Part shown: piece after piece, positions 1 to 64,000 of the stretch
Numbering within the stretch: position 1 is the stretch's first letter
Layout: every line of letters begins with the position of its first letter
Origin: Brachionus manjavacas
Taxonomy: Eukaryota; Rotifera; Eurotatoria; Ploima; Brachionidae
Reading direction: 5' to 3'
NCBI GenBank assembly: GCA_019054805.1
Contig: JAHQIY010000041.1
Span: forward strand, 62,001-126,000
DNA: 64,000 bases
Notes under the pieces: model-generated
What the model saw: only the letters and a program-made list of their open reading frames with translations
Told to the model about the DNA's origin: nothing
Databases searched by the model: none
Translations under genes and position numbers: made by a program

Positions 1-528
1 GATTTAAAAAAATTTAAAATTCTAAGTAAATTGTATGATCTCAAACAAATCGGAGCTGTTAATAGAGCAAATTGAAGTTTCAGATCAAATTTTAAGTTCA
101 AAACGATCATTTAAAATTTAAAAACTTAATTTTATAATTTTGATAATTTTTTAAAAATAAATACTAAAAATTACTAGACATGTTATGTTTAATAATGGTT
201 CATAATCGAATTAACATCAAAATGATGGACCTCTGATTTATTTAACAAAAACAATCAATAATCAAAATAATTCAGTTTAAGTTAATTCAGAAATTCAAAT
301 TTATAATTTTTATATAAATGTCACCGTCAATTTGTAAAATGACAACGACAGAATATAAAATTTTCGTTTATTTCTAGTTTTACTATAAATTTGGGTGTTT
401 TACCAGATGTTCAGATTGTCAAAATTCAAATCTATTTATTTAATTTTAAATTTTTTATATTTCTTAAATAAAAAATTGTTAATAATTTAATAATTTCTTA
501 ATTACAATTTTACATAGAAAAACCTTAC

Positions 529-616
529 CATTGTATTTTCAGCTAGACTTGAAATCAGTTTTTCGCCTTTCTCATATTTATAGACTGGTCCGTGAAAAAG
601 CTTTTTAGAAAACCTT
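529..616 (-). other. Possible further DOCK exon (doubtful)
   Basis: An open segment that contains 'HGPVYKYEKGEKL' and ends at a good GTAAGG donor. It faintly resembles the P-V-x-K-G-E-K stretch in the DHR-2 domain of DOCK proteins. If that is right, about 700 residues of the expected protein are missing between it and the exon ending at 1141. It could instead be a rearranged exon, or chance. The rest of 1-1140 shows no coding signal to me. Confidence 0.25.
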
Positions 617-1140
617 AACTGTCTCCAACAAAAAGCACTCGGACTGTTTTAAGTCAATAATTCAGATTTAAGCAAATTTATTTTTCGACTTAAACAAATT
701 ATGAATCTTAAAATATCAAATTTTTTGTCTTTAAAAATTTTAATTAAAGTTCAATTATATCCTTTAAATTGAAGTTCAATTAAAAGGGATATTTTAAAAT
801 TTCAAAATTTTAAATATGAAAATAAACTTGAGATAACATTTCAAGTAATTTCTTAAAAATAAATATTACATTTTATATTTTGATCTTTTTATCTTTGTTT
901 TTTCTTAATAAAATTAATGCAGAGATACATTTTTGGATTCTACATATTTTGTTAAATCCAAAGGCAAATCTGCAATATCAAAATGGACATTTTTAGGAAG
1001 TAACAATTTATTTCATAACCAAAACTTGGTTTGATCATCAACTTTCAAACAGTTGACCTTTTTGAGACAAATTTTACAAAAAAAAACAATATGAAAACAA
1101 AGCTGCCTAAACCTAATGTTCATTGATTAAATTAACTTAC

Positions 1141-4100
1141 AATTTTTTGCTTTTCTAGTACATTCATTAGTTCAGCTGTTATTTTTCCTAAAGTTTGAAT
1201 GCCTTGGTCTATTTTGTCACATTGGTTGTCGTTTTCGTATGTTAGTGAATGTGAAATGACTTTACACATTGGCTCCAGTAGAATTTTTCTGCTTTCTAAA
1301 AAATTGTTATAAACTGTTCTACAGTAATTAAATCAAATTAAACCTGAAAATTCAAACAATTTTGTTCGGATGACTTTCGACAAAAATTGCGTTTGAAGTA
1401 CAAAACGGCTCTCAAAAAATCCAACATAGAGCTTGCTTAACACAGAGGGTTACTTCAAAAACTATTAGGAAATATTTTTTTACCTTATTCTTTCAATTGA
1501 ATAACGATTTGAGTTGAGTAAAATTGTTATCAAATTAACCACATTCTTTAATATAAATGATTGTATTTTTGTTATTTTAGCTTGCGGATTGATGTCAGCC
1601 ATGCTCTCGTGACTAGATGATATTTTTTTCGAGTCTAATTTTGTGAATTCAACCATCAGTTTGAAAACATCTTCAATGTCCTTATCAAATGTTTCTCCTT
1701 TTGTGTTCATGTTATTTGACTTGTTGTAAATTGAAAGTAGTTCTCTTGATCTAAATGCGAATTTAAATATATACTCAATTGATTTTATTGCGTTTATTGT
1801 AAGCTCGTCATTTATTTCCGAATAATTTGAATTTAAACTTGATCTTGAATTAGAACTCTTTTGATCGATCAATCTTTCTCCATTTATTTGACAATTTTCA
1901 CTCTGATTATTTCTGTCAAATTCGCTATTTATTCGTGGAGACTTATATTTTTCGTATGTTGTGCTTAGTAATTGATAAAGGATTCTTAAAATGGGCTTGT
2001 GTGCCAATGTAATGCAGAAATTTTTTTCCAAATAGGCGTCAATTACCGATCTAAAGCTGGCATATTTACTTTGGTTTTCGATTATTTGAAAAATAAACAC
2101 CAATATCTCAAAAACACGAGGCTGAATAGACGTCCTGTGAAATTCAATTGTTTTCTCGGTGATTTTTTCGTTTTTGTTTTTTAAATCAAGTAAAATGTCG
2201 ATTAATTTATCAAGGATTGCTTGTAAGAATTTGACAATTTCAGATGTTTGTTCTTCTTTTAGAGATGATAATTCATTTAAATAGCCCAGCAGACACTGAT
2301 AATGGTTCTCATCAAGGTTCTCATATGTTGGAAATGACAGCAAATTCAATAAAGTAACTTAAGATCCTAATTTAGTAAATAATCTTTTCCATTTTACACA
2401 CTTACCATTCTGAGTGAGTTGAGTCGACACGACTTTTACTTTAATTTCTAGAAATTCTTTTAATTTATCAGCATTATTTTGCCAATTATTAATGTTTAAT
2501 GATTGAAACTTTAGAGGATAAAAGCATCCATTAATGACTACAGGCTCAATTTCAGTCTCGATTTTGTTGATCTTAGAATTAAATTTTTTAGACATTTTAA
2601 AATTTAACAGAGCAAAAATTACTGGAAGATAGCAATGCACATCTTTGATGACAGATCCATCTTCATTCGTTATTTGCAAGTAGCTAATTCCAATTATTTT
2701 GGTCTTGTCTTTAGTGTCGTGAGAACGACTACGAACCAAAAATCTAAGATAAAGTTTCTTTAATTCTTTGACTTTCTTTCCACATGGAATTGAAATCTTT
2801 GAGATAAAAAAATTTTAAAAAATTGCCAAGAACTTGTCAAAATTGAAGTTACTAATCAAATTTTAATTAGCTTGAAAATAATCCTGAAAAAAAGATTTTA
2901 TATTATTTATTTGAAAAAATTAAATTCAGAGTTGTATTTTCATGAATAGTGTTAAAATGTTAAATCATAGTCAAGAGCAAATTTCTGCATACATTTTGCA
3001 GATTTAAAGACATATAAAATTCGATAAGTTTTAACTAAAGAAAAAGCTAATTTCCTAATTAAATAAAAAAGAGATGATTAAATGATTTTCGAACAAACTT
3101 TTCATAAAATTCTTCATAAAGTTTTATTGTTGCTTAATTAAAAGAGAAAAAATTTATTAAACCATAAATAGAGTGAAAAATATAAAAAAAAATAACCACA
3201 CATTAGATATTATCAATTTAAAAGTGTCTTCTTAGTATTTTATTTTGTAATATTCTCAAAAAACGGAATTAACACTTAAAACTTGAAATAAACAATTTCC
3301 CAATTTTAATTTATTGCTAAATAATCTTCTAATGAATAAGCAAAACACAAACTGAAATTTAAAAAAAGATAAAGTTCATCAAAGTTGAATACTTTCAGTA
3401 CTTTTAAGCCTTGTAATATGTGACAGTAGGGTTTTAAACCAATAATTTATAATTAGCTTAATTATTTAGATAAAAAACTTATTTTTCAAATTTTTTTAAT
3501 CAATTAATATTTTTAAAATGTCTTTTTCAGCTGAAACTTACTTAAAATTAAAATTAAGATTTTCATTTAAAAATTAAATATTGTGTTCAAAATTACAGAA
3601 TAATTAGAGAATAAAAACCAACTGATTTTTAAATCTAATCGATTATTGAAAATCAATTACCAACACTAGGTGAAGTTCGGGGCAAAAACTATAGCAAAAT
3701 GAATCAATTTTTGGCAATTATTTAAAATATTACATTTTAGCATTTTTAAAAGAAATTTATTAAAAGTAAACAAAAGCAAAAAATTGATAAATTTTTGTTT
3801 TTAAGGAATAGAGCGAATATTGATAGACACAGTACTAAATTTTATGGTTTTTTTCTTTTTTTTCTGACTTAGGAAAATTTATTTTTGATTTTAATGTTAA
3901 GAATTTTTAAAATTTTCAATTTTGTTTTAATTTATTTTAATTATTTTGCTTTGCTTTTATATTTTTTGCTTAAAACTACACCGCCGCAAGCTCACTTTAG
4001 ACTTAATTTTTAGGATAAAGAACTAAAAAATTATCTATCTAAAAAATTAACTCTGGTCAAACTAAGAAAAAGATTAATTTTGTTGATTCGATTTTTTCGC

Positions 4101-7100
4101 ATCAAAAATAAATAAATTTATTAATCTACTACGTTGACTCTTTGATGTTTTATTCCAATAATTTCAATTATACTTTTTCAATTGAGAATTATCTAGTTAT
4201 GATATTGAACACGTTTTTATTTATTATTTATTTGTATATCTGTACCGACCTGAAGTTTCTCCAGATTAAAAAAAAAAAGAAATAAAAATAAAATAAAATA
4301 CATTCTAAGAATACATTCTAAACATTCTTAGAGTAGCGATACTATTAATCCTATTAGAGGCATAAATAGGTAAAGAAAACTATTCAATTTTGTTTTCTAT
4401 TTCTAAATTTAAAAAAACTAAATATATTTAATTTTCGATAAATTATTTTTTAATACAAATCAATTTAATTTCTTTTTTTTCTATTTAAATTTTTAAATCT
4501 GTTTAATTTTTTGTTCAAAATCAAATTGGAAATTTGTTTTTGATTCTAATTCAGCATACCTTTTATTCATCCCAAATATTTATATACCACATACCCTAAT
4601 GACATTTTAAAATCTGACTTACATTCTTATGGCATTTAATCAAATTTTTATTCCGAATTAGCATTTAACTCATCTCCGGGTGGCAATTGCAAATATTTCG
4701 CCAAAAGTATTCCCCGAAAGGAAAATTTCCCGAACAAGAAAATAAGTATTATAAGTAAATAAGTAATTTTATTTTTAAAGGCAAATACGAGATTAAAATT
4801 GACTTTAAACTCATTGCATTTGTAAATATATTTTTTAAAATTTAAATATGTGGTCATTTGTTGACAGTAATATACTCAGAAGAGTCAAATGAACAAACCC
4901 AAGGGTGGTGGTGCATTCATAAAAAATTGAAATTTAATTTCTTTCAAACATTTAAGGTGCCCCAAGTCATTAATATTAGTGTCTTTAAATTTTATTCCTC
5001 AATTGACAAGCGATTCCGGAAATTTTCTGAATGAAAATTTAAATCTATAATTATAATATCTAGCGAAGATGGTTTGAATTTTTTAGAAAACTATTTTATT
5101 TTGAAGTATTTTTGTAAAAAGACCTTACATTTTGTCATTTTTCGTAAAAAATTTAATTTTTTGATTCTTTAGTAACCTTTATTTTGTTTACTATGAAACA
5201 AATTGTTCAAAATCAGAACCAGTTTTTATAAAGCAATATTTTTATCCGAATATACATGAATAATTAATGCTCAAAAACAGCCAAATCCTAACTAAGGTTT
5301 ATAATTTGGGGCAACTTACTTAAATTTCGTATTTATTTATTCAAAAATTCATCTAAAAGCCGCTGAAAAAAATTAATTTACATGTTTGTATTATTTTATT
5401 TTGAAAAAAAAAATTTAGCTAATGAAACTACTTCTAAATGTTAAAAAGTTTTCGGATTGTTAAAAAAGATAGGTATGTTTTTGGGCAAAAAGTGTCTAAA
5501 AAAAGGTGACATGGAGGGATAGAGGAAAAAAATGGATGTGCAAGTATTACTCAAATAATAATACATAAAAAATAAATAAAAGTTCATACTAATTTCAAAA
5601 AAAATTGTAGCTGTTGGCGCCATATGTTCGAAAAAACTAAGTTTTATCAAATTTTTTTGATTACTATTAAAATTGGAACTATACCAGAACAAAATTTGGC
5701 CAAAATTTAGCTAAATTGAATCAGAATTTTTAGAAATAAAAAAATTAATTTTTGGCTTACTTTCACAATTTCATTCCATCTTGGTTTATCTTGTTTAAAA
5801 TAAACCATTGACTTGTAGAAAAAGTATTTTTTCGAGTCCTTTTGATTTAAATCTTCATCAAAGCTAACAGGATCTTCAATTTTTTTACTATTTTCTTCCC
5901 TTATTTGCACAACATTTACAATTAACTCATAATTGCGAGCCTTTTGAAATTCTCCACCAACAATCGTTAAAAAGAATTCATTTCGATAATCATCTTTAAA
6001 GAAAATTAAATATATTTTTCTTTCAAAAATTTGCCTTACCTGGCATTATAATTTCTGGAAAATCCATTTTCCGGCAAATTTTTGGATGTATGTGGCCATA
6101 TTTGTTAAGTAACTTTCAAGAGAATCCATTTTTAATTAAAATTAGCATCTCGAAAAAAAATCCGAAATTTACATTTTTATAAGACAGCTCAAATAGTTCA
6201 ATACGAAATGTAAGAGTAAAGAACATGTCTTTGTTTATACTTCGCGAGTTTTTCACATCATACACTTCTTTGACATTTAAATTTTCAGTGATGTTTTTTG
6301 GAGATACAATAGATGAATCAAAGTCGGACACACTTGGAATGAAATGAGAAAAATAAAGAAAAAAACTCACTTTAAAATTACTATAAAATCATTGAAGCTT
6401 GAAAATTTCGAACATCTGCAGAAACGTATACTAGATTGCACAAATTTGATCCCAAGTCATACAAACCGCCAGCAAATTTCCTACTAACAGATGCTAAGAG
6501 GTCTTTTTCATTGTACCTTGTGTGCTTTACTGAATAAACCACTAGCAGCAGTTTGTATCCCTTTTTGGTATACTCAAAATCTTTCTCGCTTATGTCACAA
6601 AAAAAAACAAATTTCTCATCATTATCAGTCAGAGTGGTTCTTTGAAACGAGTTAGCTGAATGTTGAACATTATTTAAACTTTTTGAATTAATCAAATCGT
6701 CCATTTGAAAGTACGCATTTTCGCTTAAAACATAAATTAGAGATCAGTAAACATTTTTGCATTTTACTAGCCAAAAAATACTTACCACAGATAAAAACTG
6801 TTCTCTGGAGAATTTTCTTTATAAAGGTACATATTTACACATAATTCTGTAATTTCGTGTGCTGATTGAAAGTTGAAACCGCTTACCAGACTTTCTAGGG
6901 ATACTTTTAGGCAATAATTTGATGAAGGCTTGGACAAATGTAGACTGGACACTGCTTGTGGTTTATGTTCAAATTTTTGCTTCAAATAAACAATGTCATC
7001 ATAAAGTTTACTAGGTTTAGCTATCTTACTAAAAAGCTGTCATTTACTTGTTCGTCTTTCGAAGTGATTGAGTTCAGAGCGCAAGATTGCAAAGTGTGAT

Positions 7101-8823
7101 TATTGATTTCGCTATTTTTTTTTAATTCTTCATACAAAAATAAAGTAGTGGCGTGTGTTGAATGCAAACGGTTATAATTCGAATCAAAAGCAACCACGTC
7201 AAGTCCAAGCATGCTGTTTCCTTGTAAAATTTTGCTCAAATTTGACTTTTTCAGATCTCTTATTTCGTCCTAGATAAATCAAAGAAACTTGATGCCAACT
7301 AATAATTTTCAAGTTGAAAAATTTACAATTGATGCTCTGTTTTCTACAATAACATTTTTTAAATTTAACCCATTTTTAAAATATCCCATCAAACAGTGGT
7401 TCTTTTTTTGGTGTTCGATCTCCTAATATCAAAATAAAAATCAGTCAGTTTTTAAATCAATTACAATTTCTGTTTTATACATCAAATTTTTCCAGCCATA
7501 TAGTTGTCCACTCTTTCAAAACTCCTTCAATTTCAGTTACAGATTTTTCTCTAAAAAAAACCTTATTGTAAATCCTTTTCAAAATTGATTTTTCTAATCT
7601 GAATTTAAAAGACATTAACACTAGAAGCATCAAGACGAGTCAAAATGACTTGTTTTAATAGAATCTAATGAATAAAAAATGGATAATAGTTTATTATTTG
7701 GATAAATCTATTCAAAACTTAATTTTAATTGAATAAAAATAAAAATTTGGCTGAAAAAAGTATCTGGCAAAAATTTTATCTTCTAATGAATTCATTCCTT
7801 TTTGAACCAATTTTTCGTCTTTCATGTAGAATACGCAAACTTTAATTTAAAAACATTTTAAAAAAATTCTCTTGCATCCAAAAAAATAGGATATTCAAAA
7901 AATTCAATAAAGGTTATTTTAAAACTATGTAAAAATAAGTTACCTAAAAATGACTTATTTAAAAAAAAAATTGGCCTAAGGCTATTAAAGTGGGGCGTCT
8001 ACGTGCGCAACTACTTGGAGACTCAATTCTACCACAGCATTTATACTACTACTTCTACTATTAATTGAGTAAAAATAAAAATTTGGCTGAAAAAAGTATC
8101 TGGCAAAAATTTTATCTTCTAATGAATTCATTCCTTTTTGAACCAATTTTTCGTCTTTCATGTAAAATACGCAAACTATAATTTTTGCATTTTTTAAATT
8201 TGCTTATCTTCGTTCAAGTATTAGGATTTGAGTCAGTCTTTTAAAGATTTGTATACTTTTTATAAATATTTTTGACTCATCCATTGATTTTGTAGATAAA
8301 TTCAAAATTTTAATTAAAAAACGAGTCAAAATGATTCTTTTTGGTGCTTCTAGTGTTAAAAATCTCAATTTTATTCGCTAGTTAAGCAGCTTTTTAATTA
8401 AACAATGTGATAATCAATATACTTTTAATTGAATAAAATTAAAAAAAAAATTTTTTCAACTTCTCTTTAAATTTGATACGTACTTATTTTCGATTCTTTC
8501 GCTTTCATATATTCTGACAAATAACTTTGGAAAAATTCCTTTTTTCTCCGGCTTGTTTTTTAAGAACCCTCTGAACCATTCTATTTATTTGAATTTTATT
8601 TGAGCTATCATCGCTCTTTTATACCAAAATTTTAAATTTACCATCGGTTTCTTCGATAATATCCAGTATGTCTCCAATTTTTATATTCAAACACAATTGA
8701 TTTTCGCTTTTAAAGTTACAAATAGCTAAGATTTGAAAAAAAAAAATAAAAATTATTCTCTAAAAATAGAAAAATACCGATTGCACTTTTTGTTTTATCA
8801 TTTAGGAGCTTCCAAACACCCAT
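1141..8823 (-). CDS. DOCK-family Rac guanine-nucleotide exchange factor, N-terminal part (gene continues off the window)
   Basis: Multi-exon gene for a DOCK1-5-type exchange factor; these bind ELMO through the SH3 region, phosphoinositides through DHR-1, and activate Rac through DHR-2. Exons read on the minus strand: 8823-8778 (Met-Gly-Val-Trp start), 8725-8642, 8580-8484, 7550-7481, 7422-7327, about 7269-7030, about 7010-6786, 6723-6382, 6332-6173, 6112-6040, 5993-5761, 2796-2406, 2357-1484 and 1291-1141. Phases agree except at the 7030/7010 junction, which I could not resolve. Exons 1-3 encode an SH3 domain (GDILDIIEET, then WFRGF and GIFPKLFV). 'NSMLGLDVV', 'MDFPEIIMP', 'QDKPRWNEIVKV' and 'STQLTQNG' are DOCK linker and DHR-1 landmarks; 'EIVKFLQ' opens the armadillo-like region. 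The DHR-2 catalytic domain is not in the window, apart from one doubtful exon at 529-616. I cannot tell the DOCK-A subfamily from DOCK-B. Confidence 0.88.
2797..5760 (-). other. Large DOCK intron (about 3 kb), with an old LINE 3' tail
   Basis: AT-rich sequence between two DHR-1 exons, bounded by a GTAAGC donor at 5760 and an AAAG acceptor at 2797. At about 4235-4280 it contains 'CTGTACCGACCTGAAG' followed by A-rich sequence. This resembles the 3' end of the LINE family seen at 25.4, 40.3, 52.3, 53.9 and 60.3 kb, in the same orientation. Short open frames here are AT-rich and match nothing. Confidence 0.5.
7615..8359. mobile_element. piggyBac-like non-autonomous element (MITE) in a DOCK intron
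   Basis: Flanked by TTAA at 7615-7618 and 8356-8359, with terminal inverted repeats starting CACTAGAAGCA. Just inside each end lies a subterminal palindrome, GAGTCAAAATGA. A TTAA target and CAC-type ends are piggyBac hallmarks. There is no transposase frame inside. The element makes up about 745 bp of the roughly 933-bp intron between DOCK exons 3 and 4. A shorter relative lies at 29865-30093. Confidence 0.75.
7725..8184 (+). repeat. Near-identical direct duplication (about 124 bp) inside the piggyBac-like element
   Basis: Positions 7725-7848 and 8061-8184 are the same sequence with only a few differences, starting at 'TTAATTGA' and running through 'TCATTCCTTTTTGAACC'. The offset is 336 bp. 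This is an internal duplication of the element, not a separate insertion that I can recognise. Confidence 0.85.
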
Positions 8824-9027
8824 TTATACAATTTTTGAATTTAATGACAAGCTGATCTCAAGAAATTTCTAATACTTTTTTCTCAATTTAAATATTATTC
8901 AAACATTTATTTAGAAAAATTAATTTTAATATTTATTATAATTTATTATTCTTGTACTTTTCTACTTGTTCTTTGCATTTTTTTAATTCAAATTAAACTT
9001 TTTTGTCACGAGTTTTTCTAAAATTTG
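8824..9027. promoter_or_regulatory. Shared head-to-head promoter region of DOCK and QTRT1
   Basis: Only 204 bp separate the DOCK start codon (minus) from the QTRT1 start codon (plus). The stretch is AT-rich with no TATA box I can single out. The arrangement implies a bidirectional promoter; the transcription starts are not visible. Confidence 0.5.
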
Positions 9028-10708
9028 ATGAGAATAAAAAATCTTAACATTACAAAATATTTCACTTCATTGAACAGAAATTTTCATAATAATCTGCGTT
9101 TAATGTCCGGAAAAGAAGATAGTTCTAGTCAATTAGAATATCCTTTAAAATTTGAGATTTTAAAAAAGTGTGGTTTGTCCAAGGCGAGATTCAGCAGATT
9201 GACTTTGCCTCATGCCACTTTAGAAACTCCTCAGTTCATGCCTGTCGGAACACAAGGTGCTTTAAAAGGTGTCCTTCCATCTCAAATCAAAGATCTTAAA
9301 TGCAATCTTATTTTGGGAAATACCTATCATCTTGGAAACCGTCCTGTAAAATTTAAATCTCCTGAAATTGAAATCTAAGCTTTATTTCTAAAAGTTTTTT
9401 AAATTTTAGGGAACTAATATTCTTGACCATGCTGGTGGATTGCACAATTATATGAATTGGGATGGCGCTCTACTAACAGATTCAGGTGGATTTCAAATGG
9501 TTTCTTTGCTTAAGTTGGCCAAAGTTACCGAAGAGGGTGTTTCATTTCAGAGTCCTCATGATAGTTCTCTAATGATGTTAACGCCCGAAAAATCTATGGA
9601 GATTCAAAACTCTATAGGTGCTGATATAATGATGCAGTTGGATGACGTAGTAAGCAGTACACTAGATGATCCTGTTAGAATGGAAGAAGCAATGTTAAGA
9701 TCAATCCGCTGGTTAGATAGATGTATTGATGCTCATAAACGAAAAAAACATCAAAATCTTTTTCCTATCGTACAGGGAGGTCTGAATATGGAGTTAAGAG
9801 AGAAATCTGCCAAAGAATTAGTCAAGAGAAACACTTCTGGTTACGCTATCGGTGGACTTTCTGGAGGAGAATCGAAAGACGATTTTTGGAAGGCAGTGTC
9901 TTTGAGTACCGACCACTTGCCGATCGAGAAACCAAGATACCTTATGGGAGTAGGGTATTGTTTAAATTGGTAGCCAAAAAAAGATTTATTTTAATTACAT
10001 TTAAGCTTTGCTATTGATTTGATTGTTTGCGTGGCCCTAGGATGCGACTTGTTTGATTGTGTTTTTCCTACAAGAACAGCAGTAATTAAATTCATCAATA
10101 TAAAATATCTTCTTGTCTTAATTTTAAACTTGAGATTTGGCTTTTTTTTTTCTAATTTGGAACTAATTGAATGATAAGGTTAGAATTTTAGGAATATTTT
10201 AAATTTTAAATGAAGTACAAATTTCAGAAGAGAAGAAAAAATTTCATTTATTTTTAAAATTAACTTTATTTTCACAATTTTAAAAGCGGTTTGGTTGCGC
10301 ACTAGTTGATGAAGGACAATTGAACTTGAAAAAAAAAACATTTGCGACTGATGAAAATAATATTGATGAAAATTGTAATTGTTTTACTTGCAAGACATAT
10401 TCAAGAGCATTTTTGCACATGCTTATAAATTCTGAAGAAGTTACTGCCTGTCAACTCATATCTCTCCATAATGTTGCCTATCAAGTATTTTTATTAATTT
10501 GACTAAATGAAAATTTTTTCTTAATCATTTATAGATGAGACTCATGGAAAGAATTCGTGAATCAATCAAAAATGACTGTTTTTCAGACTTTGTTAAAAGT
10601 TTTATCAAAAGATTTTACTCATTTGACATTAATAAAAAAGATCAAAATAAAAATATTCCAGACTGGATTATTAAGTCACTTAAATCAGTAAATATTGATG
10701 TATTGTAA
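9028..10708 (+). CDS. QTRT1: Queuine tRNA-ribosyltransferase catalytic subunit 1
   Basis: Catalytic subunit of the eukaryotic tRNA-guanine transglycosylase. With QTRT2 it swaps guanine-34 for queuine in tRNAs for Asp, Asn, His and Tyr. Five exons: 9028-9345, 9410-9954, 10006-10081, 10287-10484 and 10535-10708, in consistent phase, giving 436 residues (human is about 403). '[10 protein letters not shown]' holds the first catalytic Asp and '[14 protein letters not shown]' the nucleophile region. '[15 protein letters not shown]' supplies the three Cys of the zinc site, and the downstream His is in 'SLHNVAYQ'. I use the ATG at 9028. The first 25 or so residues are basic, hydrophobic and acid-poor, like a mitochondrial presequence. 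An internal Met-Ser-Gly-Lys-Glu start near 9103 could give a cytosolic form. Mitochondrial association is known for the vertebrate enzyme; here it is inference. Confidence 0.95.
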
Positions 10709-12553
10709 AAAAAAATTCAAAATGTTGTTATAAAATAAATAATAATTAAAGCTTTTAAAAATGTTTTTTTTCAACACTACTAAACTCAAAATTTTTTTTT
10801 TAATTTAAATTAAACTTAACTTAAAAAAATTTAATTTCTAATTTAAAAACCTAAAGTGAAAATAATTTATAAATTTTGCTATAGAATGTTTATTAGACAA
10901 TAATTTTGGACAAGGCGATTATTATTAATATTGATAATTCAATTTGTTTATAATTTTTTTTGACGTTTTTTTTGATATTTTGTCAATTAATTTAAATATT
11001 TGTCAATTAAAACTAGATAATTCGTTAGTTATACTAGAGTAAATTTGAAAAAATTAACGTCATTTAAATAAATGTTTTGTCAATTAAATGTTGTCGATAA
11101 AATTTTTGTCAATGCAATATAAAAAGATTTGAAAAGTAAAAAAAAATTTTGTCAATGTAATATGAAAGAAAATATAAAAAAGGTTTTGGAAAATGGAAAG
11201 GTTTTAGCTTCTAATTTTCGCAACGCTTTTGACATATTACGTGGTCGGCCTATGCTCGCAACTTGACCAAGTCTTTTTTAGCAGGCTTCTTTTGGAAACT
11301 CTGTAAGTTAATTTTCTCGATATGCAATTCCTATGATGTGCTTGAACATGCAATTTTTAAACCACGATGGACCATCAAACCAACCATTCACCGAAAAACT
11401 TATCCATGTAGTCTCAAAATAGGAAGACAATTATTAGCAATTAAAAAAAAGATTTTAATTAATCAATATCTTAAATATCAATTTTAAATTCAACTAATAT
11501 TTTTCTTACCTCCAGCATACCCGAATCCCTAAACCAGGACTCCGCCCCGGACCCCGTATAATTTTTAATATAATGATTAAAATTACCATTATTTAAAAAA
11601 AGCACAAAAAGTATAAAAAGGAATAGGGTCTAATAAATTTAAATTATGATAAAGTAAAAAAAGTACAGAATGGATTATTAATTTAGAACTTTTATTTATA
11701 TTTTATTCTTATTCTGAATAAACTTTAGATTTTTGTTAATAATTTTATCTCATTGTAATTATTTAGCTTTTAAAATCAAACTAATAATTACCTTTCTATA
11801 AATTTTGACCAAACCTGAATGGCAAAGTGTAAACCATTCATTAAATGAAAGATTTTTTTTACATTAAACGCTAATAATTTTTGAAAAGTTGAAAAAAAGC
11901 AATTTAAACAAATCAAATATTGAATAAGATTTTCTGAAATGTACTTAAAAAGCTGGGAAGGTACGGAGAAGGCGCAGACCCCAGTGGCTTGTTCTAATAT
12001 GCAAAAAATATCTTAAAAAAATTTAATTCAAGAGAAATAACAATATTTTAATTTTTCATTATTTTATTTTTTAATGATGTCATTTTGACTAATGATTTTG
12101 ATTAATGACTGTATTGTACATTTTGGTTGACCAAAATTCAATTAGCCAAAAAAAGAATCAAAAATTGTTCTCGTTCATATTTTATCTTGTTATCCTTTTA
12201 GACTTTTGATTCATCTTTATTTAAAAAAAATTCTAAAAAATATTTATTAACAAGAAATATTAAAATCAAATAAGAAAGTAAAAAAATTCCTTTCAAAGCA
12301 AAGTCAATCAAAGTCTTATTGAGTCACAGATCCAGTCATCTGATCGCATTTTGTGTTTATTTATTCTTAATTTTAATTCAATTGAAAAACGTAAAAATGA
12401 ATGATAATTTTGTTGATTAAAAACAAAAAAAAAAAAAAATTTCTCTTAAATACTTATTTAGAAACTATCTAATTTTTTGCCCTATTTTTTGTTTAAACCT
12501 ATCTCATTTCAAATTTTTTAAACTTAATTTTTTTAAATTTTTTCTTTTTAGTA
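10709..12553. other. Intergenic, no gene recognised; weak LINE remnants
   Basis: AT-rich. A stretch at 11160-11490 is less AT-rich and partly open but matches no family I know. At 11505-11570 the minus strand reads a GC-rich tail like 'GGGGTCCGGGGCGGAGTCC', similar to 54975-55025 on the plus strand, so both are probably tails of one degraded LINE family. Confidence 0.4.
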
Positions 12554-12561
12554 CTTTTAAT

Positions 12562-13013
12562 CAGACTTGTTTTTAAGTCACAGTTTTAAGTCAAAGTCAC
12601 AAAAATTTAAGTCAAAGTCATGACTTAAATTTTTTTTTTTTTTAAGTTAAGTCAATGGCTTAAATTTTTTTTTTTAGAAAAAAGCTAAGTTAAATTTTGG
12701 ACCGTTTAAAAAATCGGTAAAAAAAGAAGCGGACAGTCAAAGATGCGGTCAACATTGTGGCGAGCGGTCATTTAGCCGTTCAACTTGGCGGCCAGAGTTT
12801 TGGACTGCCGCACTGAAAAAATGAGGTTAAAATATCAAAAAAATATTAAAAAGTTAATATAATTAAATTTGTTTATTAATTAAAAAAAAAAACCCATATT
12901 TTAATTAGTAAAAAATAAAAAAATACCAACGGTCATTGACTTGACTTAAAAAAAAAAAAAATTAAGTCATTGACTCTACTTGACTTAAGACTTGTGACTT
13001 AAAAACAACTCTG
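12562..13013. mobile_element. hAT-like MITE with perfect 8-bp target duplication
   Basis: The ends are CAGACTTGTTTTTAAGTC on the left and its near-complement, finishing AACTCTG, on the right. The flanks carry an exact 8-bp duplication, CTTTTAAT, at 12554-12561 and 13014-13021. Internally it repeats AAGTCA/TGACTT motifs. An 8-bp duplication and CAG...CTG ends fit the hAT superfamily. No transposase is encoded. Shorter relatives lie at 58893-58979 and 61168-61270. Confidence 0.8.
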
Positions 13014-13119
13014 CTTTTAATTACTTCTAAGATGCTGTCTATAAAGAAGTACATTTACTTCTATAAAGACTTGGATGAAATAAGCCAAACCCAATAAATA
13101 TATAAAAAATTAAATTATA

Positions 13120-13400
13120 TCTCTTCGATTTTTTGAGCACTCTGGACATTTGGCATGTTGGTCGAAGCTTAATTATTTGTCTGATTAGGTTGTTTCGTGA
13201 GAGATTAAGAGAGGCTTTAGTCCTACAGTTGAAAGTTAGGTTTTACATACTGTTGGTAAATTGGAATAAGCAATAAGTTTTGTAGATGAAGGATTTGAAA
13301 TCCGGAGAGGATTCATCGGTGTTTTTCATAAAGTACGAGTAACTAGCCTCGTTGAACTTTTTCAAAGTTCTCCGAGACGTGAGTTTTGAAATCAAGATCA
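13120..13400 (-). mobile_element. Non-LTR retrotransposon (LINE) fragment
   Basis: The minus strand reads 'FKSFIYKTYCLFQF' and then, in another frame, 'NLIRQIIKLRPTCQMS'. Both resemble the region C-terminal to the reverse transcriptase in LINE ORF2 proteins. It is short, frame-broken and lacks a visible 3' tail. The remaining bases up to 13609 hold nothing recognisable. Confidence 0.6.
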
Positions 13401-13609
13401 AATCTAAAGAATTTACCAAGGTAATGAATCTAATTAGATTTCTTTTGAATCGAAAAAGAAGGTTTGATTTTTTTTATTTATTCCATTGTATTGATAAAGT
13501 ATACAAAATCAGCATATTTAAATGAAATAAATAAGAATAAGTTTAAAGATTAAAGATTTTTTGGTAAAATAAATTTATTTTTTTAATGTAAAATATTATG
13601 TGAAATTTT

Positions 13610-15757
13610 TCAATTATGTGTTTCTTTTGTTAAAACTAACGAATCAGCGTATTCTTTGGGCATCGTTGCTTCATCAAAATAGTTTGTGTCAATTAAACGA
13701 GATATTTTTTTTTTCGTAGATACATCTTCATCTTCTAGTGGAAAATATTCGTTATTTAATCTCAAAATTTCGTATTTTTTTTCCTGAATTGGCGATGAAG
13801 ATTTCATTTGGTTAATACCTTGGAGAATTTTTTCACCGGCGTGTTTGCTTGTGTCTTTTTTTGTTTTTTTCTTACGAGGCACTTTATACCTTGGAAAACT
13901 TTTCTCCGTGTCACTCATCGCTGGCATATGAACAATTGGCCTTTTAATACTAAGAGATTCGAAGTCAATGTCATCGTTTGGTCTAGCGAGGTAATCGATT
14001 GAGACCATGGGCTGAATGGAACTAGTGCTGTTGTTGGTGTACAAAAAATAAGCTAGTTTTTTCCAAAATAGAAACTCGTCATTTTCGATCGAAATAAAAT
14101 TTGGAATTTGAAGCTTGTCGGCAAAGTATTCATCCACTTCTTCGTCGCAAATGTCATGCATCTGAATTGCAATAAATCTTGTCTTTTCTCGAGAAATAAG
14201 ATACCTCGTATGCTGTCGAAATTGGCCATTGTTCCATTCCTTAATCAAATAGGCGTCAGACAGAACAAATAATAAACAGCTACTTCGATTCATTTTATCC
14301 TCAACACTAGCTCCGAATATTTCGTCAGACTTGTTATCACAATCATAGTGAAGAATGTAATTTTCAACTAGATTTTGCTCTTTGATAAATGGCACAAGCT
14401 TTTGATGAACCCAAGTTTCATTATTTCTGTTAAAACTTATAAAAAGATCAAATTCTTTGTCTCTTTTAACGCCGCTTTTACATGGACAAATGGCATAAAA
14501 AAATGGCACGCAATCAAAGCAAATGGCAAGTATTTCAATCGGACATAGGCAATACATAAAAAAAACAAATAGAAATGCGATGCCCAGCAGGCCTATAACG
14601 TATCCTGCTATTTGGGCATCATTCAAAAAATCCAAGCTATTCTCGTTCAATTGTTTTTCCGGTTCGTTTAGTAAATTTTGAGGAATGACCAAACCGGGTG
14701 TAGTTGTTGTGCTTTGTGTTGTGGTGGTCGTGGTTTGTGTTGTTGTTACAGTTGTTGTTTTAACAAACGGACAATTTGATTCTGTGAATGCGTAATCAAC
14801 CAGACAGTCCCTGTCTTCATTTAGCACCGCAAAATTAAAAATATTCTGACCAGAGTATCTGGAATTTGTGCACTTGGCCTTAAATATGCTGTTGTTGGTG
14901 TTGAGAAAATTTTGGGAATTGAGTGATTGGAAAAAGTTGAGAAAATTGAATGAAGTACTGCAATTGCATTGTAATGGATTGTCGTCAACTCTTAGCACAT
15001 ATAGCAAGCGAATAAAAAATAAATAATTGGTTTCATTGCAAATATTGTATAACTTGAGGATGTCATCGTCGAATTTTTCAATTGAGTTATTTCTTAAATC
15101 GACCAAAGTAGCGCTGGCCAAACTCGAATAAATCTGCTCTGTGTCAATTCTAAAGTTGTTTTCATTTTTTAAAATTGAAATCCTATTAAGCCTGAGATCA
15201 ACTATTTTAATTTGTTTCAAGTAAAAGTACCAAACGTCGAGCTCTTTTAGAAGATTTCCTTGCAGAAACAAATTTTGCAAATTTTGCAATTTGTACGCAA
15301 ACAAATCAAATGGAATATTTTCAATGCGATTGTAGCTCAGGTCTAAGCTTATCAAATTGGCGTTAAAATCAAACGCATTCGGGCTAATGTGTTGTATTCT
15401 ATTAGACGATAGACTCAATGTGCTCAATTCAAACAAACACGAAAATAGTGAGCCTGTAATGTTGCTTGTTATTTGATTATTGGACAGGTCTAAAATTCTC
15501 AATCGATTGAAATTGCATAGATTAGCAGGAAATAGTTGCAAATTTGAAAATCTAATTATTATGGTGTCCACGAACGCTGAATTTAAGTTGCTCAAGATAT
15601 TTTGCTCATCAATAGAAGGGCTAGAATTGGCGTCGCAATTGACTTCAAAAGCATTTAGGGTTATGTTACAACTGCATTGATTTGGACATTGTTGACAAAG
15701 ACTTAGACAAAATTGGATTGCAAACAAAACTGTATATCTTATCAAAGTGAATCTCAT
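13610..15757 (-). CDS. Toll-like receptor (LRR ectodomain, one membrane span, TIR domain)
   Basis: Single-exon gene for a 715-residue type I membrane receptor. A signal peptide (about 1-21) is followed by a Cys-rich cap (CPNQCSC), about six leucine-rich repeats (for example 'LRILDLSNNQIT' and 'LISLDLSYNRIE'), and an LRR C-terminal cap ('NPLQCNCS' to about 320). Then come a Thr-rich stalk (about 332-350), a membrane span near 383-405 and a juxtamembrane Cys cluster. A TIR domain spans about 432-570 with box 1 'FDLFISF' and a box-3 Phe-Trp ('FLFWKKL'). A Lys-rich tail follows. The BB loop lacks the usual Arg-Asp...Pro-Gly ('HYDCDNKSDEIFGAS'), so adaptor binding may differ. TLRs signal innate immunity or development by TIR-TIR contact; which applies here cannot be told. 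Confidence 0.93.
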   Translation of the reverse strand: MRFTLIRYTVLFAIQFCLSLCQQCPNQCSCNITLNAFEVNCDANSSPSIDEQNILSNLNSAFVDTIIIRFSNLQLFPANLCNFNRLRILDLSNNQITSNITGSLFSCLFELSTLSLSSNRIQHISPNAFDFNANLISLDLSYNRIENIPFDLFAYKLQNLQNLFLQGNLLKELDVWYFYLKQIKIVDLRLNRISILKNENNFRIDTEQIYSSLASATLVDLRNNSIEKFDDDILKLYNICNETNYLFFIRLLYVLRVDDNPLQCNCSTSFNFLNFFQSLNSQNFLNTNNSIFKAKCTNSRYSGQNIFNFAVLNEDRDCLVDYAFTESNCPFVKTTTVTTTQTTTTTTQSTTTTPGLVIPQNLLNEPEKQLNENSLDFLNDAQIAGYVIGLLGIAFLFVFFMYCLCPIEILAICFDCVPFFYAICPCKSGVKRDKEFDLFISFNRNNETWVHQKLVPFIKEQNLVENYILHYDCDNKSDEIFGASVEDKMNRSSCLLFVLSDAYLIKEWNNGQFRQHTRYLISREKTRFIAIQMHDICDEEVDEYFADKLQIPNFISIENDEFLFWKKLAYFLYTNNSTSSIQPMVSIDYLARPNDDIDFESLSIKRPIVHMPAMSDTEKSFPRYKVPRKKKTKKDTSKHAGEKILQGINQMKSSSPIQEKKYEILRLNNEYFPLEDEDVSTKKKISRLIDTNYFDEATMPKEYADSLVLTKETHN

Positions 15758-16555
15758 TTGAGTCTAGTTTTCACATTTGAACAAAAACCATTTGAGAAAA
15801 AAAGAGAGAGAATTTATTTCAAAAGAGCTAATACTTTTCTTCAACATTTACCATTGTTGTTGGGGTAACAAATTTTGCATAATAATTGAGCAAACAAAAA
15901 TATCCCAGTAGCATAGCAACAATGGGTTTTTTATTTGTTATGGTTTATTTTGGTATTTTTAAAGAGTCAATAGGATATTGTTATGATGCTTGTGAATGAT
16001 TGCGTTCAAAAATGCACTAATAGTTTTTATTTAGATATTCAAAAAAGGACACAAACGTTCACAATTAGAATTTGGCTAATTTCAAGTTTTAAAATTATTT
16101 ATTGCGACCGTAAATAATATTTTCTATTCTTGATAAGCTAAAATTGAAGTAGAAAAAAATCTCAAAAAATTTTATCTTCCAAAACTAAACTGTTCAAATT
16201 CCTCTTAAAATAAATCAAATCTTAAAATCTTAAATTAAATTATTTTAAATTCCTATTGATGCTGTATTTCCCGTTCAAGTTCTGTTTTGTTTAATATAAA
16301 ATTGACCAAAATCAAAATTCTTGTTCAATTTTCGAATAAAATTTGGATAGCAGTGGTTTAAATTATTTGAAAAAAAAAAAAAAATTTAGACACAAAATTA
16401 GCATATTTAAATTTTATTCTGTTTTCTACTGTTTGATTATTGTTCACTAGTTTGAAACAAAAAAAATGCATTCTATTATTTGAATTTGTTGTAATATGTT
16501 GAATAAAATGTGAATTTGTTAAAATTTGTGTTATTTCGAATATCCAAGTAATATT
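15758..16555. other. Spacer between the Toll-like receptor and ODC genes
   Basis: About 800 bp between two minus-strand genes. It must hold the receptor's promoter and the ODC 3' UTR. No other gene or repeat is visible. Confidence 0.4.
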
Positions 16556-18243
16556 TTAGCATGTTATCGCACAGTCTACTTTTTTATTTTCTGAAATGTT
16601 TATTTCTTCATGAATTTCATTGACTGATGCTGACTCGATCGAAGAGCCAGCTACATAGTTAGCTTTAACTTCTTTGCCTCCAATTTTGAACGCTTCCTTT
16701 GTTTCGCTTAGTGACTTTGGAAACTTAATACCAGCTGACGCATGGCACGATGTATTATTGGCAAACGGTATTAATTCATCTAGATTATTGCTAAAAGCAG
16801 CCTCTATGGTTTTCCATGACGTGGACACTGTATAAATAGATTTGGGCAACGGAATGCCGTTGAAAGCCACAGCTCCGGAAATAGTGTAAGCTCCCATGTC
16901 CTTGAATACCATGCACTCATTTGTGTCCAGCTCCGGAATAAAAATTTCCTTGCAAACTAAATCCAAGCCATCGCATGTTGGGCCCCAAATTGATGATTTG
17001 TAGCAAACGGCATCTTCCAAATCGTCCTTTAACAAGATGGGATAGCATTCTGAGTGATCGTAAAACAAACAGTTAAATGAAGCGTACACGCCATCATTTA
17101 TGTAGTACATGATAGATTTGTTTTGATCAATGCAAGACAAGGAGTCAACATATCTTGTTTTATTTGCCGTTTGAATGGTCAAAGACGGATGGCGATTTTG
17201 GTCAAGCAACTTTTTCTCCAGATCTTGGTTGTCTTGAATCTTTTGCGGCTCACTTTGATTCATCACTCTCTTTGCTATTACATTGACGCACAGAGTAAAA
17301 GCCGAACAGGCATAGTATCTGCCTGGCTCAGCGATTATCTTTAGTTTGCACTCTTCGTCATTCAACGAATTTAAGTTGTCGAACTCCTCGAGTGGAAAGT
17401 ATTGATCAAGTGACTTGTTTATTTCCCTAGAGATTAGATCGAACAAGTCATTTGAATCAGATGATCCAGGAAAGCCTCCGCCAAGATCTAGTAGATGCAT
17501 GCGAATTCCAAATGTGTTGCGTGCGTAGTCAAAAAGTTTTCTAGCATTCTGAATAGATTCACTAAACGCCTCGGGAGACATCTGTCCACTTCCCACATGA
17601 AAACTTACTCCGCACAAGTCCAGATCGAGCTTGTAGGCCAGCTCGATTAGCTTCAACGATGAGTCCATATCAGCACCAAATTTCATGCTAAAACGGCATA
17701 TAGCATCCTTGTCATCAGTTATTATTCTCAGAACGCATCTGGCATTTGGATGATGTTGCTTGATCTTGTACAACTCGTTTTCGTTGTCAAATGTCATCAA
17801 ATTGACTCCTACTTTGTTTGCATACTTTATAAATGAAGCTTGCTTGCATGGGTTAGCAAAAATGATGCGGTGTGGAGCAACGCCTAAGTCTAGAATTGTT
17901 TGGATCTCGTTCTTGCTCGCACAATCGAAACCAGCCCCCAAAAATGCCAAAAGTTTCAGTATGATCGAGTCGGTATTGCATTTCACTGCATAGTGAGGTT
18001 CAACTCTTGGCAATTTGGTGATCCAATTTATGTGCTTGTTACAAATGTCTTCCAAATCGACAATGTAGAATGGATCATTTTCAACATTCTGAGAAATTAA
18101 TGAAGAGATTAACTAGTTTAATTGTGAATTCAACTAGGTCTTACTAGATCTGATTTTGTTATGCTCTTTATTAAATCTATGGGATTAATTGGATTCTCAA
18201 ATATTCTTAAATCTAAAATTTCTTGATTTAAATTCTCTTTCAT
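16556..18243 (-). CDS. ODC1: Ornithine decarboxylase
   Basis: PLP enzyme that decarboxylates ornithine to putrescine, the first committed step of polyamine synthesis; a cytosolic homodimer. Two exons, 18243-18145 and 18088-16556, are split by a 56-bp intron in phase 0, giving 543 residues. Retained hallmarks are the PLP lysine in 'PHYAVKCN', 'GVSFHVGSG' (stacking His), 'LDLGGGFPG', 'AEPGRYYACSAFTL' and the active-site Cys in 'WGPTCDGLD'. It is therefore an enzyme rather than an antizyme inhibitor. It is about 80 residues longer than human ODC (461). The excess is a hydrophilic loop after 'CVNVIAKRV' and a long acidic/polar tail ending in Cys, which might affect turnover. Antizyme control is known for the family but not visible here. 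Confidence 0.95.
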
Positions 18244-20224
18244 TGAGCTGATATCAAAAGCTAGCTTTTCAAAGTGACTATAAACGCGCGCCTTTTAAAT
18301 GCAACAAAATTTTTAACAAAATTTTAGAATTTTTTGTCCACTTGTTCAATTTATTTCTTTTACTTTTTGCTTTTATTTCAATAAAACAAACTTTGGCAGA
18401 AATTGATGTTCAGCACTTGGCTTTCACGAACAGAAGAATGAATTAATTTATGTTCAGGCTGGTTACTTAGTACCGTGCACAAAGGTACCGTGCGATTAAC
18501 GAAACTAAAAATATTCTATCTAAATAAAAAAATTTTATTTATTTATTTTAAGGTTAGTTTTTTCTGAATCCATGTCGTTTTATTTTAAATAGGCTCTGAA
18601 TTTTTTTAGTTTTATTTCACTGTCTTTAAAACAATAAGAAATTTTTAACTTAAATGATAAAAAAAAAGCATAAATTCTATCTAAAGAATGCTCGAGCACG
18701 AAGTCTAAGCTTAATTATGTTTAACAAAGAATTATGTTTTTTTCAGTTCAGTTACAAATTAAAATGAGGAAAATTTTTTTTTTTCTTTATTATAAAATAA
18801 AAATTTCTTATTAATATTTATAGGAATTTCGTAATTTGGAAATGAATTTTGAATTTTAAAAGTGCTATAATCTTTTTGAGAGAAATGAAAAAACCGGCTA
18901 TAAAAGAAAAAAATTAAGCTCTAGTCACTATTTTAACTTGTGAACCAAACTGAATTTAAATATTTGATGACTAGTATGTGCTGAGCATGATCATGAATTA
19001 TGATTTGTTTTAGCAGATAAGACCAAGATTGTTAAATTAAATTTAAGATATTTAGATTAGATAAAATATAAAACAACAACGACTTATGCTAGAAAAAAGA
19101 AACTTTTTATCTAAAACAAATTTGCTTCAAATAGAATTTTTTGTTGGCATGTTTGCTTAACATCCATTTTTGTTATATATACTTTAAAGTTTGTTCATTT
19201 ACACATGTATTTATGGTTTTTATGAATTTGCAAAAAATTATGCTTAGTAGGTTTTTTTTCTCTAAAATTAACTCAGAAATTTCTTTCCATTTTTTTACAA
19301 TCAAAGCTAATTGAAGTTCAGATAAAATTTGTTTGGACCAAAATGCTTGCTTACTTTCAATCTTTCAATATATTTTCAATCTAGGCAATAAAAATTTTTT
19401 TAACAACTTTAGAAACGATAAAAAAGGCATGAACAAGTAAAGTTTTATTAATTAAATATATTTGTATACAATTGCTTAGAAAAATGGATCAAAATTTAAA
19501 GATGAGCTATTGAAACACATTCAAAGAGGTTGAGCAGGTAATCATCCAAAGTTTGCCTAGAAATATATATATATTTTAATATCTGCTTGATATTCTTATA
19601 AATGACAAAAAATAGACTGATTCGGAATTAATTTATTTAGCTTTAAATTATCTAATTATTAAAATTTTTACTTAAATTTTTACCAAAAATTATTAAAGCT
19701 TTTATCTATAAAAATAAAGCTTTATAAGTTTTAAAAAATGTTTTTAATTCTTTAAATTTTATTTTTTATTTTCTCGGTTTTAGTTCTAAAATTGAATGGG
19801 AATAAAACTTAGGCTTAAATCAATTACGCTAGTTAAAAAACTCGCTAGGTTAATACAAAAATTCTCTAAAAAAAAATTAATTTTCTAGTTGAGTAAAAAC
19901 TAAGTTAGAAAATACTTTTTGCTAGGTATCATTTATTGTTTTATCTAGGTAAAAAAACAAAAATGATAAATAAATCCGGAAAAATGTTTTGTTAAAAAAA
20001 ATTAGCTAGGCAATATAAAACTAAAATTAAGCAAATTAAAAAAAAATCTATTGTCTTATAAGAACTTGGCTGAATGACCACGTTTTCTTTATTATCCGAT
20101 TGGAACATCTTTAACAGCATGACCTTTTTTATATTTTAATCGCATTGCTTGGACCAACTAGATGTTTACAGTTATGATTTTTCATAAAATGTGGACAGTT
20201 GCATGATATATTTTTCCAATTTTT
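18244..20224. other. Intergenic, nothing recognised
   Basis: About 2 kb upstream of ODC. AT-rich, with no coding signal and no repeat I can name. It presumably includes the ODC promoter and 5' UTR. Confidence 0.4.
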
Positions 20225-20233
20225 ATTTGAGCT

Positions 20234-20589
20234 GGGGTTGTGAAGTTCGTTTCAATTCGATCATTTCAATTCAGAAAAACTTGAATAACTTTTTTACTAA
20301 AAGAGATGATTCATTTCTGTAAAATGCTTAATTATAAGCAAATTTGCTTAATGCAGTAAAATAAGTCTGCAAAATACTCTGCAATTTTCTGCATTTTGCA
20401 CCCCATTGAAAAGTATTACAATCAAGTGTGCAATTACATTGCAAGGTTTTTGCAGACGTATATTTTTGGATTAAGCAAAGTTGCTTAACCATTGAGCATT
20501 TTGCAGAACTAAATTATCTCTTTTAGTAAAAAAGTTATTCAAGTTTTTCTGAATTGAAACGATCGAATTGAAATGAACTTCACAACCAC
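20234..20589. mobile_element. Short palindromic Mutator-like MITE with 9-bp target duplication
   Basis: A 356-bp element that is mostly inverted repeat. The left end starts GGGGTTGTGAAGTTCGTTTC and the right end is its complement with a changed CCAC terminus. Identity runs about 70 bp inward, through 'ACTTGAATAACTTTTTTACT'. Flanks: ATTTGAGCT at 20225-20233 and ATTTTAGCT at 20590-20598, a 9-bp duplication with one mismatch. Long TIRs plus a 9-bp duplication fit the Mutator superfamily. The same TIR bounds the dynein-carrying element at 34418-38509, so this is a non-autonomous sibling. Confidence 0.8.
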
Positions 20590-21263
20590 ATTTTAGCTAT
20601 CATCTGATATTGTTATTCACCAAACTTTAAAATCAATTGTCGAGTATTTTTGAATTCATTTAATATTCAAATACTTAAATCATAATTTTAGTAAAATTCA
20701 TTTAATTAATCTAATCAAAACATTTTTTATTATTTATAAATTTTTTAATAATGTTTTTATTGAAATCAAGTTAATTTAATTAATTGAAATAAGTAAAAAA
20801 ACGAAACTTTTTTTGAAATTTAAAATTCAACAAAATCTGTTTTAAAAATCTCTTAAAATATTGAAAATTTTTTTTAACTTTTAAACTTATTTAATATTAA
20901 TTCTCAAAACCGATATAAAAATTAGTTAATAATTATTTTATTTTTAATTTAAAGGAGCTCTAGAAATAGCTTAGCATTTGCTCTGATCAGGTTGACTTGT
21001 TATTAATCAGCAATTCAGCAATTTCAATTACCCAAATGCGCTCTCTCCTTAAAATTTTGCCTTTCAGCATAAAACAATAAAAATTAAAGAAAATTAAAAT
21101 TAATTTTTCACCCTTTTAGTGTTTGACTTTGGCGGACAAAGATTCATCTATTTCGCAAAATTAACCTATTCCGCCAAACTTTAAATTTTCTATGTAATTA
21201 TTTTTAGCTATTTTCTTTTTTCTAAATAAATGAAAAAATTTCAAAATAAGTGAGCAATTTTTA

Positions 21264-21522
21264 GATTAGGTCAACTAATAGTTCATAAAACCTAAGAACA
21301 AGAATTGTTCCAGTAACAGGTGAAACATAGTTTAGCTAAGCGACTAGATCCGAAAAACTTTGTTTTCTTCTTATAAAATTTTGACTTTAGTGATAATTTA
21401 CTATCGTTTGGTGCATTTTAACAAAAACTTAATTTATGAAAAATGGAAAACAGAGCGTAGTAAGTTTTCTTAACTACAAATATTATCTTTAAGGATCATC
21501 ATATCACAAACCCAATGTCGAA
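21264..21522 (+). repeat. Dispersed repeat, copy 1 (partner at 47182-47432)
   Basis: About 260 bp, from 'GATTAGGTCAACTAATAG' to 'ATCATCATATCACAAACCC', that recurs in the same orientation at 47182-47432 with moderate divergence. I see no terminal inverted repeat and no coding. The family is unknown to me. Confidence 0.7.
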
Positions 21523-23088
21523 ATTTTTAAAAACATAAAGTTTTTTACTCTAAGATTCATTGAAAAATGTAAAATAGAAAAAAAATTTTGGACTAATTTT
21601 ATTATGACGGTCCCATACACCATACTCTGCATAAGAAAAAAGCTATTCTGATGGAACTGTCTTACAAAAAACAGCTTAAATGAATATAATATAGAAAATG
21701 GCATAGTTTTCCTTTTCTTTTTTCCAAAATTCTTTTGGCTAAATATTTTCAGCAGGTTCTATATTGTAAGCATAAAAGTCTTTAAAAAAGGTATTTAATT
21801 TTACGGAAGCTTTTTTGACACATAATTTGACACTAATAAAAATAATTAATTTTTCATTTAAACAATATACAAAATATAATAAAAGAAATTCACAAACACA
21901 AATATTTTATTCAAATTTTAATATTATTAATTTTTTAGTTTATTTTATTTTAAATTTAACTTATATTAAAATGTTTATTCGATTATACTGCTATTCAAAA
22001 TCTTTTTTTTATTCAAGTTTCAATTTGTGTCCAAAAAACTAGTTCGATTTCACCACTAGTTAAGAGCAAGACAACTGATAAGATGACCAAAAGACATTCA
22101 GAAAAGTCGCTAAATTAATTTTAAAAATAAAAATTTAAAAAATTCAATAAACGAAATTATTTTTAATTTGATCACAAAATATTTAACCAAACTCAAATAT
22201 TACACTCTACCAAATTGAACTATTGAATTATTTAATCACAAATCTTTATGATTAATTATTCTGACAATTTCGCTAGAAAATTCAATTTAAAAAAAAAGAA
22301 AAAGATTCTTTTTTAAAAAAATTACTTTGACTTTTTATTTACTTGCTTTTTTCTAAACAGTCAAGCATTTAAATCTGAAAAAGTACCTTAAATTTAACAT
22401 TCAAGCAGAAAATAAAGTAAAATATGTAAATAGCACTTTATTTTTAGGACGTTTTTTTTTTTAATGAAATATTAGCAGGTGATGTGACTTCAAGAAGGAA
22501 AAGTAATTTTTTAAAAAAAGAGGTGTTTATTTTTTTTTAATTAATTTCAGTATAGAAAAAAAAACATTTTAAATTTTTATTTATTGAACTTAAACTAGTA
22601 TTGTATTTTTTTATCTATAATAACTATGGTCTTTTTGAATAAAAAATATAATTTAGCATAAATAAAAATAAAAATAAAAAATTTCCAATCAATCGTTAGC
22701 CAATTTTCATCGTTTTAATTACAATTAAAAAAGTGTGCATAAAAAACATAACAATTTTGTGTTTAACGTCCATTATGATGTATTTACTTTGAGAATGCCC
22801 AATTCAGCAGACATGCTTAAATGTCTAAATTGAAAATAAAAATCATAAATTAGCAAGCTTAACATATTCCTTGTTTAATTAATCTAAAATTGAAATATAG
22901 ATGTATAGATACAAAGATGTTTATTTAACAAGGACAAAAAAATCTACTAGCCGAACATCTAAAATAAAAAAAAAAAAGCTCAATATTCTCGTTCTAAAAA
23001 TCAATAATAAATAAATTTTTACAAGGATTATCATCGAAAATTTTCTACTCGACAAGAAGATAAAATGGAAACGAGATAAAATTGAACA
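21523..23088. other. Intergenic, nothing recognised
   Basis: AT-rich sequence upstream of the Polycomb gene. One 75-codon open frame (21815-22042) is almost all Asn, Ile, Phe, Tyr and Leu codons and looks like chance. Confidence 0.4.
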
Positions 23089-26000
23089 ATGCATCGAACG
23101 TTATCTTTAAAAATTGGTGAAGTCAATTCCTATTTGGTGTGTCCTCTATGCAAAGGATATCTAATCGATTCGTACACAATAAATGAATGCCTGCACAGCT
23201 GTAACCCATTCCCCATCGCCTTTAGCCAAATTTTTTTTCATGTTTATTTTTAGTCTGCAAATCTTGTATCATTAAGTACATCAAGCGAAAAGAATGTTGT
23301 CCTGTATGCAAAATTAATATAATCAAGGATCGAATGAATCTTTTTTTGAAGTAAGCTTCTCTCACACTCCTCTCTAACATATTCATCACATTAAAAACCC
23401 AAGACCAGATGTAAATCTTCAGTGTATTGTATATAAAATAGTGCCCGAATTGTTCAAAAGTAAGCTTTTGTTTAAAGAAAAAAAAAGAGAAAAAAATGAA
23501 TGCCCCAAACCTGTTTGTGTTTTAAGAGGAAATGAAGAGGCGAAGGCAATTTTATTCCACTCATCCCAAAGCACTCAAATGTAAGTAACTTTAGCTCAAC
23601 TAGTCGTTTTACTCAAAATTTTGTGATCGATTGCAGTCTTGAAAAAAAAGAAGATTCTCGACAAAGAAGCGGTCGGTGAGCTCGACGATGACATATTTGT
23701 ACTAGATAAATACACAGACATCAGTTTGTCAATTGAATACAGCGATACTGGCCTAGCTGATGTTTGCGAGTCTGCCCGCTACAAAGAATTGGATCCACCT
23801 AGCTCTAAGATCTACTTGCAATGCCCGGCCACTCTGTCTATTCAATTGTTGAAGAAATTTATCTCAATAAAATTCGATTTGCCAACTACGAAAAATGTAA
23901 TTTTTGTTCAAACATAAAAGTAATCACACAATATGTGCATAGTAACTTTTTGTTTCTACCAAAGCTTGACATAATGTACGATGACAAGCCATTGAGCAAA
24001 GATATAACTTTGTTGGACGTTTCCTATATTTACGCATGGAGACGCGTAAGTTTGTCTCATTTTGTTTCCAATTAGTCTGACAAAAATTTTTAGACAGCTC
24101 CCATGAGGCTATTTTACAGGATAAACAATCCAAAAATAACTAGCGACTTGGACAAAATTAATCAGAATAGCTTAAATGTATTGACCCCCATTGATAACAA
24201 CTCCGAGAGAAAAGCCGATGAAATTTGTGCAGTTTCAACTTTGCCCAAAAATGCGCCCATTAAAAATGAAAATGACAATGGTGTCGAAAATTTTCCGCCC
24301 AAAGTGCAGCCTAACGAAATTCAAATGACAGGTTTTTTTTATCTCTTTTTTTTTATAAGAATAATAAATTTAGGATACCTGAAAAATGCACACCTGTCTG
24401 TATTTCGAAAAATAACATTCTGGTCACGACAAATTACATGTCGAAAAAATTTATCTTTTTTTGCTCTTTCAATTTTTTATTAAATGGATAAATTTAAAAA
24501 AAATTCGTATTTTTAAAAGTAAGCTTACCACGACTGGTCACATAATTTCCTTAGATGGAATATGTGACCGAAAAAATTCACAATGATCAATTTTAAGATG
24601 TAATGTTTTTTAGTCAAATGAATTTTAAACCTTTTGGCGCAAAATAATTATCGCATTCAGGACACTTGGCTGGACTTCCCACATTACTTAAAGTTTCTCA
24701 TTTTTCTCTTTCTATAGTTTCATCGGTGCATTTTGGGTTTTCAAGTGCTTGCTTTTCATACATCAAACTTTTTAATTCAACGCTGTCTAATTTTATTTCT
24801 TACAGTACCTTGTTTATTTTATCAATTTTTTCCACTTTGAATTATGAAGTACAATATCTTTTTCTATTTTCTGACTCTTGCTCATCTTCAATTTAAGTAA
24901 CGTAAAGATCATTAACTGAATCAATTTTATATAGCCTTGTACTACTCACTGTTTCTCCAGTTACTTGAAATTCAATTTCTTCCTAATCATCTAGATCTCT
25001 ATTGATCTCATCTTCTCAGCTAATCTCATAAAAAAAATAGGTGATCAATTTCTGGTCACGTTTTCCATCTTTGAAAATTATGGATGAAGGAGAGGAGTAC
25101 TCAGCACATATAATGTGACCAACTGGTCACCTATGACTATAGACCCGATAAAAAATTCATAAATTCTACGCTCTAAAGTAGAAGTTCGGTTATCCGCACA
25201 AGTCTGGAACAAAATCTCAAAAAGTTATGCAGATAATAAAGTTTGTGGATAAAAAAATAGAATACGTTTATTTTCACGTAAGTTACCTGAAAATAAAAAG
25301 AAAATTGTAACACTTAAAATGCGTTTACGTTTTACAAAAAATTTATTTTATTTTCACTTAATTAAAATAAAAACAAAAAATTTTTTATAAGGTTTTAAGA
25401 ACAATTAGTACATTTCCAAATTTTCTTGATTTTCCAAAAGTTATTTTTTGTTTATTTGTTTTCTGTACCGAGCTAGGGCTCCTTCAGAATAAATTAAAAA
25501 AATCAAAATCAAAATAAAAAATAAAATTTAAGTTAATAAAATGAGATAAAAATAATCAAAATAAAGTAAATAAGCTAAAAAAAAATGAAAGTTTAGAAGA
25601 CATAGATTGTTACATGTGGCAAATGTTTACATAGTTCAGGTTTCAGGAAAAAAGGAGGAAATAGTAAGGTAGCAATTAAACAATGGAGTTGTGCATTCAA
25701 TATATCTCGATTCAAAACCTTCTTTGTATTCCTCCACCATTCTTACAACCAATGGAATAGAATGACTCAGTCCTGTTCCAACATATCTATCACTCAACTC
25801 AAAAAGCCGATTCGAGATTGTTAGTAATTGAAGTTTATTAAAAGCTTCATGTTGCAACATGTTGGAGATCATCAACAATGATATTTTAACTTAAAGATAG
25901 ATTCGAGTGCTGTATTTTGTATTGCTTGTAGATTTTAGATATTGTTTTCTGAAAATGAATTTAAGCAAGGAAAAGAAAAGTCTAAAATTTATCCGACTAA

Positions 26001-29000
26001 AGATTTACATAAATTTCCTAGGGTGTTTTGATCAAGACCCCATTTTTTATTTCACAATATCTTAATAATATTTAGCCTTTTGTTGCAGCGTTCTTTAATT
26101 TCGTCTACTAATATATTAAAATTTAATTTAGAATCAAATTTTATACCAAGAAACTTGATTTCTTTTTGGTTCATTATTCTGTTTCCATGAATTTTTAAGT
26201 TTAGGTTATCACTCTCTTTTTTGTACCCAGAGAAGACTACTGAACACGACATTTCAACTGATATCTTCATTTTCCATTTAATAAGCCATTGTTCTAATTG
26301 GTTGGTGTATTTATTTATCTTATTTTCTAGGTTCTCCTTTTTGTTATAAATGAAGAATGTAACTAGATCATCTGCGAAAAGCAGAGAGTATTCATTATTT
26401 GTTTTTATTTAAAGGATCTTACTCAGTTAGTCAAGTAATGAGGTGGATTCATTTTAATCAATTTAAAAAGTAAACCCTCATGCCAAACCCTAACGAAGGC
26501 TTTAGAAATATCAAAAAAAAAGACCACAAACTCTTTTTTTTTCTATTAAATTATTCCACAATTTTTTGAATTAAAAAAAATAGATTATCTGATAAAAGTT
26601 CTATTTACACATTTTAAATAGAAAAAACAATTACAAGAAAGAAATCTAGATCAACTGTAAAATGATCAGCTAATCGGCTTTTTCTTAAGCCTCTCTGATC
26701 AACTAAACCAGTTGATAACACTGAAATTGAATTTGAATTGAATTAAAAAAATCTTCATCTATTAAACATGCTTTGTTAATGAATTCAATGGCTATTGGAA
26801 TTTTACTTTCAAGGAGAACAAGTTTGAATAATTTATTGGTTTTTTGAATCGATAAATTTTGCTGATTTCTACTTTAAAACAGTAACTGCTTGATCTTTAG
26901 CCTTTCTTTAACGTTCCGCTCTGGTTGTTTCTTCTTCGCACTGCTATCCGTTGTCCAAATTGTAAATGATTCATTACAGTAATCATTGGAAACTTGTAAA
27001 AAGTCGTCAAACGTTTCGAAAGTTTGGTATCGGAAGATTGGGGAGATCATTTTAAAGATAAGTTAAGTAAGTAAATGAACAAATTTGTGAGTACAATTTA
27101 TATGTAGATGGAAAGCTAAGTTTCAGTACTATTTTGAATAGCTTCATCTTTTATCATTAGCTGTTTGATTTGTTTTTTCTAATTAAAATTGACATATGCG
27201 TAAAAAATATTTTTATTTACACTTAATAACTCTTATTTTCACGCATCTCACCTGAAAAAAAGTGCAATCAAAAAAATACTGAAAAAAATGAAGGTGATAT
27301 TTGCTATTTTATTAGATTAAAAATGAAAAGAAAGAAAAAACAACAAAGAAAAAAACACATTCACATAATATTTACAAAAAAGATTTTTTTAGAAGACTTA
27401 CTTTTAAACTTTTGACTATAAAATTTTTGGATATATTTATTAGTTATCTTTTTTTCGAAAATTAAACTAAGTAGACTTTAAAGAGGCGACCATGAGAATT
27501 TTTGATTTTTAATTCATATTTGGAATCATTTGAGGTGTTTGTAAGCTTACTTTTAAAAATACACCCGGATGTTTTAATTTTTTAAAACTGTTTTATTAAG
27601 ACTTATTTTTTTAATAAACTAAAAATTTAAAAAATTACCACTCAATTGAAGTAGCAGGAAAAGACAAAATTTTTGCCATCTAATTTGTCGTGACCATAAT
27701 GTTATTTTTAAAATACACCCTGTAATCTTTTAGAGTAACTTTTAGAGTCTAAATTTTGGACTCTAAAAACGAGTTGGTCTAATTTGTGAATCATCGAATA
27801 AATTTTTATTTTTATTTTGATCAAATAAAAAAATTGATTTTCTTTCTCATATGAATGTTGCTCTAAAATAAATTATAATTTAGATTTAATTAAATTAAAA
27901 AAAAATAATTCTTTAGTAACAAAATAATCTTAGTTTTCTTGTTACTAACAAGAAAAAAGAACGGAAAAAAACTACTTAATAGTTGTTTTTTGTAATTCTA
28001 AATAATGATAGTGTTTAGTAAAAATAGAATTAATAAAAATCAGAAATATGGTACATTTAAGCGAAATAATTTTTAGAAAAAATGTTTTTTTTTGTATTTT
28101 TTAAAAAAATTAGTAAGTAAATATTTTTGTAATTTTTTTCAAATTTTCATTCAAATTAGAAAACAACTTACTAAAAATTATTTGATAGAACTTGGCTTAA
28201 AATAAAAAAAATGAATTTTTACATAAAATAAATTTAAATAGAAATAAATAAAATGTAAAATACAAGTTAATGAAAAAGTTTAAATTAATTCTTGTGTTTT
28301 TTATATATTTTAATTCAGCGAAAAAGTAAAAAAGATTCTTTGGTAAAATAAAAAATAAAAGTTTGAAGTAAAAACTTTTTAGTTGGCAACTCTAAAATGT
28401 TACATAAATGTAATGAAATTTTTACTCTAAATGCTTAGAGTGCAGGTATGCATTTTAGTTAAAAATGAGTGGGGGTGCATTTTTCAGGTATCCATAAATT
28501 TAGTCCTCAAATGATCAAAAATAATTTTAAGATTCACAGTTTGATTACTCTGTAAAACCAGAAGCAAAATCTACGCCTCAAAAAGGCCAGTATCTTGACA
28601 GTTCTCAGGAGTCCAATCTTCAAATTGACTTGTCCACTAGCGAGTCAATAATAAAAGAAAACCTTGAGAATTCTGCAAAAAGCTTTTCGAACATGAAAAA
28701 TGCCGTGTCTTCAAATCAAACGAGTTCATCACAAAATTTGAACGCTGACGAAAGCTTAACAATCACAAACATGGTCGAAAGCATTAAGTCGGCACCGAAT
28801 CTTGGCACACGATTGGAAACCGCTTCAAATAGCGACAAGGAAAACAAAGAGGAATTTGGCATCAAAAACGAAGCGCTAAGTGAAACAGACTGTGAAAGCT
28901 CAAAAGTAAAGAAAACAAAAATGGCAAAGCCAAAAAAAGAGGCATACTCAAACGAAGAAGCACACGAGCCTACCAAAAAAAAGAAGTCGTCCAAATGCAC

Positions 29001-29691
29001 TGACCACAATCCAACCAAAAAACAAAAGCTCTCACAGACATTTCAAAAGACAAATGAGCAAGCAAATAAAGAAGTGTCCGATTGCGAACTTGATAATTCT
29101 TTTTCAAAGAAACTTAACAGTCACATCGGATCAAATTCCAACTATTCATCCAATACCTCAAGCTCGCCATCACAACTGGCAATGCTTCAAAATTTTCAAC
29201 TTATGCCACTAATGTATCCCTGGAAGTCTTTAGAATATGCACCCAACTATTCAAATTTTCAGCAAGCTCAGCAGATTCAAAACCAACAGCAAGCAAACAA
29301 TATAAATTCTCAGGCTCTACTAAACCAAAAATATGCATCTCATGTATTCGATTTACTTCAAAACAAAGCGCAGCCGTATCAGAATTTCTATGCCGCTCAA
29401 ACTCAAAATAGTCACCAAAATCATCATCATCATCATCAACAGCAGCAGCAGCAGTTGCATTCACAATTTCCATGCATAGGCCAACCAGGACTAAATCATT
29501 TCAACCAGTTTAATTACATGGAAGAGTTCAAAAAGCCGCTAGCCAATTTTGCGTCTTTTATTCAGGAAGCAGCTTCCTACCAAAATAATATGCTTAGTGC
29601 TAAAGTTATGCAAAACGAAAATTCTAGTATGGATTCATTAAAAGAGACTCAGATGAAAATATCAGAAAGCTGTAGTCTTGTTAATGATTGA
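23089..29691 (+). CDS. Polycomb group RING finger protein, PCGF2/PCGF4 (BMI1/Psc) type
   Basis: Core subunit of Polycomb repressive complex 1, the RING partner of RING1 in ubiquitinating histone H2A. Eight exons in perfect phase: 23089-23200, 23254-23350, 23404-23459, 23527-23580, 23637-23896, 23965-24045, 24094-24331 and 28532-29691, giving 685 residues. RING finger (about 18-60): CPLC, ECLHSFCKSC and CCPVC. It is followed by 'YKIVPELF' and '[13 protein letters not shown]', which match the BMI1 region after the RING. The RAWUL domain (about 170-240) has '[10 protein letters not shown]', '[10 protein letters not shown]' and 'YIYAWRR'. The 390-residue last exon is disordered and Ser/Lys-rich with likely nuclear signals ('[19 protein letters not shown]'), then Asn/Gln-rich with a short His run. 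It is far longer than vertebrate BMI1 (326) and closer to insect Psc in layout. Intron 7 (4.2 kb) is mostly a transposon. Confidence 0.93.
24640..24830 (-). pseudogene. Zinc-finger-like coding remnant inside the MULE
   Basis: The minus strand reads '[17 protein letters not shown]', resembling the first half of a C2H2 finger of the kind found in transposable-element proteins; the usual His is not preserved. An interrupted Glu/Lys-rich stretch precedes it. It is probably part of the transposon's own decayed protein, on the same strand as the fragment at 26874-27050. Confidence 0.35.
25440..26640 (-). mobile_element. LINE copy A, 5'-truncated, nested in the MULE
   Basis: The minus strand carries reverse-transcriptase motif A ('FDISKAF', then '[10 protein letters not shown]', near 26460-26540), the catalytic 'FADDL' near 26370, '[13 protein letters not shown]' near 26130, and a C-terminus ending '[12 protein letters not shown]' (25636-25878). 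The 3' tail contains 'GAGCCCTAGCTCGGTACAG' at about 25460-25490. Frames are broken by shifts and stops. This is a CR1/jockey-like non-LTR element; I cannot place the clade. Confidence 0.8.
26874..27050 (-). pseudogene. N-terminal fragment of a MULE-type transposase
   Basis: A 58-codon frame starting with ATG at 27050. It contains '[18 protein letters not shown]' followed by a Trp-Thr, Ser and Lys-rich stretch. The pattern of a Phe-x-Thr/Ser-Phe-Asp-x-Phe opening, an aromatic-Cys and a basic run resembles the FAR1/FLYWCH-like N-termini of animal MULE proteins. It may be a first exon. No DDE catalytic core was found in the element, so it looks non-autonomous now. Confidence 0.4.
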
Positions 29692-29692
29692 A

Positions 29693-29698
29693 AATAAA
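29693..29698 (+). terminator. Polyadenylation signal of the PCGF gene
   Basis: AATAAA begins two bases after the PCGF stop codon, which implies a very short 3' UTR. Confidence 0.5.
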
Positions 29699-29864
29699 AC
29701 ATTTTTGTTAAAATTTGTTGTAAATTTTTCGTTTTTTTTTTAATTAAATTTTAATCAATTTACTTACTGATATTTGAACATGAGTATACTTTAATAAAAT
29801 TTTGAATTTCGGTCATTAATTTTATTATAGTCTAATTGAACGTTTTTAAAATTAGACCTACTAA

Positions 29865-30093
29865 TTAACTCTAGAAGCACCAAAATTTCAAACTACTAGT
29901 AGTAGCATCATCATCGTTATGAAAAATATAGAATAAACCATATATTTTATGTTCTTTTATATTGAAATTACTAAACAAAGCTTAATTGAATAATAATAGT
30001 AAATTATTAAATCTTTTCAAAAAATAAAAATTATGCTCAAATAACAAAAATCCAAAAAGAGTCATTTTGACTCGTTGGTTCTTCTAGTGTTAA
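29865..30093. mobile_element. Short piggyBac-like MITE (229 bp)
   Basis: TTAA at 29865-29868 and 30090-30093. The ends read CTCTAGAAGCACCAA on the left and TTGGTTCTTCTAGTG on the right, with the GTCATTTTGACTC subterminal palindrome near the right end. It belongs to the same family as 7615-8359. Its right end and the following 60 bp resemble 33690-33850, so this copy sits in, or was copied with, a larger dispersed repeat. Confidence 0.7.
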
Positions 30094-30224
30094 GTGAAAA
30101 AATATGAAAAAATAATTTTTCTGTTTTGAAAAATATTTATATATTATAGTTATTCTGGTTGAAAAAATTATTTTTATTACAGCTTTTTTATTTAAAAATA
30201 TTTTTTAAATTTTTTCCAATGTGT

Positions 30225-32520
30225 TCAGAGCAGACATTAGTCTTTCATGCGAACATGGTGAACACACTCATTTATTTAAAATAAAAAATTAAATCCATTT
30301 TTATTATAAATCAAACTGTTTTAAATTATAAATTTAAATAAATAGTACAAAATAGAATAAGAAAAAAGAAAAGGAGAGATAAAGGTGATTTGACATTATT
30401 TTAGGTTATTATTTTTTTATTAAGAAAATTATAGATGTAATCTATGTCAAATTTGGGAAACATTTTAATAAACTCAATAAAGTGTAGATTTACATTATTA
30501 ATTTTTCTTTGTCTAAAAAGAGATAAATTTAAATCTAGATCTTTCAGTGTAAAAGAGTTGGTAAATTTAGAAAAAAAGAAAGAAAATGTTAATTCACTAA
30601 AAGAATTAAACCCTAGACTTCCTGTAGTATTTAAATTTATTGCTGTTTCTTAAATTAAATGGTTTGTTAAGTGATTCGTTCACAATAAGTTGGTTTTTAA
30701 GTGGGAGAGGCGATTCTGGGTTCTTTAAAATCTTATAAGAAAAACAGCAAAGCTTAATGATCAGCCTATGTTGAAATCCATCAAGACCTAGAATTTCAAG
30801 ATTATTATTTATTGTATTGAAATCATTAGGAAAATTAACTTGGGCTCTGAAGTGAATCAATTTTAAAAGTGAAATATAATATGAATTGGATAATGATTGA
30901 ATAGCTGGTTTAGAGAAATAGATAGTAAGTGATAAACAATAATCAACGTGGGGCAAGATTTACGTTTTAAAGAATTGTATTTTTACTGGTTTTGAAAGAA
31001 AGAATAATTGCTTAATTGAGTTTAGCTTTTTATTAATAGTAGCTTTTAGATTGTTAACGTGACTGGTAAAGTTTAATTTATTATCTATTATAACACTTAA
31101 AAGCTTGAATTCAGGTACAACCTCGATTTCGAATGATCTAAAAGAAAAGATGCTGGTATTACTATGTTTTTTTTGTTATGGATAATCATTATTTTAGTTT
31201 TATCCCAGTTGATATCAAGACGATTAAACGAGCACCATTTGTACACTAGTTCTAAGCAATTTTTGAAGCTGTCTATTAAATCCTTTAAAATTGAACTACA
31301 AAAATTGATAGTGGTATCATCAGCAAATATTTTACAGTTTATGTCGTGATTTTTAAAGAAAAAAATCTAGGTCATTTATTAAAAATTAAAAAGAAAAAAG
31401 GACCTAACACACTGCTCTGTGGAACTCCAAGGTCTATTTTTGAGAATTCAGAAAGAGTGCCACCGAAGGATACCGCTATTTTTCTACCAGAGAAATAATT
31501 TTTGATAAGATCTAGAGCGTTTTCACTAAACCCAATTCTCTTTAATTTGCAAAGTAAAAGACTTGGGTCTAACAAGTCGAAAGCCTTGCGAAAGTCAATA
31601 AACAAGAGAAGTGTAATATATCTTTTGTTACGTGATGCGTTCATATCTGAAATAAGTTCATGCAAGGCTGTTTCACAGGAGTGATCTTCGCAGAATACAT
31701 ACTGGCATGGAAATAGAATTTTATTTGTGTTCAAGTATAGAGATAATTATGATTATCAAAAATTTTTGATATTACAGGTAGTACGGAAATTCCTCTGTAG
31801 TATTTGATTATTTCGACTTGACCTTTATTTTTGTAGATAGCTGTTATTATTGCGCATTTTCATTCATCAGGCACTCTGCAATAAGTGATACAATAATTGA
31901 TAAGTTCAGTTAAAACTGGACCAAGAATTATTGCTGAATCTTTAAAGATTTTGACTGAAATATCTGAGATTCCAGGACCATTGTTGGGGTTCAAATTACT
32001 AATCAATTTAACAACAGAATCGACCGATTTTAAATGAAAATCAAAAGTTTTCTCTTTTAATTTACTAAAGGAACACATGTTAGAAAGTTCATTAAAGGTT
32101 TCATTTATAGAAGCTATACAGGTCTTTGTACCAAATACTGAATCTGATTTTTTATCTGTAACAAAATTATTCAAAAGCTTGCTAATTTCTGAGGCCTCAG
32201 ATGCGGAGTTCTTACCGTTGATAATGAAGTTCGGAATGATACTGTTTTGTTTGTCTGACTTTATTTTTATGGTTGATCTATAGAATTCATTGAATATTTT
32301 TGAATTTAGAAAATCTTTTAGTTTTTTATCCTTGAAATACAAGCTTAATTTTTGTTCGGTCAAAGTTTTTATTCTTTTTTTTGTTTCAACAAATGAAAAA
32401 TAAAAAGAGCGCTCTTGTGTGTTTTTCCACGATTTATAAAAAACCCGTATTTTAGAAAGAGAATCAATTTCTTTATCTGACCATGGGCTAAGAGAATTTT
32501 TTTGCCGTGTTCTCGAATTT
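30225..32520 (-). mobile_element. LINE copy B, 2.3 kb, broken reverse transcriptase
   Basis: Minus-strand ORF2 pieces: 31860-32363 (pre-RT to RT start, 'SNLNPNNGPGISDISVKI'), 31372-31734 (RT core 'DHSCETALHELISD', motif A 'FIDFRKAFDLLDP', 'LGVPQSSVLGPF'), a downstream 'KIFADD' in another frame near 31330, and the C-terminal domain at 30606-30956. The sequence to about 30225 is probably its 3' UTR. It belongs to a different LINE family from copies A, C and D, with distinct RT and 3' end. There are several frame breaks; the 5' end merges into the G-rich repeat described next. Confidence 0.8.
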
Positions 32521-32524
32521 TAAG

Positions 32525-32930
32525 GGGAAAAATGGCTTATGGGAGTAAATGATGGTGCTAATCACGAATATGTTGTCTGTTGGGGACCATATTTTGGACG
32601 ATAATTAAATAATTTTTAATTTATTTAATTAAAAAATATATTAAATAAATTAAAAGATATTTAATTAAAGATATTTAATTAAATGGGGTGAAATAGGGAA
32701 ATAGCTAATGGGTGGTAATGGAGAGTGCAGATCTCGAAATTGAGATCAGTTGGGGGTAAGGTGTCAAGGGGGACATGGTGAGCAAGTTTTGTCTGACAAT
32801 TAACACTGCTTTCAATTTAAATGGGGGAAATAGCTTATTGGGGATAATCGACGGTGCTGATTACGAATATGAGGTCAGTTGGAAGATAGGTGTTAAGGGG
32901 AGATGGATCCTAATCACGAATATGATGTCA
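32525..32930 (+). repeat. Degenerate G-rich tandem repeat (three units, about 130-160 bp apart)
   Basis: Three diverged units start near 32525, 32690 and 32820. Each has a core like 'GGGGAAATAGCTTATTGGGG', then 'GATAATCGACGGTGCTGA', then 'GAGGTCAGTTGG'. The G-richness is unlike anything else in the window. It sits immediately upstream of the 5' side of LINE copy B, where promoter monomers would be expected, but could be an independent minisatellite. Confidence 0.55.
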
Positions 32931-33029
32931 TGTTGCTCCACTAAAAGAGAAATTAAAGGTGTTATTAAAAATTCTATAAATATCATAATTGAGTTCGGTA
33001 AAAAAATGGAGATCGACAATTAACAATTA

Positions 33030-33600
33030 AAAACCTGTTATACGACGTTCATTTCAGCCGGTCTCAGACAAAATTACACGAAGAAATACAGCTTCAATCT
33101 CAATATAGCAAATCAAAATATTCAATTAGAACCCAACCCGACCTTCTTAGGCAATACTTCAGTCCCCAAAATTAATTTCAAAAAGCATCTAAAACAAGCT
33201 CAGAAAAAATTTTTACAAAAATTAATTTGATTAAGCGTATCAAAAATTTCAAATGGTCAAATTCATCTTCTATGAACACAATTCTATACAAGTCGTAAAC
33301 CAGATCACTATTCGACAGCTGCTTTGTTACTTCAAACTAGACCTAATCGAAGATCTTACCAATAACCTTTTCATTAAGTTTATATCCAATAAACTTGGAC
33401 TTACAACAATCGCGAACGAAATAGTCGAATTTATAAGCGATAGTTCAATAGAATACAAACGTTTCAAAACGTCTCTGTACAACATTATTTAAATCACTTT
33501 TTCTATCAAAAACACTTTTTTTTTAATATTATAATAAACTCAAAAAAGAGGGCTAAATCAAAGGCTAAATGCCATTCGGACGCTCCTGGGATTTACTCCC
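33030..33600 (+). mobile_element. LINE fragment, plus strand
   Basis: Reads 'NIQLEPNPTFLG' and 'INFKKHLKQAQKKFLQKL', the region after the RT of LINE proteins. In a second frame it continues to a C-terminus 'ANEIVEFISDSSIEYKRF' ending at 33492. A compact GC-richer 3' end follows ('GGCTAAATGCCATTCGGACG', 'CTCCTGGGATTTACTCCC') that could fold as hairpins. 5'-truncated, with at least one frameshift. It lies on the opposite strand from copy B. Confidence 0.65.
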
Positions 33601-33689
33601 AAACAATTTTTTAAATAAAAAATTAGAAAAATGTCACAAAGACAAAATTTTTTTTATTTGAATTTAGTTAATCTAGAAAATTATTATTA

Positions 33690-33850
33690 TTTTATTGCTG
33701 AAAAATAAAAAATTATGCTCAAAGTCATTTTGACTCGTTAATTCTTCTAGTGTTTAGTGAAAAAATATGAAAAAGTAATTTTTCTGTTTTGAAAAATAGT
33801 TTAGTTATTCTTTTTTATTCAAAAATATTATTGAATAAAATAATTTGACA
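33690..33850 (+). repeat. Copy of the dispersed repeat found at 30030-30150, with a solo piggyBac-like end
   Basis: Shares 'AAAATTATGCTCAAA', 'GTCATTTTGACTCGTTAATT' and 'AGTGAAAAAATATGAAAAAG' with 30030-30150, but the left MITE end is missing and the right TTAA is altered. A further loose match, 'GTGTCAAAATGACCCG', lies at 34032. The remaining sequence to 34408 shows nothing. Confidence 0.55.
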
Positions 33851-35629
33851 GATATTTCGCATTAATAAAAAAAGCATTCAATTGACTAAAAAATAAATAT
33901 TGACACTAGCTATTTTGATACATTAGCAATGCATAAACAGAGTTCTTTAAAATTCCCAAACTAAACTCAAAGTGGTAAATGCTAAGAGAACCGAATGCTT
34001 AGAGAATTTTTTTAAATTTTAAGGATCAAACGTGTCAAAATGACCCGTTTTAGTTTTGCTTAATAAAATGATAATAAATAGAGCTTTTTGAACAATTTTT
34101 TCGAAAAGTTAAATTCTTATATTTAAATTATAATTTATATTTAAATAAAATATCAATATTTTGAGATTTATTTATTTTTATCTCTATAAACTATTCTAAT
34201 AAGAATTTTTTCTTCAATTAGTTAATTTATTTTATTTAAATGTTAAAATTCTGTCATTAATATTTAAATAATTTTAAATTAGGTGGTTATAATGGTTAAA
34301 ATTTTATTTTTCAATATTTAAAAAACAAAATATTTTATTATAATAATCTTTTAAAACTTTCAGAAAATTCAATTAGACGACATCCATAATTTTTATTAAG
34401 AATTTTAAAGGAAATTTGGGGTTGTGAAGTTCGTTTCAATTCGATCATTTCAATTCAGCAAAACTTGAATAACTTTTAAACGGTTTAATATTTTTTAAAA
34501 ATTTTGAATCAAGCAAATTTAAGCATGTTTGCTCAATATTTTCCCAAATTTTATAAATATTATCTAATATAAGGAAGCATTATCTAATAATTTAAAAATA
34601 AAAGTAATGTTTGTTTTGCAAATTAATAAAAAACAAAAATAATGTTATGTTTATTTTAAAATTAAACACTCTTTTCAAGATATTAAAAGTTATTAAAATA
34701 AAAATGTCAAAAAAGTTTTTACCAAATATGAATTAACAATGAGTAAATTTGATTAAATTAGGATATAAATTAGTAGACCCTTTTAAATCGAAGTGATATA
34801 TAATTTTTCATTTTAATTTATTTATAGGATTAGAAAACTTAATTTTTTAATTGCGAGGTAATAAATATTAATCATTTTCTTTTAACTTACCTTACTTGAT
34901 ATAACATGTAAGTTTTATTTGTAAATAATTGTTTTTGCCTTGATTTTCAATGTCCCCATTTAAATTGCATTTCACTATTTAACTCAACAGCTTTTTTGAC
35001 AATTTGCAATGTTAAATTCAGAATGAAAGCAAATACAAATATTTGGTGCAATTTAAATAATAAAAAAAAATTATTTAAATAATAATAAATAAACAGTGAT
35101 TTTGATTGCTCGCAACTATAATTAAAATAAAAATAATTTTTTTTTCAATTTATTAAACATATAAAAAATATAAAAAAATAGAAAGAAAATAAACTCAAAA
35201 TCACTAATATTATTCTTTTTCATCAAAAAAGCGATTTTCATCTCATCTCATTGTATTACTAATAACATATCCTTAAAATTGTTGAAAAAAATCAGCTAAA
35301 TTATGTAATTTCAACAATTACATATTTAATATTTAAAATATCTTACTTTATCGCTTGAAATGCTTAATGAGTAAGCATTCCCTGTTCTCTCTTAGTACGC
35401 TCGTTTAGATCGGGAAAAACAAGCATTGTTGGTAATAGGCAAAAAAAAGAAAGGATCGTGTCAAAACGAGAATTAACTGAATTTAAAAGAAATTAGAATT
35501 GTTAGTTACAACAAAAAGAGAGTTGAATTTTCGAAATGATGAATCAACACTGGCTTATCAATATTAGGCCATCTAGATTTAGAAAGCATTGACAAAAATC
35601 TATTAGTAATAGCCGAAAATTTTTTGCTA

Positions 35630-36790
35630 GCTCATTGCTTTTCTCTCATTCTTTAGCTCTAGAATGCTGGTCTCAACTTCTTTTGACCAAACATAGTTCA
35701 GCCCCCTTCCTTAATGGTTCTCATTTTGCTCTCAAGTTCTTGTTCTTTCTTGGCCGATTTGCATATTTCCTCTATTTCATGCGAGTGCAAGTCGAGTCCA
35801 ATGTCAATCAGATCGTTTAGCTTGAACACAGCGGCCTTCAGTCTAAAAGCACTTTTGGTCACTTGCATTACTTGGAGCTAGTGGCGATTTCGGATCTATT
35901 TTTCATTTAGCAAAATAAGTATGGGCAAAACATCTATGTATTTTTTGAGAGCTTTTTCAGGTCGAAATAAGCCTCCCAATTTTCTTTTAATTTTTCTGGC
36001 AAAGCTAAAAATTCCTCCCAATAGGTCTTGATATTGCTGAATGCTTTGTTGAGGTCCACATCGCTCCAAAGAGTGCTGCGGAATTGTTTGTCAAAGCTGA
36101 GAAAAACCTGGTACACTTTGTACATTTGATTGAGAAGATTTAGCTCTTCGCCAGTATTGTCCAGCTCTGGAAACGGCTTGCACTGAAGTCCGAAAAGAAT
36201 GCTTATGGAGTCGAGTGTTTTGCGTCTGGCGTCAAATGTGTCGCACTGTTTTTGGAATTCGTGAAGTCTTCTCAGGGCTTCGTAAGTCTCATCAACTGGG
36301 ACCAATTGTCTCTCAGACTTGACACTTGTTCAATTTCTTGTCTGGTCAGAATGAGCACGTAGCGCTGTAGATCAGCGTAAATATTCTCAATTGGCAAGTA
36401 GATTTTGTCTATTTTGTTTTCCATGTCGGACAGTTCTTCCAAAACACGCAGGGCGTCATTTAGTTGTTCCAGAGTTTGAACATTTACCATGAGACGTTTT
36501 TACACATTTTCCCTATAAACAATGCATTCTTGTATTGTTTATTGGTGAGAGCCATTTCGTGCAATACGGACGCGTATTTGAACTTCCAGCTGTAAGAAAA
36601 TGTCTTTAAAGACACTCTTATAGATTCCGTGTCGAGACAAGCGGGACCAATATTCAGGTATTAGGGAATTTCGAAAACTTGCTTTTCGATTTTGGCCAAG
36701 CAATCCACTTCTCGTTTGATCACAAGCTCGTCTGGTTCATTTTTTATAAAGTCATTAAAAAGACCATTTAAATCTTCTTTACATAAAAAT
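35630..36790 (-). pseudogene. Captured dynein heavy chain fragment (tail/linker region)
   Basis: About 1.2 kb with no visible intron. In order it reads 'EIPxYLNIGPACLDTESIRV', 'IDKIYLPIENIYADLQRYV', 'YEALRRLHEFQ', 'LNLLNQMYKVYQVFLSF', 'LWSDVDLNKAFSNIKTYWEE', 'AYFDLKKL', then 'VTKSAFRLKAAVFKLNDLID' and 'GLDLHSHEIEEICKSAKKE'. These match the tail and early linker of axonemal dynein heavy chains ('YVPMEKRYALV', 'LWGDVDIEAINNELLEFQNR', 'FLDLKKKID' in vertebrate homologues, from memory). The copy has several in-frame stops, frame changes, and an apparent deletion near 36300. It is a broken gene piece, not an active motor, and lies wholly inside the TIR-bounded element. The parent gene is not in this window. 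Confidence 0.8.
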
Positions 36791-37544
36791 TCAAAGAGAA
36801 TTTTAAATTGATTAATTAATAAAAAAAAGAAAGGTAAGATTTTTGAAATGGTTTAAATTGATGGATTTTTTTAGTTATAATTAAATTTTTCAAATAATTT
36901 TTACAAAATTGTCAATTAATAAAGCAAAATTTTTTCATAAGAGAACAATTTTTACCCTGAATAAAAAAATAAAAAATTTATATCAATTATGGTTTTTTTT
37001 CCAGATTTTTTAAAAAATTTTTCGACAATAGATAATTTTGCATTATTTGAAATAATTTGAAAATGTTCATTAAAATTTTTAGGCTAGAAAAATCTATTTT
37101 AAAAAATAATTCAAATTTTTTAATCGTTTCGCTTGGTTTGAAAGATTCCTTTTATAAATAATAATTATTATAACGAGAAAAAAATTAAATTTACAGTACT
37201 AATTTGAATCTAGGGTCTTTTTTTTAATTTTGCGTAAAATTAAAAATGTAAGAAAAGGTTAAATTACAAAAAATTACGAGAATTTCGGTCATTGAAATGG
37301 CCTAAAAAAATGTCATTTTTACTTAAAAATATGAGTAACTTAAAATTACCAAAATGTAGATAAATAAAGTAAAAATGTTATTCAATAAAATCCACAAAAA
37401 TTAGCATTCAAATTATTTGTTTTAAAATTAAAAAAATAATTAATAATATTTATCTAATTCAAATTAAATTTAACTCCTGGTTCAATTTTTTCTAAAATAA
37501 ACTTTGCATCTTTTTCAGAAGTAAAATTTAGCACATTTTCTAAC

Positions 37545-38200
37545 TTACTTGAGAAATGCTTTTTCCAGTTTATGGCTGTCGGACCAGTCCGTGTCTCTGA
37601 GAACCGAGCTGACAGAAAGTGGTCTTTTTTGTGAATTATTGTTCCGTGTCAAGTCGTCGCCTGACTTAAGCCGCAAGTAATAGAGTGCATCAGCACCATC
37701 TGGATTAATATTCACCAAATTATTTGTCGATTCGTAACCACAAGCTTGTGCCAAGAATTGCAAGGATTTAAGGATCGAATTATGCATGTCATTATACAAC
37801 TTTTCTGAGTAGAAATTCTTCAAAAAAGTAAGTTTAGGCTCCGAATTGAGAATTTCGTTTAGGGTAATTTTTGATTTTTTCTTCAAAATTTGCAGAGGTT
37901 TTCAGAGATGCTATCAAAACGCTTCCGATTTCCTCAATTTTTTCCTCTATCATGGCAAAATGAGTGCTAATTCGTTGACCAATGTTGTCAATGGAAGTGC
38001 CGATTTCAGTCAAAAAATACTTAGGGTTCCAGGTAGTGCTGAAGGCCAGCTCATGATCAAAAAGATACATTTGACTTATTTTCTCGATTAAGGTCAAAAT
38101 AGTTGCTTCCTTTGAGTCGAGCTGATTTCTTTGGTCTGGTTTAAAAATGACATTTATGACTTGGACTGCGCTATGATCTGACTGGCAAACTGCTTATAGT
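37545..38200 (-). pseudogene. Second coding block in the dynein-carrying element, parent unknown
   Basis: Two overlapping minus-strand frames, 37834-38097 and 37545-37886, contain 'YLFDHELAFSTTWNPKYF' and 'LTFLKNFYSEKLYNDM'. Base composition and codon use look coding, and it lies on the same strand upstream of the dynein piece, so it may come from the same parent's N-terminal tail. I do not recognise the sequence. The two frames imply a shift near 37850. The 750 bp between the blocks are AT-rich and unrecognised. Confidence 0.45.
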
Positions 38201-38689
38201 TCGGAATCCAGTCGAAATTTGAGCTTATTTTTTAATTTTTTGAATTTTGAATAGTTATTTAAAAAGATCTATTTCATTTTGCAAAAACATCTCGATTTGA
38301 TTTAATTTTTGTCTTTATAATTTTAATTTTTTTTTAAATGACACCTGAACGACTAATTAAAAAAAAAAAAAATTTAATTTAAATTTTTAATTAAGCAAAT
38401 TTGCTTAATTTTTGAGCAAAAAAAATTAAGAAAAAAACTTATTCCTCTAAATAGTTATTCAAGTTTAGCTGAATTGAAACGATCGAATTGGAACGAACTT
38501 CACAACCCCAGGAAATTTGAAGTTTATGATCAAATGTAAATTTCAGATCAAAATTTTTAGTTTTTGATTTAACCTATTTTTGATCGAATTTTTAAATACT
38601 AAATTTTTAATTCTAAATTATTTATTAAACCTTACTGCATTAGGAATACAAAAATTCCAATACAACATTTAAATTCGAGACTTTATTAG

Positions 38690-39735
38690 TTCTCATACAC
38701 CAAATTTTCAATAAAATACCCCAAATTTTTTAGAAAAACGCCAAAAACAAAATAAAAAAATAAAAATATAAAATGACAATATTTTTTTTCACATTAGCAC
38801 CTAATTTAATAGAAATACACCAAATTTTATTAAAAAAAAAAATTTTTTTCAATTTTACCACAAAAATTTAAATTTTTCCACATTTTTTTGAGCAAGTCCA
38901 ATATCTTCTTTTAATCATTTTTGTACCACATTTATCACACAACTTTTCTTCAGCTTGTATGTTTGAATCAATTCTCGGTCTTTTGGATACATTTTCTTCA
39001 ATTGGATTACTTGCATCATCATCATCTGAATCAATGCCATCATTTGGTGCTATATTTGATGATTGAGTCTCTTTCAGTTGATGTTCCAGGGCTCCAGCTG
39101 TACCTTTTGGTTGTCCTCTTTTTCTATTAGCTTGTATCGGTAAATCCATCCCAACTGAGTCGAAACTACACTTTTTTTTACGTGCGGCAATTGTAGTTAT
39201 ATGATAAAATTTATAATGTTTTAACCAATACCAGCAATTGCAGCTACTCATAGTCCAACTGTTTTCATTTATTTAACTTTTATTATTCTGAAAATCGACG
39301 AAATCATTTGTTCAAAAGAAGTCCAATTTTGATCACTTAATGAACGATTGTATTGTTTACATTGTTCTTTTGTGATATCAGTGTTGTCATCGCCAGTCAA
39401 ATAATAGCAATTTTCATCTTTCAAATGTATAATTGTTTTGTTACGATTGTTCCATTCATAAGCTTTTACTATATCCTTGTTAGTAACATCTGGAAATTCG
39501 TAAAATATTTTTTGATTTAAATTCTCAACAATTCGAGGTTGATACGTTTCATCATCGTGCAAAATCAAGGTAGGTGCACGTTCGATTGACCATTCTTTTA
39601 CAAGATTATCTCGAATTCGTAAAGAAAAGGGATTAATCCAAAACGTTTTTTAATTAATATTTTATTGGTGTAAAATATTAATTATTTGGTGTAATTTATT
39701 GAAAATTTGGGGTATCGAAATTCAAGAGCCTAAAT
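38690..39735 (-). mobile_element. Relic of a second MULE with a SWIM-domain transposase C-terminus
   Basis: The minus strand reads 'NPFSLRIRDNLVKEWSIERA' (from about 39640) through 39269, then in a new frame 'CNCWYWLKHYKFYHI', a Cys-x-Cys...Cys-or-Tyr...His SWIM-like finger. 'DLPIQANRKRGQPKG' follows, which resembles the basic Arg-Gly-Arg-Pro tail of MULE transposases, then an acidic stretch and 'CDKCGTKMIKRRYWTC' near the end (38868). Both sides carry 'CCAAATTTTCAATAAA' in opposite orientation (about 38693 and 39705), probably its inverted ends. No clear target duplication. Only the C-terminal third of a transposase remains; the DDE core is absent. Confidence 0.6.
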
Positions 39736-39894
39736 TCGACAACTTGAAGTTCACATTAATGATCACATGATCAAACTTTAATTGATCAAAATCTTAAAAT
39801 TTAAATGATGAAAAAAGCTTATTTGAATTCTTTTCAATTAAACACCAAAAGTTGATTATCTTAATTAAATATTAAAAATATTTTTTTTCCCAAT

Positions 39895-40165
39895 TGATCT
39901 TTAACTGATTTTTATAAAATATTTATTTTAAAATTTTAAAAACCAATTTAAAATCCACATCAAACCATCCGAATTATGGCAATAAGTGATATTTTAAAAA
40001 TAAATAAAATATATTACTGGGAAACAAAGTTAAATTTTGTATTTCAAAATTTCAAAATATTGATATAGATTTTATTTTATTTTGATATAGATTAAGTCCA
40101 TTTAATTTTCTTCCTAATTAATGATTAAACAAATCATGTTTGATAAATTTTACAAATTTAATAAT
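39895..40165 (+). repeat. AT-rich dispersed repeat (further copies at 58675-59010 and about 42100-42200)
   Basis: Shared words include 'TTTATAAAATATTTATTT', 'GGAACAAAGTTAAATTTT', 'CAAAATTTCAAAATATT', 'AATTTTCTTCCTAAT' and 'GATTAAACAAATCATGTTT'. Order and orientation are kept in the 58.7-kb copy, which is interrupted by a MITE. The 42.1-kb copy keeps only 'ATTACTGGGAAAATAAAG' and its flank. No coding. Confidence 0.6.
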
Positions 40166-40249
40166 TATTTAAGAATTGATAGAAAACACATAATATTAAT
40201 ATAGACTATAAAAAAAGATGAGATTTTTTCAAAAAATTTTTTTCATAAT

Positions 40250-40440
40250 TATTTATTTATTTGTTTTCTGTACCGAGCTAAGGCTCCTTCAGAATAAATT
40301 AAGAAAATCAAAATAAAAAATAAATTTTAAGTTAATAAATTAGTAAAAAAAATCAAAATAAAGTAAATAAGCTGAAAAAAATGTAAAGAAAGTTAAGAAG
40401 ACATTTTCTGAGATAGGGTGTTAAACATAGTTGAAGCTTC
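40250..40440 (-). mobile_element. LINE 3' end only (same family as copies A, C, D)
   Basis: 'TGTTTTCTGTACCGAGCTAA' followed by 'GGCTCCTTCAGAATAAATT' marks the conserved 3' terminus of the LINE at 25.4 kb, in the same orientation. ORF2 sequence is essentially gone, so this is a severely 5'-truncated insertion. Confidence 0.65.
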
Positions 40441-42760
40441 AGAATAAAAGAAAAAATCAAAATAAATTTATAATTTAAAGAATCTTGTAACTTAATATAT
40501 AAAATGTATTAAATGTACTATATAGAGAAATTTTGAGAGTCCATTAATTTCTGTAAAACGAGTTTCATCTGTTGATTTTAAATGAGATCGATTATCAAAT
40601 AAAGAATTTTTTTTCTATTAAAATAATAATTAGAGGAGGACCCTGGGCAGTCTGGAACAGAATTAACCTCCCTTTTTGGATAATTAAATAAAGTGAGCAT
40701 AATTTTCTAAGGATTTTTTTTTTGGGAGATGAGTTCAATGTTGTTTGCTAATTTTGAATTTTTTCCAAGTTTACTTTATTTAATTAATTTTACTGTGATG
40801 ACAATTAAAAATATAATATCGGAAAAATTTCTTAAAAAATTTTGCGATAACATCAGATCAAACTCGAACAAAAACAATACAGATATTTTTTTTTATAATA
40901 ATTACGCCAACTCTAAAAATGTTAACAGTCTTAATAATAAGAGTCTTGAGTTTTAAAATTAATAAAAGGTGAACAAAACCATCTAAATATTTTTTTAAGA
41001 AAACAGGGACGGGTATTCAAAATTCAAAGGAAAAAAATTTTTGGCATCAAGTGAAAATAGGTCTAATTTTTTGGACCACTTTTATTTCGTGTTCCTTTTA
41101 TAAAATAATATTAAATTTACGAGATGTAATTAATATTTTTTCAATTTATTTCTACTTTAATTTTACAATCAATAAATAAGCGGAACAAGCAAGGCTTACG
41201 ATGTTAAATCCAAACTTTAAAGACAACTATATGGAAAGGCAAGAATATTGATTGTTGATTGAAAACGTTGAATTTAGTCAAGTTAAATTTATTTTTCAAA
41301 AGATATTTAAGGAAATTGTTTTCATTTAAAAATCTAATTGAAAATCAATGAATTTTTGATGAGCCAAAATGGGTACGAAATAATTTGAATCTTATTTTTT
41401 CTAAATATTAAAGTAAACAATAAAATTAAAAACTTAATTTGATATTTGAAATCCTATTTATTTAGCAACAAAATTTTGTTTAAAACAATGATTTTAATTT
41501 TTAAAAAATTATTAAATTTGGATGATCATTTTTTTGAAAAACCGTGAGGCTCGAAAAAGACTGGCTTTAAATTTAGGAGAAATGGACGAAAGAGGGTTAT
41601 TATGGTAAAAAGAACAAAACTAATAAAGGCTAGAAATTGTTTTTGTAACTACATTATTAAAATGCTTCATTCATTAAAAATAAATTTTTATAAATAAAAT
41701 TTTTTTATTTTTAAAAGCACCTAAAACAAAGTAAAAAGGTTAAAAATAAATCATTTGAAGATATTTAATTTTTTTTTCGAACCTAAAAAAATAGTAATAA
41801 GTTTTTTTAATCTTAATTAAAATCTTTTTATATGTTAAAATTTATTAATAATTTAGATATAAGTAAATTTATACATGTGAAGTTAAATTAGTGCCAATTT
41901 TGAATACAAAAAAGATAGAAAATATTTATTTGAAGAAAAAAATTAATAAAAGGACAAAAAATTTGTAATAAAGAATTAATTCTTGCAAAAAAATTAGTCA
42001 GCGCAGTTTCGAAAGGCGACTCCTGCTTTTCAACCCTCATTAATTATAATTTCATTAATTCAAATTATATGAGATTTACAAAAATTTGAATTGAAATTAG
42101 ATATTTATGTAATTGAATGCATTACTGGGAAAATAAAGTTGCAAATTCTAAAAGTAATTGAAATTTTTCAAAAAATAAGATTAATTACAAGAGATTAAAT
42201 TTGATTATTAATTGTTTTCTGGCTTGTATGCGAAATATGATCTGAAAATCATTTCTAAATTGTAAAAAAAATAAATTTCGTTTAAATTTTTCAAGAATAT
42301 TATTACAAGACATTATTTTTAAAAGAACTTTTTAGTTTTCAATTTTTTTTTAAAAAGTGTTTAATTATTTAACCATTCATTGCATTTAATTTTTTTAGTT
42401 GCTGAGTAACTAAAAGCTTATTTAACAAAAGCTCCAAAAAAAACACAAAATTAATACTTAAAAATAACTAATTTTACATAAATATTGAAAAGTAATAATA
42501 AAAAAGTATTTGATGTAAATAAAAAAAATTTAATTAAAAAATAAAATTTATGTTTTCTTTTTCTAAATTTTACCATTGCCGCCATTATGTTTCAAGTAGA
42601 AAAACAAAATTCTTATAAACATGAGTAGATTTAAAATTTTGCTGAGCATTGTCCAAAAATTATGCCAAATAATTTCGATGAATTTTTCTTCAGAATTATT
42701 TAAAATAAAATAAACCAAAAAAATTTCAATCAATTTCAGATTTTACATTTTATTTTGAAA
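40441..42760. other. Intergenic, nothing recognised apart from a repeat fragment
   Basis: AT-rich with homopolymer-rich tracts. One 75-codon open frame at 40729-40956 has no recognisable motif. It lies upstream of the CH/ankyrin gene and may hold its promoter. Confidence 0.35.
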
Positions 42761-45700
42761 ATGACTTTACGTAGCCGTATTCACGGCTTTACGGCTTGGG
42801 CAAACATGAGACTGGTTCCATTTGATCATTCCTTAGGAAATATTATAATGGATCTTCTACATGGAACTAACATGAAATACTTTTTGCAAAGCTTTACTGG
42901 AAAAAATAATGAAAAATTTACTTCATTCGATAAGTAAACTTTAGGCTTATTTCTAGAGATTTTCTGAAGCTTTCAATTGTTAATAAGTATGACAAAAGAG
43001 CAAATACAAACCCGAGTCAAATGGATGATAAATGAGTTAAAAGAGCATAAGATCATTGCCAGTGATATAATTTTGGACACGAGACTTTTCGCAATCCGTA
43101 GTTCAAAGCATGTAAGTAAATTAATCCGTTCCATTTAATTATGATTTTACAATTTATTAATTCATAGATTTTTGACTTACTATGGAAGTTGGTTTGCTAT
43201 GACATTTATTTTTTGTGGATCAGAATTGACTTTTTGTCAAACAAAAATGTGGACAATTTGATTAAAGTGCCTTTTACTGTAAGCTAAGGAGTTTTTGTAT
43301 TTTTTTTTTATATTAATTATAACCAAGTGGGTTCCCGAGTCACCACCAGAAAAAAAAAATCCTAAGAATGCAGAAATTTCACAGCTAAGTGGTTTTGGTT
43401 TTATTCAAGACGTCTTAAGAGAAGGAGATAACGAAGAAGCTGTATTTGCTTAAAAATACATTTTATGCTAAAGTGCATGGATTTTTAATTTTTCTAAAGG
43501 AAGAGACAGTCGAAGTCAATTTTCCTGGCCTGGATTTTATGAAAAGTTTTTCATTGCGAAAAATCGATCTGCACAAAGTTCCAAATCCCAAAAATTGTAT
43601 AATAGAAATGATAAATATTCAATTAAAAGTGATTTTTTTATGAAAGTTGCTTCTAAAAGCTAAATTTTTATTTAAAGACAGTTACTGAAGGTGAACAGAT
43701 AGTATTTACGGTAAGAGCACATTTTAATTACACTCTATTTACTTCGATTTTAAATTTTATAGCAAATCTTTGCCAATTAAATTGTTTTCTTTTATAAGTT
43801 TTACAGCAAGGACTTCAATGAATAATTTTGAAAAATTTTAGCAGACTTTAGGAGCATCTTTGTAAAAATTTTGAACAAAAAAAAAGCTTTAATCACTTGA
43901 AAGATTTTCCAGTTTATTTTTTTTAATTGAAACTACTTTTATTAAAAGACATTTTTATTTTTTGTTGAAAAAAATTTTTAGGAAAGATTTAAAGATTAAA
44001 ATTAAAAAATAAAATTTATCTTAAATTTGCATAACCAATCCTTCTTTATTTTGTTTACTTTACTTAAAAATATTTATTTGTTTATTTAGCTTTATTGTTT
44101 AACTTCAAGAATTATCTTAAAATAAAAAAAAGGGTACTTATTAAATATTGATATCTAGAAAACTCTCTCTTTTTTTAATACTCGCCGGAATTACATAAAA
44201 ATTTAACTTTGATTTTGACAAATAAAAAATAAATCAACTTTTTTCTTTTTTTAGAATTTTTTAAAGTAAATTTAGGCAAATAAACCATAATTTAAAATGG
44301 CTTATAAAAATTTTATAATCAAACAGAAATTGTCAACATAATAATTATTCAAAAATCATTCTTAAATAAAGCTATTTAAATTGAGCCTTAGAGGCAAAAA
44401 AATTTTTTAGAGCAATTTACCCTTTGAAAATTATAATTTTTTAAATTTTTATACTTTTTTCAGTTAAAAAAATGATTTTCATCAATTAGTTTAACTTTTA
44501 ACTAAAGATAAACAGTAAACAGTCAAAAGATTAAATAAGAAAAAAATTGAATCATTAAGATCCATTAAATAAGTTTCTCTTAAATGAGTTAAGAATTTTG
44601 TCATGACAATTAAAAATCTTACTTAGATTTTCGAATATAATCGTAATTTTCCAGTATTTTCAATTAATATTATTAAAAATAAATATTTTAAATTTTGTTA
44701 AAATATTAGGAGTGAGTATAAAAATGAAATGGAAAATATATATGTGAATATGAATTTTTATTGAAATGTGAAAATTATATAAATTAATTTTTTTACTCAA
44801 AATTAAATCACAAAAATTTATAAAAGTCAATAATTAAAAAAAATATCTTTTTTTTCATATAAAATAAATTTTTTGTTTTACAACACTGTAAATGTCTAAT
44901 TACTGATTCTTGAAATTTCTAGGTTTTTTATTTAATTTTAATTTCTTCTTCGAGATTTAATTTTATATTCAAAAAGAAGATGTCAAAAATTAAAATCATT
45001 CAAAAAAGTTAAGAACACATTTAGTAAAGTAAAGAATTATTTAGGGAAATTTGCTCAAATAACAGAAACTTAAGTATAGTTTGATAAATTGATACAACTC
45101 AAAAATTAAATTTTTGCATGGTTCTTTTTTAATTCAAGAGACAAAGTACGATTTAAATAAATGAAAAAAGGTTGAGAACAAGAATCGAGAACAAAAATGG
45201 ATTTGAAAACCGCAAAAATTCAAAAAGTATTTTTAATAAAAAAAATCTTGATAAAAATAATAATGATAAGAAAATTAATTATTATTTGTTTTTATATTTT
45301 ACACACGTTTTGACCATATGGCCTTCTTTAATCTTATGACTGAAATAAAAATAAATTTTGTTAATTTTTTTAGAAATGATTCATAAAAAATTATTTTTTT
45401 TATTAAAAAAAGTTTTCAAGTTTTTCTTAATTGAAACGAATTCACAATTCATCTGAAAGGATGGTAGTCTCTTTCTAAAATTATTCAATTTACAGTGCTG
45501 CTACGATACCTTGAATTCACCATATTTTACGTAAATTATGGTAAATTCACGATATTTTACCATATTTACCGTAAAATATGGTAATCTAAAAAAGGGTATT
45601 TTTCGTAAAATAACGATAATCATCGTAAATTACCGATAAAAATGGAATAGGAAAATTTTAAGAAGTTATCAGGAAAATTTCAAATATTTTTTGATAAATT

Positions 45701-46227
45701 TATTTTTTTTAAAATTTTATTCAGTTAATTAATTTAAAATTGAAAATAAATTAATTATGAAATATTAATTTACTGTATTACACTATTTTTACTGTATTTT
45801 ATTTACAACCATTAGTTTCTTATCTTTTACAAGACAAACTAAATTTTCTGAAAAATATATTTGGGTCTCGTATTTTTTTGTCAAAAGTTTCATTTAGAAA
45901 ATTTTTGGTTTTCTACATGCTGCAAGAGACTTAGTTTTATAGAAAGTAGTTCACTTCTATCTTTATTTTCCCATATTACGACATATTCCTGTTATTTAAT
46001 TGAAATCATAACCTTTTTTAACTAATTGAAAATTTTGATCTGGCTATGTAAACCAAATAATGAGTAGAAATTCTTGTGATTCTGAAAAATAATAAATAAA
46101 GAAAGTGGAATGTTTTCGAATATTCGGTCTGGGTAATTAGACACATTTGACATTAGAAAGTTACATGAGTAAGTTGGTTTAATACAAAGATTAAAAATCG
46201 AATTTGTCACAAAAATCACAAAAATTT

Positions 46228-46263
<36 letters not shown>

Positions 46264-49200
46264 TTTAATTATAGTTATGAATAATTAATAATTAATATTT
46301 AATACTTTTGTTATAACCGTGTTTAGGCTATATACTTATTTGTTGGATAATTCTATACTATGGGGCAATTGTATGACTTATCTTTGGTCAAATTGAGAGA
46401 TCGAATAGAGAAAATAAAAGTGGTGAGATAAACTTTTATTTGTTAAATTGGAATCTGTCTTAATAAATGAAAAACAAGCATTTTATTTATTTATTTATGT
46501 ATGAAAAATTATTACTAGAATATAGTAACACTGTAAATGTTGAAAAAAATGAAATGTATAACATTAGCTGTTTATTAAATTTTTTATTTAAATTGTATTT
46601 GGTTTAATTTTTTGTGTTTGAATTAGAAAATTTATGTTGAAATAACATTGAAAAAGTGCGATGTTTTAAATAAGGAAATGGGGTTTAAATACTTAACTTC
46701 TGCTCATTACCTACAAAGCACTTATATCCCTAATCACCTGCGAATCCAATAAAAAACAATAGAGTCCATCCAAACCAAAGCCCTTAGAACAATTTCAAGG
46801 TCATCTTCTTCTCTTCTCTCGAATAGTGAAATGCTGAACCAGTTTAACCTAGAAACTATTCAGGAAAGATGCAAAAAACTTGCGAGCAACTATCTTACTA
46901 GATCTCTTAGAGTTAACCCCCTAATAAAAGATCTTGTCACATTTACAACATTGCTCCTCAAATAAGCGAAGACTTATTCTGTGAAGGAGTTCCTAAGCCA
47001 ACTCTAATAGCAACTCTTCAGATGCCTTAGATAAGTTTTAAAAACTGTAAATACCATAATTTATCAAGTTTTGACCTTAAATATCATTTCCAAGCTAATT
47101 CACACTACAAAATAAAAATGTGGATCTTTTCGGTTGGGTGAACCAAAGTTCACTTATTAAAGATTTGGTGAACATTTATTTGATTAGGTCAACTAATAGT
47201 TCATAAAACCTGAGAACAAGAATAGTTACAGTAACAGGTGAACCATAGTTAAGCTAAGCGACTAGACACGAAAAACTTTGTTTTCTTCTTATAAAATTTT
47301 GACTTACGAGTGATAATTTACTTTCGTTTGGTGCATTTTAACAAATACTCAATTTATGAAAAACGGAGAACAGAGCGTAGATAGTTTTTTAAAATACAGA
47401 TCTTAAAGGATCATCATATCATAAACCCAAAGTTTAAATTTAAATTTTTAAATTTTTTTATGCAAGGTTTGTTTATTGCTGTGCGGCTAAATAAAAAAAT
47501 AAAAAGAAATTTTTTTTTTGAAATTTATTTTAAAAAAATTTTCTTATCGGAAAAATACAAAAACTAGGATAGAAAAAAAAAATCGAAGTAAAAAAAACGC
47601 AAAAAAAAAAAGGAGTGAAAATTGTCTACAAAATTGAAAATTTATTTTTTAAAACATTTAAAATGCCCACCCTTAGCTTTTATACACTCAGCGACACATT
47701 TTGGCATTGATTCAATCATTTTTTTTACTACTTCACTAGGAACTTTTAACCTTTCATCAAAAAGAACGCTTTTTAAATGCTCTCCTGACCTAAATTTTGT
47801 ATTGACCATTTTGTGGTCAATATATGACCATAAATTCTTTGTTGGATTGAGATCAAGTGATCTTGGGCACCAGGGGAGAACTGTTATTTGTTTTTCTTGA
47901 AACCAATCTCGAACGGAATGAGCAGTGTGTGCACCAGCGCCATCCTGCTGAAAAATCCAGTCTTGACTCTAATCAAAAATCTCGGCTGATGGTAATAAGT
48001 ATTTTCCACAGTGTCCATGTACGCAAATTGATTAATTCTGCATCAATAAATGGAGCAGCATCCAGTACCTTTATAATCAATACATCCCCAAATACCAACC
48101 GAACCTCCACCATTTTGTAACTTTGGTAAACAAAATTGGGGTGATACTTTTCGTTTGCAAAACCTTTTACAAACACTCTAGATTTTCTGTTTAATACTTC
48201 GAAATTAGACTCGTCACTAAAAACAACTTTTGACCAGTCATTAGTCGTTCTTTGCACCATTTGAGCCTTTTCGATCGATCCAATACAGTCAAAATAGGTT
48301 TTTTTATTGCAGTCTACGACTGTATTTTTTGTTCTAATAAAACTTTTCTTCCAGTGTCTTTACTAACAGTGACATTTGGAAACTTAGAACTAAAATCAGA
48401 GGCTAGCTGTCTATAGCTTTTTGTAGGATTGATTCTGACCTTTCTAAAAATGTACGACTCATCTCGACTGGTAAGCTTTCGGGGTCTACCAGACCTTGGT
48501 AATTCTTTGACCACGGATGTCTTCTCATAATTGCGCTTTGTTGTAATCACACATTTTCTCGAAACTGGTACTAGATTAGCTATTTCTTGTTGAGATTTGG
48601 TCTTATCCTTCAAAAGACCAAGTATTTGCCACCTTTGAGCCTCAGATCCTTTTTTTTGCCTATTTTTATGGAAAAAAACCCAAAATGGTACAACTCAATA
48701 AAATAACCAATTTTTAAAATCCAAAAAAAATAAATCAAACGCAAAAAGTGCAAGCAAACAGTATGAAAAGACATTCCAAGCATTGTGCGAAAAAAAATGG
48801 CCAGGGATTGTCAAGTTGTGGTAAAATTTTAGGATAAAATAATTGTTCCAAACTTTGTAGACTATTTTTTTTTGTTCAGTTTTATCTGTTTTTTTTTAAA
48901 TGGGTTCAGGAGTGTTCAGAAATTTTTTTTGAACAATCTATATATCAAAAGAAAGCTAATAAAATTAATTTTAAGATGGTAAATAAAAAATAAAAAATAG
49001 AATAAAAATAAAGGAAGTTGGTGGGTTCATATTAAGCATCATATTTAATGAGATGTGTGATTCTGTCCGGTATTGTATCCCTATTTTTTGAATTGAATAT
49101 TGTTATTAGTTCAGTTACTATCGGGTTGTTCTTACAATTCGTTCTGATTTCCGATTTTATTACGTATTTGTTTACTTTGCACTGGTCTTCTAGTTTTAGT

Positions 49201-52200
49201 GGTAAGTCATCGAGGTCCTCTTCTCCATACTCATTTAATTCTTTTATTATGTCTTTGAGTCTTAGGTGTATGGTCTGTTCGACTATTTTTCGGGTGTACG
49301 TGTTCCTTAGGAGGTTTACAATAAATTGGTTCTTACTAATCTCGACGTATTCGATGGTCGGTTCAATCTTGAGTGCATGCATTAGGTTGGTTGTCTTGCA
49401 TTTAGTCGGAATACCTATTATTGAGTGTTCAGAAATTTTTTTTAAACAATCTATATATCAAAAGAAAGCTAATAAAATTAATTTTAAGATGGTATAGTTA
49501 ACATTATATGTAAATCGATTTTAATTTTAGATTTTTACCTTAAAATATTTTTTTTTAATTTTTTAGTAATGTTCTTAACTTTCTAGACATACTGTATTAT
49601 ATTAACAAAGAGACTCAAAGTAACATGAATAAAGAAAAAGTTTTTCAAAATTAAATTTTTTATTTTCACAAATAATTTTTTAATGATCGTGTTGCAGTTT
49701 TTCAAAATATTAAAAAATGATAGTTTAACCTAGGTCTTTCTACGAGGCTATCAAAATAAATGAAAAATAAGTGGAAAAAAATTGAGTTTAAAAACTTTAA
49801 TTTAATTATTAATTTATAACTAAAAAAAAAACAAAACGAAATCTATTTTAAATTAATTTAAATCAATTTTTTAAACAGAACATTTCAAAATATCAAATAA
49901 AAAAATCAAAGCGATCGCGAACAAAAGTTGATACCATTTTCGATTTTGTTTCATAAATCTTGTTGATCTAAATGCATTTTATTTGAGATTATAAAGAAGG
50001 TACCAAAATTGAGTAAAAGAGTGAAGAGTGAAAAAATTCATAGTCAATAGAAATAGTACTATTTTAGAAATCTTTTTTTGAACAACCAGTAGTGAAGCCT
50101 ATTTTTGAATGTTAATAAACGACTCGAATTTAGATGGCTGCGCCTGTGGCAACGGGATTTCAACAGTTAAAGTTCCATTGTCAGACATTCTTGCTCTCAG
50201 AAGTTCTGGCTGCACCCAGTCCGGTAGTTGATATTGTCTATTTAAAAAAAAAAAAAATCAAATAGTCTTATTTTGAAACCAAGAAAATTTTTTTTTTTTT
50301 TATTTGTGTTACCTGGTATATTCTCTGTGAATTTGATTTCCTTTTGTGTTGTCTATGTGCACTGCATGTACTCTTAGCGTATTGCCATCTATAACCTTAA
50401 TGCTCAAATCATCAGGCTTGTAGCCAGTTAAATCAAATGTCAATTTCAAATCCTTTCCATCGTGGCTGGTCTCAACTATTCCTGTGTTTGGTGATGAGGA
50501 ATTTTGGTAGGCCGTGCTTGCTTGCTTGTTCACACTTTCTTCACTTAGATTGAATTTATTAAATTGCTTGTCTATGTCGAGTGGACTCAAGGGGGGCTTG
50601 AGATTGTCGTTGCCATGCACTGGAATCTCGATTACCAACGTACCATCTGATTGAAGAGAATTTTTGAGTCGCTTGACATCAGCTCCAAACGGCAGTCCAA
50701 TCTCGCGCTTAAACTCTCGGTAGGTCTTGCCCGCACCTCGACTATCGCTCTCTTCTCTTACAGCATGCACTTTTAAAATTGTGTCTGTTACCGTGATCGC
50801 TATGTCCTCTGGCCTAAATTCACTCATATTGAATTTGTAAGTAACTGGCTGGCTTGACACAACTGAGCTTGAATTTGCATTCGCAGAAGAAGAAGAAGAA
50901 GAAGCAGAAGCAGAAGTAGAAGAGGACGAGACTGCTGTGTTCACATGAGATGAATTTTGGTTGCTGCGAGCAGTCCTAGATGGACTCTCGATTTCGCGAG
51001 CTGGACTTGGCTTGAAATTTGAGTTTGAGGAGGCAGTGATGGCGCTGGGAGCCGAGTAGCCAAGTCTTTCCATTTGCACTGGTGCATCGACAGTCAAAGT
51101 GCCGTCGGATAGGAACGAAGTGACTGTGGTCGGCTCGACAAAGTCGGGCAAAGTTATTTCTCTGTTGAACTGCTTTGATTCGGAAGAAGAGCCGGCCACA
51201 ATTTCGCGGTCGCCCTTCACCACCAACAGCCGACCCTCGGTTTTCACTTGAATTTCGTCGGGCTTGAAATCGCCCACATCAAACGTGATTTTGTATCGTT
51301 TATTTCCGTTGTCGTCTTCTTCGATGAAACTCTTTTGTGCCGTTTGGCTCAGGGGCGAGATTGAGTGAGTGGGAAAAAAGCCGTTGTTGAAGCGCGAGCC
51401 CAAATTGGAGAAATTCGACTGCAGCTCCGGAAACTCAGGATTCAAAAACATTCGAGGTCTGTCCAGAATCGACGGACCAGAGAGACTCATCGGTGACTGA
51501 CTAATAAACTGGTCACGCCATCTGCGAGACTCGTCCTCGAACTCCCTCATTCGTTGCTGCATTTTTTCTCTTATATCAGTATTTCCTAGGCGTATGCTAC
51601 GTCCCGAATATTCCGACGGGTTTACTTTGACACTTATTGGCACGCGTCTGTTATCCATTTGATTCTATATCTAAATGAAGTGATCTTTTGAATTTTAAAT
51701 TTGAATTTACGCACAAATGTTGTTGTTTTTTTAAATAGTTTATTCAAATTTGAAATGGCTCTGAGTAGTAAAACTTTTTTCTGTCGTCAGAAAAGAACAA
51801 AATAAAAATTTTTAAATCATTAGAGTAGACATAAAAATTTTGATAAATAAAGTGCAAAAAAGAATAAATTTGTAAATTTTTTTGAATTTTTTATGAAATT
51901 AAAAAAATGAAGAAAAAGGTCGAAAATCAGAGAGAAAACACCTTTCTATTTAACCATTCACATAATTCATTCCATAAATTACATAATGGCGTCTTGAGCT
52001 ATTAACAAAAGCACTCACATAGTCTTTGATTAATTCAAATATTTTTGAAAATAACACTATTTTTCTAGATTATTTATTTAGACGAACTTCAATGCTATCA
52101 AGCTTAATGTCATCTAAGAAATTTACCAGTAGGTCCGATGGAGTGTCTTGAGAAAATTTTAACTGTACTTAATTGAAATATTTTGGAGTACTCGAAGTCT

Positions 52201-55200
52201 AGAGAGGCTGCTCAATGAGACTAGAATAAGAATGAAAAAACTATAATCAAAAATAGAGCCAATTAATGTTTTAAATATGTTAAAATTTATTTAAAAATTT
52301 GTACCGAGCTTAAGCTACTTCAGATTATAAAAAAAAAAAAGAAAAAAATAAAATAAAAAAAATGATATTAGTAAAAAAATAGAGAAATATTAAAATTTAA
52401 ATTAGATAAATTTAGATAGAAAGTAACAGAATACATATTTTAAAAAATATTTGATGCTTCAGGAAAAAAAGAAGAAATAGTAAGGTAGCAATTACACAAT
52501 GGAGTTGGGTACTCGATGTATCTTGATTCGAAACCTCTGTTATATTCTTCCACCAGTCTAACAGTTAATGGAACAGAATGGCTCAGTCCTGCCCTAACAT
52601 ATCTCTCACTCAACTCAAAAAGTCGATTTGAGACTGTTAGTAGTTTAAGTTTATTATATGCCTCATTATGTAATATGTTGGAGGGAGTATCATATCTTAG
52701 TTTTAGTATAGAACGAACTGCTGAATATTGGATTACTTCTAACCTTTTGATATTAGTTTCTGAAAGAAAGTTAAGACAAGGGAAAGAATAATCTAGAATA
52801 GATCCTATCAAAGACTTATAAAGATTTCCTAAAGTGTTTAAGTCAAGGCCCCATTTTTTATTCGACAAGATTTTTATTAAATTTAGCCTTGAATTGCAAC
52901 GTTCTTTAATTTCTTCTATCATTGAAGAAAAGGTTAATTTAGAATCAAATCTAATACCTAGGAACTTTATTTCTTTTAAGTTTTCGATCCTATTCCCATA
53001 AATCCTTAGATTAAACACGAACTTTCTTTATTATTTTTAGTAAAAATCATTGAGCAAGACTTTTCAACCGAAATCTTCATTTTCCACTTGAAAAGCCACT
53101 TTTCTAATTCAACTAAGCACTTATTCATTTTACTTTCTAAATTTCTAAATTAAAGTCACAAGATCGTCTGCAAAGAGAAGTGAATTTTCATTATTAGGTT
53201 TTTTATTTTAAGAATATCATTAATAAATATACTAAATAATAAAGGACTAATAACTGATCCTTGAGGAACACCAGCAGATATTTTGAAATTAATCACTAAT
53301 GTGATTATTTATATTTACTTTAAATGTTCTATAATAATAATTGACCCTATTCTATCCTAGTGGAAAATGGGGAGGCGCTCATCTCCTTTTCAAGTACCTT
53401 TTTGAGCAACGGCTCCGATCTTACACAGAGGCTACTGCATCGAGTTGATCATCTACACCGCAATAATTACCCAGTCGAAACTGGTCCTCCTATTTTTATG
53501 ATGAAAGAGGTTTAAACATTCGCTCCGTATTGCAGAGATATTTTGTAGATTTTTTCACCCTCAGCGGGTTTTGAACCCTCGGTCCTCTGCTTGCATGACT
53601 AACACGCAAACCATTCGGCTATATGGGCTCATATTTTGAATCAGCAGATACTTTGAATTCATCACTAATCTGATTTTTTATATTTACTTTAAATGTTCTA
53701 CCGTTAAGAAATGATTTAATCCAATTAATTAAATAGGCAAGTTTATTTATCTCTATCAGCTTGTAAATTATACCCTCATGCCAAACCTTGTCGAAAGCTT
53801 TGTAAGTGTCTAAAAATAAGCAACATACTTTTTTCTTTCTATTAAATGATTCGACAACTTTTTGCATAAGGAAAACTAAATTATCTAAAATATTATTATT
53901 TTATTTATTTGTTTTCTGTACCGAGCTAGGGCTCCTTCAGAATAAATTTAAAGAATCAAAATAAAAATAAAAAATAAATTAAAATTAATAAAATTAGATA
54001 AAAAAAAATCAAAATAAAGTAAATAAGCTAAAAAAAAAATTAAAGTTTAGAAGACATGGATTGTTACATGTGGCAAATTACTTAGTTCAGGTTTCAGGAA
54101 AAAAGGAAGAAATAGTAAGGTAGCAATTACACAATGGAGTTGGGCATTAAATATATATATCACAATTTACCTGAAAATAAACAATTTTTTTTTTAACATG
54201 GAAAAAATAATTAGTTATTTAGCCACAAATTGACATTATATTTTTCATTTATCTCTAATTGAAAAAAACTTATTAGAAAAGAGTTTTCGCTTCCTTTGAC
54301 GATTTTATTCAGCTATAGAATGATTTCTCAAAGCAAATGTTGCAAAAATAACTTAACAACATTGAGATCAGAGGGTCGATCCAATTTCTTGCAGCTTATG
54401 TTCTTTATCTTGCGACTCCACGTTTATCTTTTGTAAAAAATGTTTCCATTTAAAAGGTGTCAAAAAAGCTTATGCACCTAAGATCAAAAAATAGTTTTTT
54501 TCTAATTATAATACTAATTAATTAATCTGAACATGTTTATTTGTATCTAATAACTTGTGGCTTAATATCCATTCACATATTTTTTGATTATTTATCCATA
54601 AAATATGTGAAAATAAACGTTACCTAAAAATAATCTTCAAATCTCTTTTATTTTTATATTTTTCTTTTGAATTTAATTTTTTTTTATCATCGCCAAATCG
54701 GGCGTAATTTTTGAAAAAAATAAATAAACAAAAATAATCTTCAATTTTTGAGATTTTTTTTTCTTTATTTCCAGAGTCAGCTGGCTCTACAAGATGACAT
54801 AACAAACTCTACATACATTTTGTAATATCCGCAAGGCTCAATTTTTTTACATATAGAGTGGTACTTGCCTGGAACGAACTACTCGAAAATAAAAAAAAAC
54901 ACAATACCTTAGAGAATATATAGGACAGATGTTCATTTAGTCAGAAACATCTGCCATAGCTGAGTACAAAAAAGTTAAGCGGGGTGCGGGACAGAGCCCA
55001 GGTGTAAGGATTCGTATATGTTGTTGATTAGAGAACTGTTAGTTAAAATTCAATTTTATAATTTAACTTTTAAAAAACTAAAATCTCTAATTTAATTATC
55101 CAAATGATAATTTTATTTATTTTCAAAAGACAATATAATTATTAATTTGACGAGTTAATATGCATCCGAAAAATAGGGAAGAAAAAAGTAAAAAATTTTA

Positions 55201-58200
55201 GAAAATACAAAAAAAAGAAGAGTTTTTTACCAAAATTTGTATTAATTTTATTTACTTTTGGTAGGTTTAAGTTTAAAAAAAGTAAAAAAATCATTAGACA
55301 AAAAAATTGATTTAATCGATTGATCTCCTAAAAACAGCATAACCCAATAACATGTTTTAAAAAGAGTGAAAAATGATATTGCTGGTCTTTAGGACTTCAT
55401 TCAAAAATATTCTCGTTTTAAAAAATACAACTTTAGGTTAATAGTATGTAAATGATTATAAACTATGCGTGTTATTTTTTGTATGATACTTTATGGGAAA
55501 TCAAATACAATCATCCTTAAATTATGTTAGACAAAATCAGATTGTTACATAATGAAAAGATATATTATAAACTTGATTAACATTTATTGATGCAAAACAC
55601 ATAACAAAAAATTACAAAGCGGAAGAAATGAAATGCGAAATGCTAGATAAAAAAATGGGTTATGATCTAGTAAGCCAGAAGTTAGCAAAATATCTTATTT
55701 TCTGGATAAAAAAAAGTTCGAAATAAATTAGAAGACATTTTTTCTTCCAACATCCTAAATCCTAAATAACTACCTAAATTAAAGTTCATCAAATTGAAGC
55801 GAGTCTGAAGATAAAACACAAATAAATTATAAAAAATCATGTGACTTTGAAATAAATCTAAATGAGAAAAAAAGCTGCCAGTAGTTCTGATGCTAATAGT
55901 GACGAAAATAAGAATGTTAAATTAAATGAGAGCGTCGACAATGATGACTTCTCTAGCTCTAGGAACTAGTCCTATTTATAGTCTGATCTTATCTTGTCAC
56001 TAAACCACAATATAAAAAAATGTCGAAAAGATAACTTTTGTAATAAGGTTGAGATTGTTTGCTGTATATGTAGCCAGAATGTTTGTTTATGTGATTCGCA
56101 TAGTAAAATAGCTCTTAGATCGAATTTTTAGCTTTAACTCTTAGGTAAATATTTATTCTTTGAATTCTTGGGGAAAGGCAAACAAAGCTTTCATTATGTA
56201 ATTATGGCAAAAGTCAACCTTAAAATGATAGCTTGCTTACTTAGAATATCAAAATATTAGTTTTGACCGCACCTATTGCACAACAATCAAGTCTGATAAA
56301 CAAAAATAAATTTTTCAGAATAAAATGCTTCAGTGGCCTGAATAAACTCTAATTTAATGAATAAACAATTTTATTTGATCTATCGAAAGATTTTGATGCG
56401 ATGAAAATTTGCACAAAAAATTTTCTATTTAAACTTTCATGAGAGAAGTGTTGGGCTTACAAAAGAGATTGAATAATATTCCTCACTCAATGAGATAGTG
56501 ATAATTTCATCAATAAACAACTTAAATATCTATTGCATGATCTTTTATTGCCTTTTAAGTTTTGTATGTTTCTTTTACCTTCATCGGTTAATCTATTTCG
56601 AAATAAAACGCCTAAAAACACTCTAAGTTGTGTGCTTGATTTAGAGAGTTAGCAAAGAATATTTTTCTGATTCTAATAGAAAGAAGCTTTCGTATTTAAA
56701 GATTTGTAATAGAGTAGCGTCGTTTTTTTCCTAAATGTTTGTAGGCGTCACTCGAAATTGTATAGAAAATTAAATTAAAAGCAACTTCGAGCAAAATCAA
56801 ACAAAAACTTGAGGGGTTGTTATCCATCAAACGTAAACATAATCTATTATGAATTCTCTTATCTAAAAACATGAAACGCTCCAAATAATTATGATTTTTT
56901 GTTTAAATTTCTTCTATTTAGAAATGATTAACCTTTCGACTTCTTGAAAATGATGAAAGGCGTTGCATTTTTAAGATTTCCTAGTCTCTTAATCAATCAT
57001 GAAAAAAATAAAGAAAAGAAAAATATGCAGCTAAGAATAAACGGATTAAATTGGCTCTACTTCAATCAAGTAGCTAAATAAGAGTCGAATTTATTTAACT
57101 TAATTCTAATATCTAATTTGAAAAATGATAAACCTGTAAAACTTGATTTTGTGCTGATGAAAATAATATTTCTTGAAGAAAAATTGATTAATTTCGAGAT
57201 ACAACAATCAAATCCTTGAACTCAATGATTACATAAGCATAAATTAAAGATTCATACACACACTAGGCTTTTGAAAGAATTTCTCTCAATTATTCAAAGT
57301 TTTGCTAAATTTTAAAATTTAGATCATTTGTTATTCACTGTTGAGTTAACCAATTCCTAATGCACCAAATAATTATGCTCAATTCCAAGTTCAAAAACTA
57401 ATTTATGAAATTCTAAACTTAATTTAATTTTTTTTTTTCAAAATTAATCTGATTTATTGTTAATTTAAATAATGATATACATAAATATATTTATTTTCTC
57501 TTTTTAAGCTGAAACTCGATTATAATTTCAGTAATTTGATTACTTCTAATTAAACCTAAGCCCAAGGTTAGCATACATATTCATAAATTAGAATAATCAT
57601 TTTGAAATCAAACTAAACTTGCGACAAAAATCCAGATTCCAATCACCCTTCAATTTTTCTTCAATGACACATCTTGTTTATGAATTCGGCGACAAAAATA
57701 TCTTCAGAAACAAGCAATTTTTCTTGCAACTCATATCTAAGAAAAAATAATAAATTATTCTAATATAATTCATGATTGGCGTCATTAGTTGGGCTACTTG
57801 ATCTACCTTTAGAAAACTCGTTGTCACTAAAACATCTCGTGCTGTACTATTCTTTTTGTTCTTTCCTTCAGTGCTAGACTTAGCTTTTAAGCCATTTCAA
57901 ACTACCCTAAACTCCTTTGGCTTACCATCTGTTCATTTTGTAGTATCATGTAACTATACTTCAAAATGAACCTATTCCTAATTACCCTGAAGATGAATTT
58001 TTAGGCGAGTTTTGAAAAACGATTCGAATAAGAAAAAAAAAGAGGTTTGTTAAGTTTAACAATTTGAACATCATTTAAAATACAAGCTAGAAAAAACCGT
58101 GGCAACTGGAGCTAAAATTAATTTCTACAATTTTTTTAAGATCAGTTTTACTAAGTGTTCTTGACCATTTTTTACTTACACATTTTGTAATTCAATTCAA

Positions 58201-61200
58201 ATATAATCGACCAAAAACGAATAGTTTTCTATTCATAATTATTTTTTGTTCAAAATTTTGGTTCAAAGGTTCTTTCGAATTCGGTCAAATTTGAATAACT
58301 TGGTTGATGCATGATTAGTTATTAATTAATTAGTTCTAGAGATAGGTTGAGAGTTGGGCTTTGAAAAAGTTTAAAAAAAGAAATAGAGAAAAGATTGTTA
58401 AATTTTGAAAGTATGAAACGAGTGATCTGGACATGAGAAAATTAATTTATGAATAATTATACACTAGAATTTATTTGAATATATTTATTTTATTATGAGC
58501 TATGTAGAAGTCTAATTGTATCTAAACACAGAATTTATTCGATATCTAGATTTTAGTTAAATAAAAATGCTCTTAACTGTTAAATCTTTCAGAGTAATTT
58601 ATCTTTGCTTTTAAATATTTTTATAAATAAAAAAAAATTTTAATTTTTTATTTAAAAAAAAAAAAATTTTCTAAATGATCTTTTTGGATTTTTATAAAAT
58701 ATTTATTTGAAAAATTTAAAGAAAAATTTAAAATCCACATTAGGGTATCCAAATATTTTAGTTCTATTTATATTTTAGCAAAATTTTTACAGCGGAACAA
58801 AGTTAAATTTTGAAATGCAAAATTTCAAAATATTAATTTGGATTTATTTAACTTCAGATAAAAATTCATGTAATTTTCTTCCTAATAAAAGACAGAGTTG
58901 TTTGAAAGTCATAAAGTCAAAGTAAAGTCAGGTCAAAAGACTTTAAAATGACTTTTTTTCTGACTTTAGCGCAAGTCTGATTAAAGATTAAACAAATCAT
59001 GTTTAATAAAGTTTAGCCATTTATTATTTAAAAATTTGACAAAAAATACCTTTTTTAAAAATCAAAAAATAAAAGGTTTGATTTGAAATTTAGATTTGAT
59101 CATGAACTTCAATTTGCCACCAGCTACGGTTTTTTTTTAAATTCAGATATAAATTAATATGTAAGAAGTTAAATCTGTTTTACTTTAAATTTAACTTTGA
59201 AAATTAAATTAAGAGATTATTTGATTAAAAAATTGATTAACAATTTTCGAGAAAAATTTAATAGCTCATAGTAAATATTTATCAAGCAACTGTAACTAAC
59301 TATTGAAAATAAAAAATAAATGAATATTATCTTTATAAACTCTATAATCAAATATAAAATAAAATATTTATATTCATTTATATTTTAAGTCAGCTAATAT
59401 TTAAAAAAAAATTAAATAAATTAGAATATTTAAAATCAATTTATTTAAAAAAGTAATTTTTTTAAAGATATTTATCAATTTTCTATCAAAAAAATTAAAA
59501 TATTATGTGTTTGAAAAATAAAATATGGCCTGGAATTTAAAGTTTACAATCATTAAAATGCAAATCAATTCTCTCTAAATTCGACATTTTAGTATTAGTT
59601 CTAATTATAACTTATAATACTTATAATTTAAAAGTTGGATGAAATTTAAATGTGTAAAATGCCATGAGTACAACATCGATTAACTTTTGAAAATCGATGA
59701 AATGCTAAACGCAAAGTATTCCAATTAATAACTTTTTAATAATTAAAAAAAAGAAAAATAATCTTTGTTTCTAATTCAATATCAAAATGCTTATTGTAAA
59801 GAAAAAAACGGACGGTAATTTAAAAACCAAATAATCATTTACCACTTGTGTAGAATTCCATGAGCTTAATAAAGTTATGAATATATTTTTTAGTAGCAAC
59901 TAACTTTATTCTTTCGTATCTAATTCAAATTAATATATTTAAAAAAATAAAATTAAAAATTTGAGAAAAAAAAATGTTTATTTTCATTAGCATTTTATTT
60001 TTTTAATCAACAAATTAAATCACCCGAAAAGAAGAAAAAATAATAAAAATCAAAGATAGAAAGAAAATATTGATACATTTATTCCAAATTTTAACTAGAT
60101 TTAATTATTTTTACGTCTTTTTATTATAGTTAAGTTTGATTGAACAATTTTGGCTTCAATATTTTGAACATTCACTTACTTTGGAGGACGTCCTCCTCGG
60201 CATTTTTGAGCTGATGGTTAAGCTGAAGTGCTTGAGGCTTCTTGATCTTAATTACTAAGATGAATTTAGATAAATATATAATTTTAAGTAAAAATAATTT
60301 TTTTTTTATTTATTTGTTTTCTGTACCCAGCTAGAGCTCCTTCAGAATAAATTATAAACAAAATAAAAATAAAGTAAATAAGCTAAAAAAATGTCTTAAA
60401 TTCGAAACCTTGTTTGTATTTCTCCACCAGTCTTACAACCAATGACTCAGTACTGTCCCAACATATATCTCTAACTCAACTCAAAAAGCCGATTCGAGAT
60501 TGTTAGTAATTGAAGTTTATTAAAAGCTTCATGTTGCAACATGTTGGAGATCATCAACAATGATATTTTAACTTAAAGATAGATCCGAGTGCTGTATTTT
60601 GTATTGCTTGTAGATTTTAGATATTATTTTCTGAAAATGAATTTAAGCAAGGAAAAAAAAGTCTAAAATTTATCCGACTAAAGATTTATATAAATTTCCT
60701 AGTGTATTTTGATTAAGACTACATCTTTTGTTTGATAATTTCTTAATAATATTTAGCCTTTTATTGCAGCGTTCTCTAATTTCGTCTGCCGGTATATTAA
60801 AATCTAACTTGGAATCAAATTTAATACCAAGAAACTTGATTTCTTTTTAGCTCGGTATTCTGTTTCCATAATTTTTAAGTTACGATTATCACTCTCTTTT
60901 TTGTACCTAGAAAAAACTACTGAACACGACATTTCAACTGATATCTTCATTTTCCATTTAATAAGCCATTGTTCTAGGTATTGTTGGTTATCATTAATAA
61001 ATGTTTTTTAAAAAAGGACTAATTACTGAGCCTTGAGGGACACCTGCAGTTTTACGGTATCTTTCGCTCAGGTTGGCATTCACATTTAACTTAAATTTCC
61101 TAGAATCTAAAAAGGATCTAAACAAGTTTGTGAAGTAATGAAGTGGATTCATTTTAATCAATTTAATCAGACTTGTTTTTAAGTCACAGTTTTAAGTCTT

Positions 61201-63663
61201 AGTCAGAAAAATTTAAGTCAAAGTCATTGACTTGACTTGACTTAAGACTTGTGACTTGAAAACAAGTCTGATTTAAATAGTGAACCTTCATGCCAAATCA
61301 GAAAACAAGCAACAAACTCTTTTTTCTGTTAAATGACTCCACAATTTATTGAATTAAAAAGAATAGATTATCTGATGTTCGCCGTTTTTTTTCCAAGATC
61401 CAGATTGCTCCAGGATAAGAAGTGAAATTTGTTCTAAAAAAGTCTTTAATAGACTATTCGTTCCAGTAACATTCCTACACATCTCGTTTTACTAATTTGT
61501 CTTTAATTTAAAGGATCTTGTAAATCAGAGGCTTTTTTTGAATCATAGTAATGTTCGAAGTTTTCACGCTTTCGTTACCCTAGCTTCTCAAAGCGATAAA
61601 TTAAAAAGTTCTATGACTTCTAAACTTACTTAGATATTAATGAATTTCAGAAAGTTTTTTAACAGAAGCATTTTTCCTTTTCTTCATTTGTTTTTAAATT
61701 TGTTACGATTTAAAATCAGAAATAAGTAGTAGTCTTAAAGGTTTTTCAGTATTAGCTTTGAGCTTTAATTAATTGTCAATTATTTTACATAGGATTTGTT
61801 TAATTTAAAACATTTTCCCAAAACTACTTGGTTCGAATTTTAACAATAATCCCAAAACTAAGTCAAAATTGTTTAGTTTTAATTTAAGCAAGCCAAAAAT
61901 TTTTACGGCCTATTCCATCAAGTAACTTTAAAATTGATAGAGAAAAATTTTTAAATCGAATTCTTTTTTTCAGAAATTTAAAAAAGTTTGTTTAATTTTT
62001 CTATTTTTTGAATCTTAGAAACTGAGTGAACTTTCTGACACTAGAGTACTTTGCGGCTTAATAAACAGCTTCATTCCAAATTTATTTCCCACCGAAATTT
62101 TAATGAATGACAGATGGTGCATAAATTTGGTCCTTAGAAGCATAGACAAAATTCTAATGTGTGAATCAACTATGGACTCCCAAGACCTGGTCGAAGCAGA
62201 TACTCAGTCAGTTTGTGCTTTTTTTTGCTATTTGTTCATGATGTTTTTCAAATTTAAACAATGTCGATTAATTGTTAATCGTTATGTAAAAAATTTCAAA
62301 TTTTTAAATTGGAACAAAATAAATTTTTGATTACAGAAAGAGCTAAAAACGAATATAGTGAAACTTGAAAAAGAATACGATTCAAAATTGTTAAACTTAT
62401 CTCAAAAAGAAGCTAATGAGCAGATTCTTGTTGAATATAAAAGCGGTATATTTTAAATTAAAAAAATCATGTGAAATCTTTCTGTTATATCTTAGAAATG
62501 GAAAGCATTAGAAAAAATTATGACCTGAAGTATTTTTTTAAATGGATAGACAAAGTTCAACTTGTCAAAGAAACTGTAGGTGCCATACTTTATCTATTAA
62601 GAGATATTTTCAAAAAGTTTAAATTTCAAGGTACATGCAATCATTAATAACAAGATTAAATTAAAGTTTGACTGGTTTGTTCTAGAAGAGGACGTGACAA
62701 GCTCCAATCTATGCTATAACCATGCAATAAATCTAGTAATTTAAAATAAGAATTTAAAAAATAATTAAAAAAAACTGTTTCTTAATCTATTAATAGTCTT
62801 TAACAAACGGACTTGGTTTTTACAAACTAGATAATAAAGAGCAGATATCAAGAAACCGCAAAATAATAATTCGGCAAAAAACGTCAGGAAAATTTCTCAA
62901 TACTTTTGCCGATGATACAACAAGTAAAAAATTGAATTTTAATTAAAATTTTTTTTATTTTTTTCATTTTAGCTGTGATTCGACAAATACTTCGACTTCC
63001 AAACTTTGATCCAATTGATATTGATCCTAAATCGTTTCCTAATTTTGATGTAAACTTTAAATAAAAAAAATAAACATATTTTTTCATTTATTTTTTTATT
63101 TAAAGATATTTGTTGAATGCTTGAGCAATAACAAAATTCTTAAGAAAAAGATGACATTTATGTATCAGGTTTTTCCCTCTGACATCAATTTTTACCACAA
63201 TTTTCTGCTAAAGTCCTGCTTGGAAAAAAAATTTAGTTCAGTTCAAAGACTAATCGAATTTTTTTCTGTTTATTATCCCGACTTCATTAATTTAAAAGAT
63301 AAAAACACTCAAAACTCTGCACTTCATATTTGCGCTTCACATGGCTACTTTAGAATTTTGCTTTATTTGCTGGAAAACTATGCGAATGTAAATATTCAGA
63401 ATAAAGAAGGTAACACACCTCTGATGCTAGCCTCAGAAAATTTTCACAGAGATTGCGCAAAAGTAATTCTTAAACTTTAAATTAATTTCACTTTTCAAAT
63501 AGCTTTTTTCTATAAAGTTATTAATTGAATTTGGTGCAGATGTCAGTATTGTGAATAACAGAGCATTGACTGCCTTAAATTTTACCTCTAATATTGAATA
63601 CAATCTTTTTATTGAAGGTAATTAATTTTTTAATAACTTAGCACTCTAGGTGGAGATCGATAA
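42761..63663 (+). CDS. Tandem CH-like domain and ankyrin-repeat protein, one gene split by an 18.3-kb intron (model)
   Basis: Exons of the 5' cluster: 42761-42933, 42988-43111, 43168-43278, 43328-43441, 43500-43628 and 43678-43710. Exons of the 3' cluster: 62019-62285, 62337-62445, 62496-62630, 62686-62735, 62797-62923, 62973-63049, 63106-63462, 63503-63617 and 63650-63663. Every junction, including 43710 to 62019, is in phase; total about 644 residues. The first CH-like domain has 'GFTAWANMRLVPFDH', 'MDLLHGTNMKYF' and 'IFDLLWKLVCYDIYFLW'; a Pro/Lys linker 'WVPESPPEKKN' follows. The second CH-like domain straddles the big intron: 'DTRVLCGLINSFIPN', 'DRWCINLVLRSID', 'SQDLVEADTQSVCA'. Three ankyrin repeats end the protein ('NSALHICASHGYFRILLYLL', 'EGNTPLMLAS'). 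CH domains usually bind actin or microtubules, and ankyrin repeats bind proteins. I do not recognise a named orthologue. Alternative: two half-genes, the first ending at a tiny exon 43763-43780. Confidence 0.65.
45510..45640. repeat. Cluster of nested short palindromes built on TTTACG/CGTAAA
   Basis: Within about 130 bp, 'CCATATTTTACGTAAATTAT' is followed by 'GATATTTTACCATATTTACC', 'GTAAAATATGGTAA', then several 'CGTAAA' and 'CGATAA' units. The stretch can pair with itself in more than one register. No flanking duplication found. Confidence 0.5.
46230..46260. repeat. Poly-T run (31 nt)
   Basis: Uninterrupted thymines. It could be the A-tail of a retrocopy on the minus strand lying to the right, but no source gene is recognisable in 46261-46480. 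Confidence 0.8.
46690..47110 (+). mobile_element. LINE fragment, plus strand
   Basis: Reads 'IESIQTKALRTISRSSSS' then 'MLNQFNLETIQERCKKLASN', the typical post-RT region of jockey/CR1-like ORF2 proteins, followed by a broken C-terminus. 5'-truncated, frames interrupted. It abuts the dispersed repeat at 47182. Confidence 0.65.
47182..47432 (+). repeat. Dispersed repeat, copy 2 (partner at 21264-21522)
   Basis: Same order and orientation as copy 1, from 'GATTAGGTCAACTAATAG' to 'ATCATCATATCATAAACCC'. It lies between a LINE fragment and a Tc1-like element, so its edges may have been set by those insertions. Confidence 0.7.
47600..48890 (-). mobile_element. Tc1-like DNA transposon, inactive
   Basis: The minus-strand transposase lies in at least three pieces. 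48314-48613 has the paired helix-turn-helix region and 'GRPRKLTSRD' linker. 47973-48260 has the first catalytic Asp in 'WSKVVFSDESNF'. 47643-47960 has the second Asp in 'FQQDGAGAHTA' and 'PRSLDLNPTKNLW'. The third acidic residue (Glu of the usual Asn-Pro-Ile-Glu-Asn) is Lys here, so the catalytic triad is lost in addition to frame breaks. The ends contain 'GTCTACAAA' in inverted orientation near 47624 and 48864. Exact tips and the TA target could not be fixed in the A-rich flanks. Confidence 0.85.
48982..49422 (-). mobile_element. 5'-truncated LINE insertion with a 72-bp target duplication
   Basis: The 441-bp insert reads, on the minus strand, 'TTNLMHALKIEPTIEYVEIS' then 'NQFIVNLLRNTYTRKIVE', a LINE ORF2 C-terminus ending with a stop at 49032, followed by an A/T-rich 3' tail next to 48982. 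It is bracketed by direct repeats 48910-48981 and 49423-49494, 72 bp long with one difference. This is the pattern of target-primed insertion, with an exceptionally long duplication. Confidence 0.75.
49495..50098. other. Spacer downstream of the sHSP gene, nothing recognised
   Basis: AT-rich; it must contain the sHSP 3' UTR on the minus strand. No other feature seen. Confidence 0.4.
50099..51658 (-). CDS. Small heat-shock protein with three tandem alpha-crystallin domains
   Basis: ATP-independent chaperone family that holds unfolding proteins. Two exons, 51658-50313 and 50237-50099, with a 75-bp intron, giving 494 residues. Domain 1 (about 119-205): 'YKITFDVGDFKPDEIQVK' to 'LSDGTLTVDAP'. Domain 2 (about 271-350): 'YKFNMSEFRPEDIAI' to 'QSDGTLVIEIPV'. 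Domain 3 (about 401-482, crossing the intron): 'DLKLTFDLTGYKPDDLSIKV' to 'MSDNGTLTVEIPLP'. Each keeps the Gly-Thr-Leu strand of the fold. A Ser/Ala-rich linker (about 240-265) separates the first two. The N-terminal 110 residues are Arg/Ser/Pro-rich. Most sHSPs have one domain and flatworm p40 types have two; three is unusual. It lies antisense inside the large intron of the CH/ankyrin model. No heat-shock element was identified with confidence. Confidence 0.93.
50882..50931. repeat. GAA/GCA trinucleotide run inside the sHSP linker
   Basis: Imperfect GAAGAAGAAGAAGAAGCAG-type run that encodes the Ser/Ala-rich linker on the minus strand. It is likely to vary in length between individuals. Confidence 0.7.
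51659..52289. other. Upstream region of the sHSP gene, nothing else recognised
   Basis: About 630 bp between the sHSP start and the LINE at 52.3 kb; it probably holds the sHSP promoter. Confidence 0.4.
52290..53900 (-). mobile_element. LINE copy D, interrupted by a SINE
   Basis: The minus strand carries RT motif A 'CLFLDTYKAFDKVWHEG' (in 53619-53867), '[10 protein letters not shown]' near 53170, and a 192-residue C-terminal frame (52440-53018) with '[16 protein letters not shown]', 'RLEVIQYSAVRSILKLRY' and '[12 protein letters not shown]'. The 3' tail 'CTGAAGTAGCTTAAGCTC...GTAC' lies near 52302-52325. Same family as copies A and C. It contains a SINE at 53332-53641. The long C-terminal frame is intact, so this copy is younger than A or C. 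Confidence 0.85.
53332..53641 (-). mobile_element. tRNA-derived SINE inserted in LINE copy D
   Basis: Minus-strand head 'GAGCCCATATAGCCGAATGG' contains a box A (TAGCCGAATGG, 53621-53611) and, 35 bp on, a box B (GGTTCAAAACC, about 53577-53567): an internal polymerase III promoter of tRNA type. The body is GC-richer than its surroundings and ends in an ATT-rich tail at about 53332-53345. It is bracketed by imperfect direct repeats of host LINE sequence, 53272-53331 and 53642-53700 (about 59-60 bp, roughly half a dozen differences). Confidence 0.8.
53901..54165 (-). mobile_element. Another LINE 3' end
   Basis: 'TTTCTGTACCGAGCTAGGGC' plus 'TCCTTCAGAATAAATT', then C-terminal coding remnants ('TTTCAGGAAAAAAGGAAG', complement of the Ser-Ser-Phe-Phe-Pro end). 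Same family and orientation as copy D, immediately adjacent to it. Confidence 0.65.
54166..54829. other. Intron sequence, nothing recognised
   Basis: AT-rich; a 61-codon open frame (54620-54805, minus) has no recognisable motif. Confidence 0.35.
54830..55035 (+). mobile_element. Degraded LINE C-terminus
   Basis: Plus strand 'VVLAWNELLENKKK' resembles the conserved Trp-Asn-x-Leu-Pro motif near the C-terminus of LINE ORF2 proteins. It is followed by a GC-rich tail ('GCGGGGTGCGGGACAGAGCC') similar to the reverse of 11505-11570. Several stops. Confidence 0.45.
55864..56420 (+). pseudogene. Decayed coding segment, possibly LINE
   Basis: Starts 'MRKKAASSSDANSDENKN', a plausible acidic/Ser-rich N-terminus. 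After stops it continues with a Cys-rich stretch 'KVEIVCCICSQNVCLCD' and, near 56368, 'LFDLSKDFDAM', which resembles RT motif A. Each alone is weak. Read together they suggest an old LINE with a zinc-binding first protein. Confidence 0.3.
56421..57639. other. Intron sequence, nothing recognised
   Basis: Somewhat less AT-rich than the surroundings in 56500-56900, with a 62-codon minus frame (56696-56884) of no known family. Confidence 0.3.
57640..58020 (-). pseudogene. Decayed coding segment of unknown origin
   Basis: The minus strand keeps a coding-like frame, 'DGKPKEFRVV' then 'NGLKAKSSTEGKNKKNSTAR' and 'DVLVTTSFLK', with several stops interspersed. Codon use is richer in G/C than the flanks. 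Family not recognised; a transposable-element protein is the likeliest source. Confidence 0.3.
58675..59010 (+). repeat. AT-rich dispersed repeat, second copy, interrupted by a hAT-like MITE
   Basis: Collinear with 39895-40165, which lacks the MITE and so acts as an empty-site reference for the insertion at 58893-58979. Confidence 0.6.
58893..58979. mobile_element. hAT-like MITE, 87 bp
   Basis: Ends CAGAGTTG and CAAGTCTG; the inside consists of AAAGTC/GACTTT repeats. Flanking 8-bp duplication ATAAAAGA (58885-58892) and ATTAAAGA (58980-58987), one difference. The related repeat copy at 40.1 kb shows the site without the element. Confidence 0.75.
59011..60299. other. Intron sequence; one short coding-like patch
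   Basis: Mostly AT-rich. At 60165-60255 the minus strand reads 'SAQKCRGGRPPK' before a GTAAGT-like donor, with a GGAGGACGTCCTCC palindrome inside. It looks like an AT-hook-type exon of a transposon or gene, but nothing connects to it. Confidence 0.3.
60300..61390 (-). mobile_element. LINE copy C, old, interrupted by a hAT-like MITE
   Basis: Collinear with copy A (25440-26640): 3' tail 'TTTCTGTACCCAGCTAGAGC', C-terminal stretch near 60440-60560, '[11 protein letters not shown]'-like region near 60800, and motif-A flank near 61280. Many stops and deletions. Confidence 0.75.
61168..61270. mobile_element. hAT-like MITE, 103 bp, nested in LINE copy C
   Basis: Nearly palindromic: starts CAGACTTGTTTTTAAGTC, ends GACTTGAAAACAAGTCTG. 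The flanks read ATTTAAT and ATTTAAAT, an 8-bp duplication with one base lost. The same LINE region in copy A (about 26460) lacks the element. Confidence 0.8.
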
Positions 63664-63834
63664 TAAACTTAGAAAAAAAAGAATTATCAAATATAAATAG
63701 ACAATGAAGAAAAAAAGATATTATAAAGAATTTTTTTATTTTTTTTTGATTTTTATAATTAAATTTACAAATATTAACACAAATTAATGAAATCAGACGT
63801 CAAAAATTTTAAAAAACAAAAAAGGGTAAAGGCT
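63664..63834. other. 3' flank of the CH/ankyrin gene
   Basis: AATAAA overlaps or follows the proposed stop (63663-63668) and could be its polyadenylation signal. The rest is AT-rich. Confidence 0.4.
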
Positions 63835-64000
63835 CTTAATTTTAAAATCAATGATCCGATCAATTTTCGACTTTAGTTTCATAATTGGGTCGTTCAGTTT
63901 GCAAAGAATACAGAACAAAATAGCTAAACACATAAAATTCCTTCCACATAAGACATCAATATTACACATACATCAAAGCCTTAACATTGACCAAGTTATA
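63835..64000 (+). mobile_element. LINE fragment running off the window end
   Basis: An open plus-strand frame contains 'LKSMIRSIFDFSFIIG' then 'LQRIQNKIAKHIKFLPHKTS', typical of the post-RT region of non-LTR elements. The frame is uninterrupted up to base 64000, so this copy may be younger than the others. The 3' end lies outside. Confidence 0.65.

Follow-up and report, generated by a model that had tools for sequence, protein, structure and literature searches.

The stretch from 34418 to 38509 of the window (the 64,000-nucleotide stretch of DNA analysed here) is very probably a single non-autonomous DNA transposon of the Pack-TIR type, most likely Mutator-like, that carries DNA copied from a DNAH5/gamma-type dynein gene. 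The Pack-TIR features found in it are paired ends (93% alike over 60 bp), a flanking duplication, AGGAAATTT, and host dynein sequence between the ends. A preliminary description of this DNA had proposed a Mutator-like element that mobilised host exons. Our analysis bears out a transposon-like unit that packs a decayed piece of a dynein gene: its ends and its duplication were observed, and so were the collinear order of the dynein sequence and the lesions in it. The Mutator-like assignment and the mobilisation of exons are not established by the same results. The outer features of the unit, together with a short relative found elsewhere in the window, are:

34409-34417, no strand: target-site duplication, left copy AGGAAATTT (9-bp match)
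34418-34477, plus strand: left terminal inverted repeat, strong part of 60 bp, with weak gapped element-like similarity on to about 34537
38450-38509, minus strand: right terminal inverted repeat, strong part of 60 bp, with weak gapped element-like similarity from about 38380
38510-38518, no strand: target-site duplication, right copy AGGAAATTT (9-bp match)
20234-20589, no strand: short relative, 356 bp, near-palindromic, with ends common with the unit (end comparison)

The left end at 34418-34477 and the reverse complement of 38450-38509 are identical at 56 of 60 bases (93.3%; E 1e-21 within the window), in agreement with the inverted ends of about 58 bp first proposed for this unit. An ungapped inverted pair of 89 nt, 84% alike, can be drawn at the unit's ends, with similarity that fades past about 60 bp; the pair as a whole is strongly alike over about 60 bp and weakly so up to about 130 bp. 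The perfect 9-bp target-site duplication that had been claimed was also found, with AGGAAATTT on both sides of the unit, at 34409-34417 and 38510-38518. On the plus strand of the 64 kb this 9-mer occurs twice, both times flanking the unit; the minus strand has five copies. Two 9-mers would match by chance, at the base composition of the window, with a probability of about 2e-5.

The left end of the 356-bp element at 20234-20589 is 98.3% identical to the left end of the unit over 60 bp, and the ends of the short element are themselves alike at 83 of 90 bases without gaps. Weak gapped similarity between this element and the unit reaches to about 105-130 bp from each end of the unit, and at the right end it includes AAGCAAATTTGCTT. 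The palindromic element at 20234 thus has the common ends that had been attributed to it, but not a perfect duplication of its own, since the 9-mers that flank it, ATTTGAGCT and ATTTTAGCT, agree at 8 of 9 bases. It is located 14 kb away from the unit.

Between the ends, the unit contains dynein sequence on the minus strand and AT-rich DNA, arranged as follows:

34538-35700, no strand: interior, for the most part AT-rich, in which no coding sequence was recognised (GC 14-29%, five 200-bp steps, 34618-35617)
35701-35877, minus strand: piece of the dynein heavy chain linker (DHC_N2 profile positions 97-154)
35937-36329, minus strand: dynein heavy chain, start of the linker and the stretch before it (DHC_N2 positions 1-73)
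36275-36499, minus strand: dynein tail coiled coil (DYH2-5-8_CC, below the curated cut-off)
36487-36660, minus strand: dynein tail piece, collinear with 36664-36795 (solved-structure match)
36664-36795, minus strand: dynein tail piece (gamma chain match from residue 985)
36796-37548, minus strand: probable intron, AT-rich (GTAAGT donor at 37548-37543, GC 15-28%)
37549-37901, minus strand: dynein tail block lying further upstream (gamma chain residues 846-890)
37837-38193, minus strand: open block that overlaps the upstream dynein block in a different frame (resemblance to dynein suggestive, not significant)

The main dynein block, 36795-35701 on the minus strand, was compared as a joined reading with the sequences of solved structures, and matched the Chlamydomonas outer-arm gamma chain with E 9.5e-32 and DNAH5 with E 1.9e-24. 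At E up to 1, the joined reading matched 21 distinct solved-structure sequences of 4309-4730 residues, 15 of them named dynein and six deposited under other depositor-given names. Residues 985-1165 and then 1193-1392 of the gamma chain are matched in gene order, and about 30 gamma-chain residues between the two stretches are without a counterpart in the block. A slightly longer joined reading matched DHC_N2 with E 3.4e-15; because this match stops at profile position 155 of 403, the recognisable dynein piece ends inside a domain. When single inner ORFs were scanned against Pfam, DHC_N2 was found in two (one above and one below the curated cut-off) and the dynein 2/5/8 coiled coil in one (below cut-off), and the other four ORFs scanned gave either no match or weak below-cut-off matches to unrelated families. 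We also built dynein profiles from the printed dynein fragments of the two matched stretches, which cover those stretches only and not the neighbouring parts of the gene, and ran them against 1244 ORFs of the window. Inside the unit, the profiles gave E values of 1.4e-20, 2.8e-10, 1.5e-12, 0.0017 and 0.071, and nothing convincing was found outside 34418-38509 (best E 1.0). Judged from these matches, the cargo comes, with its pieces collinear, from an axonemal dynein heavy chain gene of the DNAH5/gamma type, and spans the late part of the tail and part of the linker, reaching into its first third. The dynein tail/linker sequence reported in the preliminary description is confirmed, and it proved larger than claimed, comprising 36795-35701 and a weaker upstream match at 37548-37901.

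In this upstream match, gamma chain residues 846-890 align with the full reading to 37548-37901, upstream of residue 983, at 0.3 bits. Used as a query against the 1244 window ORFs, the same gamma fragment placed 37548-37901 first (E 0.0068; next ORF 1.3); as the fragment had been picked from the 0.3-bit alignment, this E value supports one gene and is not an independent discovery. Searched against the Protein Data Bank, alone and with its neighbour block, 37548-37901 gave no dynein match. The block looks like the same dynein gene, further upstream than the main block. For the open block at 37837-38193, comparison with two dynein tails gave scores that were equalled or exceeded by 808/2000 and 350/2000 shuffles, and a two-sequence profile returned it at E 16 versus E 0.0078 for a distant ORF at 26877-27062. 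A second coding block had been described beside the dynein sequence. The presence of a separate second gene at 37548-38193 was rejected for 37548-37901, since it matches dynein, and 37837-38193 is without a significant dynein match.

The gap between the two dynein blocks, from 37548 to 36796, is probably an intron, as suggested by its donor and base composition; a clear intron acceptor was sought in 36796-37548 and not found. A probable intron together with coding pieces in gene order makes a DNA-level copy a likelier source than a retrocopy; copying of the dynein gene thus probably took place at the DNA level. When the unit was considered as a processed pseudogene, the presence of inverted ends counted against a retrocopy, and the intron comparison showed a GTAAGT donor but no clear acceptor. 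GC content in 200-bp steps was 32-44% in the nine steps over the coding blocks and 14-29% in the other twelve. The left 1.1 kb of the interior (34538-35700) may be a captured intron or spacer.

The main block has three in-frame stops, which, read downwards, are at 36663, 35936 and 35909, and three frame changes along the reading path. Should 37837-38193 belong to the cargo, passing from it to 37548-37901 would add a fourth frame change. As a rough estimate, the number of lesions in the cargo would be about that expected from neutral decay since insertion, given ends that are 7% apart. In keeping with the lack of a transposase noted earlier, none was seen inside the unit when 7 of its 21 ORFs of at least 50 residues were scanned against Pfam. 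With no transposase recognised inside, any movement of the unit would need one supplied from elsewhere. The ORFs at 38871-39649, next to the unit, may resemble a decayed MULE C-terminus. As a candidate for a nearby autonomous MULE they were rejected, as Pfam gave no MULE or SWIM match; they had one chance-level match in the Protein Data Bank, and viral contigs yielded 8 pattern stretches, none of them confirmed.

The capture may have taken place inside an element of the 20234 family, through template switching or through gap repair. In the unit, dynein DNA takes the position that the short relative's own interior occupies in that element, and this cargo has since decayed. Two courses of events can be proposed. 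The packed element could have formed elsewhere by template switching and been brought to this site by a trans-acting transposase; or a short element could have inserted here, broken, and been repaired with dynein DNA. Within the Pack-TIR reading we give an even chance to the second course, gap filling without transposition, in which the duplication would date from the insertion of the short element and the dynein DNA from the repair of a later break. Gap filling has been published as the usual origin of single-copy animal Pack-TIRs, a survey of 100 animal genomes attributing most single-copy cases to gap filling in a resident element and multicopy cases to transposition (PMC8277862). It is also favored by the single packed copy in the window and by the resemblance of both end regions of the unit to the outer 100-130 bp or so of the 356-bp element. 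However, the sequence does not separate it from transposition of a packed element, as the duplication is expected under both, and for frog, alligator and fly, whose packed elements are multicopy, the authors' reading is movement by transposition (PMC8277862). With no copy count, transposition and gap filling of the dynein cargo are held about equal. The stronger proposal, that a mobile animal Pack-MULE copied a multi-exon, intron-containing stretch of axonemal dynein and spread it, we regard as unlikely; if true, a family of gene-shuffling MULEs, on a par with the rice ones, would have been active in this lineage.

The Mutator class is defined by its transposase. Merlin is a non-Mutator superfamily with similar duplications. 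The unit has a Mutator-like feature in its 9-bp duplication, which is within 8-11 bp, and its ends are strong over 60 bp (89 nt at 84%), where ends of more than 100 bp are often found in MULEs and shorter families exist. On the basis of duplication and end length, membership of the unit among the Pack-MULEs is likely. It is conceivable, at rather less than even chance, that the ends come from a non-Mutator superfamily with similar duplications, or from Rehavkus, in which case the unit would be a Pack-TIR but not a strict Pack-MULE; the lengths of end and duplication alone do not fix the superfamily. MULE duplications are reported to range from 8 to 11 bp (PMC6446971), and the 14 Aedes families described all have duplications of 8-9 bp, with ends of more than 100 bp in 12 families and less than 60 bp in two (PMC5225508). 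A 9-bp duplication with ends of about 60-130 bp fits these MULE ranges, which argues against the non-Mutator reading. Rehavkus, with 9-bp duplications, is listed as an outgroup in PMC6446971, its place as a MULE or an outgroup being debated.

To assess whether the dynein sequence continues past the ends, we scanned flanking ORFs of at least 50 residues against Pfam. Dynein was found in 0 of the 24 minus-strand ORFs starting at 29000-34417 or 38510-46000, all 24 of which were scanned, and in none of the three plus-strand ORFs scanned out of 27. The continuation of dynein exons beyond the ends, named in the preliminary description as evidence that would speak against a single element, was therefore not seen in the minus-strand ORFs of this size between 29000 and 46000. 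A search for a third end inside the unit gave best scores of 16.8 and 15.2 on the two strands; 100 shuffles reached at most 20.4, and the true pair scores 52. As no further end rises above the shuffled background, the unit is not made of two complete short elements, which would bring four ends. A genuine dynein locus or dynein pseudogene with an independent solo copy of the short element inserted at either side is highly improbable: the short element does exist in the window, but the outer 9-mers match perfectly against the small chance given above, there is one end per side with none further inside, and the flanking ORFs scanned on both strands are free of dynein. One unit of the Pack-TIR type is thus favoured by the perfect duplication, by the absence of any third end inside and by flanks that were free of dynein where tested.

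Pack-MULEs had been called rarely described in animals, which is fair, yet in Aedes aegypti about 20% of the elements derived from Muta1 are reported to contain stretches that align with host genes (Liu and Wessler, 2017; PMC5225508). Like those derivatives, the unit belongs to what looks like an animal genome and combines common ends and variable interiors with host gene sequence and a duplication in their 8-9 bp range (PMC5225508). In contrast, Muta1 has an active MULE transposase, none being known for the unit here, and more than 300 putative derivatives, and its example cargo is a 276-bp kinase fragment, compared to a dynein stretch of about 2.2 kb with a probable intron (PMC5225508). Ssk-FB4 of Drosophila melanogaster, called a Pack-MULE by its authors, likewise has a host gene between inverted ends, with duplications of 9-10 bp (Tan et al., 2021; PMC8277862); it is polymorphic and multicopy and is described as a young protein family, whereas the window has one decayed copy. 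The unit is also like the single-copy animal Pack-TIRs in having one non-TE stretch between two ends of one element (PMC8277862). The survey reports 370 Pack-TIRs in 100 animal reference genomes, 323 of them hAT or TcMariner and no Pack-MULE among them; the cases surveyed had been selected for youth, each with a parental sequence at least 90% identical (PMC8277862). Turmoil-1 of C. elegans is another animal transposon with captured coding sequence, but its gene pieces are inside the inverted repeats rather than between them (PMC2572040), and a 15-kb insertion in Nematostella has been described as suggestive of a pack-MULE (PMC9842752).

The dynein-packing unit is thus a clear but not unprecedented animal example, preceded by those of Aedes (PMC5225508) and Drosophila (PMC8277862). 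As far as we searched the literature on animal Pack-MULEs and rotifer Mutator elements, we found no earlier report of this large gene piece with clean ends. Animal transposons that pack host genes are few per genome in the literature consulted, and those assigned to Mutator are fewer still. With its clean ends and duplication, its long identifiable gene piece and a short relative nearby, the unit offers a good starting point for screening the whole genome for gene-shuffling elements of this lineage.

Other end-like sequences were compared with the ends of the unit. One IMG/VR contig, with 51% GC, matched the end over its outer 18 bases and no further, and the match was taken as chance. A 22-base inner end pattern gave no match in the viral contig and genome contig collections searched. 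For an inverted-repeat unit at 38695-39715, a flanking duplication was sought by eye, with no match. A third, degenerate end is present at 45368-45447, with a score of 40.4 versus a maximum of 30.0 at 275 random places; the best left partner for it scored 26.6, which is not convincing (95th percentile 26.0 at the same 275 places). The left neighbour of the dynein-packing unit is a reverse transcriptase (31375-31746, with 31100-31366 below cut-off). In its gene content the window looks animal: it also encodes a protein that combines LRR and TIR domains in the manner of Toll-like receptors, a DOCK protein, queuine tRNA-ribosyltransferase, ornithine decarboxylase and HSP20.

The sequence immediately beyond the right end (38509) of the unit, the non-autonomous transposon at 34418-38509 that carries a decayed dynein heavy chain piece, contains the following:

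38871-39649, minus strand: two consecutive ORFs
38695-38726 and 39684-39715: 32-nt inverted repeat, arms 91% alike

The ORFs may resemble the degraded C-terminus of a MULE transposase of the animal type, with a SWIM-like CxC...H and a basic motif; searches of Pfam, PDB and viral_contigs did not support this likeness. They are enclosed by the repeat arms, which form a 1.02-kb unit (38695-39715), and no matching duplication was seen in its flanks on inspection by eye.

Further features of the window were recorded as follows:

45368-45447: a third end, degenerate, from the transposon family of 34418-38509
31375-31746, minus strand: reverse transcriptase piece, RVT_1 above cut-off
31100-31366, minus strand: reverse transcriptase piece, RVT_1 below cut-off
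26055-26408, minus strand: reverse transcriptase piece, RVT_1 below cut-off
48317-48694, minus strand: helix-turn-helix matches, HTH_32 above cut-off and HTH_Tnp_Tc3_2 below cut-off
50312-51664, minus strand: protein in which two stretches match HSP20/alpha-crystallin domains

No partner was confidently identified for the degenerate end. The reverse transcriptase pieces (31100-31746 and 26055-26408) are taken to be of LINE type, and the helix-turn-helix matches suggest that 48317-48694 is likely a Tc1/mariner relic.
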